Assembly: GCA_013697245.1 (NCBI GenBank)
Contig: JACCXH010000028.1
Location: forward strand, 1-64,000
DNA: 64,000 nucleotides
Reading direction: 5' to 3'
Origin: Bacteroidota bacterium
GTDB taxonomy: Bacteria; Bacteroidota; Bacteroidia; B-17B0; Aurantibacillaceae
This document shows positions 1 to 64,000 of the stretch, in pieces. How positions within the stretch are numbered: the stretch's first letter is position 1; each line of letters begins with the position of its first letter. Under the pieces are notes generated by a model that saw only the letters and a list, made by a program, of their open reading frames with translations, made no database searches and was not told the DNA's origin. The position numbers and the translations under genes are program-made.

Positions 1-179
1 TTTTACGCAAATCATCTGCAAGCTTTTTTTAAGGTTATCTACAAATGTCTTGCATCTATTTTGTTTTTTTATCCCTAAAGGTCTTTATTTATAAACACTT
101 TGTGAGTTTAAGTGAACCCTAATTATAGCTGAAAATAAAAAAACTATGTTTATGAAGTTTAAATTTGAAGCCTTTGGCT

Positions 180-527
180 TTAAGTTTCCCACCATTTAGC
201 TTTAATGCCAACATAAACGCCATTCTCTTTTATTTCTATAGGATAAAGCGTTATCGCAAACGCTGAGCCCGAAGTGGCTTTGCCGGTTTCAAGATCAAAT
301 GAATAACGATGTAATGGACAAACGATCTCGTTTTTTTTAGTACAAAAACCTTTGCTTAAGCTTGCTCCGTTGTGCGGACATTTATCGCCAAACGCAAATA
401 ATCCTTTTCCGGTTCGTGTTACGCAAATTCTTTCGCCCTTAAATTCAAAATTTATAAATGTGTTTGGTTGAAGATAATCTTCGGCACGTTCTTCTTTCTC
501 GAATATTTTAAACCAATGATAACTCAC
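180..527 (-). CDS. Rieske [2Fe-2S] ferredoxin-like protein
   Basis: This is a small soluble electron-transfer protein of 115 residues. The two Rieske cluster-binding boxes are present as C50-x-H52 (CPHNGAS) and C70-x2-H73 (CPLHRYSF), the second followed by the usual FDLETG turn. There is no signal peptide or membrane anchor, so it resembles cytoplasmic ferredoxin subunits of the NirD or dioxygenase-ferredoxin type rather than the cytochrome bc1 Rieske subunit. The start is GTG. No oxygenase or nitrite reductase partner lies beside it, so its redox partner is unknown. The family call is firm; the role is not. Confidence 0.88.
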   Translation of the reverse strand: MSYHWFKIFEKEERAEDYLQPNTFINFEFKGERICVTRTGKGLFAFGDKCPHNGASLSKGFCTKKNEIVCPLHRYSFDLETGKATSGSAFAITLYPIEIKENGVYVGIKAKWWET

Positions 528-543
528 AGTATATTTTTAGCTT

Positions 544-627
544 AGATTTCGCAGATTAAAAGATTTTTTTTGATATATTAGAATGAAAATATCTTTGTCA
601 TCAGCGGAATCAGCGGCTTTTTTTAAA
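544..627. repeat. Dispersed Bacteroidota-type intergenic repeat
   Basis: This stretch lies between the Rieske gene and dapB. It contains the phrases AGATTTCGCAGATTAAAAG and ATCTTTGTCATCAGCGGAAT, with a tandem near-repeat of ATCAGCGG. From memory, this wording is typical of short repeats scattered between genes in many Bacteroidota genomes. It has no coding capacity. Its function is unknown, and the copy number in this genome cannot be judged from one window. Confidence 0.5.
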
Positions 628-1330
628 TAATATCACTCATGGTATAAATACCTTTTTTACCGTTTAGGAATTCGGCAGCAATCACAGCGCCAAGCGCAAA
701 ACCTTTACGGTTGTGGGCTTTGTGCATTATTTCAATATCGTCAACTTCCGATTGGTATTTAATAATATGAGTTCCCGGAACTTCGCCTTCGCGAATATCT
801 TTTATAAATAAAGTATTGGCATCTTTTTTATCCATGCTCCACTTTATTTTTTTATCAATTTTTTTAATGATCTGTTCCGCTAAAGTAATTGCAGTTCCGC
901 TTGGTTTATCCAATTTATGAATGTGATGTATCTCCTCCATGCTTACTTCATAATCGTTATACTTATTCATTAAATCTGCCAAATAAGTATTTACTTTAAA
1001 AAATAAATTCACGCCAAGGCTAAAATTTGTGGCGTGAAATAAAGCGCTGTTTTTTTCTATACATAATTTTTTGATCGACTCAAAATTATCGTACCAGCCT
1101 GTGGTACCTACAACTAAAGGAACCCGGGCATTGATGCATTTCTTAATATTTTCGAGTACAGTATGAGGCATGCTAAACTCGATGATCACATCTGCTTTTT
1201 GCAGGTCGGCAGCAGTAATAGTTTCAACATTAGCTTTATTAATTTTAAGTACGATCTTATGCCCCCTTTTTAAAGCAATGGTTTCAATTTCTTTTCCCAT
1301 TTTACCGTAACCAAATAATGCAATGTTCAT
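623..1330 (-). CDS. dapB: 4-hydroxy-tetrahydrodipicolinate reductase
   Basis: DapB catalyses the NAD(P)H-dependent reduction of 4-hydroxy-tetrahydrodipicolinate in the diaminopimelate/lysine pathway, which supplies peptidoglycan and lysine. The nucleotide-binding loop GYGKMG is at residues 7-12. VVGTTGW is at 73-79. The catalytic and substrate-binding run HHIHKLDKPSGTA is at 135-147. At 235 residues it is slightly short for the family but shows no missing motif. It starts with ATG four bases after the stop of the DUF5683 gene, so it is probably the last gene of a brkB-DUF5683-dapB operon. DUF5683 next to dapB is a recurrent Bacteroidota arrangement. Confidence 0.96.
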   Translation of the reverse strand: MNIALFGYGKMGKEIETIALKRGHKIVLKINKANVETITAADLQKADVIIEFSMPHTVLENIKKCINARVPLVVGTTGWYDNFESIKKLCIEKNSALFHATNFSLGVNLFFKVNTYLADLMNKYNDYEVSMEEIHHIHKLDKPSGTAITLAEQIIKKIDKKIKWSMDKKDANTLFIKDIREGEVPGTHIIKYQSEVDDIEIMHKAHNRKGFALGAVIAAEFLNGKKGIYTMSDII

Positions 1331-1334
1331 GTTT

Positions 1335-1919
1335 TTATTTAAAGTTTAATTTTATGGATAAGCCGGTAGCCATGTGTAAACCCGACGCAGTGCTGTATGT
1401 GTTTTGCCATGGATCGATCTGCAGGCTTACATCATCGCTTACATCAAATGTTCTTAAGTGTGCATCTACATTTGCATCAATAATATTTATTAAATAAATA
1501 ATACCAATACCAATGATCGCAAAATCACGGTATTTTCGATAATATAATTTTTGTGTTTGTAATTGTGTTTGCGAATAATATTTTCCATAAACGGCTTGTG
1601 AAGAATCACCATGGTTAACCGATGCAATTAGGCCTGTACGGTAATCATTATACTTCGTATTGTTTGATAAGAACATATAACCAAAGCCACCAATTCCAGC
1701 ATAAATAATAGGTACTTTCCAGTATTTTTTATTGTATACCTGTCCAAGGCCGGGTATAATGGCACTCATAATACTTGCTTTTCGTGCGCTGGAGTAAATA
1801 GCTTTTTTTTGACTTTTGGTCTGAGTGGTTGTATCCTTTCCCAAAACAATGGTATCATTTTGTGCAGAAACAGAATGAACAATAAATACAAAAATTAATA
1901 TGGTGATGATCCTGATCAA
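1335..1919 (-). CDS. DUF5683 domain membrane protein
   Basis: This 194-residue protein has an N-terminal hydrophobic signal segment (about residues 3-19). The central motif IPGLGQVYNKKYWKVP (about 55-70) is diagnostic of DUF5683 and is followed by a membrane segment. A second hydrophobic segment lies near residue 135 (FAIIGIGIIYLINII). The start is TTG, immediately after the stop codon of the upstream brkB-like gene, so the two are probably co-translated. The family is found widely in Bacteroidota near dapB and lepB. Its biochemical role is unknown; an envelope location is inferred. Confidence 0.85.
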   Translation of the reverse strand: MIRIITILIFVFIVHSVSAQNDTIVLGKDTTTQTKSQKKAIYSSARKASIMSAIIPGLGQVYNKKYWKVPIIYAGIGGFGYMFLSNNTKYNDYRTGLIASVNHGDSSQAVYGKYYSQTQLQTQKLYYRKYRDFAIIGIGIIYLINIIDANVDAHLRTFDVSDDVSLQIDPWQNTYSTASGLHMATGLSIKLNFK

Positions 1920-3242
1920 TTATTTTACAATATCTTTAATATACGTGTTGCCAAGCTCTGTGTCAAAAGATTTATCAAGATCGTGCATTAATTTATTTAT
2001 ATGAATGAGTTCGTTGGTATCGTTAATTGGTAATGTATTAACGCCGTTCTTCTCTAAAGCTTCAATTACATATTTAACTGTAAATTTACTTTCTGTTATG
2101 CCCGGCTGGTAAACAATTTCTTTTTCTTTTTCGGTTCGCATCTCTATAAAAATACCTGCGGCAACAAATTCGTTAATAATATTGCGGGCAAGCCTAACAG
2201 GAAGGTCAAGTTTAAACGCAATTTCAATGCTTGTTAACGGTTTTTCACCATTATAAAAACCTTTTGCTACCAGATTGGCGATCATTAAAGCAATAACTTT
2301 TTTATAACGCACACTTAATTTTGTGATCTCATTCTCAAGTTCATAATGGTCTACATTTTGGTTTGCAAAAGCAATTTCGGCACCAAATAAAACAACATAC
2401 CAACTGTATTGCACCCAGATCAGGAACAAAGGCAAGGCTGCAAAACCACCATAAATAGCATTTAATTGGTTGGCGCCTATTTGGAATTTTACATATGCCC
2501 ACTGTAGGATCTCAAATAAAATCATGGTAATTAGACCGGCAACCGCCGCAGATCTGAAGCTGACCTTGGTATTAGGTAAGACCACGTACAAAAATGTAAA
2601 CACCCCGGTTACTATTGTGTAAGCGAGAATTTTTATAAATATTTTACTTATAATATCAAATGAATGTATTTGGCCAACTTTTGCTTGTATAGCTACTGTT
2701 AAACCTCCCGCTATGATCAGAAATAACGGGCCTATGAGCATTACTGTTAAATAATCAGTTACTTTTCTAACCCAGGTTCTTCCTTTTTTAATTTCCCAGA
2801 TCTCGTTAAAGTTAGCTTCAATACTTACCAATAATTTTAACACACTCCACAATAATAATATGATACCAAAACCTGCAATAATGCCGCCCTTGGTGTTTGC
2901 TAACATCGAATTAGCAGAGCTAAAAGCCGTGGTTAAAAAACTGCCATACTCCGGATAACCGGCAAGGATCTGGTCTTGCAGACTTTTTTCATAACCAACC
3001 GCTTTAGAAATAGCAAATACCAAAGCAAGAATAGGCACAATAGAAAATAAAGTGTAAAAAGTTAAGGCAGTAGCTTTTGTTAAACATTTGTCTTCATTAA
3101 AGCCCTGCACCGCCAAAGAAAATATACGTAACTGTCTTATAAAAAACCCCTGCCTCTTATCTACTTTATCAAGCCGGATATGCCATAGTTTTTCAGAAAC
3201 AAAATGCCTCGATCTTTTTATAACAGTAATTAAATTAGCCAT
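1920..3242 (-). CDS. YihY/virulence factor BrkB family membrane protein
   Basis: This 440-residue inner-membrane protein has a cytoplasmic N-terminus and about six membrane segments between residues 60 and 300. They include the family signature around ATALTFYTLFSIVPILALV (residues 62-80) and the YGGFAALPLFLIWVQYSWYVVLFGAE block (about 265-290). The C-terminal 140 residues resemble the winged-helix-like tail seen in longer Bacteroidota members. The family was once called ribonuclease BN, a name now considered wrong, and its function is unsettled. It is the first gene of the leftward operon that ends with dapB. Confidence 0.92.
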   Translation of the reverse strand: MANLITVIKRSRHFVSEKLWHIRLDKVDKRQGFFIRQLRIFSLAVQGFNEDKCLTKATALTFYTLFSIVPILALVFAISKAVGYEKSLQDQILAGYPEYGSFLTTAFSSANSMLANTKGGIIAGFGIILLLWSVLKLLVSIEANFNEIWEIKKGRTWVRKVTDYLTVMLIGPLFLIIAGGLTVAIQAKVGQIHSFDIISKIFIKILAYTIVTGVFTFLYVVLPNTKVSFRSAAVAGLITMILFEILQWAYVKFQIGANQLNAIYGGFAALPLFLIWVQYSWYVVLFGAEIAFANQNVDHYELENEITKLSVRYKKVIALMIANLVAKGFYNGEKPLTSIEIAFKLDLPVRLARNIINEFVAAGIFIEMRTEKEKEIVYQPGITESKFTVKYVIEALEKNGVNTLPINDTNELIHINKLMHDLDKSFDTELGNTYIKDIVK

Positions 3243-3321
3243 ATCAACAAAATTAACAAAATAATTAAAGAGGAATGAATATTTAAATTATCTTCATGCA
3301 GACTTTAACTTTTTATAGTAA

Positions 3322-4779
3322 TTGAACCATCGTAAAAAATATTTTTTCCAGACCCTTGGCCCTTTATTAGCGGCTGTCTTCTGGTTTTTTATCGATCTTG
3401 ATAAGAACAATCATCAGGTAAGTTTAATGGCTGGCGTTGCCATTTGGATGGTTGTTTGGTGGTTTTCAGAAGCTGTTGGTCTTGCTATTACTGCTTTGGT
3501 GCCGGTACTAATGTTGCCTGTTCTTGGCATTGCCGATTGTAAAACAGTTTCTCAGCAATATACAGATAGTATTGTGTTTTTATTTATTGGTGGATTTATG
3601 TTAGCCTTTGCTATTGAAAAATGGCATCTTCATAAACGCATCGCTTTAAAGATCTTATCGGTTGTAGGAACAAAACCATCCACTATTTTATTTGGTGTAA
3701 TGATTTCAACTTATTTGATCAGCAACTGGATAAGTAATACGGCAACCACTATGATGTTATTTGGAGCTGTTTTTGCTTTGGTACACGAAACAAGAGAATA
3801 TATTGAAAAAAATGCCGGTAAATTTTCTGCTGCATTATTACTTGGCCTTGCTTTTTCTGCAACCATCGGTGGTATGGCAACACCGGTAGGAACCCCGCCT
3901 AACATGTATTTTTTTAAAGCTTATAAAGAAGCTTTTCCAATGGCAAATGACCTTAATTTTTTAAAATGGAGCGCTATCGGTTATCCAATCTCTTTAACTT
4001 TTTTAACACTTACTTTTTTAGTTTTGAATTTTTATTTTATAAGAAAAAAAGTAGAATTAAAAATTCACAAAGAATTTTTTCAAGACGCCTACAAAAAATT
4101 AGGAAAATTTTCATGGGAAGAAAAATGGGTGTTCGCAATTTTTATTTCCTGCATATTAATGTGGTTCACCCGAGCTGATATTGATTTCGGAAATTTTAAG
4201 TTTAAAGGCTGGAACCATATTTTTGTAGTGCCAAAATACGTAGACGATGCATTTGTAGCCATACTAGCCGCCCTTATTTTATTTTTAGTGCCTTCAAAAG
4301 CAAGTAAAGGCGAGGCATTACTGATATGGGAGGATGCAAAAAAATTACGTTATGATATTATTTTAATGTTTGGATCTGGTTTTGCATTAGCCTACGGTTT
4401 TGAAGTTACCGGATTAAGCCATTGGCTGGCACAAAGCTTAACAATACTAAAAGGAGTTTCGCCGGTTTTAATTATTTTAGGTATCTGTATTATTGTGACT
4501 ATTATCAGCGAGTTTGCCTCTAACATTGCCAGTATCCAGTTAGCTATTCCGGTAATGATAGCATTGCAAAAAGACCTGGATGTGCCGCCTTTGTTGTTAA
4601 TGATGCCTGCTACTTTTGCCGCTTCGTTAGGGTTTATGCTGCCTGTGGCAACCGCGGCAAATACAATAGTTTTTGGCACAAAAGAAATTCACATAAAAGA
4701 TATGTTGCGTGTTGGATTAGTTTTAGATGCAATTGGCATTTTACTTATTACCTTTATGTGCTATTTATATTTAGGATAG
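3322..4779 (+). CDS. DASS/SLC13 family sodium-dependent carboxylate transporter
   Basis: This is a 485-residue inner-membrane symporter of the divalent anion:Na+ symporter family, which typically imports succinate, malate or related di- and tricarboxylates. Two inverted halves are visible. The first carries the S138-N139-T140 motif in SNTATTMM. The second carries SNIAS at about residues 400-404, where SNT would be canonical. Each is preceded by a re-entrant hydrophobic hairpin, and there are 11 or more membrane segments. The start is TTG with no evident ribosome binding site; the next ATG (3427) would remove the first membrane helix. The exact substrate cannot be read from the sequence. Confidence 0.9.
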   Translation: MNHRKKYFFQTLGPLLAAVFWFFIDLDKNNHQVSLMAGVAIWMVVWWFSEAVGLAITALVPVLMLPVLGIADCKTVSQQYTDSIVFLFIGGFMLAFAIEKWHLHKRIALKILSVVGTKPSTILFGVMISTYLISNWISNTATTMMLFGAVFALVHETREYIEKNAGKFSAALLLGLAFSATIGGMATPVGTPPNMYFFKAYKEAFPMANDLNFLKWSAIGYPISLTFLTLTFLVLNFYFIRKKVELKIHKEFFQDAYKKLGKFSWEEKWVFAIFISCILMWFTRADIDFGNFKFKGWNHIFVVPKYVDDAFVAILAALILFLVPSKASKGEALLIWEDAKKLRYDIILMFGSGFALAYGFEVTGLSHWLAQSLTILKGVSPVLIILGICIIVTIISEFASNIASIQLAIPVMIALQKDLDVPPLLLMMPATFAASLGFMLPVATAANTIVFGTKEIHIKDMLRVGLVLDAIGILLITFMCYLYLG

Positions 4780-4824
4780 AATGCCACAAAAATGGAATTA
4801 AACGCATCGTTCATTAGTTATTTT

Positions 4825-4866
4825 AGGACTTTGTGTATCTTAGTGCCTTAGAGACTTCGTGGTAAA
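4825..4866 (+). repeat. Dispersed 'CTTTGTG..CCTTAG..CTTCGTGG' repeat
   Basis: This run lies just before lolD and contains ACTTTGTGTATCTTAGTGCC followed by TTAGAGACTTCGTGGTAAA. The same wording, in slightly different order, occurs at 12435-12466. From memory, such phrases recur in intergenic DNA of many Bacteroidota. Here it ends three bases before the lolD start codon, so it forms the mRNA leader of that gene if transcribed. Confidence 0.5.
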
Positions 4867-4869
4867 AAA

Positions 4870-5523
4870 ATGATTGTAGGAAAAAATATTCATAAAAGAT
4901 TTGGTGACCTTGAAATTTTAAAAGGAGTAGATCTTGAAATAAACCAGGGCGAGATCGTTTCTATTGTTGGTTCTTCGGGTGCAGGTAAAACAACACTGCT
5001 AACTATCCTTGGTACTTTAGACAGGGCTACAGAAGGTGAAGTGATCATTAATAACGAATCTGTTTTTAAACTCAACGAAAAAAAGTTAGCGGCCTTTCGC
5101 AATCAAAATGTTGGTTTCGTATTCCAGTTTCATCAATTATTACCAGAGTTCACGGCAATTGAAAACGTTTGTTTTCCGGCATTGATCGCTAAAAAGAGTA
5201 AAAAAGATTCTGAAAAACGTGCGCAGGAATTATTGGAATTATTTAATTTAAAAGATCGCGTCAACCATAAACCATCAGAATTAAGTGGGGGCGAGCAGCA
5301 ACGTGTTGCTGTTGCAAGAGCGCTCATCAACAACCCAAAAGTTATTTTTGCCGATGAGCCAAGCGGTAACCTGGATAGTGTTAACGCAAAAGAATTACAT
5401 CAGTTATTCTTTAAATTACGTGATGAGTTTAACCAAACCTTTGTAATTGTGACGCATAACTCCGAGCTGGCGGCCATGGCAGATAGAACCTTGGTAATGC
5501 GGGATGGACGAATTGTAATTTGA
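4870..5523 (+). CDS. lolD: ABC transporter ATP-binding protein, LolD type
   Basis: This 217-residue ATPase belongs to the LolD/MacB group, which powers extraction of lipoproteins from the inner membrane or related export. Walker [10 protein letters not shown] is at residues 34-42 and the Q-loop Gln at about 86. The signature LSGGEQ is at 138-143, followed by QRVAVARAL. Walker B VIFADEP is at 158-164 with the group-typical SGNLDS after it. The protein is single-domain with no membrane part. No LolC/LolE-type permease is adjacent, which is common in Bacteroidota. The ABC family is certain; assignment to LolD rather than another MacB-like ATPase rests on motif style. Confidence 0.88.
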
Positions 5524-5532
5524 TGAATAACT

Positions 5533-5577
5533 ATTCAAATTAGCTTTTATTTTATTTTGAATTAATATTTATTTTTG
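5533..5577 (+). promoter_or_regulatory. Candidate bio operon promoter with operator-like dyad
   Basis: A perfect inverted repeat, ATTCAAA (5533-5539) and TTTGAAT (5556-5562), is separated by 16 bases. Just downstream is TATTTTTG at 5570-5577, a full match to the Bacteroidota -7 consensus TAnnTTTG, 15 bases before the bioB ATG at 5593. No clear -33 TTG is at the usual distance. The dyad covers the region where sigma and a repressor would compete, so it could be a biotin-responsive operator. That is inference, because it does not match a BirA or BioR site I can recall. Confidence 0.4.
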
Positions 5578-5592
5578 TTTATATTTATTGCT

Positions 5593-6573
5593 ATGATTAA
5601 AGACTGGACCAAACAGGAAATCCTTGATATATACAACACTCCTTTACTGGAATTAATTTCTAAAGCATCAGAAGTTCATAAAACGCATCACAAGATTGGT
5701 GAGGTACAGGTTAGCTCTTTGCTATCGATAAAAACCGGCGGCTGTCCTGAAGATTGTGCGTATTGTCCGCAAGCAGCAAGGTATCATACTGAAGTAAAAG
5801 TTCATAAACTAATGGATGTGTCAGAGGTTAGCGCGTGCGCCGATAACGCAAAAAAAGGAGGCGCAAGCCGTATGTGTTTAGGAGCTGCCTGGCGCGAAGT
5901 GCGAGACAATAAAGATTTTGATAAGGTATTGGAAATGGTAAAGACCATTAACGGGAAGGGTTTGGAGGTATGTGCTACTTTAGGAATGGTAACCGAGGAG
6001 CAGGCAAAAAAATTAGCAGAAGCTGGATTGTATGCATACAATCATAATATTGATACATCTGAAGAAAATTATAATAAGATCATTTCTACCAGAACTTTTG
6101 ATGACCGCTTAGACACTATCAATAATGTACGAAAAGCAGGTTTAACAGTTTGTTCTGGAGGTATTATTGGAATGGGAGAAAGTGCAGAAGATAGAATTGG
6201 AATGTTACACACATTAAGTATTCTTCGTCCGCAACCGGAAAGTGTTCCAATTAATGCTTTGGTTGCAGTAGAAGGAACACCTATGGAAGATCAGCCACCG
6301 GTTCCAATTTGGGATATGGTGCGCATGATTGCCACAGCAAGAATTGTATTACCAAAAACGGCGGTGCGTTTAAGTGCAGGTCGTTTAACCATGAGTATGG
6401 AAGGACAGGCGCTTTGTTTTATGGCAGGTGCCAATTCTATCTTTGCCGGCGATAAATTATTAACAACGCCAAACCCAAAATATAATGAGGATATGGAAAT
6501 GTTTAAGATCTTAGGATTAAGCCCTAAAAAAGCTTTTGCAGATAAAGCAGTTGAAGAAGAAATTTCTCACTAA
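5593..6573 (+). CDS. bioB: Biotin synthase
   Basis: BioB is the radical-SAM enzyme that inserts sulfur into dethiobiotin, the last step of biotin synthesis. The radical-SAM cluster motif CPEDCAYC gives C51, C55 and C58. Downstream are the family blocks [21 protein letters not shown] and GGIIGMGE. Near the C-terminus [10 protein letters not shown] carries the Arg that binds the [2Fe-2S] cluster. I chose the ATG at 5593 (326 residues) over a TTG at 5575, because the earlier start adds only a short hydrophobic non-family extension and lies within the presumed promoter. First gene of bioBFDA. Confidence 0.97.
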
Positions 6574-6575
6574 AC

Positions 6576-7709
6576 ATGTCCAATAAAAATATTCCAAATC
6601 ATTTGTTCAAAGCACTTGCTGAGCGAGAACAAAAAGGAATGTTACGAAAACTCACCAAAAATTTCCCCAAGATCGATTTTTGCAGTAATGACTATTTAGG
6701 ATTTTCAAAACTTGGTTTATTAACTACGAGAATAGAGGCATCAAGTCAAAGAAGCGCTATGTATGGCTCAACAGGCTCACGCTTAATTAGTGGTAATTCA
6801 ACTTTTATTGAAGAAGCCGAAAAACAAATTGCATTATTTCATCATGCATCTAGCGCTTTAATTTTTAATTCAGGTTACGATGCTAATCTGGGACTGCTTT
6901 CGAGCGTTCCACAAAAAGAAGATCTTGTTTTGTTTGACGAATTAATTCATGCTTCGCTTTATGATGGCATAAAATTAGGCAATGCAACACATTACAAGTT
7001 CAAACACAATAATTTTGAAGCATTAAAAGATCTTATTCAAAGACACCAACATAATTTTAAAAATATTTATATAGTTGTTGAAAGTGTTTATTCAATGGAT
7101 GGCGATGTTGCCCCATTACTTGAAATAACAGAATTAATAACAACACTTGAAAATGTTTTTTTAATTGTTGACGAAGCCCATGCCATTGGTGTTTTTGGTA
7201 ACCAGGGGAGGGGTTTATGCAATGCTTTAGGTATAGAAAAAAAATGTTTTGCAAGGATCTATACTTATGGTAAAGCTATGGGTTGTCATGGCGCCGCAAT
7301 CGCAGGAGATGAGATCTTGAGAGATTACCTGGTCAACTTTGCACGCTCATTCATTTATACAACCGCACTGCCTAACCACAGCATAAGCGCAATTCTCAGG
7401 GCTTATCAATTATTAATCGAAACTGATCAAAAAGATCTTTTACATACAAACATTTCTTATTTCTATTCAAAAACAAATAGCATTAAGGATATGATAAAAA
7501 GCCAAAGCGCCATTCATAGCCTTGTGGTTGGAAGTAATGAAAAAGCAGATCTGCTGGAAAAGCAACTGGCTTTAAAGAGCATTTATGCAAAGGCCATTAA
7601 AAGCCCAACAGTAAAAGAAGGAACAGAACGTGTTCGTTTTTGCATGCATGCATTTAATACCAAACAGGAAATAGATATATTAATTGAACAATTACAAAAA
7701 AATTTATGA
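6576..7709 (+). CDS. bioF: 8-amino-7-oxononanoate synthase
   Basis: BioF is a PLP-dependent alpha-oxoamine synthase that condenses pimeloyl thioester with alanine. It has 377 residues. Family blocks are FCSNDYLGFS near residue 35, GSTGSRLISGN (about 68-78), VVESVYSMDGDVAPL (about 167-181) and VDEAHAIGVFG (about 197-207). The PLP lysine K233 lies in TYGKAMG. The gene starts two bases after bioB and its stop overlaps the bioD start as ATGA, so translation is coupled. The order bioB-bioF-bioD-bioA is a complete late pathway. No bioC or bioH for pimeloyl synthesis lies in the window. Confidence 0.95.
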   Translation: MSNKNIPNHLFKALAEREQKGMLRKLTKNFPKIDFCSNDYLGFSKLGLLTTRIEASSQRSAMYGSTGSRLISGNSTFIEEAEKQIALFHHASSALIFNSGYDANLGLLSSVPQKEDLVLFDELIHASLYDGIKLGNATHYKFKHNNFEALKDLIQRHQHNFKNIYIVVESVYSMDGDVAPLLEITELITTLENVFLIVDEAHAIGVFGNQGRGLCNALGIEKKCFARIYTYGKAMGCHGAAIAGDEILRDYLVNFARSFIYTTALPNHSISAILRAYQLLIETDQKDLLHTNISYFYSKTNSIKDMIKSQSAIHSLVVGSNEKADLLEKQLALKSIYAKAIKSPTVKEGTERVRFCMHAFNTKQEIDILIEQLQKNL

Positions 7710-8329
7710 ATAAATATTTTATAACCGGCATAGGAACCGGCATTGGCAAAACAGTTGTTTCGGCAATTTTAGCAGAAGCTTTAAATGCCGATTATTGGAA
7801 GCCTGTACAATGCGGCACAGGAAATGGAACGGATAAAGAAGTTGTTACCAATTTACTTTCTAATCAAACAAGTAAAATTCATTTAGAAGACCGTTGTTAC
7901 CGGGAAGCGGTATCTCCACACATGGCTGCGGCATTGAATGGCGAGAAAATAATAATGGAAGCAATGGAGTTGCCAATGACTGATAATGACCTTATTATTG
8001 AAGGCGCGGGTGGTTTATTGGTGCCTTTAAACGAGACCAGTTTTGTGATAGATATGGCAACTTTTTTTGAAGCAGAAGTGGTGCTGGTCATTAGAAATTA
8101 TTTGGGCTGCATCAATCACTCTTTATTAAGTATTGATTATTTGACAAAAAATGGTTTCGAGATAAAAGGTTTGGTTTTGATAGGAACGTTTGATAACGCT
8201 GTACGAGCCTCAATTATTAATTATGCTGAGTTACCCATTATTGCTGAAATTCCGGAGGTAACTGAAATTTCAAAAGAAACTATTCTGCATCTTTCGCAAA
8301 AAGTAGATCTTAAATTATTTGAGAATTAA
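7706..8329 (+). CDS. bioD: Dethiobiotin synthetase
   Basis: BioD is an ATP-dependent carboxylase that closes the ureido ring of dethiobiotin from 7,8-diaminopelargonate and CO2. The P-loop is TGIGTGIGKT (residues 7-16). The substrate-binding KPVQCG and the EGAGGLLVPL block near residues 95-104 are family markers. It has 207 residues, a normal length. It overlaps bioF by four bases (ATGA), and its stop is directly followed by the bioA ATG. Confidence 0.95.
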   Translation: MNKYFITGIGTGIGKTVVSAILAEALNADYWKPVQCGTGNGTDKEVVTNLLSNQTSKIHLEDRCYREAVSPHMAAALNGEKIIMEAMELPMTDNDLIIEGAGGLLVPLNETSFVIDMATFFEAEVVLVIRNYLGCINHSLLSIDYLTKNGFEIKGLVLIGTFDNAVRASIINYAELPIIAEIPEVTEISKETILHLSQKVDLKLFEN

Positions 8330-9595
8330 ATGGGGATCGCTGAAAAAGATAAACAATTTGTGTGGCACCCATTCACGCATCAACTAAATGCTAAACCAAA
8401 TATTAATATTGTAAAAGGCGAAGGTGTTTATTTTTTTGACGATAAAGGCAACAAATACATTGATGCCATTTCAAGCTGGTGGGTTAATTTGCACGGGCAT
8501 TGTAATTCTCACATTTCAAAAAAAGTAACTGAACAATTATTGCAATTAGAACATTCAATATTTTCTGATTTTACGCATGCTCCTGCAGTTACTTTAGCAG
8601 AAAGACTTTTAGGGAACCTTCCAAAAAATCAATCTAAAATATTTTATTCCGATAATGGTTCAACTTCTGTTGAGGTTGCTTTAAAAATGACATTGCAATA
8701 CTGGCATAATCAAAAGATAAATAAAACATTGTTCATTGCTTTTGATAATGCGTATCATGGCGATACATTTGGTAGCATGAGCGTTGGTGCAAGAAATGTA
8801 TTTAATAATGCCTTCGAGAATTCATTATTTAACGTTGCTCACATTCCTTTACCAACAAAAGAAAATATAAATGAATTAAAAGAGCTGGTCACATTTTGGG
8901 CACAACAACATAATGTTGCCGGCTTTATTTTTGAACCTTTGGTACAGGGTGCTGCCGGAATGTTAATGTATGAAGCTGAATATCTGGATGAATTAATTTC
9001 TGTTTGTAAAGAAAATAAAATTATCACTATTGCCGATGAAGTAATGACGGGCTTTGGAAGGACGGGTAAGTTTTTTGCGAGCGATCATTTAAAAAATAAA
9101 CCCGATATCATTTGTTTGAGTAAAGGTTTAACCGGTGGCTATATGCCATTAGGTGTAACAAGCTGCGCACAGTATATTTATGATGCTTTTTTAAATGAAG
9201 ATAAAACAAAAACTTTTTTTCACGGGCATAGTTACACTGCTAATCCAATCTCTTGCTGTGCAGCATTAGCAAGTTTGGATCTTCTTGAAAATGAAGGGAC
9301 GTGGGAACAAATAAAAATGATAGAAGAACAACACCTTCAATTCAAATTAAAGATCAGCGACAACTCTAAATTTAAAGATGTTCGGGTAAAAGGTACTATT
9401 ATCGCTTTTGAATTAGAAACAGAAGAGCACACACATTATTTAAATAGCGCATCGCAAACCATAGCCGAATTCTTTTTACAAAAAGGAATTTTATTACGGC
9501 CTCTTGGAAATATTTTTTATGTTCTGCCACCTTATGTAATTACAAAAGAAGAATTGGCATACATTTATTCTTCGATCGAAGAATTTTTAAAATAG
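8330..9595 (+). CDS. bioA: Adenosylmethionine-8-amino-7-oxononanoate aminotransferase
   Basis: BioA is a class III PLP aminotransferase that makes 7,8-diaminopelargonate, usually with S-adenosylmethionine as amino donor. It has 421 residues. The N-terminal FVWHPFTHQ and AISSWWVNLHGH blocks are BioA-specific. FSDNGSTSVE-type residues, here YSDNGSTSVEVALKM, form the cofactor phosphate site. ADEVMTGFGRTG precedes the PLP lysine K265 in LSKGLTGGYMPLG. It is the last gene of the biotin operon and converges on the PAP2 gene with only three bases between. Confidence 0.95.
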   Translation: MGIAEKDKQFVWHPFTHQLNAKPNINIVKGEGVYFFDDKGNKYIDAISSWWVNLHGHCNSHISKKVTEQLLQLEHSIFSDFTHAPAVTLAERLLGNLPKNQSKIFYSDNGSTSVEVALKMTLQYWHNQKINKTLFIAFDNAYHGDTFGSMSVGARNVFNNAFENSLFNVAHIPLPTKENINELKELVTFWAQQHNVAGFIFEPLVQGAAGMLMYEAEYLDELISVCKENKIITIADEVMTGFGRTGKFFASDHLKNKPDIICLSKGLTGGYMPLGVTSCAQYIYDAFLNEDKTKTFFHGHSYTANPISCCAALASLDLLENEGTWEQIKMIEEQHLQFKLKISDNSKFKDVRVKGTIIAFELETEEHTHYLNSASQTIAEFFLQKGILLRPLGNIFYVLPPYVITKEELAYIYSSIEEFLK

Positions 9596-9598
9596 AGT

Positions 9599-10186
9599 TT
9601 ATTTTTTATTAAAAGCTTTATCTAATTTCCAGGTAAGCAAGCCGCTACCTATGCCAATTAGTATGCCCCCTAAAACATCTGTTCCGTAATGCATGCCTAA
9701 ACGCATGCGTGAGTAACCGACAAAACTTGCATAAGCAAAAGAGGGTAATGTTACATACCACTTTTTATAACTCATGCTAAGCGCAGTGGCAGTTGCAAAT
9801 GCGGCTGTTGTGTGCCCACTTGGAAATGAATAGGGGCCTGCGTTATCTCTTTTAATAATGTCGTTTGGATACTCGTTGTAAGGACGAGTTCTGTTAACGG
9901 CGTATTTTAAACCGGAAGCTGCAGCAACAGCAAAGGCAATAGATACAGCACTTTTATATCCGTTGCGCATCATTACTTCATCTTTATTAATATAACCCTG
10001 TGCCCATATGCCAATCACACTTGCCGGCATCATCGGATAAACAGAGAAAGAAACGCCTTTCATGGTTTTATCCCAGCAGGGCATATCGGTTTGGTTAACA
10101 GACTTTAAAATTCTGAGATCAAGGTTTTGCGAAGATACTAACCCTGTAAAAAATAAAAAAAATATAAACGAGATTTTTTTTGCCAT
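9599..10186 (-). CDS. PAP2 superfamily membrane phosphatase
   Basis: This 195-residue phosphatase has a cleavable-looking signal (residues 1-19, ending LVSSQ) and several hydrophobic segments. All three PAP2 motifs are present: K94 to P102 (KYAVNRTRP), PSGH at 122-125, and SRMRLGMHYGTD at 159-170 with the catalytic His and Asp. The active site is probably periplasmic and acts on a lipid phosphate such as undecaprenyl pyrophosphate or phosphatidic acid. It starts eight bases after the nucleoside transporter gene and is likely co-transcribed with it. The substrate cannot be told from sequence. Confidence 0.92.
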   Translation of the reverse strand: MAKKISFIFFLFFTGLVSSQNLDLRILKSVNQTDMPCWDKTMKGVSFSVYPMMPASVIGIWAQGYINKDEVMMRNGYKSAVSIAFAVAAASGLKYAVNRTRPYNEYPNDIIKRDNAGPYSFPSGHTTAAFATATALSMSYKKWYVTLPSFAYASFVGYSRMRLGMHYGTDVLGGILIGIGSGLLTWKLDKAFNKK

Positions 10187-10194
10187 CGCAATTT

Positions 10195-11460
10195 TTATAA
10201 AAGCATTCCCGCAATCGTTGCGGATAAATAACTTGCCAGTGTACCACTAATCAAAGCTCTTATTCCAAGTTTTGCAAGGTCGGCTCTGCGCTCCGGTGCT
10301 AAAGCACCAATGCCGCCAATTTGCATACCCACCGAACTAAAGTTAGCAAATCCGCAAATAGCAAAGCTGGCAATGATCAAACCTTTTTCGCTTAAAGGTT
10401 TTGCTAAATGATGTGTCATCGTATCAAAAGCCACAAATTCATTAATGGTTAGTTTTTGTCCCATTAATGTGGCAACCTGTTGCACGTCATCCATTGGAAC
10501 GCCCATGCACCAGGCTAAAGGATAAAATAATTTCCCAAAAATATAATCAAGCGATAAATGAACCGTGGTTAACTGACCATTTATGTATTCACTCCAGTGA
10601 ATAAAACCTAAACAATAATTTACCAAAGCTATTAATGCAATAAAACCAATTAGCATGGCAATTACGTTAATAGCGATCTTCATTCCATCGCCGGCGCCAT
10701 GAGAAATTGCGTCAATTAAATTAGTGTGTTCTTTTTTTACTTCAAGCTTAACCGTACCTTTTGTAACGGGTTCTTCAGTTTCAGGAAAAATAATTTTTGA
10801 AATAACTATTGCTGCGGGTGCTGCCATTAAACTGGCGGTTAACAAATATTCTGCGCGTGCCCCCATATTAACGTAAACAATTAAAATTCCGCCCGCAATA
10901 CAAGCCATGCTTCCGGCCATAGAAGAAAGTAATTCGCTTTTTGTCATGCTCGGCAAATAAGGGCGGATCATTACCTGGGCTTCTACTTGCCCAACAAAAG
11001 CACTGGCCACATTGCTTAATGCTTCTGCGCCGCTTGCGCGCATTACAAAATTCATTACTCTTGCAATTAAAGCCACAACGCGTTGCATAATACCAATATG
11101 ATATAAGATAGCCACTAATACACACACTAAAATAATAGTAGCGGTTACACTAAACGCAAAAACAAAGGTGTGCGGCGCGCCATATGAAACAGAAGTGCCA
11201 TCATGTTTATCAACCATTACGCCGCCGTAAACAAATGAAGCTCCTTGCACCGCAAACTGTTCTATTTTCCCCATACCTCTTCCCAACCAGGAAAAAAAAC
11301 TGGTGATGAATGGCACTTTAAGAACTAACACTGCAATTACTAATTGCAATGCCAGGCCGCTAAATACTAAACGTAAGTTAATTGCTTTCCTGTTGTTTGA
11401 CAATAGAACGGCAATGCCAAAGATCAAAATAATGCCTATAATTCCTGTAAACCTATCCAT
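10195..11460 (-). CDS. Concentrative nucleoside transporter (NupC/CNT family)
   Basis: This 421-residue inner-membrane symporter imports nucleosides with Na+ or H+. Family blocks include the GQVEAQVMIRPYLPSMTKSEL region with the conserved Q-x-E (about 152-172), GAGDGMKIAINVIAMLI (about 250-266), the NEFVAFD block, and ICGFANFSSVGMQIGG (about 365-380). The length is typical for bacterial CNTs. It is the first gene of a two-gene leftward unit with the PAP2 phosphatase and is divergent from the secreted unknown at 11544. Confidence 0.95.
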   Translation of the reverse strand: MDRFTGIIGIILIFGIAVLLSNNRKAINLRLVFSGLALQLVIAVLVLKVPFITSFFSWLGRGMGKIEQFAVQGASFVYGGVMVDKHDGTSVSYGAPHTFVFAFSVTATIILVCVLVAILYHIGIMQRVVALIARVMNFVMRASGAEALSNVASAFVGQVEAQVMIRPYLPSMTKSELLSSMAGSMACIAGGILIVYVNMGARAEYLLTASLMAAPAAIVISKIIFPETEEPVTKGTVKLEVKKEHTNLIDAISHGAGDGMKIAINVIAMLIGFIALIALVNYCLGFIHWSEYINGQLTTVHLSLDYIFGKLFYPLAWCMGVPMDDVQQVATLMGQKLTINEFVAFDTMTHHLAKPLSEKGLIIASFAICGFANFSSVGMQIGGIGALAPERRADLAKLGIRALISGTLASYLSATIAGMLL

Positions 11461-11531
11461 GTTTAAAATCTAAGCCAAAATACTAAAATATAAATTGTAA
11501 CCAAAGTGAATGTTATTAGTTATTTATATAA

Positions 11532-11539
11532 AAGGAGGT
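11532..11539 (+). promoter_or_regulatory. Strong Shine-Dalgarno (AAGGAGGT)
   Basis: A near-perfect anti-16S match, AAGGAGGT, sits four bases before the ATG at 11544. Bacteroidota genes rarely use Shine-Dalgarno pairing, and most genes in this window show none, so this site is unusual and fixes the start of the following gene. Confidence 0.7.
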
Positions 11540-11543
11540 AAAA

Positions 11544-12395
11544 ATGGTTAACAAAATAATTTTCTGCGTTTTGATAATGAGTCTGCAAATGACCGCTACA
11601 CGCCAAAAAATGTATTTACAAAAGGCACTCGATCTAAAAATAGTAAAGGCACAGGTAAAGAGTTTAGGCGGTTACCAGGGTTATTGTATTAAAATGGACC
11701 TTAAAAATTTAAGTAACGATTCTCTAATTATTGTTGTAGAAGCTGGGCGAAGATTAAATTCGATAGATGAAAAGAACCAGGATATTTTAATTACCCGCGA
11801 AGAAATAATTGCCATGAAAAAAATGGAGAATAAATCTTTTGATGTAAAAGGATATTGTTGCCAGGCATCAAATCACTCGCCAACGCCGGGCGCAAAATAC
11901 GATGTAAATAAATTAGCGGATAGTAGTTTAGTAAGCCTTGCGAAATATTTGAGCGTTTCTAAATTTGATAAGGATATTGAACAGCAGGCTATATGGGCTA
12001 TTAGCGATAAACAATCCACTGCTAATGTTGCTTCGGCAAAAGATTCAACGTTCCTTCCTTTAAAACAATTGGTAGCAAATTTAAAAGGAGAAAAACTGCC
12101 ATGGTATTCTATGATTACTAAAACTGTTCTATATGCAGGCGGCAGCATGCAAACTTTTCCTTTGTATTTACGAGGAAAAATGAATTACTCGAATGATAAA
12201 GAAGATTATGTTTCTTTATATGTATTTAACGAAAAGGGTTTGCCTGTTTGCGAAATTAAAAGTCAATGGTTGTTACCTTGCGCAAATAAAGATTACGAAT
12301 TGAATTTACCAATGAAAGGCTTGGCAAAAGGAAAATATACCATTGAATTAAAAACTCCCGAAAAGCAATTAGCTAAACAGGAGTTTGAAATTTAG
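11544..12395 (+). CDS. Secreted protein of unknown function
   Basis: I do not recognise this 283-residue protein. Residues 1-18 form a short hydrophobic export signal without a lipobox cysteine. The middle contains a CC pair in GYCCQASNHSPTPGAKY (about 106-122), reminiscent of an oxidised or metal-binding loop. The C-terminal 70 residues look like a small beta-sandwich, with a GLAKGKYTIELK strand typical of secreted Bacteroidota proteins. The gene stands alone with a strong Shine-Dalgarno and is divergent from the nucleoside transporter. A periplasmic or surface location is inferred from the signal only. Confidence 0.65.
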   Translation: MVNKIIFCVLIMSLQMTATRQKMYLQKALDLKIVKAQVKSLGGYQGYCIKMDLKNLSNDSLIIVVEAGRRLNSIDEKNQDILITREEIIAMKKMENKSFDVKGYCCQASNHSPTPGAKYDVNKLADSSLVSLAKYLSVSKFDKDIEQQAIWAISDKQSTANVASAKDSTFLPLKQLVANLKGEKLPWYSMITKTVLYAGGSMQTFPLYLRGKMNYSNDKEDYVSLYVFNEKGLPVCEIKSQWLLPCANKDYELNLPMKGLAKGKYTIELKTPEKQLAKQEFEI

Positions 12396-12434
12396 TTGAA
12401 CCAAAGAGAGTCAGAGGGCACAGCGTTTAAAATA

Positions 12435-12466
12435 CCTTAGTGTTTCTTTGTGTCTTGGTGGTTAAG
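12435..12466 (+). repeat. Dispersed 'CCTTAGTG..CTTTGTG..GGTGGTTAA' repeat
   Basis: This is a second copy of the repeat wording seen at 4825-4866, here CCTTAGTGTTTCTTTGTGTC followed by TTGGTGGTTAAG. It lies in the short gap between the convergent secreted-protein gene and glyA. It is non-coding and of unknown function. Confidence 0.5.
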
Positions 12467-12470
12467 CGTA

Positions 12471-13748
12471 TCAGGCTTTAAAAAGTGGATACTTAACCAT
12501 CATGGTATTTACCTTCTTTTTAATTTTTGCCAGTTCTTTTAGATTGTCTTTGTTTTTTAGCACCTCATCAATGAGACCAACAATTTTAATACATTCTTTT
12601 TCTTTTAAGCCGCGTGTTGTAATAGCAGGCGAACCAATACGGATACCGGAAGTAACAAAGGCAGACTTATCATCAAAGGGAACCATGTTTTTATTTACAG
12701 TAATGTTAACTTGTTCCAGTGTAGCCAATGCTTCTTTCCCTGTTAAATTTTTATTTCTAAGATCAATTAAGAACATATGATTATCAGTTCCTTTTGAAAC
12801 AATATTGTAACCAAGATCCATAAAGCCTTTTGCCATGGCTTGCGAATTTTTTACTAATTGAATACAGTAATGCATATAATCATCCGTTAACGCTTCGCCA
12901 TATGCCACAGCTTTTGCAGCAATTACATGTTCTAACGGACCCCCTTGTATGCCAGGAAAAACTGCCATGTCAAGCATAGCACTCATCATTTTTGTTTCTC
13001 CCTTTGGAGTTTTTTCACCGAATGGATTTTCAAAATCTTTTCCCATCATGATCATGCCGCCACGTGGGCCACGCAATGTTTTATGTGTAGTTGTAGTTAC
13101 AATATGGCAATGCGGTAAAGGATCATTTAAAATTCCTTTTGCAATTAAACCACTTGGGTGCGAGATATCAGCTAATAAAATAGCACCAACTGCGTCGGCA
13201 ACTTTTCTTAAGCGTTCATAATCCCAATCGCGCGAATAAGCGCTGGCACCGCAAATGATCATTTTTGGTTTCTCTGCTTTTGCGGTAGCTTCTAATTTAT
13301 CGTAATTAATTAAGCCGGTTTCTTTTTCTACACCATAAAAAGTAGGGCGATATAATTTTCCTGAATAATTTACAGCAGCACCATGTGTTAAGTGTCCGCC
13401 ATGCGAAAGATCTAAACCTAAAATGGTATCGCCGGGCTTTAAGCAGGCCAGCATAACTGCGGCATTAGCCTGTGCACCTGAGTGTGGCTGTACATTAACC
13501 CATGCAGCACCAAATAATTCTTTTGCGCGATCAATGGCTAGTTGCTCAACTTTATCTACTACCTCGCAACCACCGTAATAACGTTTAAAGGGTAAACCTT
13601 CGGCATACTTGTTGGTTAAAACGCTACCCATAGCCTGCATTACCTGATTACTCACATAATTCTCGCTGGCAATTAACTCAATGCCTTCTGTTTGACGATG
13701 TTGTTCTTCTTTAATTAATTTAAAGATGGCGGTATCTTTTTTTATCAT
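12471..13748 (-). CDS. glyA: Serine hydroxymethyltransferase
   Basis: GlyA is a PLP enzyme that interconverts serine and glycine and charges tetrahydrofolate with a one-carbon unit. It has 425 residues. Family blocks are [10 protein letters not shown] (24-33), [15 protein letters not shown] (46-60) and [11 protein letters not shown] with D194 and H197. The PLP lysine K223 is in [14 protein letters not shown]. Its ATG overlaps the stop of the upstream exosortase-associated gene as ATGA. This housekeeping gene is therefore translationally coupled to the sorting module, an unusual neighbourhood for glyA. Confidence 0.97.
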
Positions 13749-14215
13749 GATTGTGTAGGTTTTGTATTTAGTTTTTCAGAAGCAATTAATATTAAACAAA
13801 TTATGGGCGATTGGGCAATTCCTAGTAACCAACGGCTAACAGTGTACTCATCATCTTGCAAATGCCCGTTGATAAAATACCCGTAGATCATTGCTACTGC
13901 CGCTAAAGATAATAAAAGGAGATAAGAATAGGTAAGAATTTTTAATAATATTTTTTTTTCAGTAAGATGTTTGAGCGCCATATAATTGGCAAAAAAGAAA
14001 AGAACTATCCACAATAACGATAAAAAGTATTTTGAATAATACAGGGTTTGGTAAGAAAAAGAATTAAAGACCGACATCACGGAAGGGATTGGCAGATCGG
14101 TATGATTATAATATTTTTGGAACATAATGTTGTTTAAGTTCACAAAAAAAAATTCGCGGAAATAACCTATGCATCCAAATAAGAGCAGGAAAAAAAGAAT
14201 TTTTTTGATCTTCAT
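13745..14215 (-). CDS. Small exosortase-associated membrane protein
   Basis: The protein has 156 residues from the ATG at 14215, which overlaps the exosortase stop as ATGA; an upstream ATG at 14263 would overlap it by 52 bases. There are about four membrane segments. The N-terminal [15 protein letters not shown] resembles, as I recall it, the conserved RE-x-(F/L)-F-x-N-I-N stretch of proteins encoded beside exosortases in Bacteroidota (the XrtF-associated family). No catalytic motif is visible. The position between sortase and glyA supports a role with the sortase; the mechanism is unknown. Confidence 0.72.
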
Positions 14216-14748
14216 GACGCTTCTGTCTTTTTGCCTGAATATCTGTTTACCCATATTATCCATAAGAGAAAAATAAACGAATAAATCAAAAAAGTAAAAG
14301 TATAGGTATGATTAAAATTTAAGAATTGTGGGTAATAAAAGGCTATTAATACAAGGGCAATAACCCTTAAAATGTTTAATAGGTGTATAGCTAAAATACC
14401 CAAAGGTATGTACCAAAGCTTATCTTTTACGCTGCCGGGGTAAGCAAGAATAAAAACAGAGAATAATGAGAATAATGTAATGGCATTACAATTAGAACCG
14501 ATCCAAACACCATTTGAGCCATCTATTCCAATTACCTGATAATCATGATCTTGTAAAACGGTAAAGGTCGTGTAACCAATGCTTTGCAATAGAAAATTAA
14601 CAGAATGAATAATGGAACCTATAAATTTTTGATCGTAAAAAGTGTATTTTTTTACTACAAACTGGTAAATAAGGTACAATATAAGATACAGAAAACCAGC
14701 AGTAATAATAAATTTGATAAAGGCATTTTGTTTGAATACAGCCCTCAT
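14212..14748 (-). CDS. Exosortase/archaeosortase family transpeptidase
   Basis: This is a 178-residue multi-pass inner-membrane protein with a complete exosortase triad: C87 in GSNCNAIT, R128 in LNILRVIAL and H147 in FNHTYTF. Membrane segments lie near 12-32, 90-105, 112-136 and 150-168. Exosortases cleave a C-terminal sorting signal on secreted proteins and transfer them to a new anchor. I chose the ATG at 14748 over 14796, because the longer form overlaps the upstream gene and adds a polar extension. Small size and the adjacent associated protein resemble the XrtF-like Bacteroidota types. The exact subfamily is not determined. Confidence 0.88.
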   Translation of the reverse strand: MRAVFKQNAFIKFIITAGFLYLILYLIYQFVVKKYTFYDQKFIGSIIHSVNFLLQSIGYTTFTVLQDHDYQVIGIDGSNGVWIGSNCNAITLFSLFSVFILAYPGSVKDKLWYIPLGILAIHLLNILRVIALVLIAFYYPQFLNFNHTYTFTFLIYSFIFLLWIIWVNRYSGKKTEAS

Positions 14749-14761
14749 GAAACAAGAAAAG

Positions 14762-14980
14762 TTAAATGAGCGATTTATTTTTTTTCTTAGCGTCAACTAA
14801 TTTTTTAGTGCCATATGCAGCGCCCGCGGCGATCAAAAACGTTATGCCGCCGTCAATAGGAACGCAGGGTGGAGGCCAGCAACCGGGAGAGCCAGATGGA
14901 GGAGGAGGAGGAGCTGACAATAGAGCCTGACTACTAAGTAGTATAAGAGATAATACGAGGGTTGTCTTTAAAATTTTCAT
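14762..14980 (-). CDS. Small secreted protein with PID-CTERM-like sorting signal
   Basis: This 72-residue protein is almost all signals. Residues 1-22 are a signal peptide. Residues 24-40 are proline-rich with two cysteines (C34, C39). PIDGG lies at 41-45, followed by a hydrophobic stretch, ITFLIAAGAAYG (46-57), and a basic tail with seven lysines (KKLVDAKKKNK). Motif, helix and basic tail form the tripartite C-terminal signal read by exosortases, and PIDGG matches the PID-CTERM type known in Bacteroidota. The gene is 13 bases upstream of the exosortase. The mature part would be only about 20 residues, so it may be a dedicated substrate or helper. Confidence 0.82.
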   Translation of the reverse strand: MKILKTTLVLSLILLSSQALLSAPPPPPSGSPGCWPPPCVPIDGGITFLIAAGAAYGTKKLVDAKKKNKSLI

Positions 14981-15039
14981 TTTCAGAGTATAAATGTATA
15001 AAAAAAAAATAAATCAAACAAGAATATCTTTTAAAACTT

Positions 15040-15047
15040 TATATTTG
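15040..15047 (+). promoter_or_regulatory. Candidate -7 promoter element for the kinase gene
   Basis: TATATTTG matches the Bacteroidota -7 consensus TAnnTTTG fully and lies 16 bases before the GTG start at 15064. I see no TTG at the usual -33 distance. Confidence 0.4.
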
Positions 15048-15063
15048 TTAACTAAAACCAATA

Positions 15064-17442
15064 GTGGCTACTAACCCAACAAATACTAAAAAGCAGGCGA
15101 TTGTTTCCCAAAAAGATCTCAACCTCCTGCTTCGAATAATTAAATCTAATTGGTGGGTTCCCTTAATTATTTTACCCATTTTTTATGTTATTGGTACTTT
15201 TTATGTTTATAGGCTAACCAATATCTACCAAGCTTCAACACAGTTCTTACTAAAGGTTAACGATACTTATTATCAAAATAATGTATTAAACGATGCCAGT
15301 TTTTACTCTTACGGATCTTATGTAGATAATCTAAACGAACAGCGTATCATTCAATCCTATGACCTTTCCAGCCAGGTGGTTGACAAATTATTAAACAGGA
15401 TTCAAGTCTCATATTATATTGTTGGTAAGGTTAGAACAACCGAAGAGTTTAACGCAATTCCTGTAGACGTAAAGATTAACTCTATACATCCTAGTTTTTA
15501 TGAGCAATTGTTCGATCTCAGAATCATTGATTATAATAATTACGAAATAAGTTATGAATTGGATGGTATTAAGCAGGTTAAAAAGGGCACTTTTGATAAA
15601 GAATTAATTGATGTTAACCTGAGTTTAACTGTTAACAGAACTTATATTTTTACGGATAGAAAGGTAGAATCCTTTAAAGAGATCTTTTATCAGTTCAGTA
15701 TTCACAGCAAAGAATATTTAATCTCAAATATCCAAGGAAATTTATCTATCGAAAATCCCGAATACACTAATATTTTAATAGTTGGGTTAAAGGATATTAT
15801 TGCTGAAAGGGCGATATTAATTTTAGATACTTTAAACAGCGTTTATTCTGCAAGTAAATTAAAAACAAAATTTGAACTAAATGAAAGAACGATAACCTAT
15901 ATTGATAGGCAGTTGAACGAGATCACCTTTTCTTTAAAAACCATTGAAGATACCATGCAGAATTATAAAGAAAAAAAATCCATTATAGATCTTGGCTGGG
16001 AGCAAAATAATTTTTTAAATAAAATCAGTATTTATGATGGACAAAAATCGCAATTTCAATTACAAATTGGCGCTTTAAACGATCTTGAGAAGTATATTAT
16101 AGAAGATAAAGACCCCCAGTTTTTACCACCAAGTGTATTTATCTTCGAAAAAACCGGCTTTTTAAACACAGCCGTTACAGATCTTTATGCAAAACAGATA
16201 GAATTAAACAAGATTTACAATGTTGCCAAAGAAGTTAACCCGGTTGTAGCTGAGCTTAAATCTACCATAAAAAAAACAAAACAGGATCTTTTAGTATATG
16301 TAAATAATACGCGCAAGGCCACCAATCAGCAGGTTGAAGGGCTTAATAAAGAAATTTTAGTATACATCAATGAGGCAAAATTAATTCCTGGTAAACAGCG
16401 TGATATTTTGAACATACAGCGCAGGGCAGCTGTGAGTGAACAACTCTACAATTTTTTATTGGAAAAAAGAGCTAATACAAAAATTGCCAGAGCCAGTATT
16501 GTACCCGACATTAAAATTGTTGAGTCGCCCAGAAATATCGGTGTAGTGTCTCCTGATAAACCGTCCATTCAGAAATCTTTTTTGTCCTTTGGTTTATTAC
16601 TTTCTATATTAATAATTGTATCTCGCGCTTTCTTTTATTCAAGAATTAAATCTGTTGAACATTTAAGGGAGTTAACGGAATTACCTTTAATAGGCGTTTT
16701 GCCTTATGTTAAGGAAGAGAATAATGATGGCATAATTGTAGATTACAGTCCTAACTCAGTAATTTCTGAGGCTTTTAGAAATTTAAGGACCAATTTACTC
16801 TATGCCAATATTGGGATCGATTCAAAAACCTATTTGGTGACATCTTTTTTGCCCGGAGAAGGGAAGACATTTACAAGCGCTAACCTTGCTTGTATTTTTG
16901 CAAAAAGCGGTAAAAAAACGGTCTTAATTGAGTTAGACTTGCACAAACCAAGGATCTTTAAACGATTTGGTTTACCTCCTCAAACAAAAGGTATAACAAC
17001 CTGTATATCCGGTATGGATAAATATGAGGATATCATAAGCGAAACACCGATCCCTAATCTTTATTGTATCTATGCCGGACCAGTACCTCCCAACCCATCC
17101 GAATTTGTATTATCTCAAAAACTGAAAGAACTAATAGATAAGGCAAAACAGGATTTTGATTTTGTTATTATTGATACACCACCGGCGGGTTTATTATCCG
17201 ATTCAATTTATCTTGTGCAACAGGTGGATGCGACCATTTTTGTTTTAAATACAAAATCAAGCTCAAAGCGTGTAATTACCTTTATGGAAAACGTGATAGA
17301 AGCAAATGGTCTTAAAAACGTGTTGTTAGTGCTTAATGGTATCTCACGTATGGGCAAACGTTATTATTATCAGGGTTATGGTTACAGTTATGGTTACGGT
17401 TATGGCTACGGTTATGGCAAAGGCTATGGTTTTAAAAAGTAA
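15064..17442 (+). CDS. Wzc/GumC-type polysaccharide co-polymerase with BY-kinase domain
   Basis: This 792-residue inner-membrane protein controls polysaccharide chain length and export. A Wzz-type domain follows the first membrane helix (about 35-55). A long periplasmic coiled-coil region lies at 260-470 and a second helix at about 507-525. The cytoplasmic tyrosine kinase follows, with Walker A PGEGKT at 597-602. The A' motif reads VLIELDLHKP, where Asp-x-Asp-x-Arg is usual; Walker B is FVIIDTPP. The last 27 residues contain 11 tyrosines in a Tyr-Gly run, the autophosphorylation cluster. The start is GTG. It heads the polysaccharide locus, divergent from the exosortase operon. Confidence 0.93.
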   Translation: MATNPTNTKKQAIVSQKDLNLLLRIIKSNWWVPLIILPIFYVIGTFYVYRLTNIYQASTQFLLKVNDTYYQNNVLNDASFYSYGSYVDNLNEQRIIQSYDLSSQVVDKLLNRIQVSYYIVGKVRTTEEFNAIPVDVKINSIHPSFYEQLFDLRIIDYNNYEISYELDGIKQVKKGTFDKELIDVNLSLTVNRTYIFTDRKVESFKEIFYQFSIHSKEYLISNIQGNLSIENPEYTNILIVGLKDIIAERAILILDTLNSVYSASKLKTKFELNERTITYIDRQLNEITFSLKTIEDTMQNYKEKKSIIDLGWEQNNFLNKISIYDGQKSQFQLQIGALNDLEKYIIEDKDPQFLPPSVFIFEKTGFLNTAVTDLYAKQIELNKIYNVAKEVNPVVAELKSTIKKTKQDLLVYVNNTRKATNQQVEGLNKEILVYINEAKLIPGKQRDILNIQRRAAVSEQLYNFLLEKRANTKIARASIVPDIKIVESPRNIGVVSPDKPSIQKSFLSFGLLLSILIIVSRAFFYSRIKSVEHLRELTELPLIGVLPYVKEENNDGIIVDYSPNSVISEAFRNLRTNLLYANIGIDSKTYLVTSFLPGEGKTFTSANLACIFAKSGKKTVLIELDLHKPRIFKRFGLPPQTKGITTCISGMDKYEDIISETPIPNLYCIYAGPVPPNPSEFVLSQKLKELIDKAKQDFDFVIIDTPPAGLLSDSIYLVQQVDATIFVLNTKSSSKRVITFMENVIEANGLKNVLLVLNGISRMGKRYYYQGYGYSYGYGYGYGYGKGYGFKK

Positions 17443-17506
17443 TTTTATTAACATTCTTTTTTTGGCAAGTTAAAGGCCTAATTTTAACATAATTAGCTAT
17501 CGCTTA

Positions 17507-17568
17507 TTGCTATTTTAATAGATTTTTCTCATCTTTGTTTTATACTTATTGAGTAGTTTTAGTACTCA
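17507..17568 (+). promoter_or_regulatory. Candidate promoter and leader hairpin
   Basis: TTG (17507-17509) and CATCTTTG (17530-17537) are 20 bases apart, close to the Bacteroidota TTG-N19-TAnnTTTG layout with one mismatch. Downstream, TGAGTA (17550-17555) and TACTCA (17563-17568) form a perfect six-base-pair hairpin with a seven-base loop, ending three bases before the ATG at 17572. Transcription would start just before the hairpin, so it may control translation or bind the encoded regulator. Confidence 0.45.
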
Positions 17569-17571
17569 TTT

Positions 17572-18108
17572 ATGATCGAAACATTAATATCTTCAAAAAC
17601 AAGGATCAAAATTTTGCTCAAGTTTTTCTTGAATAGCAAAAACACAGCTTATTTAAGAAGCCTTGAGGAAGAATTTGGTGAATCGACAAATGCCATTCGA
17701 CTTGAATTGAACAAATTCGAAAAATCCGGCTTCTTAAAGTCCTTTGCCGAAGGCAATAAAAAAGTTTTTACCGTTAACACACAGCACCCATTATTTTCAG
17801 ACCTGAACAAGATCATTTTAAAAATGGTTGGTCTTGAATATGTGATTGATTATATTTTACAACGCATTGGTGATTTAGAAAAAGTTTACCTGGTTGGTAA
17901 TCTTTCAAAAGGTCAGTCAACCAATATTATCGACCTGGTTTTGGTTGGTAACCACTTAAATAAAACTTTTTTGATTGAACAGATCGAAAAAGCCGAAAAA
18001 AAGATTGATAAAAAAATACGGTATATACATTTTACAGCAGAAGAATTTGACTTGAATAAAATTAAGGAACCGGGTATGCACCCTCTTCTTTTATGGAGTA
18101 AAGAGTAA
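17572..18108 (+). CDS. Winged-helix protein with degenerate nucleotidyltransferase-like domain
   Basis: This 178-residue protein has an N-terminal ArsR-like winged helix (residues 1-65). Its recognition-helix region is EFGESTNAIRLELNKFEKSGFL. The C-terminal half, from about residue 95, resembles the minimal nucleotidyltransferase fold (YLVGNLSKGQSTNIIDLVLVG). The canonical GS and D-x-D residues are only partly kept, so catalysis is doubtful. Proteins of this make-up often stand just upstream of antiterminators in Bacteroidota polysaccharide loci. A regulatory role for the locus is inferred; the ligand is unknown. Confidence 0.7.
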   Translation: MIETLISSKTRIKILLKFFLNSKNTAYLRSLEEEFGESTNAIRLELNKFEKSGFLKSFAEGNKKVFTVNTQHPLFSDLNKIILKMVGLEYVIDYILQRIGDLEKVYLVGNLSKGQSTNIIDLVLVGNHLNKTFLIEQIEKAEKKIDKKIRYIHFTAEEFDLNKIKEPGMHPLLLWSKE

Positions 18109-18156
18109 TACTGATTGCTTAATGTATTACAATAAAAATTAAAACTTAGTGTGACT

Positions 18157-18163
18157 GAGGAGG
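18157..18163 (+). promoter_or_regulatory. Shine-Dalgarno (GAGGAGG) before a GTG start
   Basis: GAGGAGG lies seven bases before the GTG at 18171 and supports that start for the antiterminator. It is one of only two strong Shine-Dalgarno sites I found in the window. Confidence 0.6.
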
Positions 18164-18170
18164 CGAAGCC

Positions 18171-18701
18171 GTGAAAAACTCTAAAACAATTGCCGATAAC
18201 ACAAGAAGATGGCACGCTGTATATGTAAGTTCCAGAGCTGAAAAAAAAATAAGCGAAACACTTAATGGAAAAGGAATTGAAGCTTATGTACCGATAGTTA
18301 AGACCATGCGCCAATGGAGCGATCGAAAAAAAATGGTTGAGCTACCTTTACTTAATGGTTATGTTTTTATTAAAATAAATACTTTAGAGAACGATAAGGT
18401 AATGCAAACAAAAGGGGTTGTAAATTTTGTAAGAAGTGAGGGGAAAATTGCAGCTATTCGTGATGTTGAAATTGACAGTTTAAAACAATTGGTAGCCCTT
18501 GGCTACCATATAGAGGCAAACGGAATAAATAAAGAATATAAAGAAGGCGATAAGGTAAAAATAACATCAGGAGTTTTAAAAGGAATTGAAGGATATGTGG
18601 TTGAGGTAGATGAAAATAAACAAATTGAAGTTCTACTAGAGAGTATAGGTCAATGCATAAGAGTTAAATTGCCAAAAGACTTGTTAATACCCTTAAAATA
18701 A
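18171..18701 (+). CDS. UpxY-type NusG-like transcription antiterminator
   Basis: This 176-residue NusG paralogue would load on RNA polymerase and allow read-through of the long polysaccharide operon behind it. The NGN domain covers residues 10-105, with WHAVYVSSRAEKKI near the start and LPLLNGYVFIKI in the middle. A KOW motif follows (YKEGDKVKITSGVLKGIEG, about 123-141). In Bacteroides, UpxY proteins are the first genes of capsule operons and act in cis on them, which fits this position before the ABC exporter. It starts with GTG behind a strong Shine-Dalgarno. Confidence 0.93.
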   Translation: MKNSKTIADNTRRWHAVYVSSRAEKKISETLNGKGIEAYVPIVKTMRQWSDRKKMVELPLLNGYVFIKINTLENDKVMQTKGVVNFVRSEGKIAAIRDVEIDSLKQLVALGYHIEANGINKEYKEGDKVKITSGVLKGIEGYVVEVDENKQIEVLLESIGQCIRVKLPKDLLIPLK

Positions 18702-18713
18702 TAAAAACATAAA

Positions 18714-19562
18714 GTGCAAGAAAATACAGATTGGGATATAATCGTTAAACCTAAATCTTCTTTATTTCAACTAAATTTAAAAGAAGTTTGGGCGTATAAA
18801 GATCTTATACTGTTAATGGTTAAAAGAGATATTACTTCAGTGTATAAACAAACCATTCTTGGGCCGGTATGGATGATAATACAACCTATTTTTACAACAG
18901 CCATTTACACTTTTACCTTTAGCTCAACGGCAAAAATGAGTACGGATAATATTCCACCTGTTTTATTTTATCTTATTGGACAAGTTTTTTGGAATTATTT
19001 TTCTGATAGTTTAAACAAAACATCAAATACATTTATAGCCAACGCCGGTGTTTTCGGTAAAGTGTATTTTCCTCGTTTAGTTATGCCAATTTCGGTTATC
19101 ATTTCAAACCTCGTTAAATTAGGTATTCAACTAGGGCTTTTATTAATAATTTATCTTTATTACTACTTTACTACGGATTCATTACACCCAAATATTTATA
19201 TTTTATTTGTTCCGATTTTTATTATTTTTTTAGGAATATTCGGATTAAGCTTAGGCGTTATTTTTTCATCGTTAACCACTAAATACCGCGATTTTACTTT
19301 TTTATTAGGGTTCGCTGTTCAACTAATTATGTTTGCAAGTTGCGTAGTATTTCCATTATCAATGTATTCGCAAAAAATACAAAACCTGTTGGCATACAAT
19401 CCAATTGTTACTTTTATGGAAGCGATAAGGTTTTCGTTAACCGGAAATGGCAGTTTTAATATTGTAAACATCCTTATTAGTCAGGCAATAATAATTTTAT
19501 TTTTATTTTTTGGAATAATCATGTTTTCGAAAACCGAAAAAACATTTATGGATTCGGTATAA
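18714..19562 (+). CDS. wzm: ABC-2 type polysaccharide export permease (Wzm)
   Basis: This 282-residue inner-membrane permease moves a lipid-linked polysaccharide to the periplasm. The N-terminus carries the amphipathic entry typical of the family (YKDLILLMVKRDITSVYKQTILGPVWMIIQP, in two runs about 27-57). About six membrane segments and the C-terminal YNPIVTFMEAIRFSLTG block follow. It begins with GTG 12 bases after the antiterminator and ends two bases before the ATPase gene, giving a classic Wzm-Wzt pair. Export by an ABC transporter means the chain is finished in the cytoplasm. Confidence 0.93.
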   Translation: MQENTDWDIIVKPKSSLFQLNLKEVWAYKDLILLMVKRDITSVYKQTILGPVWMIIQPIFTTAIYTFTFSSTAKMSTDNIPPVLFYLIGQVFWNYFSDSLNKTSNTFIANAGVFGKVYFPRLVMPISVIISNLVKLGIQLGLLLIIYLYYYFTTDSLHPNIYILFVPIFIIFLGIFGLSLGVIFSSLTTKYRDFTFLLGFAVQLIMFASCVVFPLSMYSQKIQNLLAYNPIVTFMEAIRFSLTGNGSFNIVNILISQAIIILFLFFGIIMFSKTEKTFMDSV

Positions 19563-19564
19563 TA

Positions 19565-20857
19565 ATGGCGCGCAATGTAATTGAAATATTAAACCTTGGA
19601 AAGCAATACCGTTTAGGGCAAGTAGGAAGAAGCTCTATTGCTGATGATTTTAAACGTTTAACCCATCGTTTGAGAGGGAAAGAAGATCCGTTTTTACAGA
19701 TTGGTGAAGAAAACGACAGAACAAAAAAAGGAAATTCAGATTATGTTTGGGCATTAAAAGATATTAGTTTTAATGTTCAGCAAGGTAACGTATTAGGCAT
19801 TATTGGTAAAAATGGCGCAGGAAAATCTACTTTGCTAAAAATTCTTTCACGAACCACTTCCCCCACTATTGGCGAATATAAAATTAAAGGTAGAGTAGCT
19901 AGTTTATTGGAAGTTGGAACCGGCTTTCATCCTGACTTAACTGGCAGAGAAAATGTTTTTTTAAATGGCGCATTACTTGGCATGACCAAAGCCGAGATAA
20001 AAAAGAATTTTGATGAGATCTTAGATTTTAGCGGCGTTGAAAGGTATATTGATACTCCTGTTAAGCGCTACTCCTCTGGTATGTATGTGAGGCTGGCTTT
20101 CGCTGTTGCAGCGCATCTCGATCCGGAGATTTTAATTGTTGATGAGGTACTGGCGGTTGGTGATCAGGAGTTTCAAGATAAATGCTTGGGCAAAATGCGG
20201 TCGGTTTCTGAAGAAGGGAGAACTGTGCTTTTTGTTAGCCATAATTTAATGGCTGTAAAACAACTTTGTACAAGTGGAATTTTTATGAAGAATGGAACAA
20301 TTAAAAGCATTGGTACAATTAATGAAACGATTGAAGAATACCTTAATGATGGAAATATTGTATCTGAGTTGGGAGACATTCCCAGAGAAATGAAAAGAGA
20401 ATATTCTAACGGCGAAGGGTATTTTAATAAAATTGCCTTATTAAACTTAAATGATGTACAGGTTTTTTCGTTAGCATTTAATCAACCATTTAAAGTAAAA
20501 TTACAATTTGAAGCATTACAATATATTGAAGATGCTATCTTTAACATAAACATTTGTAATACTATTGGCGAGCCTATCTTATACGCAGTTGAAAAGTTAA
20601 ATGGAAATTATTCTTTCAGTAAGGTTGAAAAAGGAATAACCGAAATTGAAGTTGTTTTTGACATTAAATTATTACCAAATAATTACAAATTTACAATTGG
20701 CGTCGGTCACAAAAGTGGCCTTACTATAGACTATCTGGAAGGTATTTTCCCTTTTAAAGTAAATAAAATTGGCTACGAAGTGGGAATGGATTATCCCTGG
20801 GATATTTCAAATGGTTATGTTGAACCCGAAACAAAATGGAACTTTAAAAAAATATAA
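19565..20857 (+). CDS. wzt: Polysaccharide ABC exporter ATPase with C-terminal domain (Wzt)
   Basis: This 430-residue protein is the energising half of the Wzm/Wzt exporter. Walker A GKNGAGKST is at 81-89, the signature YSSGMYVRL at 169-177, and Walker B ILIVDEVLAVGD at 189-200. Residues 260-430 form an added beta-rich domain like the Wzt C-terminal domain. In known systems that domain binds the modified non-reducing end of the finished chain, so the transporter exports only capped polymer. Candidate capping methyltransferases are encoded later in the block. The substrate itself cannot be predicted. Confidence 0.93.
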   Translation: MARNVIEILNLGKQYRLGQVGRSSIADDFKRLTHRLRGKEDPFLQIGEENDRTKKGNSDYVWALKDISFNVQQGNVLGIIGKNGAGKSTLLKILSRTTSPTIGEYKIKGRVASLLEVGTGFHPDLTGRENVFLNGALLGMTKAEIKKNFDEILDFSGVERYIDTPVKRYSSGMYVRLAFAVAAHLDPEILIVDEVLAVGDQEFQDKCLGKMRSVSEEGRTVLFVSHNLMAVKQLCTSGIFMKNGTIKSIGTINETIEEYLNDGNIVSELGDIPREMKREYSNGEGYFNKIALLNLNDVQVFSLAFNQPFKVKLQFEALQYIEDAIFNINICNTIGEPILYAVEKLNGNYSFSKVEKGITEIEVVFDIKLLPNNYKFTIGVGHKSGLTIDYLEGIFPFKVNKIGYEVGMDYPWDISNGYVEPETKWNFKKI

Positions 20858-20858
20858 A

Positions 20859-21827
20859 ATGGATATAAAAAACAGTAAAATATTAGTAATAGGTGGTGCG
20901 GGCTTTATTGGCAGTTTTGTAGTGGCCGAATTATTAAAAGAAGAAGTAGCCGAAGTTATTGTTTATGATAATTTTGCCCGTGGAAAAAAAGAATACCTGT
21001 CTGAATCTTTAAAAGATAAGCGTTGCAAAATTTTCCCAATTGGTGGCGACATTAGAGAAATTGATATTTTAAATACGGCCATGCAGGGCGTTGATTATGT
21101 TATTTGTTTATCAGCAATGTGGTTATTGCATTGCAAAGATTATCCTAGAACTGCTTTTGAGGTTAATATTGCCGGCACTTTTAACGTATTAGAAGCTTGT
21201 GTAAAAAACAATATCAAAAAATTAATTTGGTCATCTTCTGCATCTGTATACGGTGATGCCGTTCAATTACCAATGACAGAAGAACATCCGTTTAATAACA
21301 AAAATTTTTACGGCGCCACAAAAATTGCCGGCGAAGCCATGGCTACAGCTTTTAACGATCGTTATGGTCTAAAAGTAATTGGTTTACGCTATATGAATGT
21401 GTATGGTCCGCACCAGGATCAAACAGCCGCTTATACAGGTGTAGTTCCAATAATGCTTAATAAAATTGATGCGAACGAAGCTCCGGTAATTAATGGCGAT
21501 GGCAGCCAGGCTTATGATTTTATTTATGTGGAGGATGTGGCGCGTTGCAACGTCGATGCCTTAAAGAGTAATATTGACCATGGTTTTTATAATGTTGGAA
21601 CCGAAGTTCAAACCTCAATAAAAGAACTATGCGATTTAATATTAGACCTTAAAAAATCAAATTTGAAAGTGAGCTACAAACCATATAGTGCTGATGACGC
21701 TCGGTCATTAGTTCAAAATAGAATTGGTAGCGCTGTAAAAGCTGAACACGAATTAGGTTTTAAATATAAATACAGTTTAAAAGAAGGTCTTTTAAAATTA
21801 ATCGATTGGAGAAGCAGTAATAATTAA
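20859..21827 (+). CDS. NAD-dependent sugar epimerase/dehydratase
   Basis: This 323-residue extended SDR enzyme acts on nucleotide sugars. The NAD-binding GGAGFIG is at residues 11-17. The catalytic SSSASVYG is followed by Y-x3-K in FYGATK, and RYMNVYGPHQ is the usual substrate loop. I used the ATG at 20859, just after the Wzt stop; an earlier in-frame ATG lies inside wzt and would add 30 non-family residues. The distinctive LSAMWLLHCKDYP stretch replaces the usual LAA block. It may make the 4-keto or epimerised sugar needed by the aminotransferase downstream, but the reaction is not certain. Confidence 0.88.
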   Translation: MDIKNSKILVIGGAGFIGSFVVAELLKEEVAEVIVYDNFARGKKEYLSESLKDKRCKIFPIGGDIREIDILNTAMQGVDYVICLSAMWLLHCKDYPRTAFEVNIAGTFNVLEACVKNNIKKLIWSSSASVYGDAVQLPMTEEHPFNNKNFYGATKIAGEAMATAFNDRYGLKVIGLRYMNVYGPHQDQTAAYTGVVPIMLNKIDANEAPVINGDGSQAYDFIYVEDVARCNVDALKSNIDHGFYNVGTEVQTSIKELCDLILDLKKSNLKVSYKPYSADDARSLVQNRIGSAVKAEHELGFKYKYSLKEGLLKLIDWRSSNN

Positions 21828-21832
21828 GGAAG

Positions 21833-23317
21833 ATGTTATTTAACTCCTTCGAGTTTCTTGTTTTTTTTATAATTGTAACAGGGTTGTATTTTACACTTCC
21901 ACATAAATTTCGTTGGTTGCTCTTATTATTAGCGAGCTGCGTTTTTTATATGTTTTTTATTCCAATTTATATTTTAATTTTATTTGTTACAATAATTATA
22001 GATTATTTTGCAGGTATATATATTGAGAAATCTGAAGGAAAAAAGCGAAAGTATTTATTAGTAATTAGTTTAATTTCAAACATTGGTATACTTGCTTTTT
22101 TTAAGTATTATAATTTTTTTATAGATAACATTAATGTTGTATTTAACGTTTTACATTGGAATTATAGCATCGATTTACTTAAAATTGTTTTACCAATAGG
22201 CCTTTCGTTTCATACATTTCAGGCTATGAGCTATACTATTGAGGTTTATCGCAAAAAACAAAAAGCAGAAAAACATTTTGGAATATATGCACTTTACGTG
22301 ATGTATTATCCTCAATTAGTGGCAGGACCAATTGAACGGCCACAAAATGTACTCTCTCAATTTCATACCAAACATAAATTTAATCCTTACTTATTTAGTA
22401 ATGGTTTAAAGCAAACTGTAATTGGTCTCTTTAAAAAAGTAGTTATTGCCGATAGCCTGGCACCTTATGTAAATTTAGTTTACGACAATCCTGAACAGTA
22501 TGAACCCATTACCATTTTTATTGCCACGGTGTTTTTTGCTTTTCAAATTTATTGTGATTTTTCGGGATATTCCGACATTGCTCTTGGCGCATCAAGAGTT
22601 ATGGGAATTGAATTAATGCAAAACTTTAAGGCGCCATATAGATCAGTTAGTATCAGCGATTTTTGGTCTCGTTGGCACATGTCTCTTTCTTCTTGGTTCA
22701 GAGATTATGTGTATATCCCTTTAGGTGGAAATCGAGTTGGCCAGTCGCGTTTGTTTTTCAATCTTTTCTTGGTATTTATGATAAGTGGTTTTTGGCACGG
22801 AGCAAACTGGACATTTATTATTTGGGGGGCTTTACATGGTTTTTATACGATTGCAGAAATAGCTTTTAAAAAAAAGACAAAGTCTATTAAAATAAATAAC
22901 AACTCATTAGCTTTTATGGTAAAAATAACAAAACAATTTATTGTTTTTTATTTAGTATGTTTTGCCTGGATTTTTTTTAGAGCCGAAACTGTTTCTAAAG
23001 CAGTATTTATGGCTAAGCAATTTGTTTTGGGGATTCCGGTTTACATTACTCATCTAACTCAAAAGGGATATTTGTGGTTGGAACCGTTAATTTTTAATGA
23101 AAATATAAACCGCAAACTCCTAGATTTTTTATTTTTAGGAACTGCTTTACTTTTGCTGTTTTTAATTGATAAAATTGAGTACAAAACCAAATTTATCAAT
23201 TATCTGGATACTAAGCCTTTTTTATTAAGATTTAGTTTCTACCAGATCATAATTATTTTATTTTTTATTATTGGATCGTTTCATAGTGAAAAAGAGTTTA
23301 TATACTTTCAATTTTAA
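21833..23317 (+). CDS. MBOAT family O-acyltransferase (AlgI-like)
   Basis: This 494-residue polytopic membrane protein transfers acyl, usually acetyl, groups across the inner membrane to a surface polymer. Typical AlgI/DltB blocks are LPIGLSFHTFQAMSYTIEVY (about 122-141), YPQLVAGPIERP (about 160-171) and FQIYCDFSGYSDIALG. The membrane-embedded catalytic histidine H322 is in GFWHGANW. The stop codon overlaps the start of the next gene (TAATG), pairing it with the SGNH-like protein as an acetylation module. Confidence 0.93.
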   Translation: MLFNSFEFLVFFIIVTGLYFTLPHKFRWLLLLLASCVFYMFFIPIYILILFVTIIIDYFAGIYIEKSEGKKRKYLLVISLISNIGILAFFKYYNFFIDNINVVFNVLHWNYSIDLLKIVLPIGLSFHTFQAMSYTIEVYRKKQKAEKHFGIYALYVMYYPQLVAGPIERPQNVLSQFHTKHKFNPYLFSNGLKQTVIGLFKKVVIADSLAPYVNLVYDNPEQYEPITIFIATVFFAFQIYCDFSGYSDIALGASRVMGIELMQNFKAPYRSVSISDFWSRWHMSLSSWFRDYVYIPLGGNRVGQSRLFFNLFLVFMISGFWHGANWTFIIWGALHGFYTIAEIAFKKKTKSIKINNNSLAFMVKITKQFIVFYLVCFAWIFFRAETVSKAVFMAKQFVLGIPVYITHLTQKGYLWLEPLIFNENINRKLLDFLFLGTALLLLFLIDKIEYKTKFINYLDTKPFLLRFSFYQIIIILFFIIGSFHSEKEFIYFQF

Positions 23318-24264
23318 TGAATTTTGTTTTTAAATTACTTTCTTTTTTTTGTATTACATTTTTTGTACTTTATCTTATGAATTTTTTTTACGAGAAAAAA
23401 GCAAAAGACATTTACATTGATAAACCAAGCTTTATTATAAGTTGTAAAGGGTTAAATTTTGACTATCTGGTTGGTGGATCATCGCGGGTTGAAAATAATT
23501 TTAATACCGCGTGTTTCGATTCTGTTTGCCATTTAAATGGCTTTAATATTGGTTATAGCGGTAGTGCAATGTGTCAAAATTACTTAACGCTGTACTTGTT
23601 TTTAAAAAATGGTAATAAAACAAAAAACTATTTACAGCAAGTTGAAGATAGATTCTTAATCAATCCTAAGGTATTTACTTATCCATTTCAAGACTATTTC
23701 TTTATGCCTTATATAGGAGATTCGATTGTGGATGAGTGTTACAAGCACTGTGTTCCTTCGTATAAATTTTTTATTTGGAAAAACATACCATTTTTAAAAT
23801 ACATGGAATTTAAGAATTATTATGCGTTAAATAACCTGATTAAAATAACAAAGGTCGATTCTGGGTTAATTAAATCGAAAGGATACAGTAAGCTAAAAAT
23901 GAAACATAAAAAAAACTTTCCGTTAAAAAGCTATGAAAGAAGCAGCCTGGAAGAGTCGGTAGATTCAATAAATATTTTTTATTTAGATAAGATAAAAGAA
24001 TTGTGTAAAGAAAATAATATTAATTTTATTATCTACTCTTCACCAATATATAAAGAGTCTTACTTAGGTTATAAGCCAAAAAATTTGCACAATGCACTTT
24101 TAAATTATGTTTCAGTAAATAAAATTCAATATTTTGATTTTATGACGGATGAAAAATATAGCGGCTCTGATTTTTTTTTAGATGAAACGCATTTAAACGC
24201 TGAAGGAACAGATGTATTTACAAAACAATTAGCCGATACGATAAAAAATTATTTACAGAAATAA
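23317..24264 (+). CDS. SGNH/AlgX-like acetyltransferase partner of the MBOAT protein
   Basis: This 315-residue protein has an N-terminal membrane anchor (residues 5-23) and a periplasmic domain. Two hydrolase-like boxes are visible: GGSSR at 53-57, in the place of the GDS nucleophile block, and D289-x2-H292 (DETHLNAEG) near the C-terminus. Position and layout match the soluble partners of MBOAT acyltransferases (AlgJ/AlgX, DltD). Overall similarity to those is not obvious by eye. It would pass the acetyl group from the MBOAT channel onto the polysaccharide. Confidence 0.72.
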   Translation: MNFVFKLLSFFCITFFVLYLMNFFYEKKAKDIYIDKPSFIISCKGLNFDYLVGGSSRVENNFNTACFDSVCHLNGFNIGYSGSAMCQNYLTLYLFLKNGNKTKNYLQQVEDRFLINPKVFTYPFQDYFFMPYIGDSIVDECYKHCVPSYKFFIWKNIPFLKYMEFKNYYALNNLIKITKVDSGLIKSKGYSKLKMKHKKNFPLKSYERSSLEESVDSINIFYLDKIKELCKENNINFIIYSSPIYKESYLGYKPKNLHNALLNYVSVNKIQYFDFMTDEKYSGSDFFLDETHLNAEGTDVFTKQLADTIKNYLQK

Positions 24265-24273
24265 AATTTAAAC

Positions 24274-25425
24274 ATGGAAACTATAAAAAGAAATATACCA
24301 ATATCACTGCCGCATACCGGCGAAGAAGAATGGTTAGCAACAAAAGAACCTATAATGAGTGGCTGGTTAACCGCGGGGCCAAAAGTAAGAGAGTTTGAAG
24401 AAATTTTCGCAAAACGTCATGGTGTTAAATACGCTATGGCGGTAACAAGTGCCACCACAGCCTTACATTTGGCTTTGGTTGCTTTAGGTGTTAAACAAGG
24501 CGATGAGGTTATAGTGCCTGCTTTTACATGGATTTCTACAGCAAATGTAGTTTTGTATTGTGGCGCAACAGTTGTATTTGTTGATGTTAATAGGGAATCT
24601 TTTAATATAGACCTTGAAGACCTGAAGAAAAAAATTACACCTAGAACAAAAGCCATTATTCCTGTTCATCTATTTGGTTTATGTGCAGATATGGATGCCA
24701 TAAAAAAAATTGCAGGTAATATTCCTTTAATTGAAGACGGAGCCTGCGCTGCTGGCGCTGGGTATAAAGGAAAACCCGCCGGAAGCCTAGGTAATTTGGG
24801 ATGTTTTTCCTTTCATCCACGTAAATCGGTTACTACCGGTGAAGGCGGAATGATAACAACTAACGATGATCATTTAGCTGAAATTATTTCAAGCTTAAGA
24901 AACCACGGGGCTTCTATATCCGAAGAGCAACGACATCACGGCGCAAAACCATATATACTTCCTGATTTTAATATGTTAGGATATAATTATAGAATGACTG
25001 ATCTGCAAGCGGCAGTTGGTATAGTACAATTAAAAAAGTTAGATCTTTTTATTGACGAGCGGGCGAAGTGGGCAAAGTATTACGATGAGCAATTAAAAGG
25101 ATTAGATTGGCTTCGTACCCCCTCGTTTGGTGACGATTACAAACACGGTTGGCAATCTTATGTAGTCTACATTGATGAGAAAAAAGCGCCATTAAGTAGA
25201 AACGAAATAATGGAAAAATTGCAGCAGGAAGGAATATCCACCCGCCCCGGAACACATGCGCCGCACATGTTAGGCTACTACGCTAACCTATACAACATTA
25301 AGCCTACAGATTTTCAGGGGGCAAAAGATTGTAATGATTTTTCAATGTCGATACCCTTGTTTAATAAAATGACAAAAGAAGACTATGAATATGTTGTTGA
25401 AAAAATAAAATCTATAAAATCATGA
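24274..25425 (+). CDS. DegT/DnrJ/EryC1/StrS sugar aminotransferase
   Basis: This 383-residue PLP enzyme aminates a keto nucleotide sugar. Family blocks are TSATTALHLAL (58-68), PAFTWISTANVVLYCGA (82-98), EDGACAAGAGYKGKPAG (about 154-170) and the PLP lysine K184 in FSFHPRKSVTTGEGG. The C-terminal MSIPLFNKMTKEDYEYV is also typical. It overlaps the next gene by four bases (ATGA). Together with the formyltransferase at 28282 it suggests an N-formylated amino sugar. Regiochemistry cannot be read from the sequence. Confidence 0.94.
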   Translation: METIKRNIPISLPHTGEEEWLATKEPIMSGWLTAGPKVREFEEIFAKRHGVKYAMAVTSATTALHLALVALGVKQGDEVIVPAFTWISTANVVLYCGATVVFVDVNRESFNIDLEDLKKKITPRTKAIIPVHLFGLCADMDAIKKIAGNIPLIEDGACAAGAGYKGKPAGSLGNLGCFSFHPRKSVTTGEGGMITTNDDHLAEIISSLRNHGASISEEQRHHGAKPYILPDFNMLGYNYRMTDLQAAVGIVQLKKLDLFIDERAKWAKYYDEQLKGLDWLRTPSFGDDYKHGWQSYVVYIDEKKAPLSRNEIMEKLQQEGISTRPGTHAPHMLGYYANLYNIKPTDFQGAKDCNDFSMSIPLFNKMTKEDYEYVVEKIKSIKS

Positions 25426-26381
25426 TGACGACAAAACAACTTGAAGATTTATTTACGGTGCCAATTTTATTTAAAGATAATTTGGCCATTATTAATGATT
25501 CATCTTCATTTCAAAATCAGGCACAAACTAACGATTCATTTTCAGAGAAATGGGTAAAATTAGATAATGAAAGTAGTACAGAAGCATCAGAAGATTTTCA
25601 AAAAAAATGGGTTCTTGAACTATATGGTTTTAAAACAATCGATGGGCTTAAAGATTTTTTAAAAGATAAAAAAATTATTATAGATGCGGGTTGTGGTATT
25701 GGCTACAAAAGTGCCTGGTTAGCAGAGTTGGCCCCACATGCAATTGTTTTTGGCATTGATTATTCAGAAGCAATTTTAGTCGCCGCGAATAGATATAAAC
25801 CAATTTCGAATTTATATTTTTTTAGAGCTGATATAGCAAACCTGCCTTTTAAGCCGTCAACATTAGATTTTATTTTATGTGACCAGGTAATTCATCATAC
25901 CGAAAATCCGCGTAAGACATACGAGCACTTATCTTCACTCTTAAGCGGTGACGGAAAATTTGCTTGTTACGTATATGCTAAAAAAGCATTGCCTCGTGAA
26001 TTGGTAGATACTTATTTTAGAACAGCTACTCATAAATTTACACATGAACAAATGTGGCAATTTTCGGATCAACTCACTGAACTTGGAAAAACATTAACCG
26101 ATTTAAATGTAAAGTTTAATTGCCCCGATATACCTGCTCTTGGAATTAAAGGCGGCGAGTATGATATACAACGCTTTATTTACTGGAATTTTTTAAAATG
26201 TTTTTATCATCCGCAATGGACAAAAAAAGAAAACGACTCTTGTAATTTTGATTGGTATTCGCCTAGCAATGCTGAGCGTTATAGTGCTGATGAATATAAA
26301 GTATGGGCCAATGAATTAAATTTAAAAATAGATTTTTTTAGAAGTGAGGAAGCGGGACACACGTCTATTGTTTCTAAGTAA
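25422..26381 (+). CDS. Class I SAM-dependent methyltransferase
   Basis: This 319-residue protein contains a Rossmann methyltransferase domain from about residue 80. Motif I is DAGCGIGYKS (88-97). The acidic residue for the SAM ribose is in GIDYSEAIL, and motif IV is LDFILCDQVIHHTENP. The N-terminal 75 residues may help bind the sugar substrate. Its start overlaps the aminotransferase gene as ATGA. It could methylate a sugar or its carrier, possibly as a chain cap recognised by Wzt; that link is inference. Confidence 0.85.
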   Translation: MMTTKQLEDLFTVPILFKDNLAIINDSSSFQNQAQTNDSFSEKWVKLDNESSTEASEDFQKKWVLELYGFKTIDGLKDFLKDKKIIIDAGCGIGYKSAWLAELAPHAIVFGIDYSEAILVAANRYKPISNLYFFRADIANLPFKPSTLDFILCDQVIHHTENPRKTYEHLSSLLSGDGKFACYVYAKKALPRELVDTYFRTATHKFTHEQMWQFSDQLTELGKTLTDLNVKFNCPDIPALGIKGGEYDIQRFIYWNFLKCFYHPQWTKKENDSCNFDWYSPSNAERYSADEYKVWANELNLKIDFFRSEEAGHTSIVSK

Positions 26382-26383
26382 AA

Positions 26384-28285
26384 ATGTGTGGAATAATTGG
26401 TATAATTAATTTAAATAACCAACGTATTGATGAGTCTGTAATTTCATCAATGACAGATGCTGTTGCCCACCGAGGACCAGACGGGAGAGGTATTTTTATT
26501 GATGGGAATATTGCCCTTGGTCACCGTCGTTTATCCATCCTTGATGTGTCAGAAAAAGGTGCGCAACCAATGCATTCTAAAATTAAAAATTGGACAATTG
26601 TTTTTAATGGTTGTATTTATAATTTTAAAGAGCTTAAACAAGAACTCATAAATAAAGGGCACACGTTTTCATCCACCACCGATACAGAGGTGATTGTTGA
26701 AGGGTTGGAAGCCTATGGTGTTAAATTTTTTGAACGTTTAAACGGTATGTTTGCTATTGGGGCGTTTAACCATAGTAATCGTAAACTATATTTAAGTAGA
26801 GATAAATTTGGAATAAAGCCGCTTTATTATTGGCACAACGAAAATACTTTCTTATTCGGGTCTGAAATTAAAGCCTTTTTAAAACACCCTAGTTTTAAAG
26901 TAAATGTAGACTTAAACGCGCTTAATGAATACTTTACTTTTCAGAATCTATTTTCCTTTCGAACCTTATTTAAAGGCGTAGCCATGATTCCTCCTGCTAA
27001 TACTATTGAAATCGGAAATGATTTTAAGCAATTAGTGCATAATAGTTGGTGGGATTATGATTTTTCAAAAACAGATGAAGCAATGTCCTTTGATGACGCG
27101 AAAGAAGAAACTTTACGCTTATTTCAACAAGCGGTAGAACGCCAAATGATTGCTGATGTGCCGGTTGGCTCATACTTATCCGGAGGCATGGATAGCGGCG
27201 CTATAACGGCGGTTGGGTCAAGTATGATTCCTAGAATGGCAACATTTACCTGTGGTTTTGATATGAGCAGTGTTACCGGTGTTGAAGCAAATTATGATGA
27301 GCGAAGAGACGCTGAACTAATGGCAAATGCTTTTAAAACCGAACATTATGAGCAAGTGATTAATGCCGGCGATCTTGCCTGGAGTTTACCAAAAGTAGTT
27401 TATCATTTAGAGGATCTTAAAGTTGGAATGAGTTATCCAAACTATTACATCTCCAGATTGGCATCAAAATTTGTAAAAGTTTGTTTGCAAGGTACCGGGG
27501 GTGATGAATTATATGGTGGTTATCCATGGCGGTATTACAGGGTTTTTAACGCTTTAAATCAAGAGCAGTTTTTTAATCAATATTACGGTTTTTGGCAGCG
27601 TTTAGTTCCTGAAAATGAAAAGCAGCAATTATTTAGCCCAATTGTTTTTAGTAGCTTAAATCAGAACGAACCAAGAGAAATATTTGAACGTGTTTTTACA
27701 TTCAATAATAAATTGCAATACGATACTCCCGAGCAACAAATTAATAATTCGTTGTATTTCGAAATAAAAACGTTTTTGCCAAGTTTATTTTTAGTGGGTG
27801 ACAAATTAAGTATGGCAAACGGATTGGAAGAGCGTTTTCCATTTATGGATAATGATCTTGTAAATTTTGCGCAAAAGATACCGGTTAAGCATAAACTTGG
27901 AAATTTAACTGCTGAAATAAAAAGGATCAACGAAAATGACAGTTCAAAAACAAAGCAAATAGCAAGTTACCGCGACTTTGATGATGGCAAAAACGTTTTG
28001 CGCAAAGCAATGACAAGTTTTATGCCTGCAAGTATTCTAAATAGAAAAAAACAAGGGTTTAGTGCTCCGGATGAAAGTTGGTATAGAGGAGAAAATGCCG
28101 ATTACGTCAAAGAATTATTATTAGGGAAAAAAAATGTGTCCTCAGAGTTTATTAATCCTGACTACGTTAAAAAAATTGTGAATGAACATATTAATGATAA
28201 AATAAACCATCGTCTTCTTATTTGGAGTTTTTTGAACTTCGAATGGTGGTGTAGAATATTTTTAAATGGTGAAAAAGTCGAATGA
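26384..28285 (+). CDS. Asparagine synthetase B-like amidotransferase (copy 1)
   Basis: This 633-residue protein has an N-terminal class II glutaminase domain, with nucleophile C2 in MCGI and HRGPDGRG. A synthetase domain follows with the ATP-pyrophosphatase loop SGGMDS at 266-271. In surface-polysaccharide loci such AsnB homologues amidate uronic acid carboxylates rather than aspartate; three copies in one locus favour that reading. It is clearly more divergent than the near-identical pair at 35727 and 38839. It ends overlapping the formyltransferase start (ATGA). The actual acceptor is unknown. Confidence 0.9.
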   Translation: MCGIIGIINLNNQRIDESVISSMTDAVAHRGPDGRGIFIDGNIALGHRRLSILDVSEKGAQPMHSKIKNWTIVFNGCIYNFKELKQELINKGHTFSSTTDTEVIVEGLEAYGVKFFERLNGMFAIGAFNHSNRKLYLSRDKFGIKPLYYWHNENTFLFGSEIKAFLKHPSFKVNVDLNALNEYFTFQNLFSFRTLFKGVAMIPPANTIEIGNDFKQLVHNSWWDYDFSKTDEAMSFDDAKEETLRLFQQAVERQMIADVPVGSYLSGGMDSGAITAVGSSMIPRMATFTCGFDMSSVTGVEANYDERRDAELMANAFKTEHYEQVINAGDLAWSLPKVVYHLEDLKVGMSYPNYYISRLASKFVKVCLQGTGGDELYGGYPWRYYRVFNALNQEQFFNQYYGFWQRLVPENEKQQLFSPIVFSSLNQNEPREIFERVFTFNNKLQYDTPEQQINNSLYFEIKTFLPSLFLVGDKLSMANGLEERFPFMDNDLVNFAQKIPVKHKLGNLTAEIKRINENDSSKTKQIASYRDFDDGKNVLRKAMTSFMPASILNRKKQGFSAPDESWYRGENADYVKELLLGKKNVSSEFINPDYVKKIVNEHINDKINHRLLIWSFLNFEWWCRIFLNGEKVE

Positions 28286-29064
28286 AAGTAATCTTTTTTG
28301 GCGCAACTAAATTTAGCGAAGATATCCTAACACATCTTTTAAATAATAAAATTGATGTTAGTGCTTTGTTTACGATTCCGCAGGAATTTGGTATTTCCTA
28401 TAGCGATACTAAAGTAAAAAACTATAATTATTCTGAACTTGAAATTGTTGCCACAAAAAACAATATCCCTTGTTATTTTATCGACTCATCGCAAGAGGGC
28501 AAAAAAACAAATGATTACATAGATATTATTAAAAATATTAACCCGGATGTAATTTTAATTATGGGTTGGTATTATATGGTCCCAAAAAAAACAAGAGAAC
28601 TTGCTAAATATGGAGCATGGGGAATTCACGCATCTATGTTGCCTGAATATGCAGGCGGCGCACCCTTGGTTTGGGCAATAATAAATGGTGAAAAAGAAAC
28701 TGGTATAACTCTATTTAAATTAGATGAGGGAGTAGATGATGGCGATATTATTAACCAGGAAAAAATTAAAATTGAAGAGGATGATTCAATAAAAGAGGTA
28801 TATGAAAAAGTAACCGTCACCTCAAAAAAAATATTACTAAATGCTTTGCAGAATAGTTCTTCAATTGTATTTACTCCACAAGATAAAAGTAAAATTGTAA
28901 TTTACCCTCAACGTAAACCAGATGATGGTGAACTTGACTTGACAAAAAACGCTAAAGAATTATATAATTTTATTCGTGCACAAAGTTCACCATATCCTGG
29001 CGCCTTTATAAGAACAATTGATGGTAAAAAATTAATCATAGAAAAAGCAAGAATACAAGACTAA
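28282..29064 (+). CDS. Formyltransferase-like sugar-modifying enzyme
   Basis: This 260-residue protein has the N10-formyltetrahydrofolate hydrolase fold. GIHASMLPEYAGGAPL carries catalytic H116, and GVDDGDI supplies the aspartate (D152). The third catalytic residue, Asn two positions before the His in Fmt and ArnA, is G114 here. The short C-terminal region lacks the tRNA-binding domain of Fmt, so a sugar N-formyltransferase role is likely, consistent with the aminotransferase upstream. The Gly substitution may mark a subfamily or reduced activity. Confidence 0.82.
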   Translation: MKVIFFGATKFSEDILTHLLNNKIDVSALFTIPQEFGISYSDTKVKNYNYSELEIVATKNNIPCYFIDSSQEGKKTNDYIDIIKNINPDVILIMGWYYMVPKKTRELAKYGAWGIHASMLPEYAGGAPLVWAIINGEKETGITLFKLDEGVDDGDIINQEKIKIEEDDSIKEVYEKVTVTSKKILLNALQNSSSIVFTPQDKSKIVIYPQRKPDDGELDLTKNAKELYNFIRAQSSPYPGAFIRTIDGKKLIIEKARIQD

Positions 29065-29067
29065 GCA

Positions 29068-29778
29068 ATGAATTTATTTACAAGTGATATTGATTGGGCT
29101 CCAGAAGCAGTTATTGCCGATACTATAGAATTATTTAATAAGTATAATGTTAAGTGCACTTTTTTTTGTACTCATAAATCTTCGGTAATTGATTCTATAA
29201 AATCTGATAATAATTTTGAATTAGGTATTCACCCAAATTTTTTACCGTTAATGAATCAGCAACAAGGTTCAATCAGGGAGGCAATCGAAAAAGTGTTAAA
29301 CATTGTTCCAAATGCTAAAGGTGTTCGCTCTCATTCACTAGTTCAAAGCACGCCTCTTTATCAAACTTTTAAAGATTATGGATTAGAATATGAAGCAAAT
29401 ACAAATTTGCCATATAAAAATGAAATCAAACCATTTAAATTATGGAATGGTTTAGTCAAGGTTATGCACAATTTTGAAGACGATATTCATTTTCTGTACA
29501 ATTTTCCATTTGATGATACAAAGATTAATACATATACAAATATGCTTAATGTGTTTTGTATTCATCCAATACATATCTATTTAAATACAGATTCTGAACA
29601 AACATATAATAAAGCAAAAGTTCATTATCAAAATCCTACTGAATTAATTAAGTTTAGAAATACTAAAGTTGTTGGAACTAGAGACTTGCTAATTACTTTA
29701 TTAAATAATCATAATAAGTATTTTGACAATTCTTATACTGTTTATGAATATTTAAAAATTGAAAATTTTATAATTTAA
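29068..29778 (+). CDS. WbmS-like polysaccharide deacetylase family protein
   Basis: This 236-residue protein has a compact NodB-type arrangement. TSDIDWAPE (residues 5-13) gives the Asp pair, ELGIHPNF (51-58) one metal-ligand histidine H55, and GVRSHSL (85-91) a further histidine H89. This pattern fits the WbmS branch found in O-antigen loci such as that of Bordetella. It likely removes an N-acetyl group from a sugar precursor, creating a free amine. It has no signal peptide, so it acts in the cytoplasm. Its stop overlaps the acyltransferase start (TAATG), which suggests a deacetylation and re-acylation pair. Confidence 0.8.
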   Translation: MNLFTSDIDWAPEAVIADTIELFNKYNVKCTFFCTHKSSVIDSIKSDNNFELGIHPNFLPLMNQQQGSIREAIEKVLNIVPNAKGVRSHSLVQSTPLYQTFKDYGLEYEANTNLPYKNEIKPFKLWNGLVKVMHNFEDDIHFLYNFPFDDTKINTYTNMLNVFCIHPIHIYLNTDSEQTYNKAKVHYQNPTELIKFRNTKVVGTRDLLITLLNNHNKYFDNSYTVYEYLKIENFII

Positions 29779-30662
29779 TGATTTTAATAAACCAAGAGTC
29801 TTTAAAAAAATTTACAGGATTAAACTCCGAAACAGCTTTCCAATGTAATGATTTCGGAATGTCTAATTCAACCCATCCAAATGTAATTGCTTTTATTGAT
29901 ACTGAAAAATTTATTGATGAGGTAAATCAAAATCAAAATATTACAGTTGTAATGTGTACACATGTACTTGCTGAAATGCTTAAAAATAAAGTTATAGTAA
30001 AATGTGATGATCCTAGATACTACTACTATACTTATTTAAATAAATTAGTTGAAATAAATTACAAAAAGACAATTTCGAAAATTAGTCCAACAGCAATAAT
30101 TCATCCTAGAGCATATATTTGTGAATATAATGTTGTAATTGGAGACAACACATACATAGGTCCAAACGCTACTGTACTTGCTGATGTACAAATTGGAAAT
30201 AATTGCTATATAAAATCAGGGGCGGTAATTGGTTCAGAAGGTTTTGAATTAAAACGCACTTCGAAAGGAATAATTAATGTATTGCATGATGGTAAAGTTT
30301 TAATAGGTAATGATGTTAAAATTGGAGCAAATTGTGCTATCCATAAGGGATTCTCATTTAGAAACACTATAATCGCTGATGATGTTAAAATTGATGATTT
30401 AGTATATATAGCGCACGCGGTGCATATTGGTAAAGGTTGTTTTTTAATTGGAAATTCTATGATTAGTGGTAGTACAACTCTTAAGGAAAATATATGGGTT
30501 GGCCCGGGAGTAACAGTTTCAAATGGATTAACGATAGAGGATAATGCCTACTTAACAATTGGAAGTGTTGTAACTAAAAATGTTGCGGTTGGAGAAAAAG
30601 TTAGCGGAAACTTCGCAATTTCTCACGAAAAATTCATTGAAAATCTAAAGAAAATTAAATAA
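29778..30662 (+). CDS. LpxD-like hexapeptide-repeat N-acyltransferase
   Basis: This 294-residue protein has an N-terminal LpxD-like uridine-binding segment (about 1-90). A left-handed beta-helix of hexapeptide repeats follows from about residue 105 (IGDNTYIGPNATVLADVQIGNN and similar). Candidate catalytic histidines are in YIAHAVHIGKG. It is probably a sugar N-acyltransferase rather than the lipid A enzyme: it lies in a polysaccharide locus and directly overlaps the WbmS-like gene. The acyl donor is unknown. Confidence 0.85.
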   Translation: MILINQESLKKFTGLNSETAFQCNDFGMSNSTHPNVIAFIDTEKFIDEVNQNQNITVVMCTHVLAEMLKNKVIVKCDDPRYYYYTYLNKLVEINYKKTISKISPTAIIHPRAYICEYNVVIGDNTYIGPNATVLADVQIGNNCYIKSGAVIGSEGFELKRTSKGIINVLHDGKVLIGNDVKIGANCAIHKGFSFRNTIIADDVKIDDLVYIAHAVHIGKGCFLIGNSMISGSTTLKENIWVGPGVTVSNGLTIEDNAYLTIGSVVTKNVAVGEKVSGNFAISHEKFIENLKKIK

Positions 30663-31843
30663 TGCAAGCAACAAAAAAAAGAAGTCTGGATACTAATTAT
30701 AAAATTTGTACACGGTGTATTTACGATACATCGCTGCCGTCAATTACTTTTAATGAAGCGGGAATTTGTAGCTATTGTATGATGACGGAGTCCTTAATAG
30801 AAGAATATGGGACTGGAAAGGAAAAGGGAAATATTGAATTAAAAAAAATAGTTGGTGAAATTAAAGCGGCTGGAAAAAATAAAAAATATGATTGCATTAT
30901 TGGAGTTAGCGGAGGAACAGACTCCTCTTATTTAATGCATTGGGCTGTAATGAATGGATTACGACCCTTAGCTGTTCATTACGACAATACATTTAATACT
31001 GCTATTGCCACACAAAATATTACTAAAATTACAAATAAACTAAAGATAGATTTATTTACTCATGTAGTTGATAATACAGAGATGGATGATATTTATAGAT
31101 CTTTTTTCTATGCAAATGTTCCTGAAATTGATGCAGCATCTGATTTAGCTGTTGCGGAGATTCTATATAGAGTGGCTTTTAAATTTAAGATTAAATATAT
31201 TCTTGAAGGGCACTCTTTTATAGAAGAGGGTATTTCGCCATTAGGCAAAAATTATTTTGATGGAAAATACATTTCATCTATTCATAAACTATTTGGTAAA
31301 AAGAAAATAAAAACCTATCCGCTAATGACCTTTTGGAGGTTTATGAAATGGGTTGTTTTAGTTCGCATAAAAAAAATTAGGCCATTTTGGTATATGGATT
31401 ATACAAAAGAGGATGCAAAAATACTTTTGTCGCGAGAATATGGATGGCAAGATTATGGTGGCCATCATTTGGAGAATAGAATGAATGCATTTAGTCATAG
31501 TGTATACTTCCCTCAAAAATTTGATATTGATTATAGGAATAATACACTTTCTGGTAAGGTTAGAAACGGAAAAATGAAACGTGAAGATGCCATTAAAGAG
31601 TATTATGAAACCTCTCCATTTATTGAAGAAGGTTTGGTTGATTACATTAAAAAGAGAATGAATTTTAGTGATCAAGAATATGAAAAAATTATGAGCGCTA
31701 AACCTAAGTATTGGTATGAGTACCCAACCTATAAAAAACGTTTTGAGAGATTACGTCCCTTATTTAAAATTTTATACAAAGCTAACTTGGTTCCAAAAAG
31801 TTTTTATATGAAGTATTGTTTCCCGGTTAGTTATATTAAATGA
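30662..31843 (+). CDS. N-acetyl sugar amidotransferase, WbpG/LegF-like (copy 1)
   Basis: This 393-residue protein is a PP-loop ATPase that activates an N-acetyl sugar and adds ammonia to form an acetamidino group. An N-terminal zinc-ribbon-like set, C16, C19, C36 and C39, precedes the PP-loop SGGTDS at 83-88. WYMDYTKEDAK and YGWQDYGGHHLENR are family blocks. HisH2 and HisF2, its ammonia-supplying partners, follow with an ATGA overlap and an abutment. This three-gene cassette is the established signature of acetamidino sugars, as in Pseudomonas O-antigen WbpG/HisH2/HisF2. Confidence 0.92.
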   Translation: MQATKKRSLDTNYKICTRCIYDTSLPSITFNEAGICSYCMMTESLIEEYGTGKEKGNIELKKIVGEIKAAGKNKKYDCIIGVSGGTDSSYLMHWAVMNGLRPLAVHYDNTFNTAIATQNITKITNKLKIDLFTHVVDNTEMDDIYRSFFYANVPEIDAASDLAVAEILYRVAFKFKIKYILEGHSFIEEGISPLGKNYFDGKYISSIHKLFGKKKIKTYPLMTFWRFMKWVVLVRIKKIRPFWYMDYTKEDAKILLSREYGWQDYGGHHLENRMNAFSHSVYFPQKFDIDYRNNTLSGKVRNGKMKREDAIKEYYETSPFIEEGLVDYIKKRMNFSDQEYEKIMSAKPKYWYEYPTYKKRFERLRPLFKILYKANLVPKSFYMKYCFPVSYIK

Positions 31844-32451
31844 TAACAATTATTAATTATGGTTTAGGAAATTTAGGCTCGGTGCAAAATATGCTTAAAA
31901 GAATTGGCGCACCTTGTATTATTACTTCTGATATAAAACAAATTGAAGCTGCAGAAAAAATTCTCCTTCCGGGTGTTGGTGCTTTTGATTCGGCGATTCA
32001 AAAAATAGATGAACTAAATTTGCGTTCTGTATTAGTGCATAAAGCTAAAATAGATAAGGTTCCTTTTTTGGGTATTTGCCTTGGGATGCAATTGTTAACC
32101 CGAGCAAGTGAGGAAGGTGTTCTAACCGGCCTTGACCTTGTACCAGCAAAAACCGTAAAATTTAAATTTGAAGAAGGTTCTGATCTAAAGATTCCGCACA
32201 TGGGTTGGAATTTCGTAAAACAAAATACACCAAGTAAATTAACTCAAGATTTTACTCCCGAACATCGATTTTACTTTGTTCATTCTTATAAAGTGGTTTG
32301 TGATGATAATAGCAATTCGATTTTGAAAACAAATTATGGAGGTGATTTTGATGCCGCTATTCAAAACGAAAATGTTTATGGTACACAATTTCATCCGGAG
32401 AAAAGCCATAAGTTTGGCATGCAGTTATTAACCAATTTTGCTAAATTATAA
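31840..32451 (+). CDS. hisH2: HisH-type glutaminase of the acetamidino cassette
   Basis: This 203-residue class I glutamine amidotransferase releases ammonia from glutamine. The nucleophile C80 is in FLGICLGMQLL, and the other triad residues H185 and E187 are in QFHPEKSH. The oxyanion strand is LPGVGAFD (43-50). It overlaps the WbpG-like gene as ATGA and abuts hisF2 without a gap. No other histidine genes are near, so ammonia is expected to feed sugar amidination rather than histidine synthesis. Confidence 0.93.
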   Translation: MITIINYGLGNLGSVQNMLKRIGAPCIITSDIKQIEAAEKILLPGVGAFDSAIQKIDELNLRSVLVHKAKIDKVPFLGICLGMQLLTRASEEGVLTGLDLVPAKTVKFKFEEGSDLKIPHMGWNFVKQNTPSKLTQDFTPEHRFYFVHSYKVVCDDNSNSILKTNYGGDFDAAIQNENVYGTQFHPEKSHKFGMQLLTNFAKL

Positions 32452-33201
32452 ATGTTATTAATCCGTTACATACCCTGCTTATTGCTGAAAGATAACGGTT
32501 TAGTTAAAACAGTTAATTTTAAAAACCCAAAATATGTTGGCGATCCTATAAACACCGTAAGAATTTTTAATGAAAAGGAAGTTGACGAACTTATTTTTTT
32601 AGACATAGATGCTACACCAAAAAATAAAGAACCCAATTATAAATTACTGAGTGAAATAGCCAATGAATGTTTTATGCCTTTAGCATATGGTGGTGGAATA
32701 AAAACATTTGAACAGGCTCAAAAAATATTTAATATCGGAATTGAAAAGGTAGCTATTAATAGTGCCTTGCATTCTAATTTAAATCTCATCACGCAAATTT
32801 CTGAAGTTTATGGGTCTCAAGCTGTAATCGGTGTAATAGATGTAAAGAAAAACTTTTTTGGCAAATATCAAATTGTTTCAAACTCAGCTCATGATAAACA
32901 CAAGTATGCAATCTCTGACTGGGTAAAAAAAATTGAAGATGCAGGCGTAGGTGAAATTTTAATTACAAGTGTAGATAACGAGGGTACATGGAGCGGTTTA
33001 GATTTAGAATTAATAAAACAAGTAACTTCAATTTCAAAAGTACCTGTAGTTGCTCATGGCGGTGCTGGAAATGTTGAGCACTTAAATAACGGAATAAAAC
33101 AAGGTGGCGCGAATGCCATCGCAATGGGAAGCATGGTGGTTTACCAGAAAAAAGATTTTGGTGTTTTAATTAATTTTCCAGACAAAAAACTGTTGCTTTA
33201 A
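32452..33201 (+). CDS. hisF2: AglZ/HisF2 family acetamidino modification protein
   Basis: This 249-residue TIM-barrel HisF homologue would channel ammonia from HisH2 to the WbpG-like enzyme. Barrel strands are recognisable as RYIPCLLLKDNG (5-16), FLDIDA, AYGGGI, VIGVIDVKK and VAHGGAGN. The first catalytic aspartate of true HisF (in IPCLD) is Leu11, while the second (IDVK) is kept. This loss is characteristic, as I recall, of HisF2 proteins, which do not need cyclase activity. It starts directly after hisH2. Confidence 0.92.
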   Translation: MLLIRYIPCLLLKDNGLVKTVNFKNPKYVGDPINTVRIFNEKEVDELIFLDIDATPKNKEPNYKLLSEIANECFMPLAYGGGIKTFEQAQKIFNIGIEKVAINSALHSNLNLITQISEVYGSQAVIGVIDVKKNFFGKYQIVSNSAHDKHKYAISDWVKKIEDAGVGEILITSVDNEGTWSGLDLELIKQVTSISKVPVVAHGGAGNVEHLNNGIKQGGANAIAMGSMVVYQKKDFGVLINFPDKKLLL

Positions 33202-33205
33202 GAAG

Positions 33206-34492
33206 ATGGATAAAAGCAAAATAAAAATTGCTTGTGTTGGTAACATGAATAATAGTATGTTTTCAATTGTCCGTCATTTACGTTATGCAGGATACAACGC
33301 AGAACTGATTTTATCAAAAGAATTTAGTCATTTTCAGCCCGATGCAGATACGTTTGAGGAAATTAATACAGATTTTATTATCGAGTCAGATTTTTTAAAT
33401 TCAGACATACTATATACTAAGCAGCTTAAACTAAATAATTTTTTTTCGAAGTATAACTTTATAATTGCTTGTGGTTACTCTATTGCTTATTTAACTTTTG
33501 CTAAAATAAAAATTGACGTAGTTATACCCTATGGATCTGACTTATATGAATTACCTTTCTTTGAAATTCAAGATGTAAATAATACTTACTTTAATAAGCA
33601 ACGAGCAGCTTTGGCAAAATATCAAAAATTGGGTATTGAAAACGCAACCGGTATTATTTTTGACTATACAAACGAGGAGTTTGAAAAAACAATTAACCTT
33701 TTTAATTTAAAAGGCAAAAGGTATAAATATCCAAGTCCATTTATTTATACTCCTGAATTTAATTGGCAAAACAGTAAAACTATTCAAACGAAAAGTTCTT
33801 TAACTTCAAAAATGCTTGAAATTAAAAAGAAGTTTGATTTTATAGCCTTTAGCCATATTCGTCAATCTTGGAAAAACCCTATTGACATATGGAGCTACAA
33901 AGGCAATGAACGTATTTTTAGAGGTTTTAAAAATTTTTTAGAACTAACCAATGCCAATGCATGTATAATTGTTTTTGAATATGGATCAGATGTTGAGGAC
34001 TCAAAAAAATTGATTGTAGAATTGGGTTTAGAGAAGAATGTTATATGGTTTCCAACGTTAGAAAGAAAAAACATATTAAGCATGATTAGTTTTATAGATG
34101 TTGGTATTGGGGAGGTTGGTGATTATAGTTGGTTATCGTATGGAGCTATTTTTGAATTTCTATGTATGCAAAAACCGGTAATTCATAACCGTAAAGATAG
34201 TTTGTACGAAAAGATAGTGGATAGCTTGTATCCAATGTACTCAGCTGCTAATGAAGAAGAAGTGACAAAAGCCCTGATCTCGTGTTTTCAAAATAAAGAG
34301 CATGCAAATAAAATAGCTGTTGAAGCTAATGAATGGTATGTTGATTATGCAATTAATAAACCACTCGCTGTTTTAACCTCAATACTCGAAAAAAAAGGAA
34401 CTGTTTTACCTTCCTTCGAGAAAAAAATGAGCGTTTTTTTATTAAAAGTTGAATCTCTCGCTTTTTTCTTAAAATTAAAACTCAACTTATAA
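33206..34492 (+). CDS. Probable GT-B glycosyltransferase
   Basis: This 428-residue cytoplasmic protein has a two-domain GT-B look. The N-terminal half begins KIACVGNMNNSMFSIVRHLRYAG, like a nucleotide-binding fold. The C-terminal half has an acidic donor-site stretch, IGEVGDYSWLSYGAIFEFLCMQKPVIHN (about 300-327), similar in position to the E-x7-E region of GT4 enzymes. I cannot assign a CAZy family with certainty. It starts four bases after hisF2, and its stop overlaps the next GT4 start as TAATG. Confidence 0.7.
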   Translation: MDKSKIKIACVGNMNNSMFSIVRHLRYAGYNAELILSKEFSHFQPDADTFEEINTDFIIESDFLNSDILYTKQLKLNNFFSKYNFIIACGYSIAYLTFAKIKIDVVIPYGSDLYELPFFEIQDVNNTYFNKQRAALAKYQKLGIENATGIIFDYTNEEFEKTINLFNLKGKRYKYPSPFIYTPEFNWQNSKTIQTKSSLTSKMLEIKKKFDFIAFSHIRQSWKNPIDIWSYKGNERIFRGFKNFLELTNANACIIVFEYGSDVEDSKKLIVELGLEKNVIWFPTLERKNILSMISFIDVGIGEVGDYSWLSYGAIFEFLCMQKPVIHNRKDSLYEKIVDSLYPMYSAANEEEVTKALISCFQNKEHANKIAVEANEWYVDYAINKPLAVLTSILEKKGTVLPSFEKKMSVFLLKVESLAFFLKLKLNL

Positions 34493-35727
34493 TGAACATT
34501 GCTATAGCTACACCCGAGTTTGTTTCAGAGGCTGTTTTTGATGGTGGGTTGGCAAATTATACTTACAAATTAGCTAAATGGTTAATATCAAAAAATCATT
34601 CTATTGTTATTTATATTCCAACAAAAGATTTTAATGAAGCAGATAGTTTTAAATATGAAAATATAAATGTTGTTAAGGTAAAAACAAAAGATTACGCTTG
34701 GCTAATAAAGTATCAACTTACTCGATTTAAATTGGGGTTTTTAATTTCCGATAAACTGCGTTACCAAATTCAATTTAAACAATATGCTAAAGCAATCAAT
34801 AAAAAAATTAAACTTGATCACGCTAAAAACCCTTTTGATATAATTCACTATCCTCACTTAGGCGGGTATGCCTACTATCGACCAAACTACATTCCTACAA
34901 TTGTTCGGCTTTCGAGTTCAACAGAATTGTGTCAAGAAATGGGCGGATACGGAAGTAGTAATTTACAAGTAGAGGTTCAAGCTGAAATTGAGTATGAAGC
35001 TATGAAAAAAGCTGATGCTGTTTTTGGGCCTAGTATAAAAATTGCGGCATTAGCAGAATCTAAAATCAAAAAAAAAATAAGTATTATTGAAACGCCTTAT
35101 ATAAAACCGGAAGGAAGCTTAGATATTACTGTTTATAATGAACTATTAAAAGGAAAAAAATATATTTTATTTTTTGGTTCAATAGGTCTTATTAAAGGCG
35201 TAGGCACTATAAGTCAAATAATATACCGGTTGCTAAATCAACATCCGGATTTATATTATGTTTTTGTGGGCAAGCAATTAAATAACAAAATAAATGAGGT
35301 AGATGTTTGGGATGGCTTAATAAATCATGCAGGCGCTTTAAAAAATCGAATCATTTATATTCCTTCTCAAAAACATAGTACGTTATTTCCAATCATTCAG
35401 CATGCAGAATTAATTACTTTGCCATCAAGAACAGACAATTTTCCAAATACATGTATAGAAAGTATGGCAAATAAAAAAATTGTCATAGGTACAAAAGGCA
35501 ATGGTTTCGATCAACTCATTAATGACGGTGAAAATGGTTTTGTAATAGATGTAGATGATCATTTGGCTTTACTCGAAAAAATAAACATAGTGCTTAATAT
35601 GTCCTTAGAAGAGAAGATTTTAATGGAGGATTTGTCTCTTAAACGTTCAGAAAGTTTACAGCCGGATATTGTACTCAACTCTTTACTTCAACTTTACTCA
35701 GATACAATAAAAAAATTTAAAAATTAA
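34492..35727 (+). CDS. GT4-family glycosyltransferase (tandem copy A)
   Basis: This 411-residue GT-B enzyme has an N-terminal acceptor domain opening with ATPEFVSEAVFDGGLANYTYKLA. The C-terminal donor domain has FFGSIGLIKGVGTI, PSRTDNFPNTCIESMA and TKGNGFDQLINDGENGFV. It is very similar along its whole length to the product of 37557-38786, and each copy is followed by an AsnB gene, so a two-gene unit has been duplicated. The stop overlaps the asnB start (TAATG). Sugar specificity is unknown. Confidence 0.9.
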   Translation: MNIAIATPEFVSEAVFDGGLANYTYKLAKWLISKNHSIVIYIPTKDFNEADSFKYENINVVKVKTKDYAWLIKYQLTRFKLGFLISDKLRYQIQFKQYAKAINKKIKLDHAKNPFDIIHYPHLGGYAYYRPNYIPTIVRLSSSTELCQEMGGYGSSNLQVEVQAEIEYEAMKKADAVFGPSIKIAALAESKIKKKISIIETPYIKPEGSLDITVYNELLKGKKYILFFGSIGLIKGVGTISQIIYRLLNQHPDLYYVFVGKQLNNKINEVDVWDGLINHAGALKNRIIYIPSQKHSTLFPIIQHAELITLPSRTDNFPNTCIESMANKKIVIGTKGNGFDQLINDGENGFVIDVDDHLALLEKINIVLNMSLEEKILMEDLSLKRSESLQPDIVLNSLLQLYSDTIKKFKN

Positions 35728-37556
35728 TGTGTGGCATCGCAGGATATATTAACCTAACGGGAAAAGCAACTGAGCAAGTTATATCAGACATGACCGATGC
35801 TATTAGTCATAGAGGGCCTGATGGCTTTGGGCATAAGTTCTTTGATAACGTGGCTATTGGTCATCGCCGCTTATCCATCATAGATATTGCCTCTGGTGCT
35901 CAGCCCATGTCTAATAAAAGCGAAACTATTTGGATAACCTATAATGGCGAGTTATACAACTACCTTGATTTAAAAAATAAGTTAATAAATTTTGGTTATA
36001 CATTTAAAACAACATCAGATACAGAAGTCATTATTTATGCTTACGAAAAATGGGGAGAACATTGCTTAAAATATTTTAGAGGAATGTTTGCTTTTGCAAT
36101 AACAGATCTTAATACAAAAAAGCTTTTTGTAGCAAGAGATCATTTTGGAATCAAACCTTTATTTTATTACCAATCTGCAAATTGTATCGCTTTTGGTAGC
36201 GAATTACAACAATTCAAATCACTACCGGAATTTGATACTGCCCTGGATTTAAATGCCATAGATCAATACTTATGGCTACAATATATACCGGCACCACTAA
36301 CCGTTTTTAAATCGATTAAAAAATTAAAAGCGGCGCATTATATTACTATCGATTTTAATGGACAGATAAGTGAGCAAAAAGAATATTGGGATATAGACTT
36401 TGGTAAAAAACAAGTAAAAACGCAAAAAGAATGGATGGATGCAACAGAGGCTGTTATTAAAGATTCTGTAAAAGCACATTTGGTGTCCGATGTTCCATTT
36501 GGCGCATTTTTGTCAGGGGGTATCGATTCTAGTTTGGTGGTTACCTATATGAGTGAGGTGTTAAATAAAAAAGTAGAAACATTTAGCATTGGTTTTGAAG
36601 AGGAAGAATATAACGAATTAAAATATTCGGAACTCGTTGCAAAAAAATTCAACACCAATCATCATGTAGAAATTGTTAAGCCCGATGCGTTAAATGTATT
36701 GCCTAAGCTAATTAAGCATTATGGCGAGCCTTTTGGAGATAGTTCGTGCATTCCTACTTATTATGTTTGTGAATTAGCAAAAAAACATGTTACCATGGTT
36801 TTAAGTGGTGATGGCGGTGATGAATGTTTTGCAGGCTATAATTCATACACACAGTTTATGAAATATTTGCCTATCAATTATCGCAGCGGTATTAAAAAGA
36901 AATTATATCCTTTACAAGAAAAATTGTTCCCAAAACGATATCCTAAAAAAGACACGCTTGAAAACTGGATCAGTAAAATGAGCTATTTAGAGGCTGATTG
37001 GAGAACAAAATTGTGGAAACAAGAACACCATGCACATATTTCAAAAATGCCAGAGGGCTTTGAAGAAATTTATTCTAAAACAAAAAATTTTTCAACTGTT
37101 AATAAGGTTCAGTATGTTGATATGAAAACGTACATGAATTTTGATATCCTTACAAAGGTTGATACGGCCAGTATGATTCATAGTTTAGAAGTGCGCACAC
37201 CACTTATTGATAAAGAAGTTTGGGAATTTGCCGCAACCATACCGGAAGAATTTAATATTAATAATAAATCGGGCGAATGGCAGGGTAAAATTTTGTTAAA
37301 AGAAATTATGTTAAAGCATTTTCCACATGATTTTGTATACCGCAAGAAGCAAGGCTTCGGCGTGCCAATCTCTAAATGGTTTGCTAAACAAGGGCAACTA
37401 AATACCTTATTACAAGACCGAATGCTTTCCAAAAATTCTTTAGTTAAATCTTATTTCAACCAAACAACAATCAGTAGCCTTATCTCCGGAAATCATAATG
37501 AATCATTATGGTTAATTCTATTTCTGGAAGAGTGGTTAACGCAGTTTAAAAAATAA
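35727..37556 (+). CDS. Asparagine synthetase B-like amidotransferase (tandem copy A)
   Basis: This 609-residue protein has the glutaminase nucleophile C2 in MCGIAGYI, SHRGPDGFG and NGELYN in the first domain, and the ATP-pyrophosphatase loop SGGIDS at 263-268. MVLSGDGGDE follows. It is exactly the same length as its tandem partner at 38839 and nearly collinear in sequence. The likely role is amidation of a sugar carboxylate, working with the adjacent GT4 enzyme. It directly abuts the next GT4 gene. Confidence 0.92.
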   Translation: MCGIAGYINLTGKATEQVISDMTDAISHRGPDGFGHKFFDNVAIGHRRLSIIDIASGAQPMSNKSETIWITYNGELYNYLDLKNKLINFGYTFKTTSDTEVIIYAYEKWGEHCLKYFRGMFAFAITDLNTKKLFVARDHFGIKPLFYYQSANCIAFGSELQQFKSLPEFDTALDLNAIDQYLWLQYIPAPLTVFKSIKKLKAAHYITIDFNGQISEQKEYWDIDFGKKQVKTQKEWMDATEAVIKDSVKAHLVSDVPFGAFLSGGIDSSLVVTYMSEVLNKKVETFSIGFEEEEYNELKYSELVAKKFNTNHHVEIVKPDALNVLPKLIKHYGEPFGDSSCIPTYYVCELAKKHVTMVLSGDGGDECFAGYNSYTQFMKYLPINYRSGIKKKLYPLQEKLFPKRYPKKDTLENWISKMSYLEADWRTKLWKQEHHAHISKMPEGFEEIYSKTKNFSTVNKVQYVDMKTYMNFDILTKVDTASMIHSLEVRTPLIDKEVWEFAATIPEEFNINNKSGEWQGKILLKEIMLKHFPHDFVYRKKQGFGVPISKWFAKQGQLNTLLQDRMLSKNSLVKSYFNQTTISSLISGNHNESLWLILFLEEWLTQFKK

Positions 37557-38786
37557 ATGCACATTGCTTTAGTTACTCCCGAATTTGTTACCGAAGCAAG
37601 CTTTGACGGTGGTTTAGCAAATTATATTTATAAACTTGCTAAGTGGTTAAAAAGTCAACAACATAAAGTAACCATCTTTCTTGTGTCTGAAACCTCCGGT
37701 AGTTTTGTTTTTGAAGATATCACCATTGAGCGTATAAAAATTATTGATTATGCATGGCGAATCAACTATCAAGCCAAGCGCTTTAAAATTAGTTTTTTAT
37801 TTCCTGAAAAATTGCAATGCTTTGTTGCTTTCAGACAAGCTTCTTATTTTGTAAAGAAGACCATAAAACAGTTTAATAAAAAACACCCTATAGATATAAT
37901 TCAATATCCCCACTTATCAGGCTATTCGTTTTATAAAGTTAAAAATGTGCCGAGTATAGTTAGGTTGTCAAGTTCAACCTATTTGTGCAACGCAATGGGT
38001 GGTTGGGGTAGGAGTGATACTTATATGAAGTCACTAGAAAAATTTGAGGTTATGGCTATGCGGAAATCAGAAATGGTATTTGGTCCCAGTAAAATGATAG
38101 CCGAACTTGTCGAACCTCAAATTGGCAAGCATATATCTATTATCGAAACACCTTATATGGCACCCGAAAGTAAGCTTGATAATAGCATGTATGAAAGTGT
38201 TTTAAAGGAAAAAAGATATGTGCTTTTTTTTGGTTCAATTGGTTTGATTAAGGGTGTAGGAACCATTGCTGAAATAATATATGATTTATTAAAGACCAAC
38301 AAAGATTTATATTATATTTTTGTTGGAAAACAGCTTCACAATAAAATAAACGAAACAGATCTTTGGGATTATTTAATGGGTAAAGCTGCCGAATTTAGCG
38401 ATAGAGTGATTCATATACCTGCGCAAAAACATCCAGCCTTGTTTCCGATTATTCAAAATGCACAACTTGTTACATTGCCTTCACGAACGGACAATTTTCC
38501 AAATACATGTATTGAAAGTATGGCTAATAAAAAAATAGTAATTGGAACAAAAGGTAATGGCTTCGATCAACTCATTAACGATAATGAAAATGGTTTTGTT
38601 GTGGAGGTAGATAATTCTACAGAACTTCTCGATAAAATAAATTGCGTTTTACAACTTGACATTGAAACCAAAAATAAAATAGAACAAAAAGCTTTTGAAC
38701 GGTCTCGAAAACTTCATCCGGATATTGTTTTAAATCAAGTTATAGAACTTTATAAAAAAACAATTAACGAGTTGAAGACAGCTTAA
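37557..38786 (+). CDS. GT4-family glycosyltransferase (tandem copy B)
   Basis: This 409-residue paralogue of the GT4 enzyme at 34492 shares the opening VTPEFVTEASFDGGLANYIYKLAKWL and the donor-site blocks FFGSIGLIKGVGTI and SRTDNFPNTCIESMANKK. Differences concentrate in the N-terminal acceptor domain (about 40-180), as expected if the two copies add the same donor to different acceptors. It abuts the stop of AsnB copy A and is followed by a 52-base gap before AsnB copy B. Confidence 0.9.
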   Translation: MHIALVTPEFVTEASFDGGLANYIYKLAKWLKSQQHKVTIFLVSETSGSFVFEDITIERIKIIDYAWRINYQAKRFKISFLFPEKLQCFVAFRQASYFVKKTIKQFNKKHPIDIIQYPHLSGYSFYKVKNVPSIVRLSSSTYLCNAMGGWGRSDTYMKSLEKFEVMAMRKSEMVFGPSKMIAELVEPQIGKHISIIETPYMAPESKLDNSMYESVLKEKRYVLFFGSIGLIKGVGTIAEIIYDLLKTNKDLYYIFVGKQLHNKINETDLWDYLMGKAAEFSDRVIHIPAQKHPALFPIIQNAQLVTLPSRTDNFPNTCIESMANKKIVIGTKGNGFDQLINDNENGFVVEVDNSTELLDKINCVLQLDIETKNKIEQKAFERSRKLHPDIVLNQVIELYKKTINELKTA

Positions 38787-38838
38787 TTAATTTTATAAAT
38801 AGAATGTTGAACCAAAAACAATACAAAATCATTAAATA

Positions 38839-40668
38839 ATGTGCGGTATAGCTGGTTATATTAGTCTAAATTCTGCAGCTACTAAAGTAATTATTGAACA
38901 GATGACAGATGCCATCAGTCACAGGGGGCCTGACGGTTTTGGACATAAAATTTTTGATAATGTCGCAATTGGTCATAGACGTTTATCAATTATTGATATT
39001 AGTACAGGGGCTCAGCCTATGTCTAATGAATCTGAAACATTATGGATTACCTACAATGGAGAATTATATAATTACCTTGAACTAAAAAATGAATTAGTAA
39101 GTTATGGTTATAAATTTCGCACCAATTCTGATACCGAGGTAATTATTTACGCTTATCAGAAGTGGCAAGAAGAGTGCCTTCAAAAATTCAGAGGTATGTT
39201 TGCCTTTGCCATTTTAGATTTAACCAACAAAAATATTTTTATTGCCAAGGATCATTTTGGAATTAAGCCTTTGTTCATTTATCAATCGGCTAATATTATA
39301 GCCTTTGGAAGCGAACTCCAACAATTTAAAAACCTGCCGGCATTTGATAATACGATTGATTTAAATGCCATTGATCAGTATTTATGGTTGCAATATATAC
39401 CGGCACCGCTAACAGTGTTTAAGCAAATAAAAAAATTAAAAGCCGGCCATTTTGTTTCGATTGATTTTAGCGGAAAAATAAGCGAGCAAAAAAAATATTG
39501 GGATATTGATTTTAGCAAGAAGCAAATTAAAACTAAAAATGAATGGCTTGAGGCTACTGATGCAGTTATAAAAGATGCTGTAAGATCTCATCTTGTTTCT
39601 GACGTTCCGTTTGGCGCTTTTCTGTCGGGTGGAATTGATTCAAGTCTGGTTGTTCAGCATATGAGTCAAATGCTAAATAAAAACGTAGAAACATTTAGTA
39701 TTGGATTTGAAGAAGAAGCATATAATGAATTAAAATTTTCGGAACAGGTTGCAAAAGAATTTAAAACAAATCACCATACCGAAATAGTAAAACCAAACGC
39801 GATAGAAATACTTCCAAAACTGGTAAAACATTATGGCGAACCTTTTGGCGATAGTTCATGCATACCCACGTATTATGTTTGTGAACTAGCGCGTAAACAT
39901 GTTACCATGGTTTTAAGTGGAGATGGCGGAGATGAGGCCTTTGCAGGCTATAATTCATATATAAATTGGTTAAAGTACATGCCTCAATTTTACCGTAAAG
40001 GTTTTAAAAAAGCCATTTATCCACTACAAGAAAAATTATTCCCTCTAAGATACCCAAAAAAAGATACGCTTGAAACATGGATAAGTATTAATCAATATTT
40101 GGATACTAATTGGCGAACAAATTTATGGCAGAATCAATATCAAGGTCAAATAGCTGTTTTGCCTGAAGAATTTGAACAATTGTTTAATCGAACAAAAGAG
40201 TATTCTCTTACCAACAAAGTACAGTATATGGATATGAAAACATATTTAAACTTTGATATTTTAACTAAAGTAGATACTGCAAGTATGATGCATAGTCTTG
40301 AAGTTAGAACGCCACTGGTAGATAAAAATGTTTGGGAGTTTGCCGCAACCATACCTGAAGAATTTAACATAAACAAAAACTCAGGCGAATGGCGTGGAAA
40401 GTTACTGTTAAAAGAATTAATGCTTAAAAATTTCTCTAACGAATTTGTGCATCGCAAAAAACAAGGTTTTTCAATACCGCTTGATAAATGGTTTAGTCAT
40501 AAAGGCGATTTAAATCAATTACTTCATGATAAATTATTGTCTCCTAATTCGGTATTAAACACTTATTTTAATGTGAATACAATAACAAAGATGGTTGATG
40601 AAAACCAAACAAGTGGATTATGGTTGCTCGTGTTTTTAGAAGAATGGTTATCTCAGTATAAAAAGTAA
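38839..40668 (+). CDS. Asparagine synthetase B-like amidotransferase (tandem copy B)
   Basis: This 609-residue near-duplicate of the protein at 35727 has C2 in MCGIAGYI, SGGIDS at 263-268 and MVLSGDGGDE. All active-site elements are intact, so this is not a decaying copy. Divergence is greatest in about residues 385-460. The 52-base AT-rich gap before it contrasts with the overlap seen in copy A. It probably amidates a second uronic acid or a second position. Confidence 0.92.
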   Translation: MCGIAGYISLNSAATKVIIEQMTDAISHRGPDGFGHKIFDNVAIGHRRLSIIDISTGAQPMSNESETLWITYNGELYNYLELKNELVSYGYKFRTNSDTEVIIYAYQKWQEECLQKFRGMFAFAILDLTNKNIFIAKDHFGIKPLFIYQSANIIAFGSELQQFKNLPAFDNTIDLNAIDQYLWLQYIPAPLTVFKQIKKLKAGHFVSIDFSGKISEQKKYWDIDFSKKQIKTKNEWLEATDAVIKDAVRSHLVSDVPFGAFLSGGIDSSLVVQHMSQMLNKNVETFSIGFEEEAYNELKFSEQVAKEFKTNHHTEIVKPNAIEILPKLVKHYGEPFGDSSCIPTYYVCELARKHVTMVLSGDGGDEAFAGYNSYINWLKYMPQFYRKGFKKAIYPLQEKLFPLRYPKKDTLETWISINQYLDTNWRTNLWQNQYQGQIAVLPEEFEQLFNRTKEYSLTNKVQYMDMKTYLNFDILTKVDTASMMHSLEVRTPLVDKNVWEFAATIPEEFNINKNSGEWRGKLLLKELMLKNFSNEFVHRKKQGFSIPLDKWFSHKGDLNQLLHDKLLSPNSVLNTYFNVNTITKMVDENQTSGLWLLVFLEEWLSQYKK

Positions 40669-40750
40669 TAAATGCTATTTTCTTCTAGTATAATATTCAT
40701 TTGTAACCGTGCGCATAAATTAAAAGTTGTTGTGCCAATAGAGTATATAA

Positions 40751-41761
40751 ATGGCTGAGTTTTCAATTTCAGTTATAATGGCGGCATACAATGCAGAAGA
40801 ATTTATTTCTGTAGCTATTGATTCGATTTTAAATCAGTCATTTCGTAATTTTGAATTCATAATTATTAATGATGCTTCGACTGATAGAACTCTTTCAATA
40901 ATTAATACCTATAATGACGAACGTATTAAAATTATTACAAATCAAAAAAATTGCGGGTTAGCGGTTTCGCTTAATATCGGTATTCGTGCTGCTACAGGTA
41001 AATACATTGCCAGAATGGATGCTGATGATATTTCGGATTTAAGCAGGTTTGAAAAGCAGTATCAATTTCTCGAAGAAAACCCCGAAATAGACGTCTGTGC
41101 AACGGCTATGCAATTATTTGGCACTGAGAATAACATCAGTGGAAATGATGTATCTACGGATGATGAAATAAAGGCAGAATTAATATGGGGGTGTCCTACA
41201 AACCATGCAACCATGCTTATGCGCTTGGATAAAATTAAAAAGTATAATTTATTTTATGACGAAACATTTGGCGTAGGACAAGATTGGAAATTTTGGTACG
41301 ATGTAAAAAATTATGTAAAAATTTTTAATTTTATTGAGCCATTATATTTATATAGAAGAGGGGAGCAAAATGTTACTGTGCAATTCAAAGATAAATCTAG
41401 AGAAAGATCATTAAGAATGCATAAAATTTTACTTGCAGATTTAGCAATACCCTTTACCGATGAGGATTTAAAAATACACCAGTTTATTAATGGTTTATTT
41501 AGTTTAACACCAAGTCCCGATAATGTTAAGAAAGCAAAATTTTGGCTAAAAAAAATATTACTTCAAAACAAAATAATTAAAAAGTATGAGGAAAAAACAT
41601 TTGAAGCAACAGCTTTAAAAAAATGGAATCATCTGTTTTTTCTTATTGTACCATATGGACACAATACCGTTTTTAAGTACTTTTTAGTTACGGGCATTCG
41701 TTGGAATCATCTTAGTTATTATTTAAAATATTCTGTCAATAAATTAATTGGAAGAAAATAA
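40751..41761 (+). CDS. GT2-family glycosyltransferase
   Basis: This 336-residue GT-A enzyme has SVIMAAYNAEEFISVAIDSILNQSF at residues 7-31, INDASTD (39-45) and the metal-binding D90-A-D92-D93 in ARMDADDIS. WGCPTNHATMLMR and the acidic VGQDWKFWYD lie in the acceptor half. There is no membrane segment. It is separated from AsnB copy B by 82 bases, one of the larger gaps in the block. It transfers a sugar to the growing chain in the cytoplasm; specificity is unknown. Confidence 0.92.
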   Translation: MAEFSISVIMAAYNAEEFISVAIDSILNQSFRNFEFIIINDASTDRTLSIINTYNDERIKIITNQKNCGLAVSLNIGIRAATGKYIARMDADDISDLSRFEKQYQFLEENPEIDVCATAMQLFGTENNISGNDVSTDDEIKAELIWGCPTNHATMLMRLDKIKKYNLFYDETFGVGQDWKFWYDVKNYVKIFNFIEPLYLYRRGEQNVTVQFKDKSRERSLRMHKILLADLAIPFTDEDLKIHQFINGLFSLTPSPDNVKKAKFWLKKILLQNKIIKKYEEKTFEATALKKWNHLFFLIVPYGHNTVFKYFLVTGIRWNHLSYYLKYSVNKLIGRK

Positions 41762-41803
41762 AAAATGGAAACATTACAGCACATACCTTCGAAAAAAAGT
41801 TAA

Positions 41804-42814
41804 TTGTCTCAGAAATCACATATATTTGATCATAGCGTTCTTATCGATCCAAAAGGTGCAACCACAATTTGGTACGGTCAAAAGAACCTCAATATTTTTG
41901 GTAAACTTCATTATCTTAAGATCGTTTTAAAAGCAAAAAAGCAAATAAATCAATTTTATAATAAGGCCATAAAAGAAAAAGAATGTTATTATGGCCCTTT
42001 TAAAGGCGAATTCGGACATTTTTTACTGCATAACCTTCCTTTCCTTTCTAATTTACATAAACAAGGTGTAAAGATCCATTATTGTGGAATGGAATTGCAT
42101 AGAGGGTTTTTAGTAGATACCAATGGCAATTCAATTATACACAGGTATTATCCTTTAAGAGATTTTTTTGCGGAAGTATCATCGAGTTCGAATGATACAA
42201 TTCCACCAATCGATGTTCAAAAAGAGATTGAAGCATTTTATGCGGTTGCAAAAAAAAGCGGCAAAGCATTTCTTGATATCGCTGATCATAATATGTACTG
42301 GTTTGTTTTTAGGAACTGGCAATTAGTAAATAACAGGCAACATGTTTACAACATTAATCAGGTTTATAAAACTGCTAATGAAAATTCATGTGTTATATTT
42401 CCAAGGAAAAAAGGCAATACCGTAACGCCCAATAATGGCGGGCCATGGGACTATATAGAGATAGCCAAGCTGGTGGCGCCCTATTTTGATAAAGTTTATA
42501 TTACCGGTCACCCAAGTATGAGCGCCGAAATAGAATCCGAAGGCAAAATCGAGGTATGCCTTTCAACAGATAATAAAGTGGTAATAGAAAAATGTTGTAA
42601 TGCCAAACTTATAATTACCCAGCACTCAGGTGCTATACATATTGGGTGTTATACCAATACAGATGTGTTGCTTATATTTAATGGAGAGCCGCCTATTAAA
42701 GGCTTAATAGATACTTTGAGGTTTAGAAAGAATTTAACACAACAACCTTTGCAATACGCATTTAATAAAGAACAAATAGTTGGTCACATAAAAACACTAT
42801 CTTTAAATAAATAA
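41804..42814 (+). CDS. Unknown protein, possible glycosyltransferase
   Basis: I cannot assign this 336-residue protein firmly. A stop codon directly precedes the TTG at 41804 and the next in-frame ATG is about 90 residues on, so the TTG start is well supported. GPFKGEFGHFLLHNLPFLSNL (about 64-84) recalls the entry helix of GT61-like enzymes. The C-terminal half, VIFPRKKGNTVTPNNGGPWDY to ITQHSGAIHIGCYTNTDVLLIF, looks like a GT-B nucleotide-sugar domain. It sits between a GT2 gene and the heptose-type cassette. A glycosyltransferase role is inferred from fold-like pattern and context. Confidence 0.55.
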   Translation: MSQKSHIFDHSVLIDPKGATTIWYGQKNLNIFGKLHYLKIVLKAKKQINQFYNKAIKEKECYYGPFKGEFGHFLLHNLPFLSNLHKQGVKIHYCGMELHRGFLVDTNGNSIIHRYYPLRDFFAEVSSSSNDTIPPIDVQKEIEAFYAVAKKSGKAFLDIADHNMYWFVFRNWQLVNNRQHVYNINQVYKTANENSCVIFPRKKGNTVTPNNGGPWDYIEIAKLVAPYFDKVYITGHPSMSAEIESEGKIEVCLSTDNKVVIEKCCNAKLIITQHSGAIHIGCYTNTDVLLIFNGEPPIKGLIDTLRFRKNLTQQPLQYAFNKEQIVGHIKTLSLNK

Positions 42815-42815
42815 A

Positions 42816-43685
42816 ATGATAAATTATTTAAATTCAATTTTTGAAGAAATAAAAAACCTGAAGGTTTTAATAGTTGGAGAAACTATTGTGGATGAGTTTA
42901 TAGATGTTTCTTACGAAGGACAATCTATGAAATCGTTTTGTCCGGTATTTAAGCTTGAAAGCGGCAAAACAGTTCAGCAAGGCGGTGCGCAGGCAATAGC
43001 CAATCATCTTTATGATTTTGTAAAAGAGGTAAAGGTAATTACAAATACAAATAGCGAGATCGTAAAAACAAGGTATGTAGATGTTGGTGATAAAAAGAAA
43101 CATGTCGAGATCAATAAATTTGATATTAAAGATTTTAAAGCCGTGAAGGTTAATACAGCTGATTACGATATTGTAATAGTAGCAGACTTTGGACATGGCT
43201 TTTGCGATAAACTAGAAATAACTGATGGCTTTCATCTAATGTGCCAAACAAACTCAAATAACTTTGGTTTTAACCGAATTTCAAAATGGAAGAATAAGAA
43301 AAAAAGAAGTGCGTGCATCGATTTGCGTGAGGCCAGCTTGCAAGTGAACGAGCGAATTGAAAATCCAACATCGCCAGATATTTTAAAGATTTTTAATTAT
43401 GAATTGAATTGCGATAATTTATTTATAACTACAGGCAAATCAGGTTCAACATTTACAAATGGCAAATTGGTTGAAGCACATCCGTCTTTTAAAACACAGG
43501 TAATTGATACAATTGGCGCAGGAGATACTTTTTTTGCTTTTGCTTGTGTTATGTCACATTTAAATAAAGAAAAACAAAATTTATATTTACCATCCTTAGC
43601 CGCTAGTTTATCTACTACATGGCTTTGTAACGAAAGATCAGTAACAAAAAAATTATTATTAGAACATGCTGCTAAATACCTATAA
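42816..43685 (+). CDS. PfkB-type sugar kinase, HldE N-domain-like
   Basis: This 289-residue ribokinase-family enzyme resembles the kinase half of HldE/RfaE. The N-terminal VLIVGETIVDEFIDV and the catalytic loop DTIGAGDTFFAFA with base D237 are clear. It is followed by GmhA-like, epimerase-like and nucleotidyltransferase genes, so the two halves of HldE are encoded separately around two other genes. The expected product is a sugar 1-phosphate, probably heptose-like. Its 3' end overlaps the next gene by 20 bases. Confidence 0.87.
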   Translation: MINYLNSIFEEIKNLKVLIVGETIVDEFIDVSYEGQSMKSFCPVFKLESGKTVQQGGAQAIANHLYDFVKEVKVITNTNSEIVKTRYVDVGDKKKHVEINKFDIKDFKAVKVNTADYDIVIVADFGHGFCDKLEITDGFHLMCQTNSNNFGFNRISKWKNKKKRSACIDLREASLQVNERIENPTSPDILKIFNYELNCDNLFITTGKSGSTFTNGKLVEAHPSFKTQVIDTIGAGDTFFAFACVMSHLNKEKQNLYLPSLAASLSTTWLCNERSVTKKLLLEHAAKYL

Positions 43686-44193
43686 AGAAAAATTCACAGA
43701 ATTTTTAAATTCAAAGGTCATTGATGATCAGATACAGGAATCTGTAAAAATGATAAAACAACACAAGCGTATATTTTTTATCGGTAACGGAGGCTCTAAT
43801 TCCATATGCTCGCATTTAATGGAAGACTTTGCCAAAGTTTTAAAATACGAATCTTTTGCTTTTACCGATCCTGCATTGATAACCTGTTTTTCAAATGATT
43901 ATGGTTATGAAAAGGCTATGGTAGAATGGCTTAAGGTGTATTATAAAAAAGACGACCTTTTAGTTGCTATCAGTAGCTCTGGCAACTCTGCTAACATTAA
44001 TAATGCTGTTGATTTTGCAAATACTGTTAATAAAAATGTGATTACACTTTCAGGATTTAAAAATGACAATAAATTAGTTAGTAAAGGTAAGATAAATTTT
44101 TACCTTAATTCGGAGTCCTACGGAATAGTTGAGTGTTATCATCAAACCATACTTCACACGATCTTAGATATAATTAATGAAGAACATAAATAG
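43666..44193 (+). CDS. SIS-domain phosphosugar isomerase, GmhA-like
   Basis: This 175-residue protein has a single SIS domain. The phosphosugar loop FIGNGGSNSICSHLMEDF is at about 38-55 and the second loop ISSSGNSANI near 103-112. These match GmhA, which converts sedoheptulose 7-phosphate to D-glycero-D-manno-heptose 7-phosphate. It overlaps both neighbours, by 20 and 17 bases, showing tight coupling within the cassette. Confidence 0.87.
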   Translation: MLLNTYKEKFTEFLNSKVIDDQIQESVKMIKQHKRIFFIGNGGSNSICSHLMEDFAKVLKYESFAFTDPALITCFSNDYGYEKAMVEWLKVYYKKDDLLVAISSSGNSANINNAVDFANTVNKNVITLSGFKNDNKLVSKGKINFYLNSESYGIVECYHQTILHTILDIINEEHK

Positions 44194-45094
44194 CGTACTT
44201 ATAACTGGTGTTGCAGGTTTTATTGGCTCTAACCTGTTAGATTATCTCCTTTCTAAAACTACCTGGCATATTACCGGTATTGATAATTATAGTACTGGAA
44301 ATAAAAAAAACATTGATAATCATTTTAACGAACCTCGCTTTTCATTTATAAATGATTCGGTTGAAAATATAAAAAGTCTTAAACCTTACGATTGTGTTTT
44401 TCATCTCGCGGCTTTACCACGAATACAGCCTAGTTTTGAATTTGTAACCGAACACATTTCTGCCAACTTAACTTTTTCTATGCATCTGATAGAGTTGATG
44501 GTGAAAGAAAATAATTTTCCGAAATTTGTATTTAGTAGTTCGAGCGCTGTATACGGAACGCCGGAAAAAATCCCAACGCCAGAATCAGAAAAGATAGATT
44601 GTTTAAGCCCATATGCATTTCAGAAATATGAAGTCGAAAAATACCTCGAATTACTAAGCACACGTTATCCATTGGACTATGTTTGTCTGCGTTATTTTAA
44701 TCCGTATGGTCCGCGAAGTTTTAATCCCGATAATAAATTTAATGCCTACAGCAGCGTTGTCGGTATTTTTTTGTATAAGCACAAAAATGGTCAGCAACTT
44801 TTAATTACAGGCGATGGTTCGCAAAAACGTGATTTTATACACGTATATGATCTTGCAAAAGCTAATTATCTGGCAGCTATAAATTCAAGCGTATTAAATA
44901 CGGCGTTTAATATTGGCAATGGCGATACCTTAAGTGTTTTAGAATTAGCGAAACAAATTTCATCGAATTATGAATTTATACCAAAACGCGAAGGCGAATC
45001 AGATATTACATTTGCAGATGTAACCAAAGCAAAGCAGTTACTGAATTGGTTTCCTGAACATGATATCAAAGATTTTATTAAAAGCAATATTTAA
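44177..45094 (+). CDS. NAD-dependent nucleotide-sugar epimerase
   Basis: This 305-residue extended SDR has the cofactor loop GVAGFIGSN at 10-18, the SSSSAVYGTP active-site strand, Y-x3-K in SPYAFQK, and the substrate loop RYFNPYGPRSF. The layout fits a UDP-glucose 4-epimerase or HldD-like enzyme. Its place between the isomerase and nucleotidyltransferase suggests it acts on the activated sugar made by this cassette, for instance epimerising a nucleotide heptose. It abuts the following gene. Confidence 0.87.
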   Translation: MKNINSVLITGVAGFIGSNLLDYLLSKTTWHITGIDNYSTGNKKNIDNHFNEPRFSFINDSVENIKSLKPYDCVFHLAALPRIQPSFEFVTEHISANLTFSMHLIELMVKENNFPKFVFSSSSAVYGTPEKIPTPESEKIDCLSPYAFQKYEVEKYLELLSTRYPLDYVCLRYFNPYGPRSFNPDNKFNAYSSVVGIFLYKHKNGQQLLITGDGSQKRDFIHVYDLAKANYLAAINSSVLNTAFNIGNGDTLSVLELAKQISSNYEFIPKREGESDITFADVTKAKQLLNWFPEHDIKDFIKSNI

Positions 45095-45505
45095 ATGAAA
45101 ATTGGTTTTACATGTGGTGTTTTTGATCTTTTTCATGCCGGGCACGTTTTGATGTTACAAGAATGTAAAGAACATTGCGACTATTTGATAGTTGCAATTA
45201 ATCGTGCTGAAAATATTTCAAAAACAATTAATCCCGGCAAAAAAGCCCCTATATTTTCTGTAACTGAGCGCAAATTAATTATGGCAAGCTGCAAATATGT
45301 TGATGAAGTATTAGAATATAATTCAGAAGAAGAACTTCTTGAGGTCCTAAAAACAAAAAATATTTCTATCCGTTTTTTGGGAGAAGATTATAAAGGTAAA
45401 CCTATTACTGGTGAAGATCTTAAAATGGTAATATATTATACCAACCGTGACCATGGATTAAGTACAAGTTTATATAGGGCAAAACTTACCGACGGCAATA
45501 AATAA
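45095..45505 (+). CDS. Nucleotidyltransferase, HldE C-domain-like
   Basis: This 136-residue cytidylyltransferase-fold enzyme has the nucleotide-binding H14-A-G-H17 in FDLFHAGHVLML and the C-terminal LSTSLYRAKL, equivalent to the ISTSxxxR motif. It would load the sugar 1-phosphate with a nucleotide, as the C-terminal half of HldE does with ATP. The family also includes glycerol-3-phosphate cytidylyltransferase (TagD). The adjacent kinase and GmhA-like isomerase make the heptose interpretation more likely. Confidence 0.87.
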   Translation: MKIGFTCGVFDLFHAGHVLMLQECKEHCDYLIVAINRAENISKTINPGKKAPIFSVTERKLIMASCKYVDEVLEYNSEEELLEVLKTKNISIRFLGEDYKGKPITGEDLKMVIYYTNRDHGLSTSLYRAKLTDGNK

Positions 45506-45508
45506 TTT

Positions 45509-46354
45509 ATGCCTAATTCCTTCTTATTCATTATTCCTCTAACTCCAAGATCACATTTATCTTCTCAACGACTTTCTTTAAGAAAATTGTGCTTTGATAC
45601 ACTGAAAAGTCAATCGTATTCAAACTGGAAGGCCTTATTAATTGGAGAGTTGTTGGATGAAGAACAAGTGTCTGAAAAATTTATAAAGATAGATTTTGAA
45701 GGGCAAAAAGAGGAAAAATTACAAAAAGCAACAGAATATATTTTAAGAAAAGAGTTAAACTGCGATTATATTATTCGTTTGGATGATGATGACATATTTA
45801 ATCCAGTTATACTGGATTCGTTGAAGGATAAAAATTTTGATCTGTGTGTGGATAAATACCATTCCTTTTGGGATACCTCAAGCGGAATGATCTCTCAAAA
45901 GATTATGTATTGGTTTCCAAACTCTTGCATCCATAATAAAAAACATGCCCTTGCTATTGTAGGTTCTTTTCCGCCGGGAGATTACCAACGCTATAAAGAA
46001 AAACCTTTTTTGATTGAGAACGAGCATAACGATTTTCATTTTCACTATACTGAGAAAAATAATATTATTTTTTCAGATAAAAAATCGCCGGTCTATTTGC
46101 GCAGTTTAAGTTCCGGATCCATTACATCTTTACAAGCCAATAATTATTCTGAGTACATGAATAATTTTGGCTATTGGAAGGAAAACAATATTGGGGCGTT
46201 CTCTTTTCTTAAAAAAATAAAAATAGATACAGGAACGGAGAACAAAAGAAAAAAACAAAATTTGTTGTTCTTTTTAAAATCTATTAAAAATACGATCATA
46301 TCACTTAAGGTATATAATAAGGTTATTATCAATAAAAATGGAACACGAACATAA
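45509..46354 (+). CDS. Putative GT-A glycosyltransferase
   Basis: This 281-residue protein has a GT-A-like N-terminal half: FLFIIPLTPRSHLSSQRLSL, LKSQSYSNWKALLIGE and four aspartates D92-D95 in IIRLDDDDIFNP for metal and nucleotide sugar binding. The C-terminal half is not recognisable. It is probably a cytoplasmic sugar transferase related to the rhamnosyltransferase-like group. Its 3' end overlaps the next gene by 17 bases. Confidence 0.72.
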   Translation: MPNSFLFIIPLTPRSHLSSQRLSLRKLCFDTLKSQSYSNWKALLIGELLDEEQVSEKFIKIDFEGQKEEKLQKATEYILRKELNCDYIIRLDDDDIFNPVILDSLKDKNFDLCVDKYHSFWDTSSGMISQKIMYWFPNSCIHNKKHALAIVGSFPPGDYQRYKEKPFLIENEHNDFHFHYTEKNNIIFSDKKSPVYLRSLSSGSITSLQANNYSEYMNNFGYWKENNIGAFSFLKKIKIDTGTENKRKKQNLLFFLKSIKNTIISLKVYNKVIINKNGTRT

Positions 46355-47468
46355 CAAAGTAATAGAGTGTAAGAGATGTGTCTTGACATCAAAAAATGTT
46401 GAAAATATTACATTTGATGAGGATGGTGTGTGCAAATATTGCAGGTATTACGACAAGGTGGTAAATGATCTTGGTGATAAAACAAAAAGAACTAATTGGA
46501 TTCAAAATAAAATTGCAGAGATCAAAAAAAGTGGTAAAGGTCAAAAGTATGATTGTATACTTGGTGTGAGTGGTGGAATTGACAGTTCTTATCTTGCTTT
46601 TTGGGCAAAACAAAATGGCCTTAGACCACTGATCGTACATTTTGATAATGGATGGAATAGCGAGCTGGCAACGGAGAACATAAGAAACATTTGTGAGAAA
46701 CTTGATCTTGAATTAAATACATACGTAATAAATTGGGCAGAATTTAAAGAGATGCAACTTGCATACATTAAAGCCGGGGTTATTGATATCGAAGCTTTAA
46801 CCGATCACGCCATCATGACAACAATTTATAAAATAGCAGTTAAATATAAAATAAAATATACTCTTAACGGTTTTAATTATGCTACAGAAGCAATTATGCC
46901 TAAAGGTTGGGTGTTTGATAAATCTGATTGGGAAAATATAAAAGACATTTATCAAAAATTTGGAACTGGTAAGTCTATAAAGAGTTTTCCGCACTTAAGC
47001 TTTTATAAAAGATTGTATTATCACCTTTTTTTGAAATTGGAATCTATTCAGGTACTTAATTATATACCTTATTCTAAACAACAAGCAAAAGAAACCATTA
47101 CAAACCAGTTTTCATGGCGCGATTATGGTGGTAAACACTACGAATCTGTTTTTACTAAATTTTATCAGGCCTATATTTTACCCACACGTTTCAAAGTTGA
47201 CAAAAGATTGGCCCATCTTTCAAGTTTGATCTGCAGCGAACAGATAACGAAAGAAGAAGCGATAAAAGAACTAAGTAAACCTCTCTATAAAGAAAGTGAA
47301 CTTAAACAGGAAAAAGAATATGTCCTAAAGAAACTCGGCATGGATGAAGCGGAGTTTGATAAGTTAATGATTGAGCCTGCCAGAAAACATGAAGAGTTTA
47401 AAACAGAACAAATACTTTGGAAAAGATATTTTAAATTAATAAAAATTTTAAAATTAAAGTTCAAATAA
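46338..47468 (+). CDS. N-acetyl sugar amidotransferase, WbpG-like (copy 2, orphan)
   Basis: This 376-residue paralogue of the protein at 30662 has cysteines C11, C14, C32 and C35 in the zinc-ribbon arrangement and the PP-loop SGGIDS at 78-83. YIPYSKQQAKE and FSWRDYGGKHYES match the family blocks. Unlike copy 1 it has no HisH or HisF partner beside it. It may share the single hisH2-hisF2 pair located 14 kb upstream, or use free ammonia. Two copies suggest two acetamidino groups or two substrates. Confidence 0.9.
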   Translation: MEHEHNKVIECKRCVLTSKNVENITFDEDGVCKYCRYYDKVVNDLGDKTKRTNWIQNKIAEIKKSGKGQKYDCILGVSGGIDSSYLAFWAKQNGLRPLIVHFDNGWNSELATENIRNICEKLDLELNTYVINWAEFKEMQLAYIKAGVIDIEALTDHAIMTTIYKIAVKYKIKYTLNGFNYATEAIMPKGWVFDKSDWENIKDIYQKFGTGKSIKSFPHLSFYKRLYYHLFLKLESIQVLNYIPYSKQQAKETITNQFSWRDYGGKHYESVFTKFYQAYILPTRFKVDKRLAHLSSLICSEQITKEEAIKELSKPLYKESELKQEKEYVLKKLGMDEAEFDKLMIEPARKHEEFKTEQILWKRYFKLIKILKLKFK

Positions 47469-47471
47469 GGT

Positions 47472-49787
47472 TTGACAAATAAAAATAAACATATTCTTCT
47501 TATCTCATATGTTTTTCCGCCATATTATGGTATTGGTGGTAGGCGCTGGGCCAAACATGCCGATGGGCTTACCAAACTTGGTTATACAGTTCATGTGATC
47601 TGCGCTAAAAATCCATTTAAAAAAACATCTCTTTGGTATGACGTTGTAAAAAATAATCCTAAAATTATTTTGCATCAATTACCTGCCTGGTACCCAAAAG
47701 TATTGGTAGATTTTGAACATAATTTTTTTCAGAAGATACTTTATAAATTTTGGGTGACTATTCTTCCTGCTTTTACAAAAGGATCTTTTCTCGACAGAAC
47801 AATATTCTGGAAAAGACCAATGTTGAAAAAAGCGACTGAGATCATTCGTAAAAATCAAATAACACATGTTATATGCACGGGCGGTCCTTTTGGTGTAATG
47901 CGTTTTTCAACCTTACTTAAAAAAAGGTTCAGTAATTTATTCCTGATCAATGATCTGCGTGACCCATGGACCTGGGGCCCTAACTGGGGATTTCCAAGTT
48001 TATCTGAAAGCAGGATGGCGCATGAAAGAAAAATGGAAGCCGAAACTATGGAGCGCTCTGATGTTATCTCGGTGCCCAGTGACGACATGCGCGAGTATTT
48101 AATTTCGAGATACCCTGAACAAGAAAATAAATTTATCAGGATCCCACATTTTTTTGACCCTGAAGAATTAAAGCTGGTAAATAGCCCTAAAAAACAATCA
48201 AAAACGCTAAGGTTTGTGATGTACGGAAATATCTATCATAACATTGAACCTTTTATAAAGAAAACTATAGAACTCTTTGCAAAGCATACCACCGAAACTT
48301 CCTTGGATGTTTATACGGATAAATTAGAGTACGCTAAATTATTTAAAGCTGGTGGCGCATCCAATGTAAGTTTTCACCCACAACTCCCGGCGGTAGAGCT
48401 TTTTAATAAATTTAATGATTACGATTTTGTTTTTTTGCTAAACCCAAAATACAATCGAAATAATATATCCACCAAATTTTACGAGATCATTTATACAAAA
48501 ACCCCCATCTTTATTTTTTGCGACGATGGCTTGGGCCCAAAATTTCTGGTAAATAATAATTTGGGTATTCACTCTGACCTCTCTAACATTGAAGAAAAAT
48601 TTGAAGCTGTTGTTAAAAGAAAATACACTTTCAATTATAATAAGGAGTATGATATTCGTGAATATTCACTCGAAAACATTGTTCAAACAATTTCTCATAG
48701 TTTAAAGCAGGAAGCGGCTGTAAGAGTTGATGCCAGATTAAAAAATGTACTTCTAACCTTTGATTATGAATTGTTCCTGGGTTCAAAATCCGGAACAGCC
48801 ATGAATTGTATCATTGAGCCAACAAACAATATCCTCGATCTGTTAAGTAAATATAATATTAAGAAAAGTCTTTTTTTTGTAGATACTGTTTACCTCATGA
48901 GATTAGCGAGCATTGAAGGCGATAAAGGAGCTGAAGCAGATTATGCTCTGATCTTAGAGCAGCTTTCGCAGATCTTAAAAAGCGGGCACTATATTTTTCC
49001 GCACATTCACCCGCATTGGTTGCAGGCCGAGTATAATAAAAGAACAAAGCATTGGGTGTTGAACGATCTTGATAAATACCGTTTTCACAATATCTCTAAC
49101 GACGAGAAAAACCTGCTCTTTAATATGTCGATCAATTTTATTAAAAAACTACAGGAAAATGCCGGTGTATTTTATAAGATAGATTCGTACAGGGCCGGTG
49201 GCTGGTGTATTCAACCATTTGAGGATTTTAAACCTTTTTTCGAGAAATACGAGATCAAGTATGATTTTTCTGTACTGTCGAGTTTTAAATTACTGAACGA
49301 AAAATTCTACTATAATTTTTCAAATTTTCCGAAAGAAAAAATTTACAAGTTTGATTCTTTTATTGAGAAGGAAGATCCTGCAGGCAAATTCACCGAGTTT
49401 TCTATTACAAATATTATATTGTCAAATAAGGAGAAAATTCAAAATAAATTCTTTTTGAAGGTGCTTTATAAATTAAATTATAAGAATTTTGGTGATGGGC
49501 ACGCTGTTGTAAAACAAGAAGACAAAGCAATTGTAAGCGATTCGTTTGTGCGAAATGCGAACAACAATATTGAAATGACCTCTATTGAGTTGCTTACTAT
49601 TCCTAAATTAAAACTTTATAAGAAATTTACCGAAAACAATTCCTTCATCCATTTTATTACTCATCCAAAAATGCTTAACAAGCATAATATTTTTTGTTTC
49701 GAAAAGTATTTAAAATTTTTACATCGTAATTATATGATCGAAACTGATTATAAACGGATCGTAAATAATATTGAAAACAAACAATAA
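47472..49787 (+). CDS. Bifunctional glycosyltransferase-polysaccharide deacetylase fusion
   Basis: This 771-residue protein has two clear parts. Residues 1-420 are a GT4-like enzyme beginning LLISYVFPPYYGIGGRRWAKH, with NDLRDPW mid-domain. Residues 425-771 resemble a NodB-type deacetylase: LLTFDYELFLG (about 428-438), FPHIHPHW (about 510-517) and SYRAGGWCIQP (about 570-580) supply Asp and His metal ligands and the conserved Arg. The start is TTG. The reading frame is open throughout, so the fusion is real in this sequence. It would link addition of an N-acetyl sugar to its deacetylation. No signal peptide is present. Confidence 0.83.
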   Translation: MTNKNKHILLISYVFPPYYGIGGRRWAKHADGLTKLGYTVHVICAKNPFKKTSLWYDVVKNNPKIILHQLPAWYPKVLVDFEHNFFQKILYKFWVTILPAFTKGSFLDRTIFWKRPMLKKATEIIRKNQITHVICTGGPFGVMRFSTLLKKRFSNLFLINDLRDPWTWGPNWGFPSLSESRMAHERKMEAETMERSDVISVPSDDMREYLISRYPEQENKFIRIPHFFDPEELKLVNSPKKQSKTLRFVMYGNIYHNIEPFIKKTIELFAKHTTETSLDVYTDKLEYAKLFKAGGASNVSFHPQLPAVELFNKFNDYDFVFLLNPKYNRNNISTKFYEIIYTKTPIFIFCDDGLGPKFLVNNNLGIHSDLSNIEEKFEAVVKRKYTFNYNKEYDIREYSLENIVQTISHSLKQEAAVRVDARLKNVLLTFDYELFLGSKSGTAMNCIIEPTNNILDLLSKYNIKKSLFFVDTVYLMRLASIEGDKGAEADYALILEQLSQILKSGHYIFPHIHPHWLQAEYNKRTKHWVLNDLDKYRFHNISNDEKNLLFNMSINFIKKLQENAGVFYKIDSYRAGGWCIQPFEDFKPFFEKYEIKYDFSVLSSFKLLNEKFYYNFSNFPKEKIYKFDSFIEKEDPAGKFTEFSITNIILSNKEKIQNKFFLKVLYKLNYKNFGDGHAVVKQEDKAIVSDSFVRNANNNIEMTSIELLTIPKLKLYKKFTENNSFIHFITHPKMLNKHNIFCFEKYLKFLHRNYMIETDYKRIVNNIENKQ

Positions 49788-51024
49788 AATACTTATTATT
49801 TGTTATTCGTTCCCTCCACACCCCGGAATTGGCGGAAGAAGATGGGCAAAATTCTCTAAATTACTTTCCTTAAAAGGCTACGATGTTTTTGTTGTTGGTG
49901 CAGAAAATATTTACGAAAACGCTTCGTCCTGGAGCAAAGATATTAATACGGCTAAAATAAAATTATTTTCATTTAATTTCAATTTACAAAAAATAATAAA
50001 AAACCCCGGCTCTACTTTTAATAAGATCTTAAGAAAATTTGTTGTTTTTGGACTAAATAGAACGAAATATACACCTCACATTATTACCTCCCTGCCAAAT
50101 AAATTTGTTTGGAAAAACGTCAGAAAAATAATTTCGGAGAATAATATCACTAAGGTAATTGTAAGTGGCGATCCATATTTGTTCTATTACGCCAGCTTAT
50201 TAAAAAAAGAAATGGATTTTGAACTTATTTTGGATTACCGCGACCTTTGGAACGACCATACTTTTTATGATACTAATATAAAATTATCTGCAAAGCAAAA
50301 AATATTTTTTGAATTGGCAGAAAATTTTGCGGTAAATAATTGCAATAAGATCATATTTGTAGATGAATATTTAGAATTAGTAATCAAAAAAAGAATCACT
50401 TCAGAGAATGTAACAACTTTTGTTATACATAATGGATTTGATATGGATGACCTTGAAAAAAATCCCTATGATAAAGGAGAGAATGATGTTATAAACATCT
50501 TATTTGCCGGTAGTATTTCTTCTGATCTAAACAACTCTCTTGTTGAATTTGTTGCAGGTTTCGAAAGAGTATCCAAAGAAAAACCAACTCTCTATGATAA
50601 ATTCTCAGTTTCTATTTTTGGCGAAATGGATAATAGTCTAGCTAAAGAAATTGTCGACTTTAAATTATCTAATTTACATATTGAAAATAGAACATTAGAA
50701 ATAACCGATTATTACAAACAGCTTAGAAAATCTGATGTCGGACTTATTATTTTATCTGAAGAATATAAGAACTCGTTTGTTACAAAATTTACAGATTATC
50801 TTTTCTACGATAAGTATATAGTAGTGTTAGGGGCTAAAGGATATTTTAATGAATACGTATTGAAGCAAAATATGGGACTTAGTTTTAATGTAAACGACCC
50901 TGAAACCTTTTTTGAAGATCTTCTAAAAAGTAAAAATAGAAGTAAAATCTCAATTAAGGAGAAAGAAAAATTTGATCTTGATGTTCTTACAAAAAAATTA
51001 ATTGACGAGGTTATTCAAAATTAA
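49771..51024 (+). CDS. GT4-like glycosyltransferase related to the fusion protein
   Basis: This 417-residue paralogue of the N-terminal half of the preceding fusion shares IICYSFPPHPGIGGRRWAKFS at the start and LDYRDLWNDH in the middle. It lacks the deacetylase part. It starts with TTG inside the end of the fusion gene (17-base overlap), and no early ATG exists in frame. The pair probably arose by duplication followed by gain or loss of the deacetylase domain. Specificity is unknown. Confidence 0.83.
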   Translation: MKTNNKILIICYSFPPHPGIGGRRWAKFSKLLSLKGYDVFVVGAENIYENASSWSKDINTAKIKLFSFNFNLQKIIKNPGSTFNKILRKFVVFGLNRTKYTPHIITSLPNKFVWKNVRKIISENNITKVIVSGDPYLFYYASLLKKEMDFELILDYRDLWNDHTFYDTNIKLSAKQKIFFELAENFAVNNCNKIIFVDEYLELVIKKRITSENVTTFVIHNGFDMDDLEKNPYDKGENDVINILFAGSISSDLNNSLVEFVAGFERVSKEKPTLYDKFSVSIFGEMDNSLAKEIVDFKLSNLHIENRTLEITDYYKQLRKSDVGLIILSEEYKNSFVTKFTDYLFYDKYIVVLGAKGYFNEYVLKQNMGLSFNVNDPETFFEDLLKSKNRSKISIKEKEKFDLDVLTKKLIDEVIQN

Positions 51025-51025
51025 G

Positions 51026-51790
51026 ATGAAACAATTAATCTTTAAAATTTTCGTAAATAATTTTGCCTTTAACTTCTTTATTAGAATGCTTAGATTGGAA
51101 AAAATTGTTTATCACAGCGCCAATCCTTACCATGTCTTTAAGTCGGCTGCAACTAAAACCACACAAGAAAACGCCGGTTATTCTATTAGACCAGAAATAA
51201 ATGAAGTTATTGAGAAGTCAAAAGCAGATCTTGAACAGGCAGTATACGGATTTTGCCCCAGTGAGGGAAAAATCCTTGATATAGGTTGCGGCCCAGGAAT
51301 GTATCTTCAACTCTTTAAAGAAAGTTCTCTTGATTTATATGCAACAGATATAAATCATTCTATGTTGGAAGAAGCACAAAAGATTGTTCCAAGGGCTAAT
51401 TTTATTGCTGGAGATTTTATGGACTTGCCTTTAAATATAAAATTTAACTTTATTTATTGTATAGGGGTTTTAATTTATATCCCAAAACAAAGTATAGAAG
51501 AATTTTTTAAAAAAATTCATGGGAAGCTCGAGGCAAATGGCATCTTATACCTTAATTATCCGCACGCTATTAGTTGGCTCGATACAGTTTATAATGACCT
51601 TACTTATATACAGTATTCTCCCAAAGCGATCGAAAAAATTATAGAGCCTTACTTTGAAATAGTAAAACACGAGCAGGCTTTTGACGGTAGAAAAGTTGGT
51701 GCATACGATAATAAGCCTTATAAGAGTTTAAACCCAAATACGGATAGAACCTATAAAAATTCGTATTTGCTAATTGCACAAAAAAAATAA
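51026..51790 (+). CDS. Class I SAM-dependent methyltransferase (paired copy 1)
   Basis: This 254-residue methyltransferase has motif I in ILDIGCGPGMYLQL (D85-G91), the acidic ATDINHSML and the later IYCIGVLIYIP. The N-terminal 75 residues include QENAGYS, which is shared with the next protein. The ATG at 51026 directly follows the previous stop; an earlier TTG would overlap. It is paralogous to the gene that follows, with a matching C-terminal AFDGRKVGAYDNKPYKS block. It probably methylates a polymer sugar or end group. Confidence 0.85.
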   Translation: MKQLIFKIFVNNFAFNFFIRMLRLEKIVYHSANPYHVFKSAATKTTQENAGYSIRPEINEVIEKSKADLEQAVYGFCPSEGKILDIGCGPGMYLQLFKESSLDLYATDINHSMLEEAQKIVPRANFIAGDFMDLPLNIKFNFIYCIGVLIYIPKQSIEEFFKKIHGKLEANGILYLNYPHAISWLDTVYNDLTYIQYSPKAIEKIIEPYFEIVKHEQAFDGRKVGAYDNKPYKSLNPNTDRTYKNSYLLIAQKK

Positions 51791-51791
51791 A

Positions 51792-52535
51792 GTGGGCTTG
51801 TATTCATTATTAACAAATAATATCTTAATTAATAATTTTTTAATTGCTACCGGTCTTGATGCAAAAAAAGAAATGTCTGTTGGTCAATGGCGTTCTTTTA
51901 AATACAATTCAAGCAGTTCACTTCAGCAGAATGCCGGATTTTCGCATACAGATGAAGTAGATGATGCCATAGAAAAAGTAAAGAATAAACTAAAAGAATA
52001 CCTTAAGGTTCATGCGCCAATTGGATCAGAGATTTTGGATTTTGGTTGTGGGCCCGGAATTTATATGAAACTGCTTAGCAATGATTACAAAATAAGCGGT
52101 GTTGATGTAAGCGAAGGTATGCTGGAAACTGCACACAATTTATTGCCGGAAAGTAAATTATATCTTGGGAATTTTTTAAATATTTCTTTTAAAGAAAAGT
52201 ATCAAGCCATTTATTCGATTAGCGTATTAGAATACATACCTGTTAGTAAGGTCGATGATTTTTTTAAAAAGTGCGCAAACAATATGAAGGAGAAAGGGTT
52301 ATTATTTATTCAATACCCACATGCATTAAAAAAAATTGACCTTTTTTATCCTGACAGGAATTATATTAATTACTCACCGGCATTTATTTCAAAGAAAGCA
52401 AGTAAGTATTTTACTGTTCTAGAAAATAAGCAAAGTTATGACGGCCGGGAAACTTGCGAATTTGACACACAACCGTATCCAACCAACTCAAAGACCTTTA
52501 AGAATGGTTATTTGCTTGTTGCTATAAAAAAATAA
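51792..52535 (+). CDS. Class I SAM-dependent methyltransferase (paired copy 2)
   Basis: This 247-residue paralogue of the preceding protein has motif I in ILDFGCGPGIYMKL (D83-G89), GVDVSEGML, and SYDGRETCEFDTQPYPT at the C-terminus. I chose the GTG at 51792 because it aligns with the start of copy 1 (VGLYSLLTNNILINNF against MKQLIFKIFVNNFAFNF). A TTG at 51774 inside the preceding gene is the alternative. Two adjacent methyltransferases suggest two methylation sites or a two-step cap. Confidence 0.82.
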   Translation: MGLYSLLTNNILINNFLIATGLDAKKEMSVGQWRSFKYNSSSSLQQNAGFSHTDEVDDAIEKVKNKLKEYLKVHAPIGSEILDFGCGPGIYMKLLSNDYKISGVDVSEGMLETAHNLLPESKLYLGNFLNISFKEKYQAIYSISVLEYIPVSKVDDFFKKCANNMKEKGLLFIQYPHALKKIDLFYPDRNYINYSPAFISKKASKYFTVLENKQSYDGRETCEFDTQPYPTNSKTFKNGYLLVAIKK

Positions 52536-52538
52536 TTC

Positions 52539-53543
52539 ATGAAATTATTAAAAGCAGAAGAATTCCTTTCTATGCGGGCAAATGATATTGATGCTTTACC
52601 ATTTTGTTTTCAAAAAGATTACTTAAAATTAAATAAAGACACTCTGATCTTGCAAAAAAATAATATTTTCGCTCCAATAAAATTAAGTAAAAATAAATTC
52701 TTAAATATTACGCAGTTTCAATTTCCTCCAATTAAAAATGACGGTGGAATGCTAAAAGAAAGTGAGGAAATTGTTTTTTGCGAAGAGGCAGTACAATTTA
52801 TTTCTGAAAGTAAATTGGCTCATAGGATCATACAACCAAAAAATTATGCTTTGTTTAAAACAAAACCTGAAAAAAGTGTTTCTTGTGCATTTGGTACATA
52901 TAAGGTTGATCTCGAAAATAAGAACAACGAGCAGTTGCTTGAGAATATGAGGATAAAATACCGATACGCTATAAGGCAAACACAAAAATTAAATGTTGAA
53001 CTAAAATTTGGGATCTTAGAATTGAAGCCCTTTCTGGAACTACATACTGAAACTATGGACAGGACTAATGCGCATAAAGAGAATCATGATTCTTTAACAA
53101 AAGAATTAACTGCTTTACCTAATAATTCAATGCTTGCAACAGTATATATTGATAATAAAATTCAATGCGGGGCTTACATTGTCTATTCGAAATTTGGTGC
53201 TTATTATTTTCACGCGGCATCTATTACTACACAGGAAGGTTCTGCCGCAAATAAATACTTGCACTATAAAATAATGTGTTTAATGCGTGAAAAAGGTGTT
53301 AAGCAATATGATTTTGTTGGTGCCCGCTTAAGTGATATTAGCGGAACAAAATTGGAAGGCATCCAAAATTTTAAAAAACGGTTTGGATCCGAATTGGTTA
53401 AAGGATACTTATGGAAAATAGATCTTGACAAAACAAAATGTAAGACCTACGATAACTTGCTAAAAATTAAATGTAAATTAAAAGGAACAAAATTTCCAAT
53501 TGATATTATTGATCAGGAAAAAAATAAAAATATCGTATTATGA
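52539..53543 (+). CDS. FemAB/GNAT-fold acyltransferase-like protein
   Basis: This 334-residue protein resembles the FemAB group of GNAT-fold enzymes. MRIKYRYAIRQTQKLNVEL (about 139-157) is the typical helix-strand entry. YYFHAASITTQEGSAANKYLHYKIMCLMREKGVKQYDFVGA (in several runs, about 220-265) and FKKRFGSELVKGY close the domain. Members transfer amino acids or acyl groups to cell-wall or polysaccharide amines. It could add an amino acid to an amino sugar, but the substrate is not evident. Confidence 0.8.
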   Translation: MKLLKAEEFLSMRANDIDALPFCFQKDYLKLNKDTLILQKNNIFAPIKLSKNKFLNITQFQFPPIKNDGGMLKESEEIVFCEEAVQFISESKLAHRIIQPKNYALFKTKPEKSVSCAFGTYKVDLENKNNEQLLENMRIKYRYAIRQTQKLNVELKFGILELKPFLELHTETMDRTNAHKENHDSLTKELTALPNNSMLATVYIDNKIQCGAYIVYSKFGAYYFHAASITTQEGSAANKYLHYKIMCLMREKGVKQYDFVGARLSDISGTKLEGIQNFKKRFGSELVKGYLWKIDLDKTKCKTYDNLLKIKCKLKGTKFPIDIIDQEKNKNIVL

Positions 53544-54634
53544 AAATCTCTATTCTTATAGGTACACGCCCAAATTTTATTAAAGTAACGCAATTTAAAA
53601 AATGCGCGGCTATATTAGATCCAAATATAAAGATCACGGTTATTCATACTGGTCAGCATTATGATGAGAAAATGGCGGACGTATTTTTTAAACAATTCAA
53701 TCTGCTTCCCGATCATTATTTAAATATTGCACCAGCTTCGGCCAATAAACAAATTGCAGACATAATGATAAAGTTGGAAGAGCTTATTGATAAAATCGGG
53801 AAGCCGGATCTTTTGTTAGTTCCCGGAGATGTGAATTCAACAATGGCAGGAGCATTGTTCGCAAATAAAAGTGGCATTAAATTAGGGCATATAGAAGCCG
53901 GATTAAGAAGCTTTGACAGAACAATGCCCGAAGAATTTAACCGTATTGTTACGGATGAATTGACGGATCTTTTTTTTATAACCGAACCAAGCGGATTAGA
54001 ACATTTAAAGAATGAGAAACGTGATATATCAAAAATACATTTTGTTGGCAATACGATGATAGATACGATGGTAGCTTTTGAGAATGAGATTGAAGCATCA
54101 CCTGTATTAAAAGATCTTGGGATAAATAGTGCCAAATTTGTACTCATGACCATGCATCGTCCGGCAACTGTAGATAATAAAGCGGAGTTTGAAAAATTGA
54201 TCCAATTAATTGAACACGTTTCAATTAATTATATGGTTGTATTTGCGATCCATCCTCGCACTATAAAAAATGCAAAAGAATTTGGTTTGTATGATAAGAT
54301 CACAAATAATAAAAATTTAATTTGTACCGAACCGTTGGATTATTTCGCGTTTCAGAAACTGGTAAAGAATTGTGCTTTTATTCTTACTGATAGTGGCGGG
54401 ATACAGGAAGAATCTACTTTCCGCCAAAAACCTTGTCTAACGCTAAGGCCAAATACCGAAAGACCGATAACTGTAACAGAAGGTTCAAACACATTATTAA
54501 CTTTTGATATTGAAACCGTTAAAAGTTATATCGCTAAAATAGAAGATGGTTCTTATAAAAAAGGTAAGGTGCCCGAAATGTGGGATGGAAAAGCAACAGA
54601 GCGAATTTTAAAAATCATTTCAACTAAGCTGTGA
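53540..54634 (+). CDS. wecB: UDP-N-acetylglucosamine 2-epimerase (non-hydrolysing)
   Basis: This 364-residue enzyme interconverts UDP-GlcNAc and UDP-ManNAc. Conserved blocks are IGTRPNFIKV (near residue 6), HTGQHYDEKM, LVPGDVNSTMAGAL, HIEAGLRSFDRTMPEEFNR with the catalytic acid/His region, and DSGGIQEES near 285-293. It overlaps the FemAB-like gene by ATGA, and its own stop overlaps the next GTG start (GTGA). It supplies a ManNAc-type precursor. No UDP-ManNAc dehydrogenase is visible in the window to turn it into the uronic acid that AsnB-type enzymes might amidate. Confidence 0.94.
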   Translation: MKISILIGTRPNFIKVTQFKKCAAILDPNIKITVIHTGQHYDEKMADVFFKQFNLLPDHYLNIAPASANKQIADIMIKLEELIDKIGKPDLLLVPGDVNSTMAGALFANKSGIKLGHIEAGLRSFDRTMPEEFNRIVTDELTDLFFITEPSGLEHLKNEKRDISKIHFVGNTMIDTMVAFENEIEASPVLKDLGINSAKFVLMTMHRPATVDNKAEFEKLIQLIEHVSINYMVVFAIHPRTIKNAKEFGLYDKITNNKNLICTEPLDYFAFQKLVKNCAFILTDSGGIQEESTFRQKPCLTLRPNTERPITVTEGSNTLLTFDIETVKSYIAKIEDGSYKKGKVPEMWDGKATERILKIISTKL

Positions 54635-55761
54635 TCTTTTATTTAACTGTAAACGAAGCGCCCTCGGGTATTTTTTCTTCGCAGGTAATTGATGTTGTAA
54701 AATTCCTCAATACTAATTTTGATACAAAGGCCAGGTTACTGGCCTTTATTTCATTAAGAGGTTACTTTGTTAATAGAGCAAAAATAAAACAGGAATTACC
54801 AAACGCTATTGTTTTGCCAATGTATCCTAAAATGCAAAATTGGGAAAAAAATAAATTTTTGTTTGGAATCATTTGTTGGGCCTACAAAACAAAAATGATT
54901 ATTGCACGGAGTGTTATTGCCTCTAAATTGGCATTGGTAATACGAGATAAGAATAAAGCTATAAAAGTAATTTACGATGGAAGAGGGGCGATAGAAGCAG
55001 AGTGGAGAGAATATAAGGTAGTTACCGACACTTCATTATTAACTGTCATTTCTGCTTATGAACGAGAGGTGATCTTAAATTCTGACTTTCGAATAGCAGT
55101 GTCAAGCGCTTTAGTTAATTTTTGGAAAAGCGACTATTCCTATAAAGACACAAAGCATGTGGTTATTCCATGTACGTTAAATGCAGCTTTCGAAAAAATT
55201 AACATTACTGGTAATGCCATTCTGGAAAAGAGAAAAGAGTTAAAGGTTGATGTAAATGATACAGTATTTGTTTATTCCGGTTCGGTAGCAGGCTGGCAAT
55301 CTTTTAATTTATTGGTTTCTTTCATTGAACCGATCTTAAAAAAAAGTAATTCAAATAAAATGGTGTTTTTTTCGCCAGCAGATCCTAACCTCGATCAATT
55401 GAAAAAATTATTTCCGGGCCAGGTAATATGTAAACATTTAAAACCCGAGCATGTAACAAATTATTTAATTGTTGGCGACTATGGTTTGTTGATCAGAGAA
55501 AACTCTATCACTAATAAAGTCGCTTCGCCGGTAAAGTATGCAGAGTATTTAGCAAGTGGTTTAAAAGTTATTTTATCAGACGGCCTTGGCGATTACTCTC
55601 AATTATCGGTAGAAAAAAATTGGGGCTTTATTTTCAAAGGGTCCAATGATATTATTATAAAGCCAACACTTAGTGAGAAACAAAAAATTTCAAGCGAAGC
55701 TATTCAGTTCTTCTCAAAACAAAATTATAAAGAGCAATACAAACAATTAATTTCCGCCTGA
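54631..55761 (+). CDS. GT4-like glycosyltransferase
   Basis: This 376-residue GT-B enzyme has an N-terminal acceptor half, IFYLTVNEAPSGIFSSQVIDVVKFL, and a donor half with VFVYSGSVAGWQSFNLLV and NKVASPVKYAEYLASGLKVI near residues 298-317. It starts with GTG overlapping the wecB stop. It is the last gene of the polysaccharide block and converges on terC with 21 bases between. I see no obvious terminator hairpin in that gap. Confidence 0.83.
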   Translation: MIFYLTVNEAPSGIFSSQVIDVVKFLNTNFDTKARLLAFISLRGYFVNRAKIKQELPNAIVLPMYPKMQNWEKNKFLFGIICWAYKTKMIIARSVIASKLALVIRDKNKAIKVIYDGRGAIEAEWREYKVVTDTSLLTVISAYEREVILNSDFRIAVSSALVNFWKSDYSYKDTKHVVIPCTLNAAFEKINITGNAILEKRKELKVDVNDTVFVYSGSVAGWQSFNLLVSFIEPILKKSNSNKMVFFSPADPNLDQLKKLFPGQVICKHLKPEHVTNYLIVGDYGLLIRENSITNKVASPVKYAEYLASGLKVILSDGLGDYSQLSVEKNWGFIFKGSNDIIIKPTLSEKQKISSEAIQFFSKQNYKEQYKQLISA

Positions 55762-55782
55762 TAATTCTTTAGGGCAGCTCTT

Positions 55783-56571
55783 TTAAATTCCCAGATCTTT
55801 TTTACGTTTTACCGCTTTTTCCTTCATGTTAAAGGCTTCAATTAGCAAAGCAAATGCTAACGCTATGTAGGCATAGTTCTTATTTAGTTCTAGATGATCT
55901 TCTTCAGGAACCGAAAAATTATAACTGTCAATTATTCCTTCAGCCAACAAAATACCACCAATAGCTAATAAAAAAACCAAAGCAATCATTTTAATTCCTT
56001 GATTCTTATTAATAAAATCGGCAACCACGCCGCTAAATAACATCATCAATAACATACTTATTACTACCGCGCTTATCATGATCAGCACTACACCACTTAC
56101 ACCAACTGCAGCAAGTATACTATCGAAACTAAAAATAAAATCAATTATTACGATCTGCAATATAATGGCGTTAAAGGTGCTTTTGCCTTTTGTGGTGTGC
56201 TCGATCTCATCTTCATCGGTATAAATTTTTTCCATGATCTCTTGCCAGGTCTTTATCAGTAAAAAAACACCACCGCCAATCAAGATCAAACCTTTACCAC
56301 TAACTCCCCAATCGCCAATATGAAATAAGGCAGCTTTAAGCCCTGCTATCCATCCAATAAATAATAATAAGATTGAACGCACTACTAGTGCAAGTGTAAG
56401 TCCAATGGTGCGGGCTTTTTTTTGTTGAGATGCCGGAAGTTTATTTACAGCAATTGAAATAAAAATAATATTGTCTATACCTAATATTATCTCTAAAACC
56501 GAAAGGGTAATTAAACCAATAAGACCTTCTAAGGAAAATAAAGCGGCAAAATCCGCAGACCAACTGTGCAT
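55783..56571 (-). CDS. TerC family integral membrane protein
   Basis: This 262-residue polytopic membrane protein has the family motifs EIILGIDNIIFISI (about 26-39) and VIIDFIFSFDSILAAVG (about 136-152). Their membrane-embedded acidic residues probably bind a metal. TerC-like proteins are linked to tellurite resistance and to manganese export or metal loading of exported proteins. It is monocistronic and divergent from the 56772 gene. A perfect TAnnTTTG element on the minus strand (56589-56596) lies 18 bases upstream. Confidence 0.93.
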   Translation of the reverse strand: MHSWSADFAALFSLEGLIGLITLSVLEIILGIDNIIFISIAVNKLPASQQKKARTIGLTLALVVRSILLLFIGWIAGLKAALFHIGDWGVSGKGLILIGGGVFLLIKTWQEIMEKIYTDEDEIEHTTKGKSTFNAIILQIVIIDFIFSFDSILAAVGVSGVVLIMISAVVISMLLMMLFSGVVADFINKNQGIKMIALVFLLAIGGILLAEGIIDSYNFSVPEEDHLELNKNYAYIALAFALLIEAFNMKEKAVKRKKDLGI

Positions 56572-56581
56572 TTTTATAAAT

Positions 56582-56747
56582 TTCAGTACAAAGATATTAA
56601 ATTTTAACTAAGTCGTAATTAAATTTTAATATTGATAATCAATAAGTTAGTAAAATTTAACAAAATATTTAGTACTATGTAACACAAGGTACTGAAATAA
56701 ATACATATGTTTGTATCGCCAAATAGCTATGGTTTAAAAGTACTGAA
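56582..56747. promoter_or_regulatory. Shared terC/56772 control region with three GTACTGAA motifs
   Basis: The divergent 200-base gap contains GTACTGAA at 56689-56696 and 56740-56747, and its inverse TTCAGTAC at 56582-56589. An inverted pair AGTAC (56671-56675) and GTACT (56689-56693) flanks 13 bases. TATGTTTG (56706-56713) is a full -7 match for the rightward gene, and its minus-strand counterpart CAAAGATA (56589-56596) serves terC. The repeated octamer touches both promoters, so one regulator, possibly the PadR protein at 57151, could control both sides. This is inference. Confidence 0.45.
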
Positions 56748-56771
56748 TATAAAATATATAAAATTTAAAAA

Positions 56772-57122
56772 ATGAAAACAAACAACAAATTAAAAACGGT
56801 AGCCTTAATAGCAGGTTTATTAATAACCTCATTAAGTGTAAAACCAAATACGGTTTCGGGTTTAAATCCGGAAGCCGGCGAAACCGAAAAAACAATTAAG
56901 GATTATTTTAAATTCCCTCAAATTGTAGTTCTTGTGAACGAATCGCAAAAAGTAGAAGTGCTTTTTACAACAGACGAAAAAGGACATGTAGATTTTGTTT
57001 TAGCAAAAACACAGGATCACAATTTAAAAGCAGAAGTAGAAAAACAGTTTTTAAAATTAAACCTCACAAAATTAAAATGTAATGTTGTGCACAGCGTTAC
57101 ACTTAACATTAAAACAGTTTAA
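56772..57122 (+). CDS. Small exported protein of unknown function
   Basis: This 116-residue protein has an N-terminal signal segment (residues 7-24, ending SLSVKPN). The rest, with FPQIVVLVNESQKVEVLFTTDEKGHVDFV, suggests a small alpha/beta domain like the C-terminal fold of TonB-type or secreted accessory proteins. It is followed after 28 bases by padR and the PspC gene, with which it probably forms an operon. I do not recognise a family. Confidence 0.6.
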   Translation: MKTNNKLKTVALIAGLLITSLSVKPNTVSGLNPEAGETEKTIKDYFKFPQIVVLVNESQKVEVLFTTDEKGHVDFVLAKTQDHNLKAEVEKQFLKLNLTKLKCNVVHSVTLNIKTV

Positions 57123-57150
57123 ATAGTATTAATAAAAAATTAAACAGAAC

Positions 57151-57534
57151 ATGGGAAACTCAGAGAATACAGAAAAACCCGAAGGGGGAGTTGAAAGGGC
57201 TGCCACCGCGCAGGCCCAAATGAGAAAAGGTGTTCTTGAACTCTGCATACTTTCTATCCTCTCGCAAGGAGATGCTTATCCAACAGAAATAATTGATAAA
57301 CTAAAAGATACAAAGTTAGTAGTAGTTGAAGGAACATTATATCCATTATTAACAAGATTAAAAAATACCGGCTTGCTCGGTTACAGGTGGGAGGAAAGCA
57401 CCAGCGGCCCGCCAAGAAAATATTATAAGCTTACAGAAATTGGCGCACAATATTTAAAAGAGCTCCAACTCTCGTGGACCGAACTCGTAGATGCAGTAAA
57501 TAAAACAATTGAAAAAGGAAAAAATAACATTTAA
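57151..57534 (+). CDS. PadR family transcriptional regulator
   Basis: This 127-residue winged-helix regulator has the PadR core LELCILSILSQGDAYPTEIIDKL (about 30-52), VVEGTLYPLLTRLKNTGLL and SGPPRKYYKLTEIGAQYL. The C-terminal helix is short, as in the small PadR class. In Bacteroidota such a gene is commonly paired with a PspC-domain gene, as here (11 bases downstream). It probably represses its own operon; the effector is unknown. Confidence 0.93.
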   Translation: MGNSENTEKPEGGVERAATAQAQMRKGVLELCILSILSQGDAYPTEIIDKLKDTKLVVVEGTLYPLLTRLKNTGLLGYRWEESTSGPPRKYYKLTEIGAQYLKELQLSWTELVDAVNKTIEKGKNNI

Positions 57535-57545
57535 AATATTACAAA

Positions 57546-59363
57546 ATGAATAAAACAGTAACCATAAACATTAGCGGGATCATTTTTCATATTGAAGAAG
57601 ATGCCTACGACAGCTTAAGTAAATATCTTGCAACCATAAAAGGTTATTTTAGTAAGACCGATGGTGGTAACGAGATCATGAGCGACATTGAAGCCAGGAT
57701 AGCCGAATTATTGCAGGAAAGAACCAATGCAGTAAAACAAGTGGTATTAATGGTTGATGTAGACCATGTAAAAGGTATAATGGGCAAGCCCGAAGATTTT
57801 GGCGATAGCCAAAGTAAAGAAGAAGATAAAAAAGAGGAAGAGCAATTTAATACTTCCGGAGAAAAAGCAAAACGCAGGTTGTTTAGAAACCCTGAAGAAA
57901 AAGCAATTGGCGGTGTTTGTAGTGGCTTAGCGGCTTACTTTGATATTGATATTGTTTGGGTGCGTTTAGCCATGTTCTTATTAATATTTTTTGGCGGCAT
58001 AAGCCTTTGGGTATATATTATTCTTTGGATAATTATTCCGGAAGCTAAAACTACTGCCGATAAATTTGCTATGCGTGGCGAATCTGCCAACATAAATAAC
58101 ATCGTTCAAAATTTTAAGGACGAAGCACAGGATGTAAAGAACCGTTTTAGAAATAACGATATAGGTAATACTGTGCGCAGTAATGTTTCAACACTACTTA
58201 ACGGCTTCTTTAATATTTTTGGGCGCCTGATAGGATTGTTCTTAGTATTTCTTGGTTGTGCATTTTTGTTTGCTTATGTAACTTCTTTATTCGGGATCTC
58301 AGTTGCCGATTCTAATTCTGATATTTCTAATTGGAAAGCGGTTATCTTTAGCTCTTCTGCAAATTATGCAATGGCCGTTCTTGCTTTTATTATTGTAGCA
58401 GGCGTTCCGGTATTCATGTTATTATATTCCGGAATAAAATTATTGTTCAAGATAAAATACAGCAACCGCTGGTTAAACCTAAGTATGGGTGTTGTTTGGA
58501 CCATTGGCATCATCCTTGGTTTTTGTGTAACAGTTACAACTGTAAAACAATTTAGCGAAGAGTCTAAAGTAAAAGAAACAGTTGAGCTGCATGGAGTAGG
58601 TGATACCTTAATTGTAAAATTAAGCCCTGCAATGGCAACTTTAAAATCGTTGAATTTTGAAAATGCTGATGACCTGGATACTTATTTTGGCAGAAACAAT
58701 TCCGGTTACCAGTTTGGTGAGTCAAATAAAAAACTAAGTATTATTGGTCATGCAGATCTGGATGTTGTAGAAAGTACTTCGGATAGTATTGAAATGGTAA
58801 TTAATTATACTGCAAGAGGCAATACTAAAAAAGAAGCTAACGAAAATGCAAGAACAATTAAATATAGCTACACACAAGCAAATAATGTATTGATCTTTGA
58901 CCAGGTTTTTTCTGTATTGGAAGGGTCAAAATTCAGAGCGCAGGAAGTAGAGATCAAAATTAAATTACCTAAAGGCAAAGTTATTTTCTTCGACAAAAGC
59001 GTTAAATATCTTTTAAACGGAATAGATAATACTACTAACACTTGGGATGGACATATGATCGGTCGCAGATGGGAAATGACCGACAAAGGTTTAAAATGTA
59101 TTGACTGCGAAGGATTGGATGAATTAGAAGAAGAAGAATTTGGGCATCACTTTAATAACATACATACAAAGAACATTACTATAAATGAGGACGGTATTAA
59201 AGTTAATGGAAAAGATGCTGAAATAAAAATTGATGAGAATGGGATTAAAATAAAAACTCCTAAGGAGCCAAACGAACCTAAGGAACCCACCGAGCCTGAA
59301 GAACCGGAAACAAAAGGGACTAAAGGAACAAAAGGAGATAAAGGCAACAAAGGAGATAAATAA
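57546..59363 (+). CDS. PspC-domain membrane protein with collagen-like charged tail
   Basis: This 605-residue protein has an N-terminal soluble region (1-110) and a PspC domain at about 112-175: KRRLFRNPEEKAIGGVCSGLAAYFDIDIVWVRL then a membrane helix. Three or more further membrane segments lie at about 220-325. A periplasmic beta-rich domain follows (340-500). The last 35 residues are low-complexity, first Lys-Glu-Pro repeats and then a Lys-Gly-Asp/Thr/Asn run with glycine every third residue. It is probably an envelope-stress sensor controlled by the adjacent PadR protein; the sensing role is inferred from the PspC family. Confidence 0.88.
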   Translation: MNKTVTINISGIIFHIEEDAYDSLSKYLATIKGYFSKTDGGNEIMSDIEARIAELLQERTNAVKQVVLMVDVDHVKGIMGKPEDFGDSQSKEEDKKEEEQFNTSGEKAKRRLFRNPEEKAIGGVCSGLAAYFDIDIVWVRLAMFLLIFFGGISLWVYIILWIIIPEAKTTADKFAMRGESANINNIVQNFKDEAQDVKNRFRNNDIGNTVRSNVSTLLNGFFNIFGRLIGLFLVFLGCAFLFAYVTSLFGISVADSNSDISNWKAVIFSSSANYAMAVLAFIIVAGVPVFMLLYSGIKLLFKIKYSNRWLNLSMGVVWTIGIILGFCVTVTTVKQFSEESKVKETVELHGVGDTLIVKLSPAMATLKSLNFENADDLDTYFGRNNSGYQFGESNKKLSIIGHADLDVVESTSDSIEMVINYTARGNTKKEANENARTIKYSYTQANNVLIFDQVFSVLEGSKFRAQEVEIKIKLPKGKVIFFDKSVKYLLNGIDNTTNTWDGHMIGRRWEMTDKGLKCIDCEGLDELEEEEFGHHFNNIHTKNITINEDGIKVNGKDAEIKIDENGIKIKTPKEPNEPKEPTEPEEPETKGTKGTKGDKGNKGDK

Positions 59364-59512
59364 TTTTAACTTAGTAGATAAAAGTACCAATAACAAAAGA
59401 ATATTATAAAAAAATATATGCTTTACTATTTAGTAATACCAACATTACAGGCGGCTAACTTCATAGTATTAGTTTCGTAAAAAATTAATAGTCAAATTTT
59501 TTCATGTGAACC

Positions 59513-59552
59513 AAACCGTGATCCTTGCTGCAATAGGGGTTGCGGTTTTTTT
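59513..59552 (+). terminator. Intrinsic terminator downstream of the PspC gene
   Basis: AAACCGTGATCC (59513-59524) pairs with GGGTTGCGGTTT (59537-59548) to give a 12-base-pair stem with three G-U pairs and a 12-base loop. It runs into a T tract ending at 59552. The tract is on the plus strand, so it serves the padR-PspC operon, about 150 bases after the last stop. Confidence 0.6.
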
Positions 59553-59553
59553 A

Positions 59554-60315
59554 CTAATTGCCAAAACCATTTGAAGTGCGCATTTCTTTAGTTTGTCTTT
59601 TATCCATTTGTTTTTTATGTTCTTTAAGCGTCAACATTTTTTTGCAACCTTTCTTATCAATAATAAAGTCAGAGGTCATATTATCTTTCTTTTCAATTTT
59701 TTTTACTGTAATAGTAGAAAATGTCGCACCATTCATTTTGGATTCTTGGTTTAATATTGTGCCTCCTAACGATTTCAAAGCATCAACGTAATCATTTTTT
59801 AATCCTATATTACTGACATCACCTGTTGAAATATTTTCGCTTAGGGTTAATTGGTCGGTATACCATACTGTATTTTGCACTTTCATATCAAAACCCATAG
59901 TTGAGATCTTATAATTAATTATTGCATTTTTACATTCGAATCCTAGTATAGTAAGTGTTTTTTTAGTTTTTTCAATAGTTACATCTTTATAAACTGTTTT
60001 ATCATTTTCACGCATAAGTTCGTTCATTTCTTCGCGCGTTCCTTGTCCGCAAGCATCATCATAACCTAAGGTTTTATCCATTAATATAACACTATCGCCT
60101 TTAAAATAATGAATTTGAGTACTATTACCTCTATGAAGCTCAACTTTAATGTCTTTACCCATAAGGTAGTAAGATGAGTTTAAGGTACTTTTTAATGAAC
60201 CAACACCGTTTGGCACCTCGATTTCTGATTCAATAAAATAACCTGATTGACCGACAATTATATTAACTATAAACAGGTGGATAAAAAGAAGAATTATTTT
60301 TGTTTTTATTTTCAT
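59554..60315 (-). CDS. Secreted DUF4412/GLPGLI-like protein
   Basis: The protein has 253 residues from the ATG at 60315; an ATG five codons earlier is possible but adds charge before the signal. The signal peptide covers about 1-22 (ending NIIVGQ). The body shows a pattern seen in GLPGLI/DUF4412 proteins: SYYLMGKDIKVEL, LTILGFECKNAIINYK, then VWYTDQL. This is a beta-rich secreted domain common in Bacteroidota and of unknown function. The C-terminus is lysine-rich. The family call is by pattern only. Confidence 0.62.
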   Translation of the reverse strand: MKIKTKIILLFIHLFIVNIIVGQSGYFIESEIEVPNGVGSLKSTLNSSYYLMGKDIKVELHRGNSTQIHYFKGDSVILMDKTLGYDDACGQGTREEMNELMRENDKTVYKDVTIEKTKKTLTILGFECKNAIINYKISTMGFDMKVQNTVWYTDQLTLSENISTGDVSNIGLKNDYVDALKSLGGTILNQESKMNGATFSTITVKKIEKKDNMTSDFIIDKKGCKKMLTLKEHKKQMDKRQTKEMRTSNGFGN

Positions 60316-60333
60316 ATTTGAAAGATACAAATA

Positions 60334-61266
60334 TTATTTTAATCCGGACAAAAAATTAAGATTCCTCTTCAAACCCTTATACTTTGTACGTTTAACTGCA
60401 GAATTCTTGAAAATAGTATTAAACGTTTCTTCGGTAATATCATTCCATTCGGCTTCTGTGTAATTAAGCAAACCGTTACTATTTTTAAATTGCTCTTCTT
60501 TATGTGTTGTACTAAAACTATTCCAGGGACAAACATCCTGGCACACATCGCAGCCAAAAGCCCAGCCGGCCATCTTATCTTTAAACTCTGTTGGAATAGC
60601 TTCTTTTAATTCAATAGTTAAATAACTAATGCATTTACTTCCATCTACAATATAAGGCGCAACAATAGCATCTGTTGGGCAGGCATCAATACATTTAGTG
60701 CAGGTGCCGCAATAATCTTTTATTGGACCGTCGTATTCTAATTCTACATCAATAATTAATTGGGCAATAAAAAAGAAAGAACCTTTTTCTTTATTAATAA
60801 GGTTAGAGTTTTTTCCTACCCAACCCAAACCACTTTTTGCAGCCCAAACTTTATCCATTACGGGTGCACTATCTACAAAAGCTCTGCCCGAAATATTTCC
60901 GATCTCTTGTTTTAAAGAAAATAAAAACTCATTCAACTTATCTTTTATGACCTCATGGTAATCTTTTCCAAAGGCATACTTACTTATTTTTGGAGCTCCT
61001 TCATGTTGTTTCTGTTCCGGGTAATAATTATATAATAAAGAGATAACAGATCTGGCACCTTCCACCAATAAACGTGGATCTAAACGCTTATCAAAATAAT
61101 TTTCCATGTATTTCATCTGGCCCTGCTTATTTTCTTTCAGCCATTTTTCAAGTCGCGGCGCTTCCTCATCTAAGAATTCTGCCTTACTTATCCCACAAAA
61201 ATCAAAACCAAGGCGTTTTGCCTCCTTTTTTATGAAACCTGAATAGTTATTTGTCGTTAAACTCAA
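60334..61266 (-). CDS. queG: Epoxyqueuosine reductase
   Basis: QueG is a cobalamin-dependent iron-sulfur enzyme that reduces epoxyqueuosine to queuosine in tRNA position 34. It has 310 residues. The N-terminal [14 protein letters not shown] is followed by [12 protein letters not shown] and [11 protein letters not shown]. Two [4Fe-4S] motifs follow: [16 protein letters not shown] (about 190-205) and [12 protein letters not shown] (about 240-251). [14 protein letters not shown] between them is diagnostic. The start is TTG; the next ATG would remove the conserved N-terminus. The C-terminal HEAT-like extension of some homologues is absent, as is usual. Confidence 0.95.
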
Positions 61267-61596
61267 TAGGGTAAAGGTATAAACAAAAGGATAACGTATA
61301 TAAAGACAAAGATCTCAAAGATAATGCAGTTTAAATTTTTATACACGTGTTTGTTGTAATTGAAACTCTGTTCAATCATAAAATCTGTAGCAAAAAACCA
61401 GATGAGCGCTTAATCTAAATCGTTAAACATAGCTTTTTAATATTTTAACAATTATTTAATCGACAAAGTTTGGTTTTTGACCGATTAATTGCCGATATTT
61501 GCACCGGATTAGAAAAACACGTGTAAAAAACTGAATTTCAATTGTTTACATACAAACATCTGATTAACAATATAATAACTTTAAAATAACAAAACA
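61267..61596. other. 330-base gene-free control region before the PhaE-like gene
   Basis: This is an AT-rich region with no coding sequence. It contains TACACGTGTTT at 61342-61352 and its inverse, read on the other strand, at 61515-61525. Both are centred on the palindrome ACACGTGT (61343-61350 and 61517-61524). GATATTTG, one mismatch from the -7 consensus, lies near 61494-61501, with a TTTG about 21 bases upstream. One palindrome lies upstream and one just downstream of this presumed promoter, an arrangement compatible with looping repression of the PHA genes. Confidence 0.4.
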
Positions 61597-62967
61597 ATGA
61601 AAACATCAAACCAATTTATCGACAACATGGTTGAAACCCAAACCCAGTATTTAAACACCTGGATGGACTCTGCAAAAAAAATGCAGGCTGCAATTACTAA
61701 CGGTAACATTACTAACGAAGGTCAAACTATTTATAAAGAGTGGTTAGAAAAACAAATGACAATATTAAACGGTATGCAACAATCATCTGCAAACATGTTT
61801 AATTCCGGCGAAAATAATCCTCAGGACTTTTTCAAAAACTGGTTTAACCAACAATCTGCTGCTGCAAAACAAATGGCAGATTTTAACCAAAGCATTAATA
61901 GTAGCTTTCAAAGTTTTGGTAAAACGCCACAGGATTATATGAGCAATTTTGGTCAAACCAATACTGCTTTCACAAACATTTATAATTCATGGATGAACAC
62001 TTTAAATTCATCTTACGATTCAATGTCAAAAAACATGAATGGCGGTTTTAACAAAGACGTTTTTTCAAACTTTGTACAAGGAAGCCAAATGTATGCTAAA
62101 ATGCAGGAGTTTTTTCAGCCAATGTCTGAAGCAATGAAAAAAGGCCAGTTTAACATGGAAGCTTTTAAAAATTACTTTACTCCTGATAGCTATAGCAATT
62201 TAACGAAACAAATGTTTGGTAATTTTTATACCGGTGCTTCTTTAAAAGAAGTTTATGATAATGGGATGAAACAAGTACAAGGCTTTTTTACAAACAATAA
62301 TAATTTAGCAAAAGAATATTATGCACAAGTGCAAAATATGTCTAAAGAGTTTCCAAATGTATTTGCCGGTGATTCTTCTAACTTAGCAAACTTAAAAGAG
62401 TTTTATAACAAAGCACAAAATGTATTTGGTAAAACTTTTGAGCCGCTATTAAAATTAGCTAATCCTGGAAAAGAAAAAGAAAACGTTGAAGCTACAATTG
62501 CTTTAATGGATAAAATGACTGAATACAGCATTAAACAATCAGAATTACAAATGCAGTTACAAGCTACTACTCAAAAAAGTGTAGAGAAAATAGCTCAACA
62601 ATATGCTGATAAATTTAAAAATCCTGCCGATCTTTCTAAAGTGCCTAACGCACAAGAAATGTATAATGAGTGGGTAAAAGTAAACGAGCAATTATTTACT
62701 GAATTATTTGCTACAGATGAGTTCAGCAAAGTAAAAGCAGAAACTTTAAATTTAAGCATGGATGTTAAAAAACATTTCGAAACTCAATTCGAGCATGTAT
62801 TTGAAAATTATCCGGTAGTTTTTAAGTCAGAAGTTGAAGAAATGCAAAAAGCTGTTTACGAATTAAAAAAACAGGTTAAAGATCTTCAAACAAAATTAGC
62901 AATGCAAAATGCTGCAAATGTTGAAGTATTTGACGACGAAAAAAATCTTAAAAACAAGAAAAAATAG
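61597..62967 (+). CDS. PhaE-like PHA synthase subunit
   Basis: This is a 456-residue, mostly helical, Gln/Asn/Met-rich protein without membrane segments. It begins NQFIDNMVETQTQYLNTWMDS. The C-terminal coiled coil VEEMQKAVYELKKQVKDLQTKL (about 415-436) resembles the end of PhaE, the accessory subunit of class III PHA synthases. phaC follows 99 bases downstream, which strongly supports this role. It is longer than the roughly 360-residue classical PhaE. A phasin-like granule protein is the alternative reading. Confidence 0.75.
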   Translation: MKTSNQFIDNMVETQTQYLNTWMDSAKKMQAAITNGNITNEGQTIYKEWLEKQMTILNGMQQSSANMFNSGENNPQDFFKNWFNQQSAAAKQMADFNQSINSSFQSFGKTPQDYMSNFGQTNTAFTNIYNSWMNTLNSSYDSMSKNMNGGFNKDVFSNFVQGSQMYAKMQEFFQPMSEAMKKGQFNMEAFKNYFTPDSYSNLTKQMFGNFYTGASLKEVYDNGMKQVQGFFTNNNNLAKEYYAQVQNMSKEFPNVFAGDSSNLANLKEFYNKAQNVFGKTFEPLLKLANPGKEKENVEATIALMDKMTEYSIKQSELQMQLQATTQKSVEKIAQQYADKFKNPADLSKVPNAQEMYNEWVKVNEQLFTELFATDEFSKVKAETLNLSMDVKKHFETQFEHVFENYPVVFKSEVEEMQKAVYELKKQVKDLQTKLAMQNAANVEVFDDEKNLKNKKK

Positions 62968-62989
62968 ACCTTATAGCTAAGAACCCTAA

Positions 62990-63027
62990 AAGCCGTCCGT
63001 TTGTGTGTTTGCAGGGCGGCTTTTTTT
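62990..63027 (+). terminator. Intrinsic terminator between the PhaE-like gene and phaC
   Basis: AAGCCGTCC (62990-62998) pairs with GGGCGGCTT (63014-63022), nine base pairs with one G-U, loop of 15 bases, followed by T residues to 63027. It is a textbook rho-independent terminator on the plus strand. It lies between two genes expected to be co-expressed, so it may attenuate phaC relative to the accessory subunit. Confidence 0.8.
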
Positions 63028-63066
63028 GTTTATATTGGTGATGTAGATGATAACAAAATTTAAATT

Positions 63067-64000
63067 ATGGAAACAGATATCATAAAAGAGATGGCCGATA
63101 TGAGCCAGAAAGTTTTAAAGAGCTACGAAACTCTAAAAGATATTAAAAGCGTGGAAATTGCCACCTCTCCAAAAACTGCGATTTATAACGAAGATAAATT
63201 AACCCTGTACCGTTATAATCGCGATACAGATGCTACTTTTAAAACTCCCATTTTAATTGTTTACGCTTTGGTAAACACGTATAAAATGCTGGATATACAA
63301 CCTGACCGTAGTTATATTAAAAATTTATTGAACGCAGGATTTGATGTTTACCTTATTGATTGGGGATACCCAACTAAAGGCGATCGTTATTTGAGTATGG
63401 ACGATTATGTGAATGGTTACATTAATAATTGTGTAGATTTTATCCGCAAAAAAAATCGTCTCGAAAAAATTAATATTTTAAGTATTTGCCAAGGCGGAAC
63501 GTTAAGTGTTATTTATTCTTCTTTATTTCCAAACAAGGTAAAGAATTTAGTAACGCATGTTACACCAATTGATTTTAGCACCAATGATGGTTTACTATTC
63601 AAGTGGAGTAGAGATATGGATTTTGATAAATTGGTGGATGCCAATCATGGTTTGATTCCCGGTGATTTTTTAAACCAGGGTTTTGATATGCTAAAACCAA
63701 TGATGAAAGTACAAAAGCAACAAACTTTAAATAATAGTTTAGACGATCCTGATAAACTAATGAACTTTTTGCGCATGGAAAAATGGATCAGCGAAAGCCC
63801 CGACCAGGCCGGCGAATGTTTCCGCCAATTTATGAAAGAACTTTACCAGCAAAACAAACTAGCTAAAGGCGAATTAGAAGTTGGCGGTAAAAAAGTGAAT
63901 TTAAAAAATCTTACTTCACCGTTATTAAATATTTATGCAACCGAAGATCACTTGGTACCGCCAGCCGCAACTATTCCTTTAAATGATCTTGTTGGCAGTA
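63067..64000 (+). CDS. phaC: Class III-type PHA synthase catalytic subunit (truncated by window end)
   Basis: The open frame runs from ATG 63067 to the window edge, giving 311 visible residues; the C-terminus is outside. It has the alpha/beta-hydrolase PHA synthase pattern: TPILIVYALVNTYKMLDIQPDRS (60-82), GFDVYLIDWGYP (91-102), DDYVNGYI and the catalytic cysteine C141 in LSICQGG. ATEDHLVPP carries the catalytic Asp. The catalytic His lies beyond the window. The lipase-like box is usually G-x-C-x-G; here its first residue is Ser139. It polymerises hydroxyacyl-CoA into storage polyester. Confidence 0.92.
   Translation, partial: METDIIKEMADMSQKVLKSYETLKDIKSVEIATSPKTAIYNEDKLTLYRYNRDTDATFKTPILIVYALVNTYKMLDIQPDRSYIKNLLNAGFDVYLIDWGYPTKGDRYLSMDDYVNGYINNCVDFIRKKNRLEKINILSICQGGTLSVIYSSLFPNKVKNLVTHVTPIDFSTNDGLLFKWSRDMDFDKLVDANHGLIPGDFLNQGFDMLKPMMKVQKQQTLNNSLDDPDKLMNFLRMEKWISESPDQAGECFRQFMKELYQQNKLAKGELEVGGKKVNLKNLTSPLLNIYATEDHLVPPAATIPLNDLVGS

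Follow-up and report, generated by a model that had tools for sequence, protein, structure and literature searches.

Two diverged modules of a GT4 glycosyltransferase and a WbpS-like amidotransferase lie side by side in an uncultured member of the Bacteroidota, within a gene cluster for surface polysaccharide

Organization of the gene cluster

The window analysed here, a stretch of 64,000 nt, comes from an uncultured member of the Bacteroidota and contains a gene cluster for surface polysaccharide. At 34492–40668, four genes on one strand, with frames free of internal stops, follow each other in the order GT4–AsnB–GT4–AsnB; gene order and product lengths (411, 609, 409 and 609 aa) are those of the original prediction. 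The two pairs are referred to as modules A and B. The following features were considered.

18714..20857, + strand: polysaccharide ABC exporter, Wzm/Wzt-like permease and ATPase (best matches NF050109 and NF010065, both below cut-off)
26384..28285, + strand: AsnB_3, an AsnB of another type within this cluster (TIGR01536 432 > TIGR03108 420; separate clade)
30662..33201, + strand: WbuX/WbpG-HisH-HisF acetamidino-sugar module (WbuX gene TIGR03573 219 bits, cut-off 203)
33206..34492, + strand: 428-aa protein directly upstream of the pairs (homologues directly upstream of a GT4–AsnB pair in L017, L019 and L020)
34492..35727, + strand: GT_A, GT4-family glycosyltransferase, 411 aa (PF00534 7.8e-20)
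34492..35106, + strand: GT_A N-terminal (acceptor-side) domain, residues 1-205 (bears A/B type signal)
35727..37556, + strand: AsnB_A, WbpS-like glutamine-dependent amidotransferase, 609 aa (TIGR03108 591.6 bits, TIGR01536 488.6)
37362..37553, + strand: AsnB_A C-terminal segment, residues 546-609 (where the A/B type signal is strongest)
37557..38786, + strand: GT_B, GT4-family glycosyltransferase, 409 aa (PF00534 4.5e-20; groups with the L019 GT, support 98/95)
38839..40668, + strand: AsnB_B, WbpS-like amidotransferase, 609 aa (TIGR03108 570.1 bits, TIGR01536 466.3; groups with L019 and L069)
40474..40665, + strand: AsnB_B C-terminal segment, residues 546-609 (A/B type signal comparison)
40751..41761, + strand: GT2-type glycosyltransferase downstream of module B (homologues with 65-66% in G034 and G040)
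53540..54634, + strand: WecB/WbpI-type UDP-HexNAc 2-epimerase (TIGR00236 288 bits, cut-off 210)

The 428-aa protein was without match in Pfam or NCBIfam, and the names HisH and HisF were given by eye from the sequence. AsnB_3 is flanked by a methyltransferase gene (recognised through relatives in the Pfam tally) and a formyltransferase gene (Pfam). The GT2 homologues in G034 and G040 also lie downstream of an AsnB, one gene further on. The GC and GC3 values of the two pairs were alike and similar to those of the cluster, and base composition gave no sign of a different origin of the pairs.

Glycosyltransferases and donor supply

The Glycos_transf_1 domain was detected above its gathering score of 26.4 bits in both GT_A (71.6 bits) and GT_B (72.3 bits). 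An AlphaFold model of GT_A (mean pLDDT 86.7) had its best solved matches in MshA and BshA, retaining GT4 enzymes with which it shares the GT-B fold (TM 0.76 for 3c4q and 0.72 for 5d00; the top-ranked chain, 3c48, gave 0.44). The identity to these enzymes was 16-18%. The usual GT4 motif is E-x7-E, of which D-x7-E is a variant. In contrast to MshA and BshA, both glycosyltransferases carry D-x7-E, and both positions were invariant in 9/9 aligned rows.

Two UDP-sugar 6-dehydrogenases are encoded in the genome outside the window (UDPG_MGDP_dh_N above cut-off at C41 and C30), and one of them adjoins a WbpB-like gene, named by eye. A uronic acid pathway is thereby represented in the genome, and together with the WecB/WbpI-type epimerase of the window these genes count in favour of a uronamide product. 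Since the 64,000-nt window holds no UDP-sugar 6-dehydrogenase, the donor remains unlinked to the cluster.

Amidotransferases

TIGR03108 (eps_aminotran_1) was the top NCBIfam match of both pair AsnBs over their full length, at scores of 591.6 and 570.1 bits that fall below the curated cut-off of 816.9 bits. This model outranked TIGR01536, the general asparagine synthase model, in all 11 scanned AsnBs of the WbpS type, the tree containing 13 of this type, and the reverse order was found in 2/2 scanned AsnBs of the other type. Both pair AsnBs retain Cys2, N73-G74, D98, SGGIDSS and K541; we take C2, SGGIDSS and K541 to serve as N-terminal Cys glutaminase, PP-loop and catalytic Lys. The key residues are present in both AsnBs, in line with the apparently intact active sites of the original prediction, and the GTs share the D-x7-E variant.

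The AlphaFold model of AsnB_A (mean pLDDT 81.9) matched the folds of TsnB9 (7ylz) and E. coli asparagine synthetase B (1ct9). With the latter it has in common the two-domain fold (Foldseek E 1e-28), the glutaminase and the PP-loop, at ~23% identity. In true asparagine synthetase the aspartyl site has a Thr-Thr-(Ile)-Arg motif. In the alignment, the TTI of the E. coli enzyme falls in a gap and the following Arg corresponds to Ser in AsnB_A, AsnB_B having the same stretch; the motif of an asparagine synthetase proper was found in neither of the two.

The pair AsnBs resemble, by their sequence and below the model cut-off, the WbpS/WbqG type linked to uronamide sugars. According to the available passages of PMC7468200, WbpS and WbqG belong to the TIGR03108 family with PGN_1234 as the closest to them, and deletion of PGN_1234 leaves a uronic acid in place of the uronamide. 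The likeness extends to the N-terminal Cys glutaminase, the PP-loop and the location in a polysaccharide cluster of a genome with WbpA/WbpO-like and WbpB-like genes. The likeness was drawn through the family model; the present enzymes differ in their scores below cut-off and in the presence of two diverged copies with a GT4 next to each. It is quite unlikely that the enzymes make another amide or an amidine instead, for example an amino-acid amide of a uronic acid. The sub-threshold scores and the presence of TsnB9, beta-lactam synthetase and CarA among the AsnB-fold relatives would allow for such a product. Against it speak the ties of WbpS, WbqG and their relative PGN_1234 to uronamide in that source and the intact N-terminal Cys glutaminase, because of which ammonia is the expected nucleophile. 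An amidated uronic acid, as originally proposed, remains the best guess.

Relationship between the two modules

AsnB_A and AsnB_B aligned collinearly and free of gaps, with 444/609 residues identical (72.9%) and a longest identical protein run of 22 residues, much as it had been anticipated. GT_A and GT_B shared 235 of 408 aligned residues (57.6%), and the donor half was more conserved than the acceptor half (64% vs 51%), again as predicted. At the DNA level the identity was 72.1% for the AsnB genes and 64.9% for the GT genes, and the longest exact runs were short (26 and 23 nt, respectively).

The original prediction was headed a tandem duplication of a GT4–AsnB pair. A recent event of this kind in this lineage is very improbable. 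In its favour are the head-to-tail order, the near-equal lengths and the direct repeats, namely two families of two 300-nt copies each that follow the register of the pairs (76% and 74% identity), listed without a chance expectation. However, the AU test rejected A and B as sisters (p 0.0023 for GT, p 0.000115 for AsnB), and for each copy the nearer relative was found in a single pair of another genome and not in the adjacent copy, the outcome that the original prediction had named as its refutation. In the trees, A and B fell into different groups with outside genomes: GT_B and AsnB_B grouped with L019, AsnB_A with L017 and L018. A tree of the C-domain loosely joined GT_A, GT_B and the L019 GT (84/90). 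Silent sites were near saturation between the copies, and the dS values from NG86 and LWL85 exceeded 1 and are hence unreliable.

Gene conversion between the copies was not supported, as no significant silent-site tract common to A and B was found (segment p 0.63 for GT and 0.18 for AsnB). With all variable sites, one A–B segment appeared in the GT genes (codons 309-345, p 0.023 before correction for 15 pairs); it lies in a conserved donor motif, and lower p values were obtained for B–L020 (0.004) and B–L019 (0.005).

The similarity of the copies is old homology and not the trace of a fresh duplication: modules A and B are old, diverged types that now stand side by side. Each type also occurs alone in other genomes. 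A lineage-specific recent duplication is refuted, while an ancient tandem duplication followed by losses may still be compatible with the data. The present arrangement could stem from such an old duplication with losses elsewhere, or from recombination of two related clusters. In phylum samples of 395 genomes, the GT search at E 1e-60 found the window's own genome only, and so did the AsnB search at E 1e-200, a threshold too strict to infer absence of the WbpS type.

Co-occurrence of GT4 and AsnB

Within 87 genomes of the family (the order-level sample consists of the same 87), a GT4 adjoined the AsnB at 8/10 WbpS-type loci vs 0/20 loci of the other type. This count is biased, 6/10 WbpS-type loci having entered the AsnB search profile because they neighbour a GT. 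Without the profile-building loci, adjacency was 2/4 vs 0/19 (p 0.024), and the two adjacent loci outside the profile carry a different GT4. A GT4 was also found beside a WbpS-type AsnB in Peribacteria (L021), and in swapped order in Desulfobacterales (L023) and Planctomycetaceae (L027), these two loci having been detected through the GT search.

The adjacency could simply reflect the richness of polysaccharide clusters in glycosyltransferases, with no special link between the two genes. This is rather unlikely, even if the search bias and the different GT4 at both independent loci are in its favour. The pairing is moreover broken in some relatives: this GT4 is missing from G040 and G031, which do have the AsnB (GT search negative at E 1e-60; neighbours inspected), G072 (84% complete) has two GT4s without adjoining AsnB on the contigs seen, and at 13 of the 22 contig loci that carry a GT relative the GT is not flanked by an AsnB. 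On the other hand, the other AsnB type in the same genomes had no recognised GT among the 39 neighbours of its 20 loci, and the adjacency is kept in swapped order in two other phyla. The partnership is frequent, not obligate. The idea of a GT and an AsnB kept as a unit thus holds for most loci, in the search-biased sample, and fails as a strict rule.

Probable use of one donor and two acceptors

For the GT N-domain, identity was 0.598 within types vs 0.523 between types, and for the C-domain 0.661 vs 0.663; the type signal was confined to the N-domain (permutation p 0.001). Among the AsnBs the strongest type signal was located in the C-terminal segment 546-609 (0.711 within vs 0.542 between types). 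The labels had been chosen after the identities and trees were known, and the comparison comprised five GTs and six AsnBs. A difference between A and B that lies in the acceptor domain of the GTs and the C-terminus of the AsnBs, and not in the donor domain, fits the use of one donor and two acceptors. The suggestion that one donor is added at two positions is supported by this location of the signal; old recombination could also explain the missing donor-domain signal, given the 84/90 grouping of the C-domains.

It is unlikely that the pairs are redundant, that is, two alleles of one function left adjacent by cluster recombination and serving a single position. Such a history would agree with the differing closest relatives of the cluster genes (L017 and L020 for the 428-aa gene, G034 and G040 for the GT2 gene, L017 for a 336-aa gene) and with the single pair in each of the 4 relatives that have a full pair on a long contig. 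Both pairs nevertheless keep their putative catalytic residues and have branch lengths like those of single-copy relatives, and they diverge most in the acceptor domain of the GTs and at the C-terminal end of the AsnBs.

Proposed function and comparison with known systems

In the proposed scheme, the GT4 would act in the cytoplasm and extend the nascent surface glycan by a uronic-acid-type sugar. The donor, probably HexNAcA or a 2,3-diamino-uronic acid, would be made by enzymes encoded elsewhere in the genome. The AsnB-like enzyme would draw ammonia from glutamine and adenylate the sugar carboxyl with ATP, resulting in a uronamide. The gene content, the intact residues, the relationships, the frequent co-occurrence and the place of the type signal are observations; the uronamide chemistry, the donor and the two positions are what we infer. 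It appears fairly probable that the locus encodes two modules of a GT4 and a WbpS-like amidotransferase which take the same kind of donor and read different acceptors, so that two glycan positions are served.

Related arrangements have been described, as far as the consulted parts of the sources go. In the psc1 cluster of Rubrivivax gelatinosus (PMC3684757), a group-1 glycosyltransferase, wbpS and a second group-1 glycosyltransferase stand in a row and there are three wbpS in the cluster; unlike the present locus, the other two wbpS lie apart and a GT-wbpS-GT-wbpS run is not described. The likeness to the GT4s studied here is one of gene order alone. In the O-glycan cluster of Tannerella forsythia (gtfM-asnB, gtfI; PMC6120980), two transferases serve to attach uronic-acid-type residues of a single glycan. 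The locus tag of gtfM (Tanf_01260), whose residue is modelled as uronamide and given in the acid form in the results section, directly precedes that of asnB (Tanf_01265). This cluster differs in having one AsnB, which is putatively assigned to the acetamidino group of pseudaminic acid and not to a uronamide. In Helicobacter pullorum, with apparently a single wbpS and an N-glycan as product, the wbpS mutant forms a truncated disaccharide (PMC6025236). Its authors consider that HexNAcA replaces HexNAcAN and elongation stops; the passages are inconsistent on the second sugar of the mutant, giving HexNAcAN in one place and HexNAcA in another. A literature search of titles, abstracts and passages (King et al. 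2010 via citing papers only) retrieved no description of a double GT-AsnB run. Adjacency of a GT and wbpS, and several wbpS per cluster, are already on record in the parts covered, so that the present arrangement varies a familiar pattern.

If amidation took place on the nucleotide sugar only, one amidotransferase should suffice. The O-antigen cluster of F. tularensis is not known to carry an amidotransferase gene other than wbtH. Two adjacent GalNAcAN residues are present in this O-antigen, according to the passages available of PMC3866875. According to the part of PMC7468200 consulted, it is not known where in its pathway WbpS acts, and the literature covered does not settle whether the uronamide forms on the nucleotide sugar or on the nascent chain. 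As a tentative and rather doubtful extension of the scheme, the amidotransferase may act after transfer, on the lipid-linked chain, reading the acceptor of its own GT. The N-domain of the GT and the C-terminal segment of the AsnB would then be matched acceptor readers, each module placing one uronamide at one defined position and the two modules placing two. With two diverged amidotransferases in one cluster and a separate transferase for each, the stage of amidation would become testable by domain swaps.

Gene organization and enzyme identity

The host genome comprises 4.44 Mb in 74 contigs. The two pairs form a run of four head-to-tail genes:

34492-35727, + strand: GT_A, first gene, glycosyltransferase
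35727-37556, + strand: AsnB_A, second gene, amidotransferase
37557-38786, + strand: GT_B, third gene, glycosyltransferase
38839-40668, + strand: AsnB_B, fourth gene, amidotransferase

AsnB_A and AsnB_B aligned without gaps (identity 72.9% in protein and 72.1% in DNA; longest identical protein run 22 residues), and GT_A and GT_B were 57.6% and 64.9% identical, respectively. The longest exact DNA runs between the copies were 26 nt (AsnB) and 23 nt (GT). Gene coordinates and alignments bear out the GT4-AsnB-GT4-AsnB run described in the original prediction.

Both glycosyltransferases matched Pfam Glycos_transf_1 and carry D-x7-E in place of E-x7-E, the usual motif of such enzymes. The predicted model of GT_A displayed a GT-B fold, with MshA and BshA nearest. 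AsnB_A and AsnB_B scored 591.6 and 570.1 bits with TIGR03108, the model of WbpS/WbqG-type amidotransferases, and lower (488.6 and 466.3 bits) with the general asparagine synthase model TIGR01536; both missed the curated TIGR03108 cut-off of 816.9 bits. TIGR03108 also gave the higher score in 11/11 scanned AsnBs of the WbpS-type clade, which has 13 members in the tree (all but L049 and L069 were scanned), and the reverse order was observed in 2/2 scanned AsnBs of another type. The predicted model of AsnB_A (mean pLDDT 81.9) had TsnB9 and E. coli AsnB as its nearest matches. In the alignment with the latter, the TTI of its TTIR stretch, which functions in aspartate activation, lies opposite a gap and the Arg is replaced by Ser. 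Since TIGR03108 outscored TIGR01536 and the TTIR stretch is altered, both proteins look unlike asparagine synthetases proper and seem to resemble WbpS, short of formal inclusion in the curated TIGR03108 family.

Origin of the pairs

The nearest pair-bearing relatives in genome_contigs were Bacteroidota MAGs, and single GT4-AsnB pairs were found in four relatives (G015/L017, G049/L018, G034/L019 and G005/L020). GT_A was closest to the L017 enzyme (63.5%) and GT_B to that of L019 (64.8%), versus 57.6% between neighbours. Similarly, AsnB_A was closest to L017 (79.1%) and AsnB_B to L019 (80.5%), versus 72.9%. In the trees AsnB_A grouped with L017 and L018 (support 92/99), AsnB_B with L019 and L069 (83/84) and GT_B with L019 (98/95); the placement of GT_A was weak, and its grouping with L017 and L018 was not rejected (p 0.19). 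A sister relationship of the window copies was rejected for GT (p 0.0023) and AsnB (p 0.000115). The tandem duplication first proposed was thus not upheld, each copy being nearer to a separate outside homologue than to its neighbour, and a recent duplication is rejected. Third positions of same-residue codons were 40-65% identical in six comparisons over six regions, with no A-B peak, and no significant silent-site tract shared by A and B was found. An ancient duplication with losses and a recombination of two related clusters are both compatible with the data. The closest relative varied from gene to gene among the cluster neighbours, which suggests modular reassembly of the cluster.

A 336-aa protein (41804-42814) had no match in Pfam or NCBIfam. 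It was also present in L017, L018, L019 and L069 (64-85% identical), and a homologue in L070 is truncated where that stretch ends. It was nearest to L017 (85%), yet the preceding GT2 gene matches B-type loci.

Differences between types A and B

Type A comprised window A, L017 and L018, and type B window B and L019 (plus L069 for AsnB); the labels were set after inspection of trees and identities. The sample comprised five GTs and six AsnBs. In the GT N-domain, identity was 0.598 among members of one type and 0.523 across types; the corresponding values for the C-domain were 0.661 and 0.663 (permutation p 0.001).

Identity of AsnB regions within/between types
Residues 1-200: 0.779/0.761
Residues 201-400: 0.824/0.783
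Residues 401-545: 0.763/0.687
Residues 546-609: 0.711/0.542

GT-B enzymes bind the acceptor with the N-domain and the donor with the C-domain. Because the type signal lies in the N-domain and is absent from the C-domain, the sequences fit one donor and two acceptors for GT_A and GT_B, which supports the predicted addition of one donor at two positions. Ancient recombination within the cassette, near its middle, is a rival explanation of this domain pattern: the C-domain of GT_A was closest to that of L019 (71%), and the C-domain tree loosely joined GT_A, GT_B and the L019 GT (84/90). The AsnB C-terminus would fit as a further distinction between types. Genome G040 keeps a B-type AsnB without the window-type GT4 (over columns 561-600 it shares 80% identity with L019 and 65% with AsnB_B), which favours recognition of the substrate over binding of the GT as the source of the C-terminal signal.

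Association of GT and AsnB

The GT4 was present in 6/87 genomes of the family (cut-offs E 1e-40 for protein and E 1e-60 for profile searches), and among these six only the window's genome holds two pairs. The AsnB profile search (E 1e-180) revealed 30 places in 24 genomes, assigned by tree to 10 WbpS-type and 20 other-type loci. A GT4 immediately adjoined 8/10 WbpS-type loci; in G080 and G074 it was a different GT4, downstream of AsnB. The two remaining loci are flanked by an epimerase together with a homologue of the 428-aa gene (G040) or a methyltransferase (G031). The 39 immediate neighbours of the other-type loci were aminotransferases (13), epimerases (6), methyltransferases (5), hexapeptide (4), FemAB (4), sulfotransferase (3) and formyltransferase (2) proteins, 37 in total, and two without Pfam match. 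Pfam showed no GT family among the 39, and the GT profile gave zero matches at E 1. The contrast in adjacency (Fisher p 7.7e-6) is weakened by relatedness among the loci and by the profile itself, which derived from AsnBs detected next to the GT and contained 6/10 WbpS-type loci and, among the twenty, AsnB_3 (26384..28285). With the profile's own loci removed, adjacency was 2/4 versus 0/19 (p 0.024), both remaining GT4s being of another kind.

Looking beyond the family, in genome_contigs, a WbpS-like AsnB adjoined the GT in 7/22 loci, all 22 found by GT search: the four relatives, Peribacteria L021, Desulfobacterales L023 and Planctomycetaceae L027, the last two in swapped order (AsnB-GT). In 2/22 the neighbouring AsnB ran divergently (33-34% identity with AsnB_A), and 13/22, some on short contigs, had no adjoining AsnB. 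In G072/L022 (MAG-334), two GT4s sharing 41% identity across 328 columns lie side by side, and the contigs examined show no AsnB between or next to them. These GT4s lie at L022:1-2286; L038 ends in the start of a GT, so the two contigs appear to be contiguous. Allowing for the search bias, co-occurrence of GT and AsnB finds support as a real but loose link.

The 428-aa protein (33206-34492), which had no match in Pfam or NCBIfam, might represent an undescribed glycosyltransferase family. Its gene directly precedes the GT4-AsnB pair in the window, L017, L019 and L020; in L018 HisH-HisF separates the two, and in G040 it directly precedes AsnB.

Predicted chemistry and glycan context

The genome encodes two UDP-sugar 6-dehydrogenases, both outside the window and none within its 64 kb. 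One is followed by what we take, by eye, to be a UDP-glucuronate decarboxylase-like gene, and the other adjoins a presumably WbpB-like gene, also named by eye. The window holds a WecB/WbpI-type epimerase and a WbuX-HisH-HisF acetamidino module. A uronic-acid-type donor is therefore plausible, given 6-dehydrogenases in the genome but not in the window. The region also encodes a Wzm/Wzt-like exporter, whose best hits fell below cut-off; this points to completion of the chain in the cytoplasm, where it would be accessible to GT and AsnB.

Among other genes, WbuX-type amidotransferases at 30662-31843 and 46338-47468 both exceeded the TIGR03573 cut-off, and only the former was seen to have HisH-HisF next to it. 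The run at 42816-45505 (heptose-like kinase, sugar isomerase, epimerase and nucleotidyltransferase, all below equivalog cut-offs) may perhaps encode a variant pathway to heptose or to a related nucleotide sugar. The 771-aa protein at 47472-49787 is a possible fusion: its N-terminal half is GT4-like, with a weak PF13439 match, and its C-terminal half, which by eye resembles a polysaccharide deacetylase, was matched in no family search. Exosortase XrtX (13745-14796, - strand; 176 bits, cut-off 170) lies beside the polysaccharide cluster, accompanied by a weak match to an XrtX-associated membrane protein. A weak match to the XrtA/PEP-CTERM FemAB family TIGR03019 (52539-53543; 30 bits, below cut-off) was also found; VimA of P. 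gingivalis matches this model, according to a passage of PMC7468200.

The same source, in the passages concerned, ties WbpS-type enzymes to uronamides: the uronic acid remains upon deletion of PGN_1234, this protein has WbpS and WbqG as its nearest relatives, and TIGR03108 includes both (PMC7468200). In Helicobacter pullorum, a wbpS mutant made a truncated disaccharide, given as HexNAc-HexNAcA in the discussion; another passage names the mutant sugar HexNAcAN (PMC6025236).

No description of a double GT-AsnB run was found in the titles, abstracts and passages searched. The GT-AsnB module itself is of an already known kind, given the precedents in passages of three studies. Rubrivivax psc1 is listed with GT-wbpS-GT and three wbpS genes in the cluster (PMC3684757). 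In T. forsythia, the locus tag of gtfM comes just before asnB, its residue being a uronamide in the authors' model; gtfI adds ManNAcA, and asnB is putatively assigned another role (PMC6120980). A transposon-hit table from a study of Sphingomonas exopolysaccharide includes genes for an exosortase-type amidotransferase, WbuX, HisF, HisH and GT4 within a single cluster (PMC11340318). The pairs are ordinary glycan biology, and they lend themselves well to testing at what stage uronamides arise.
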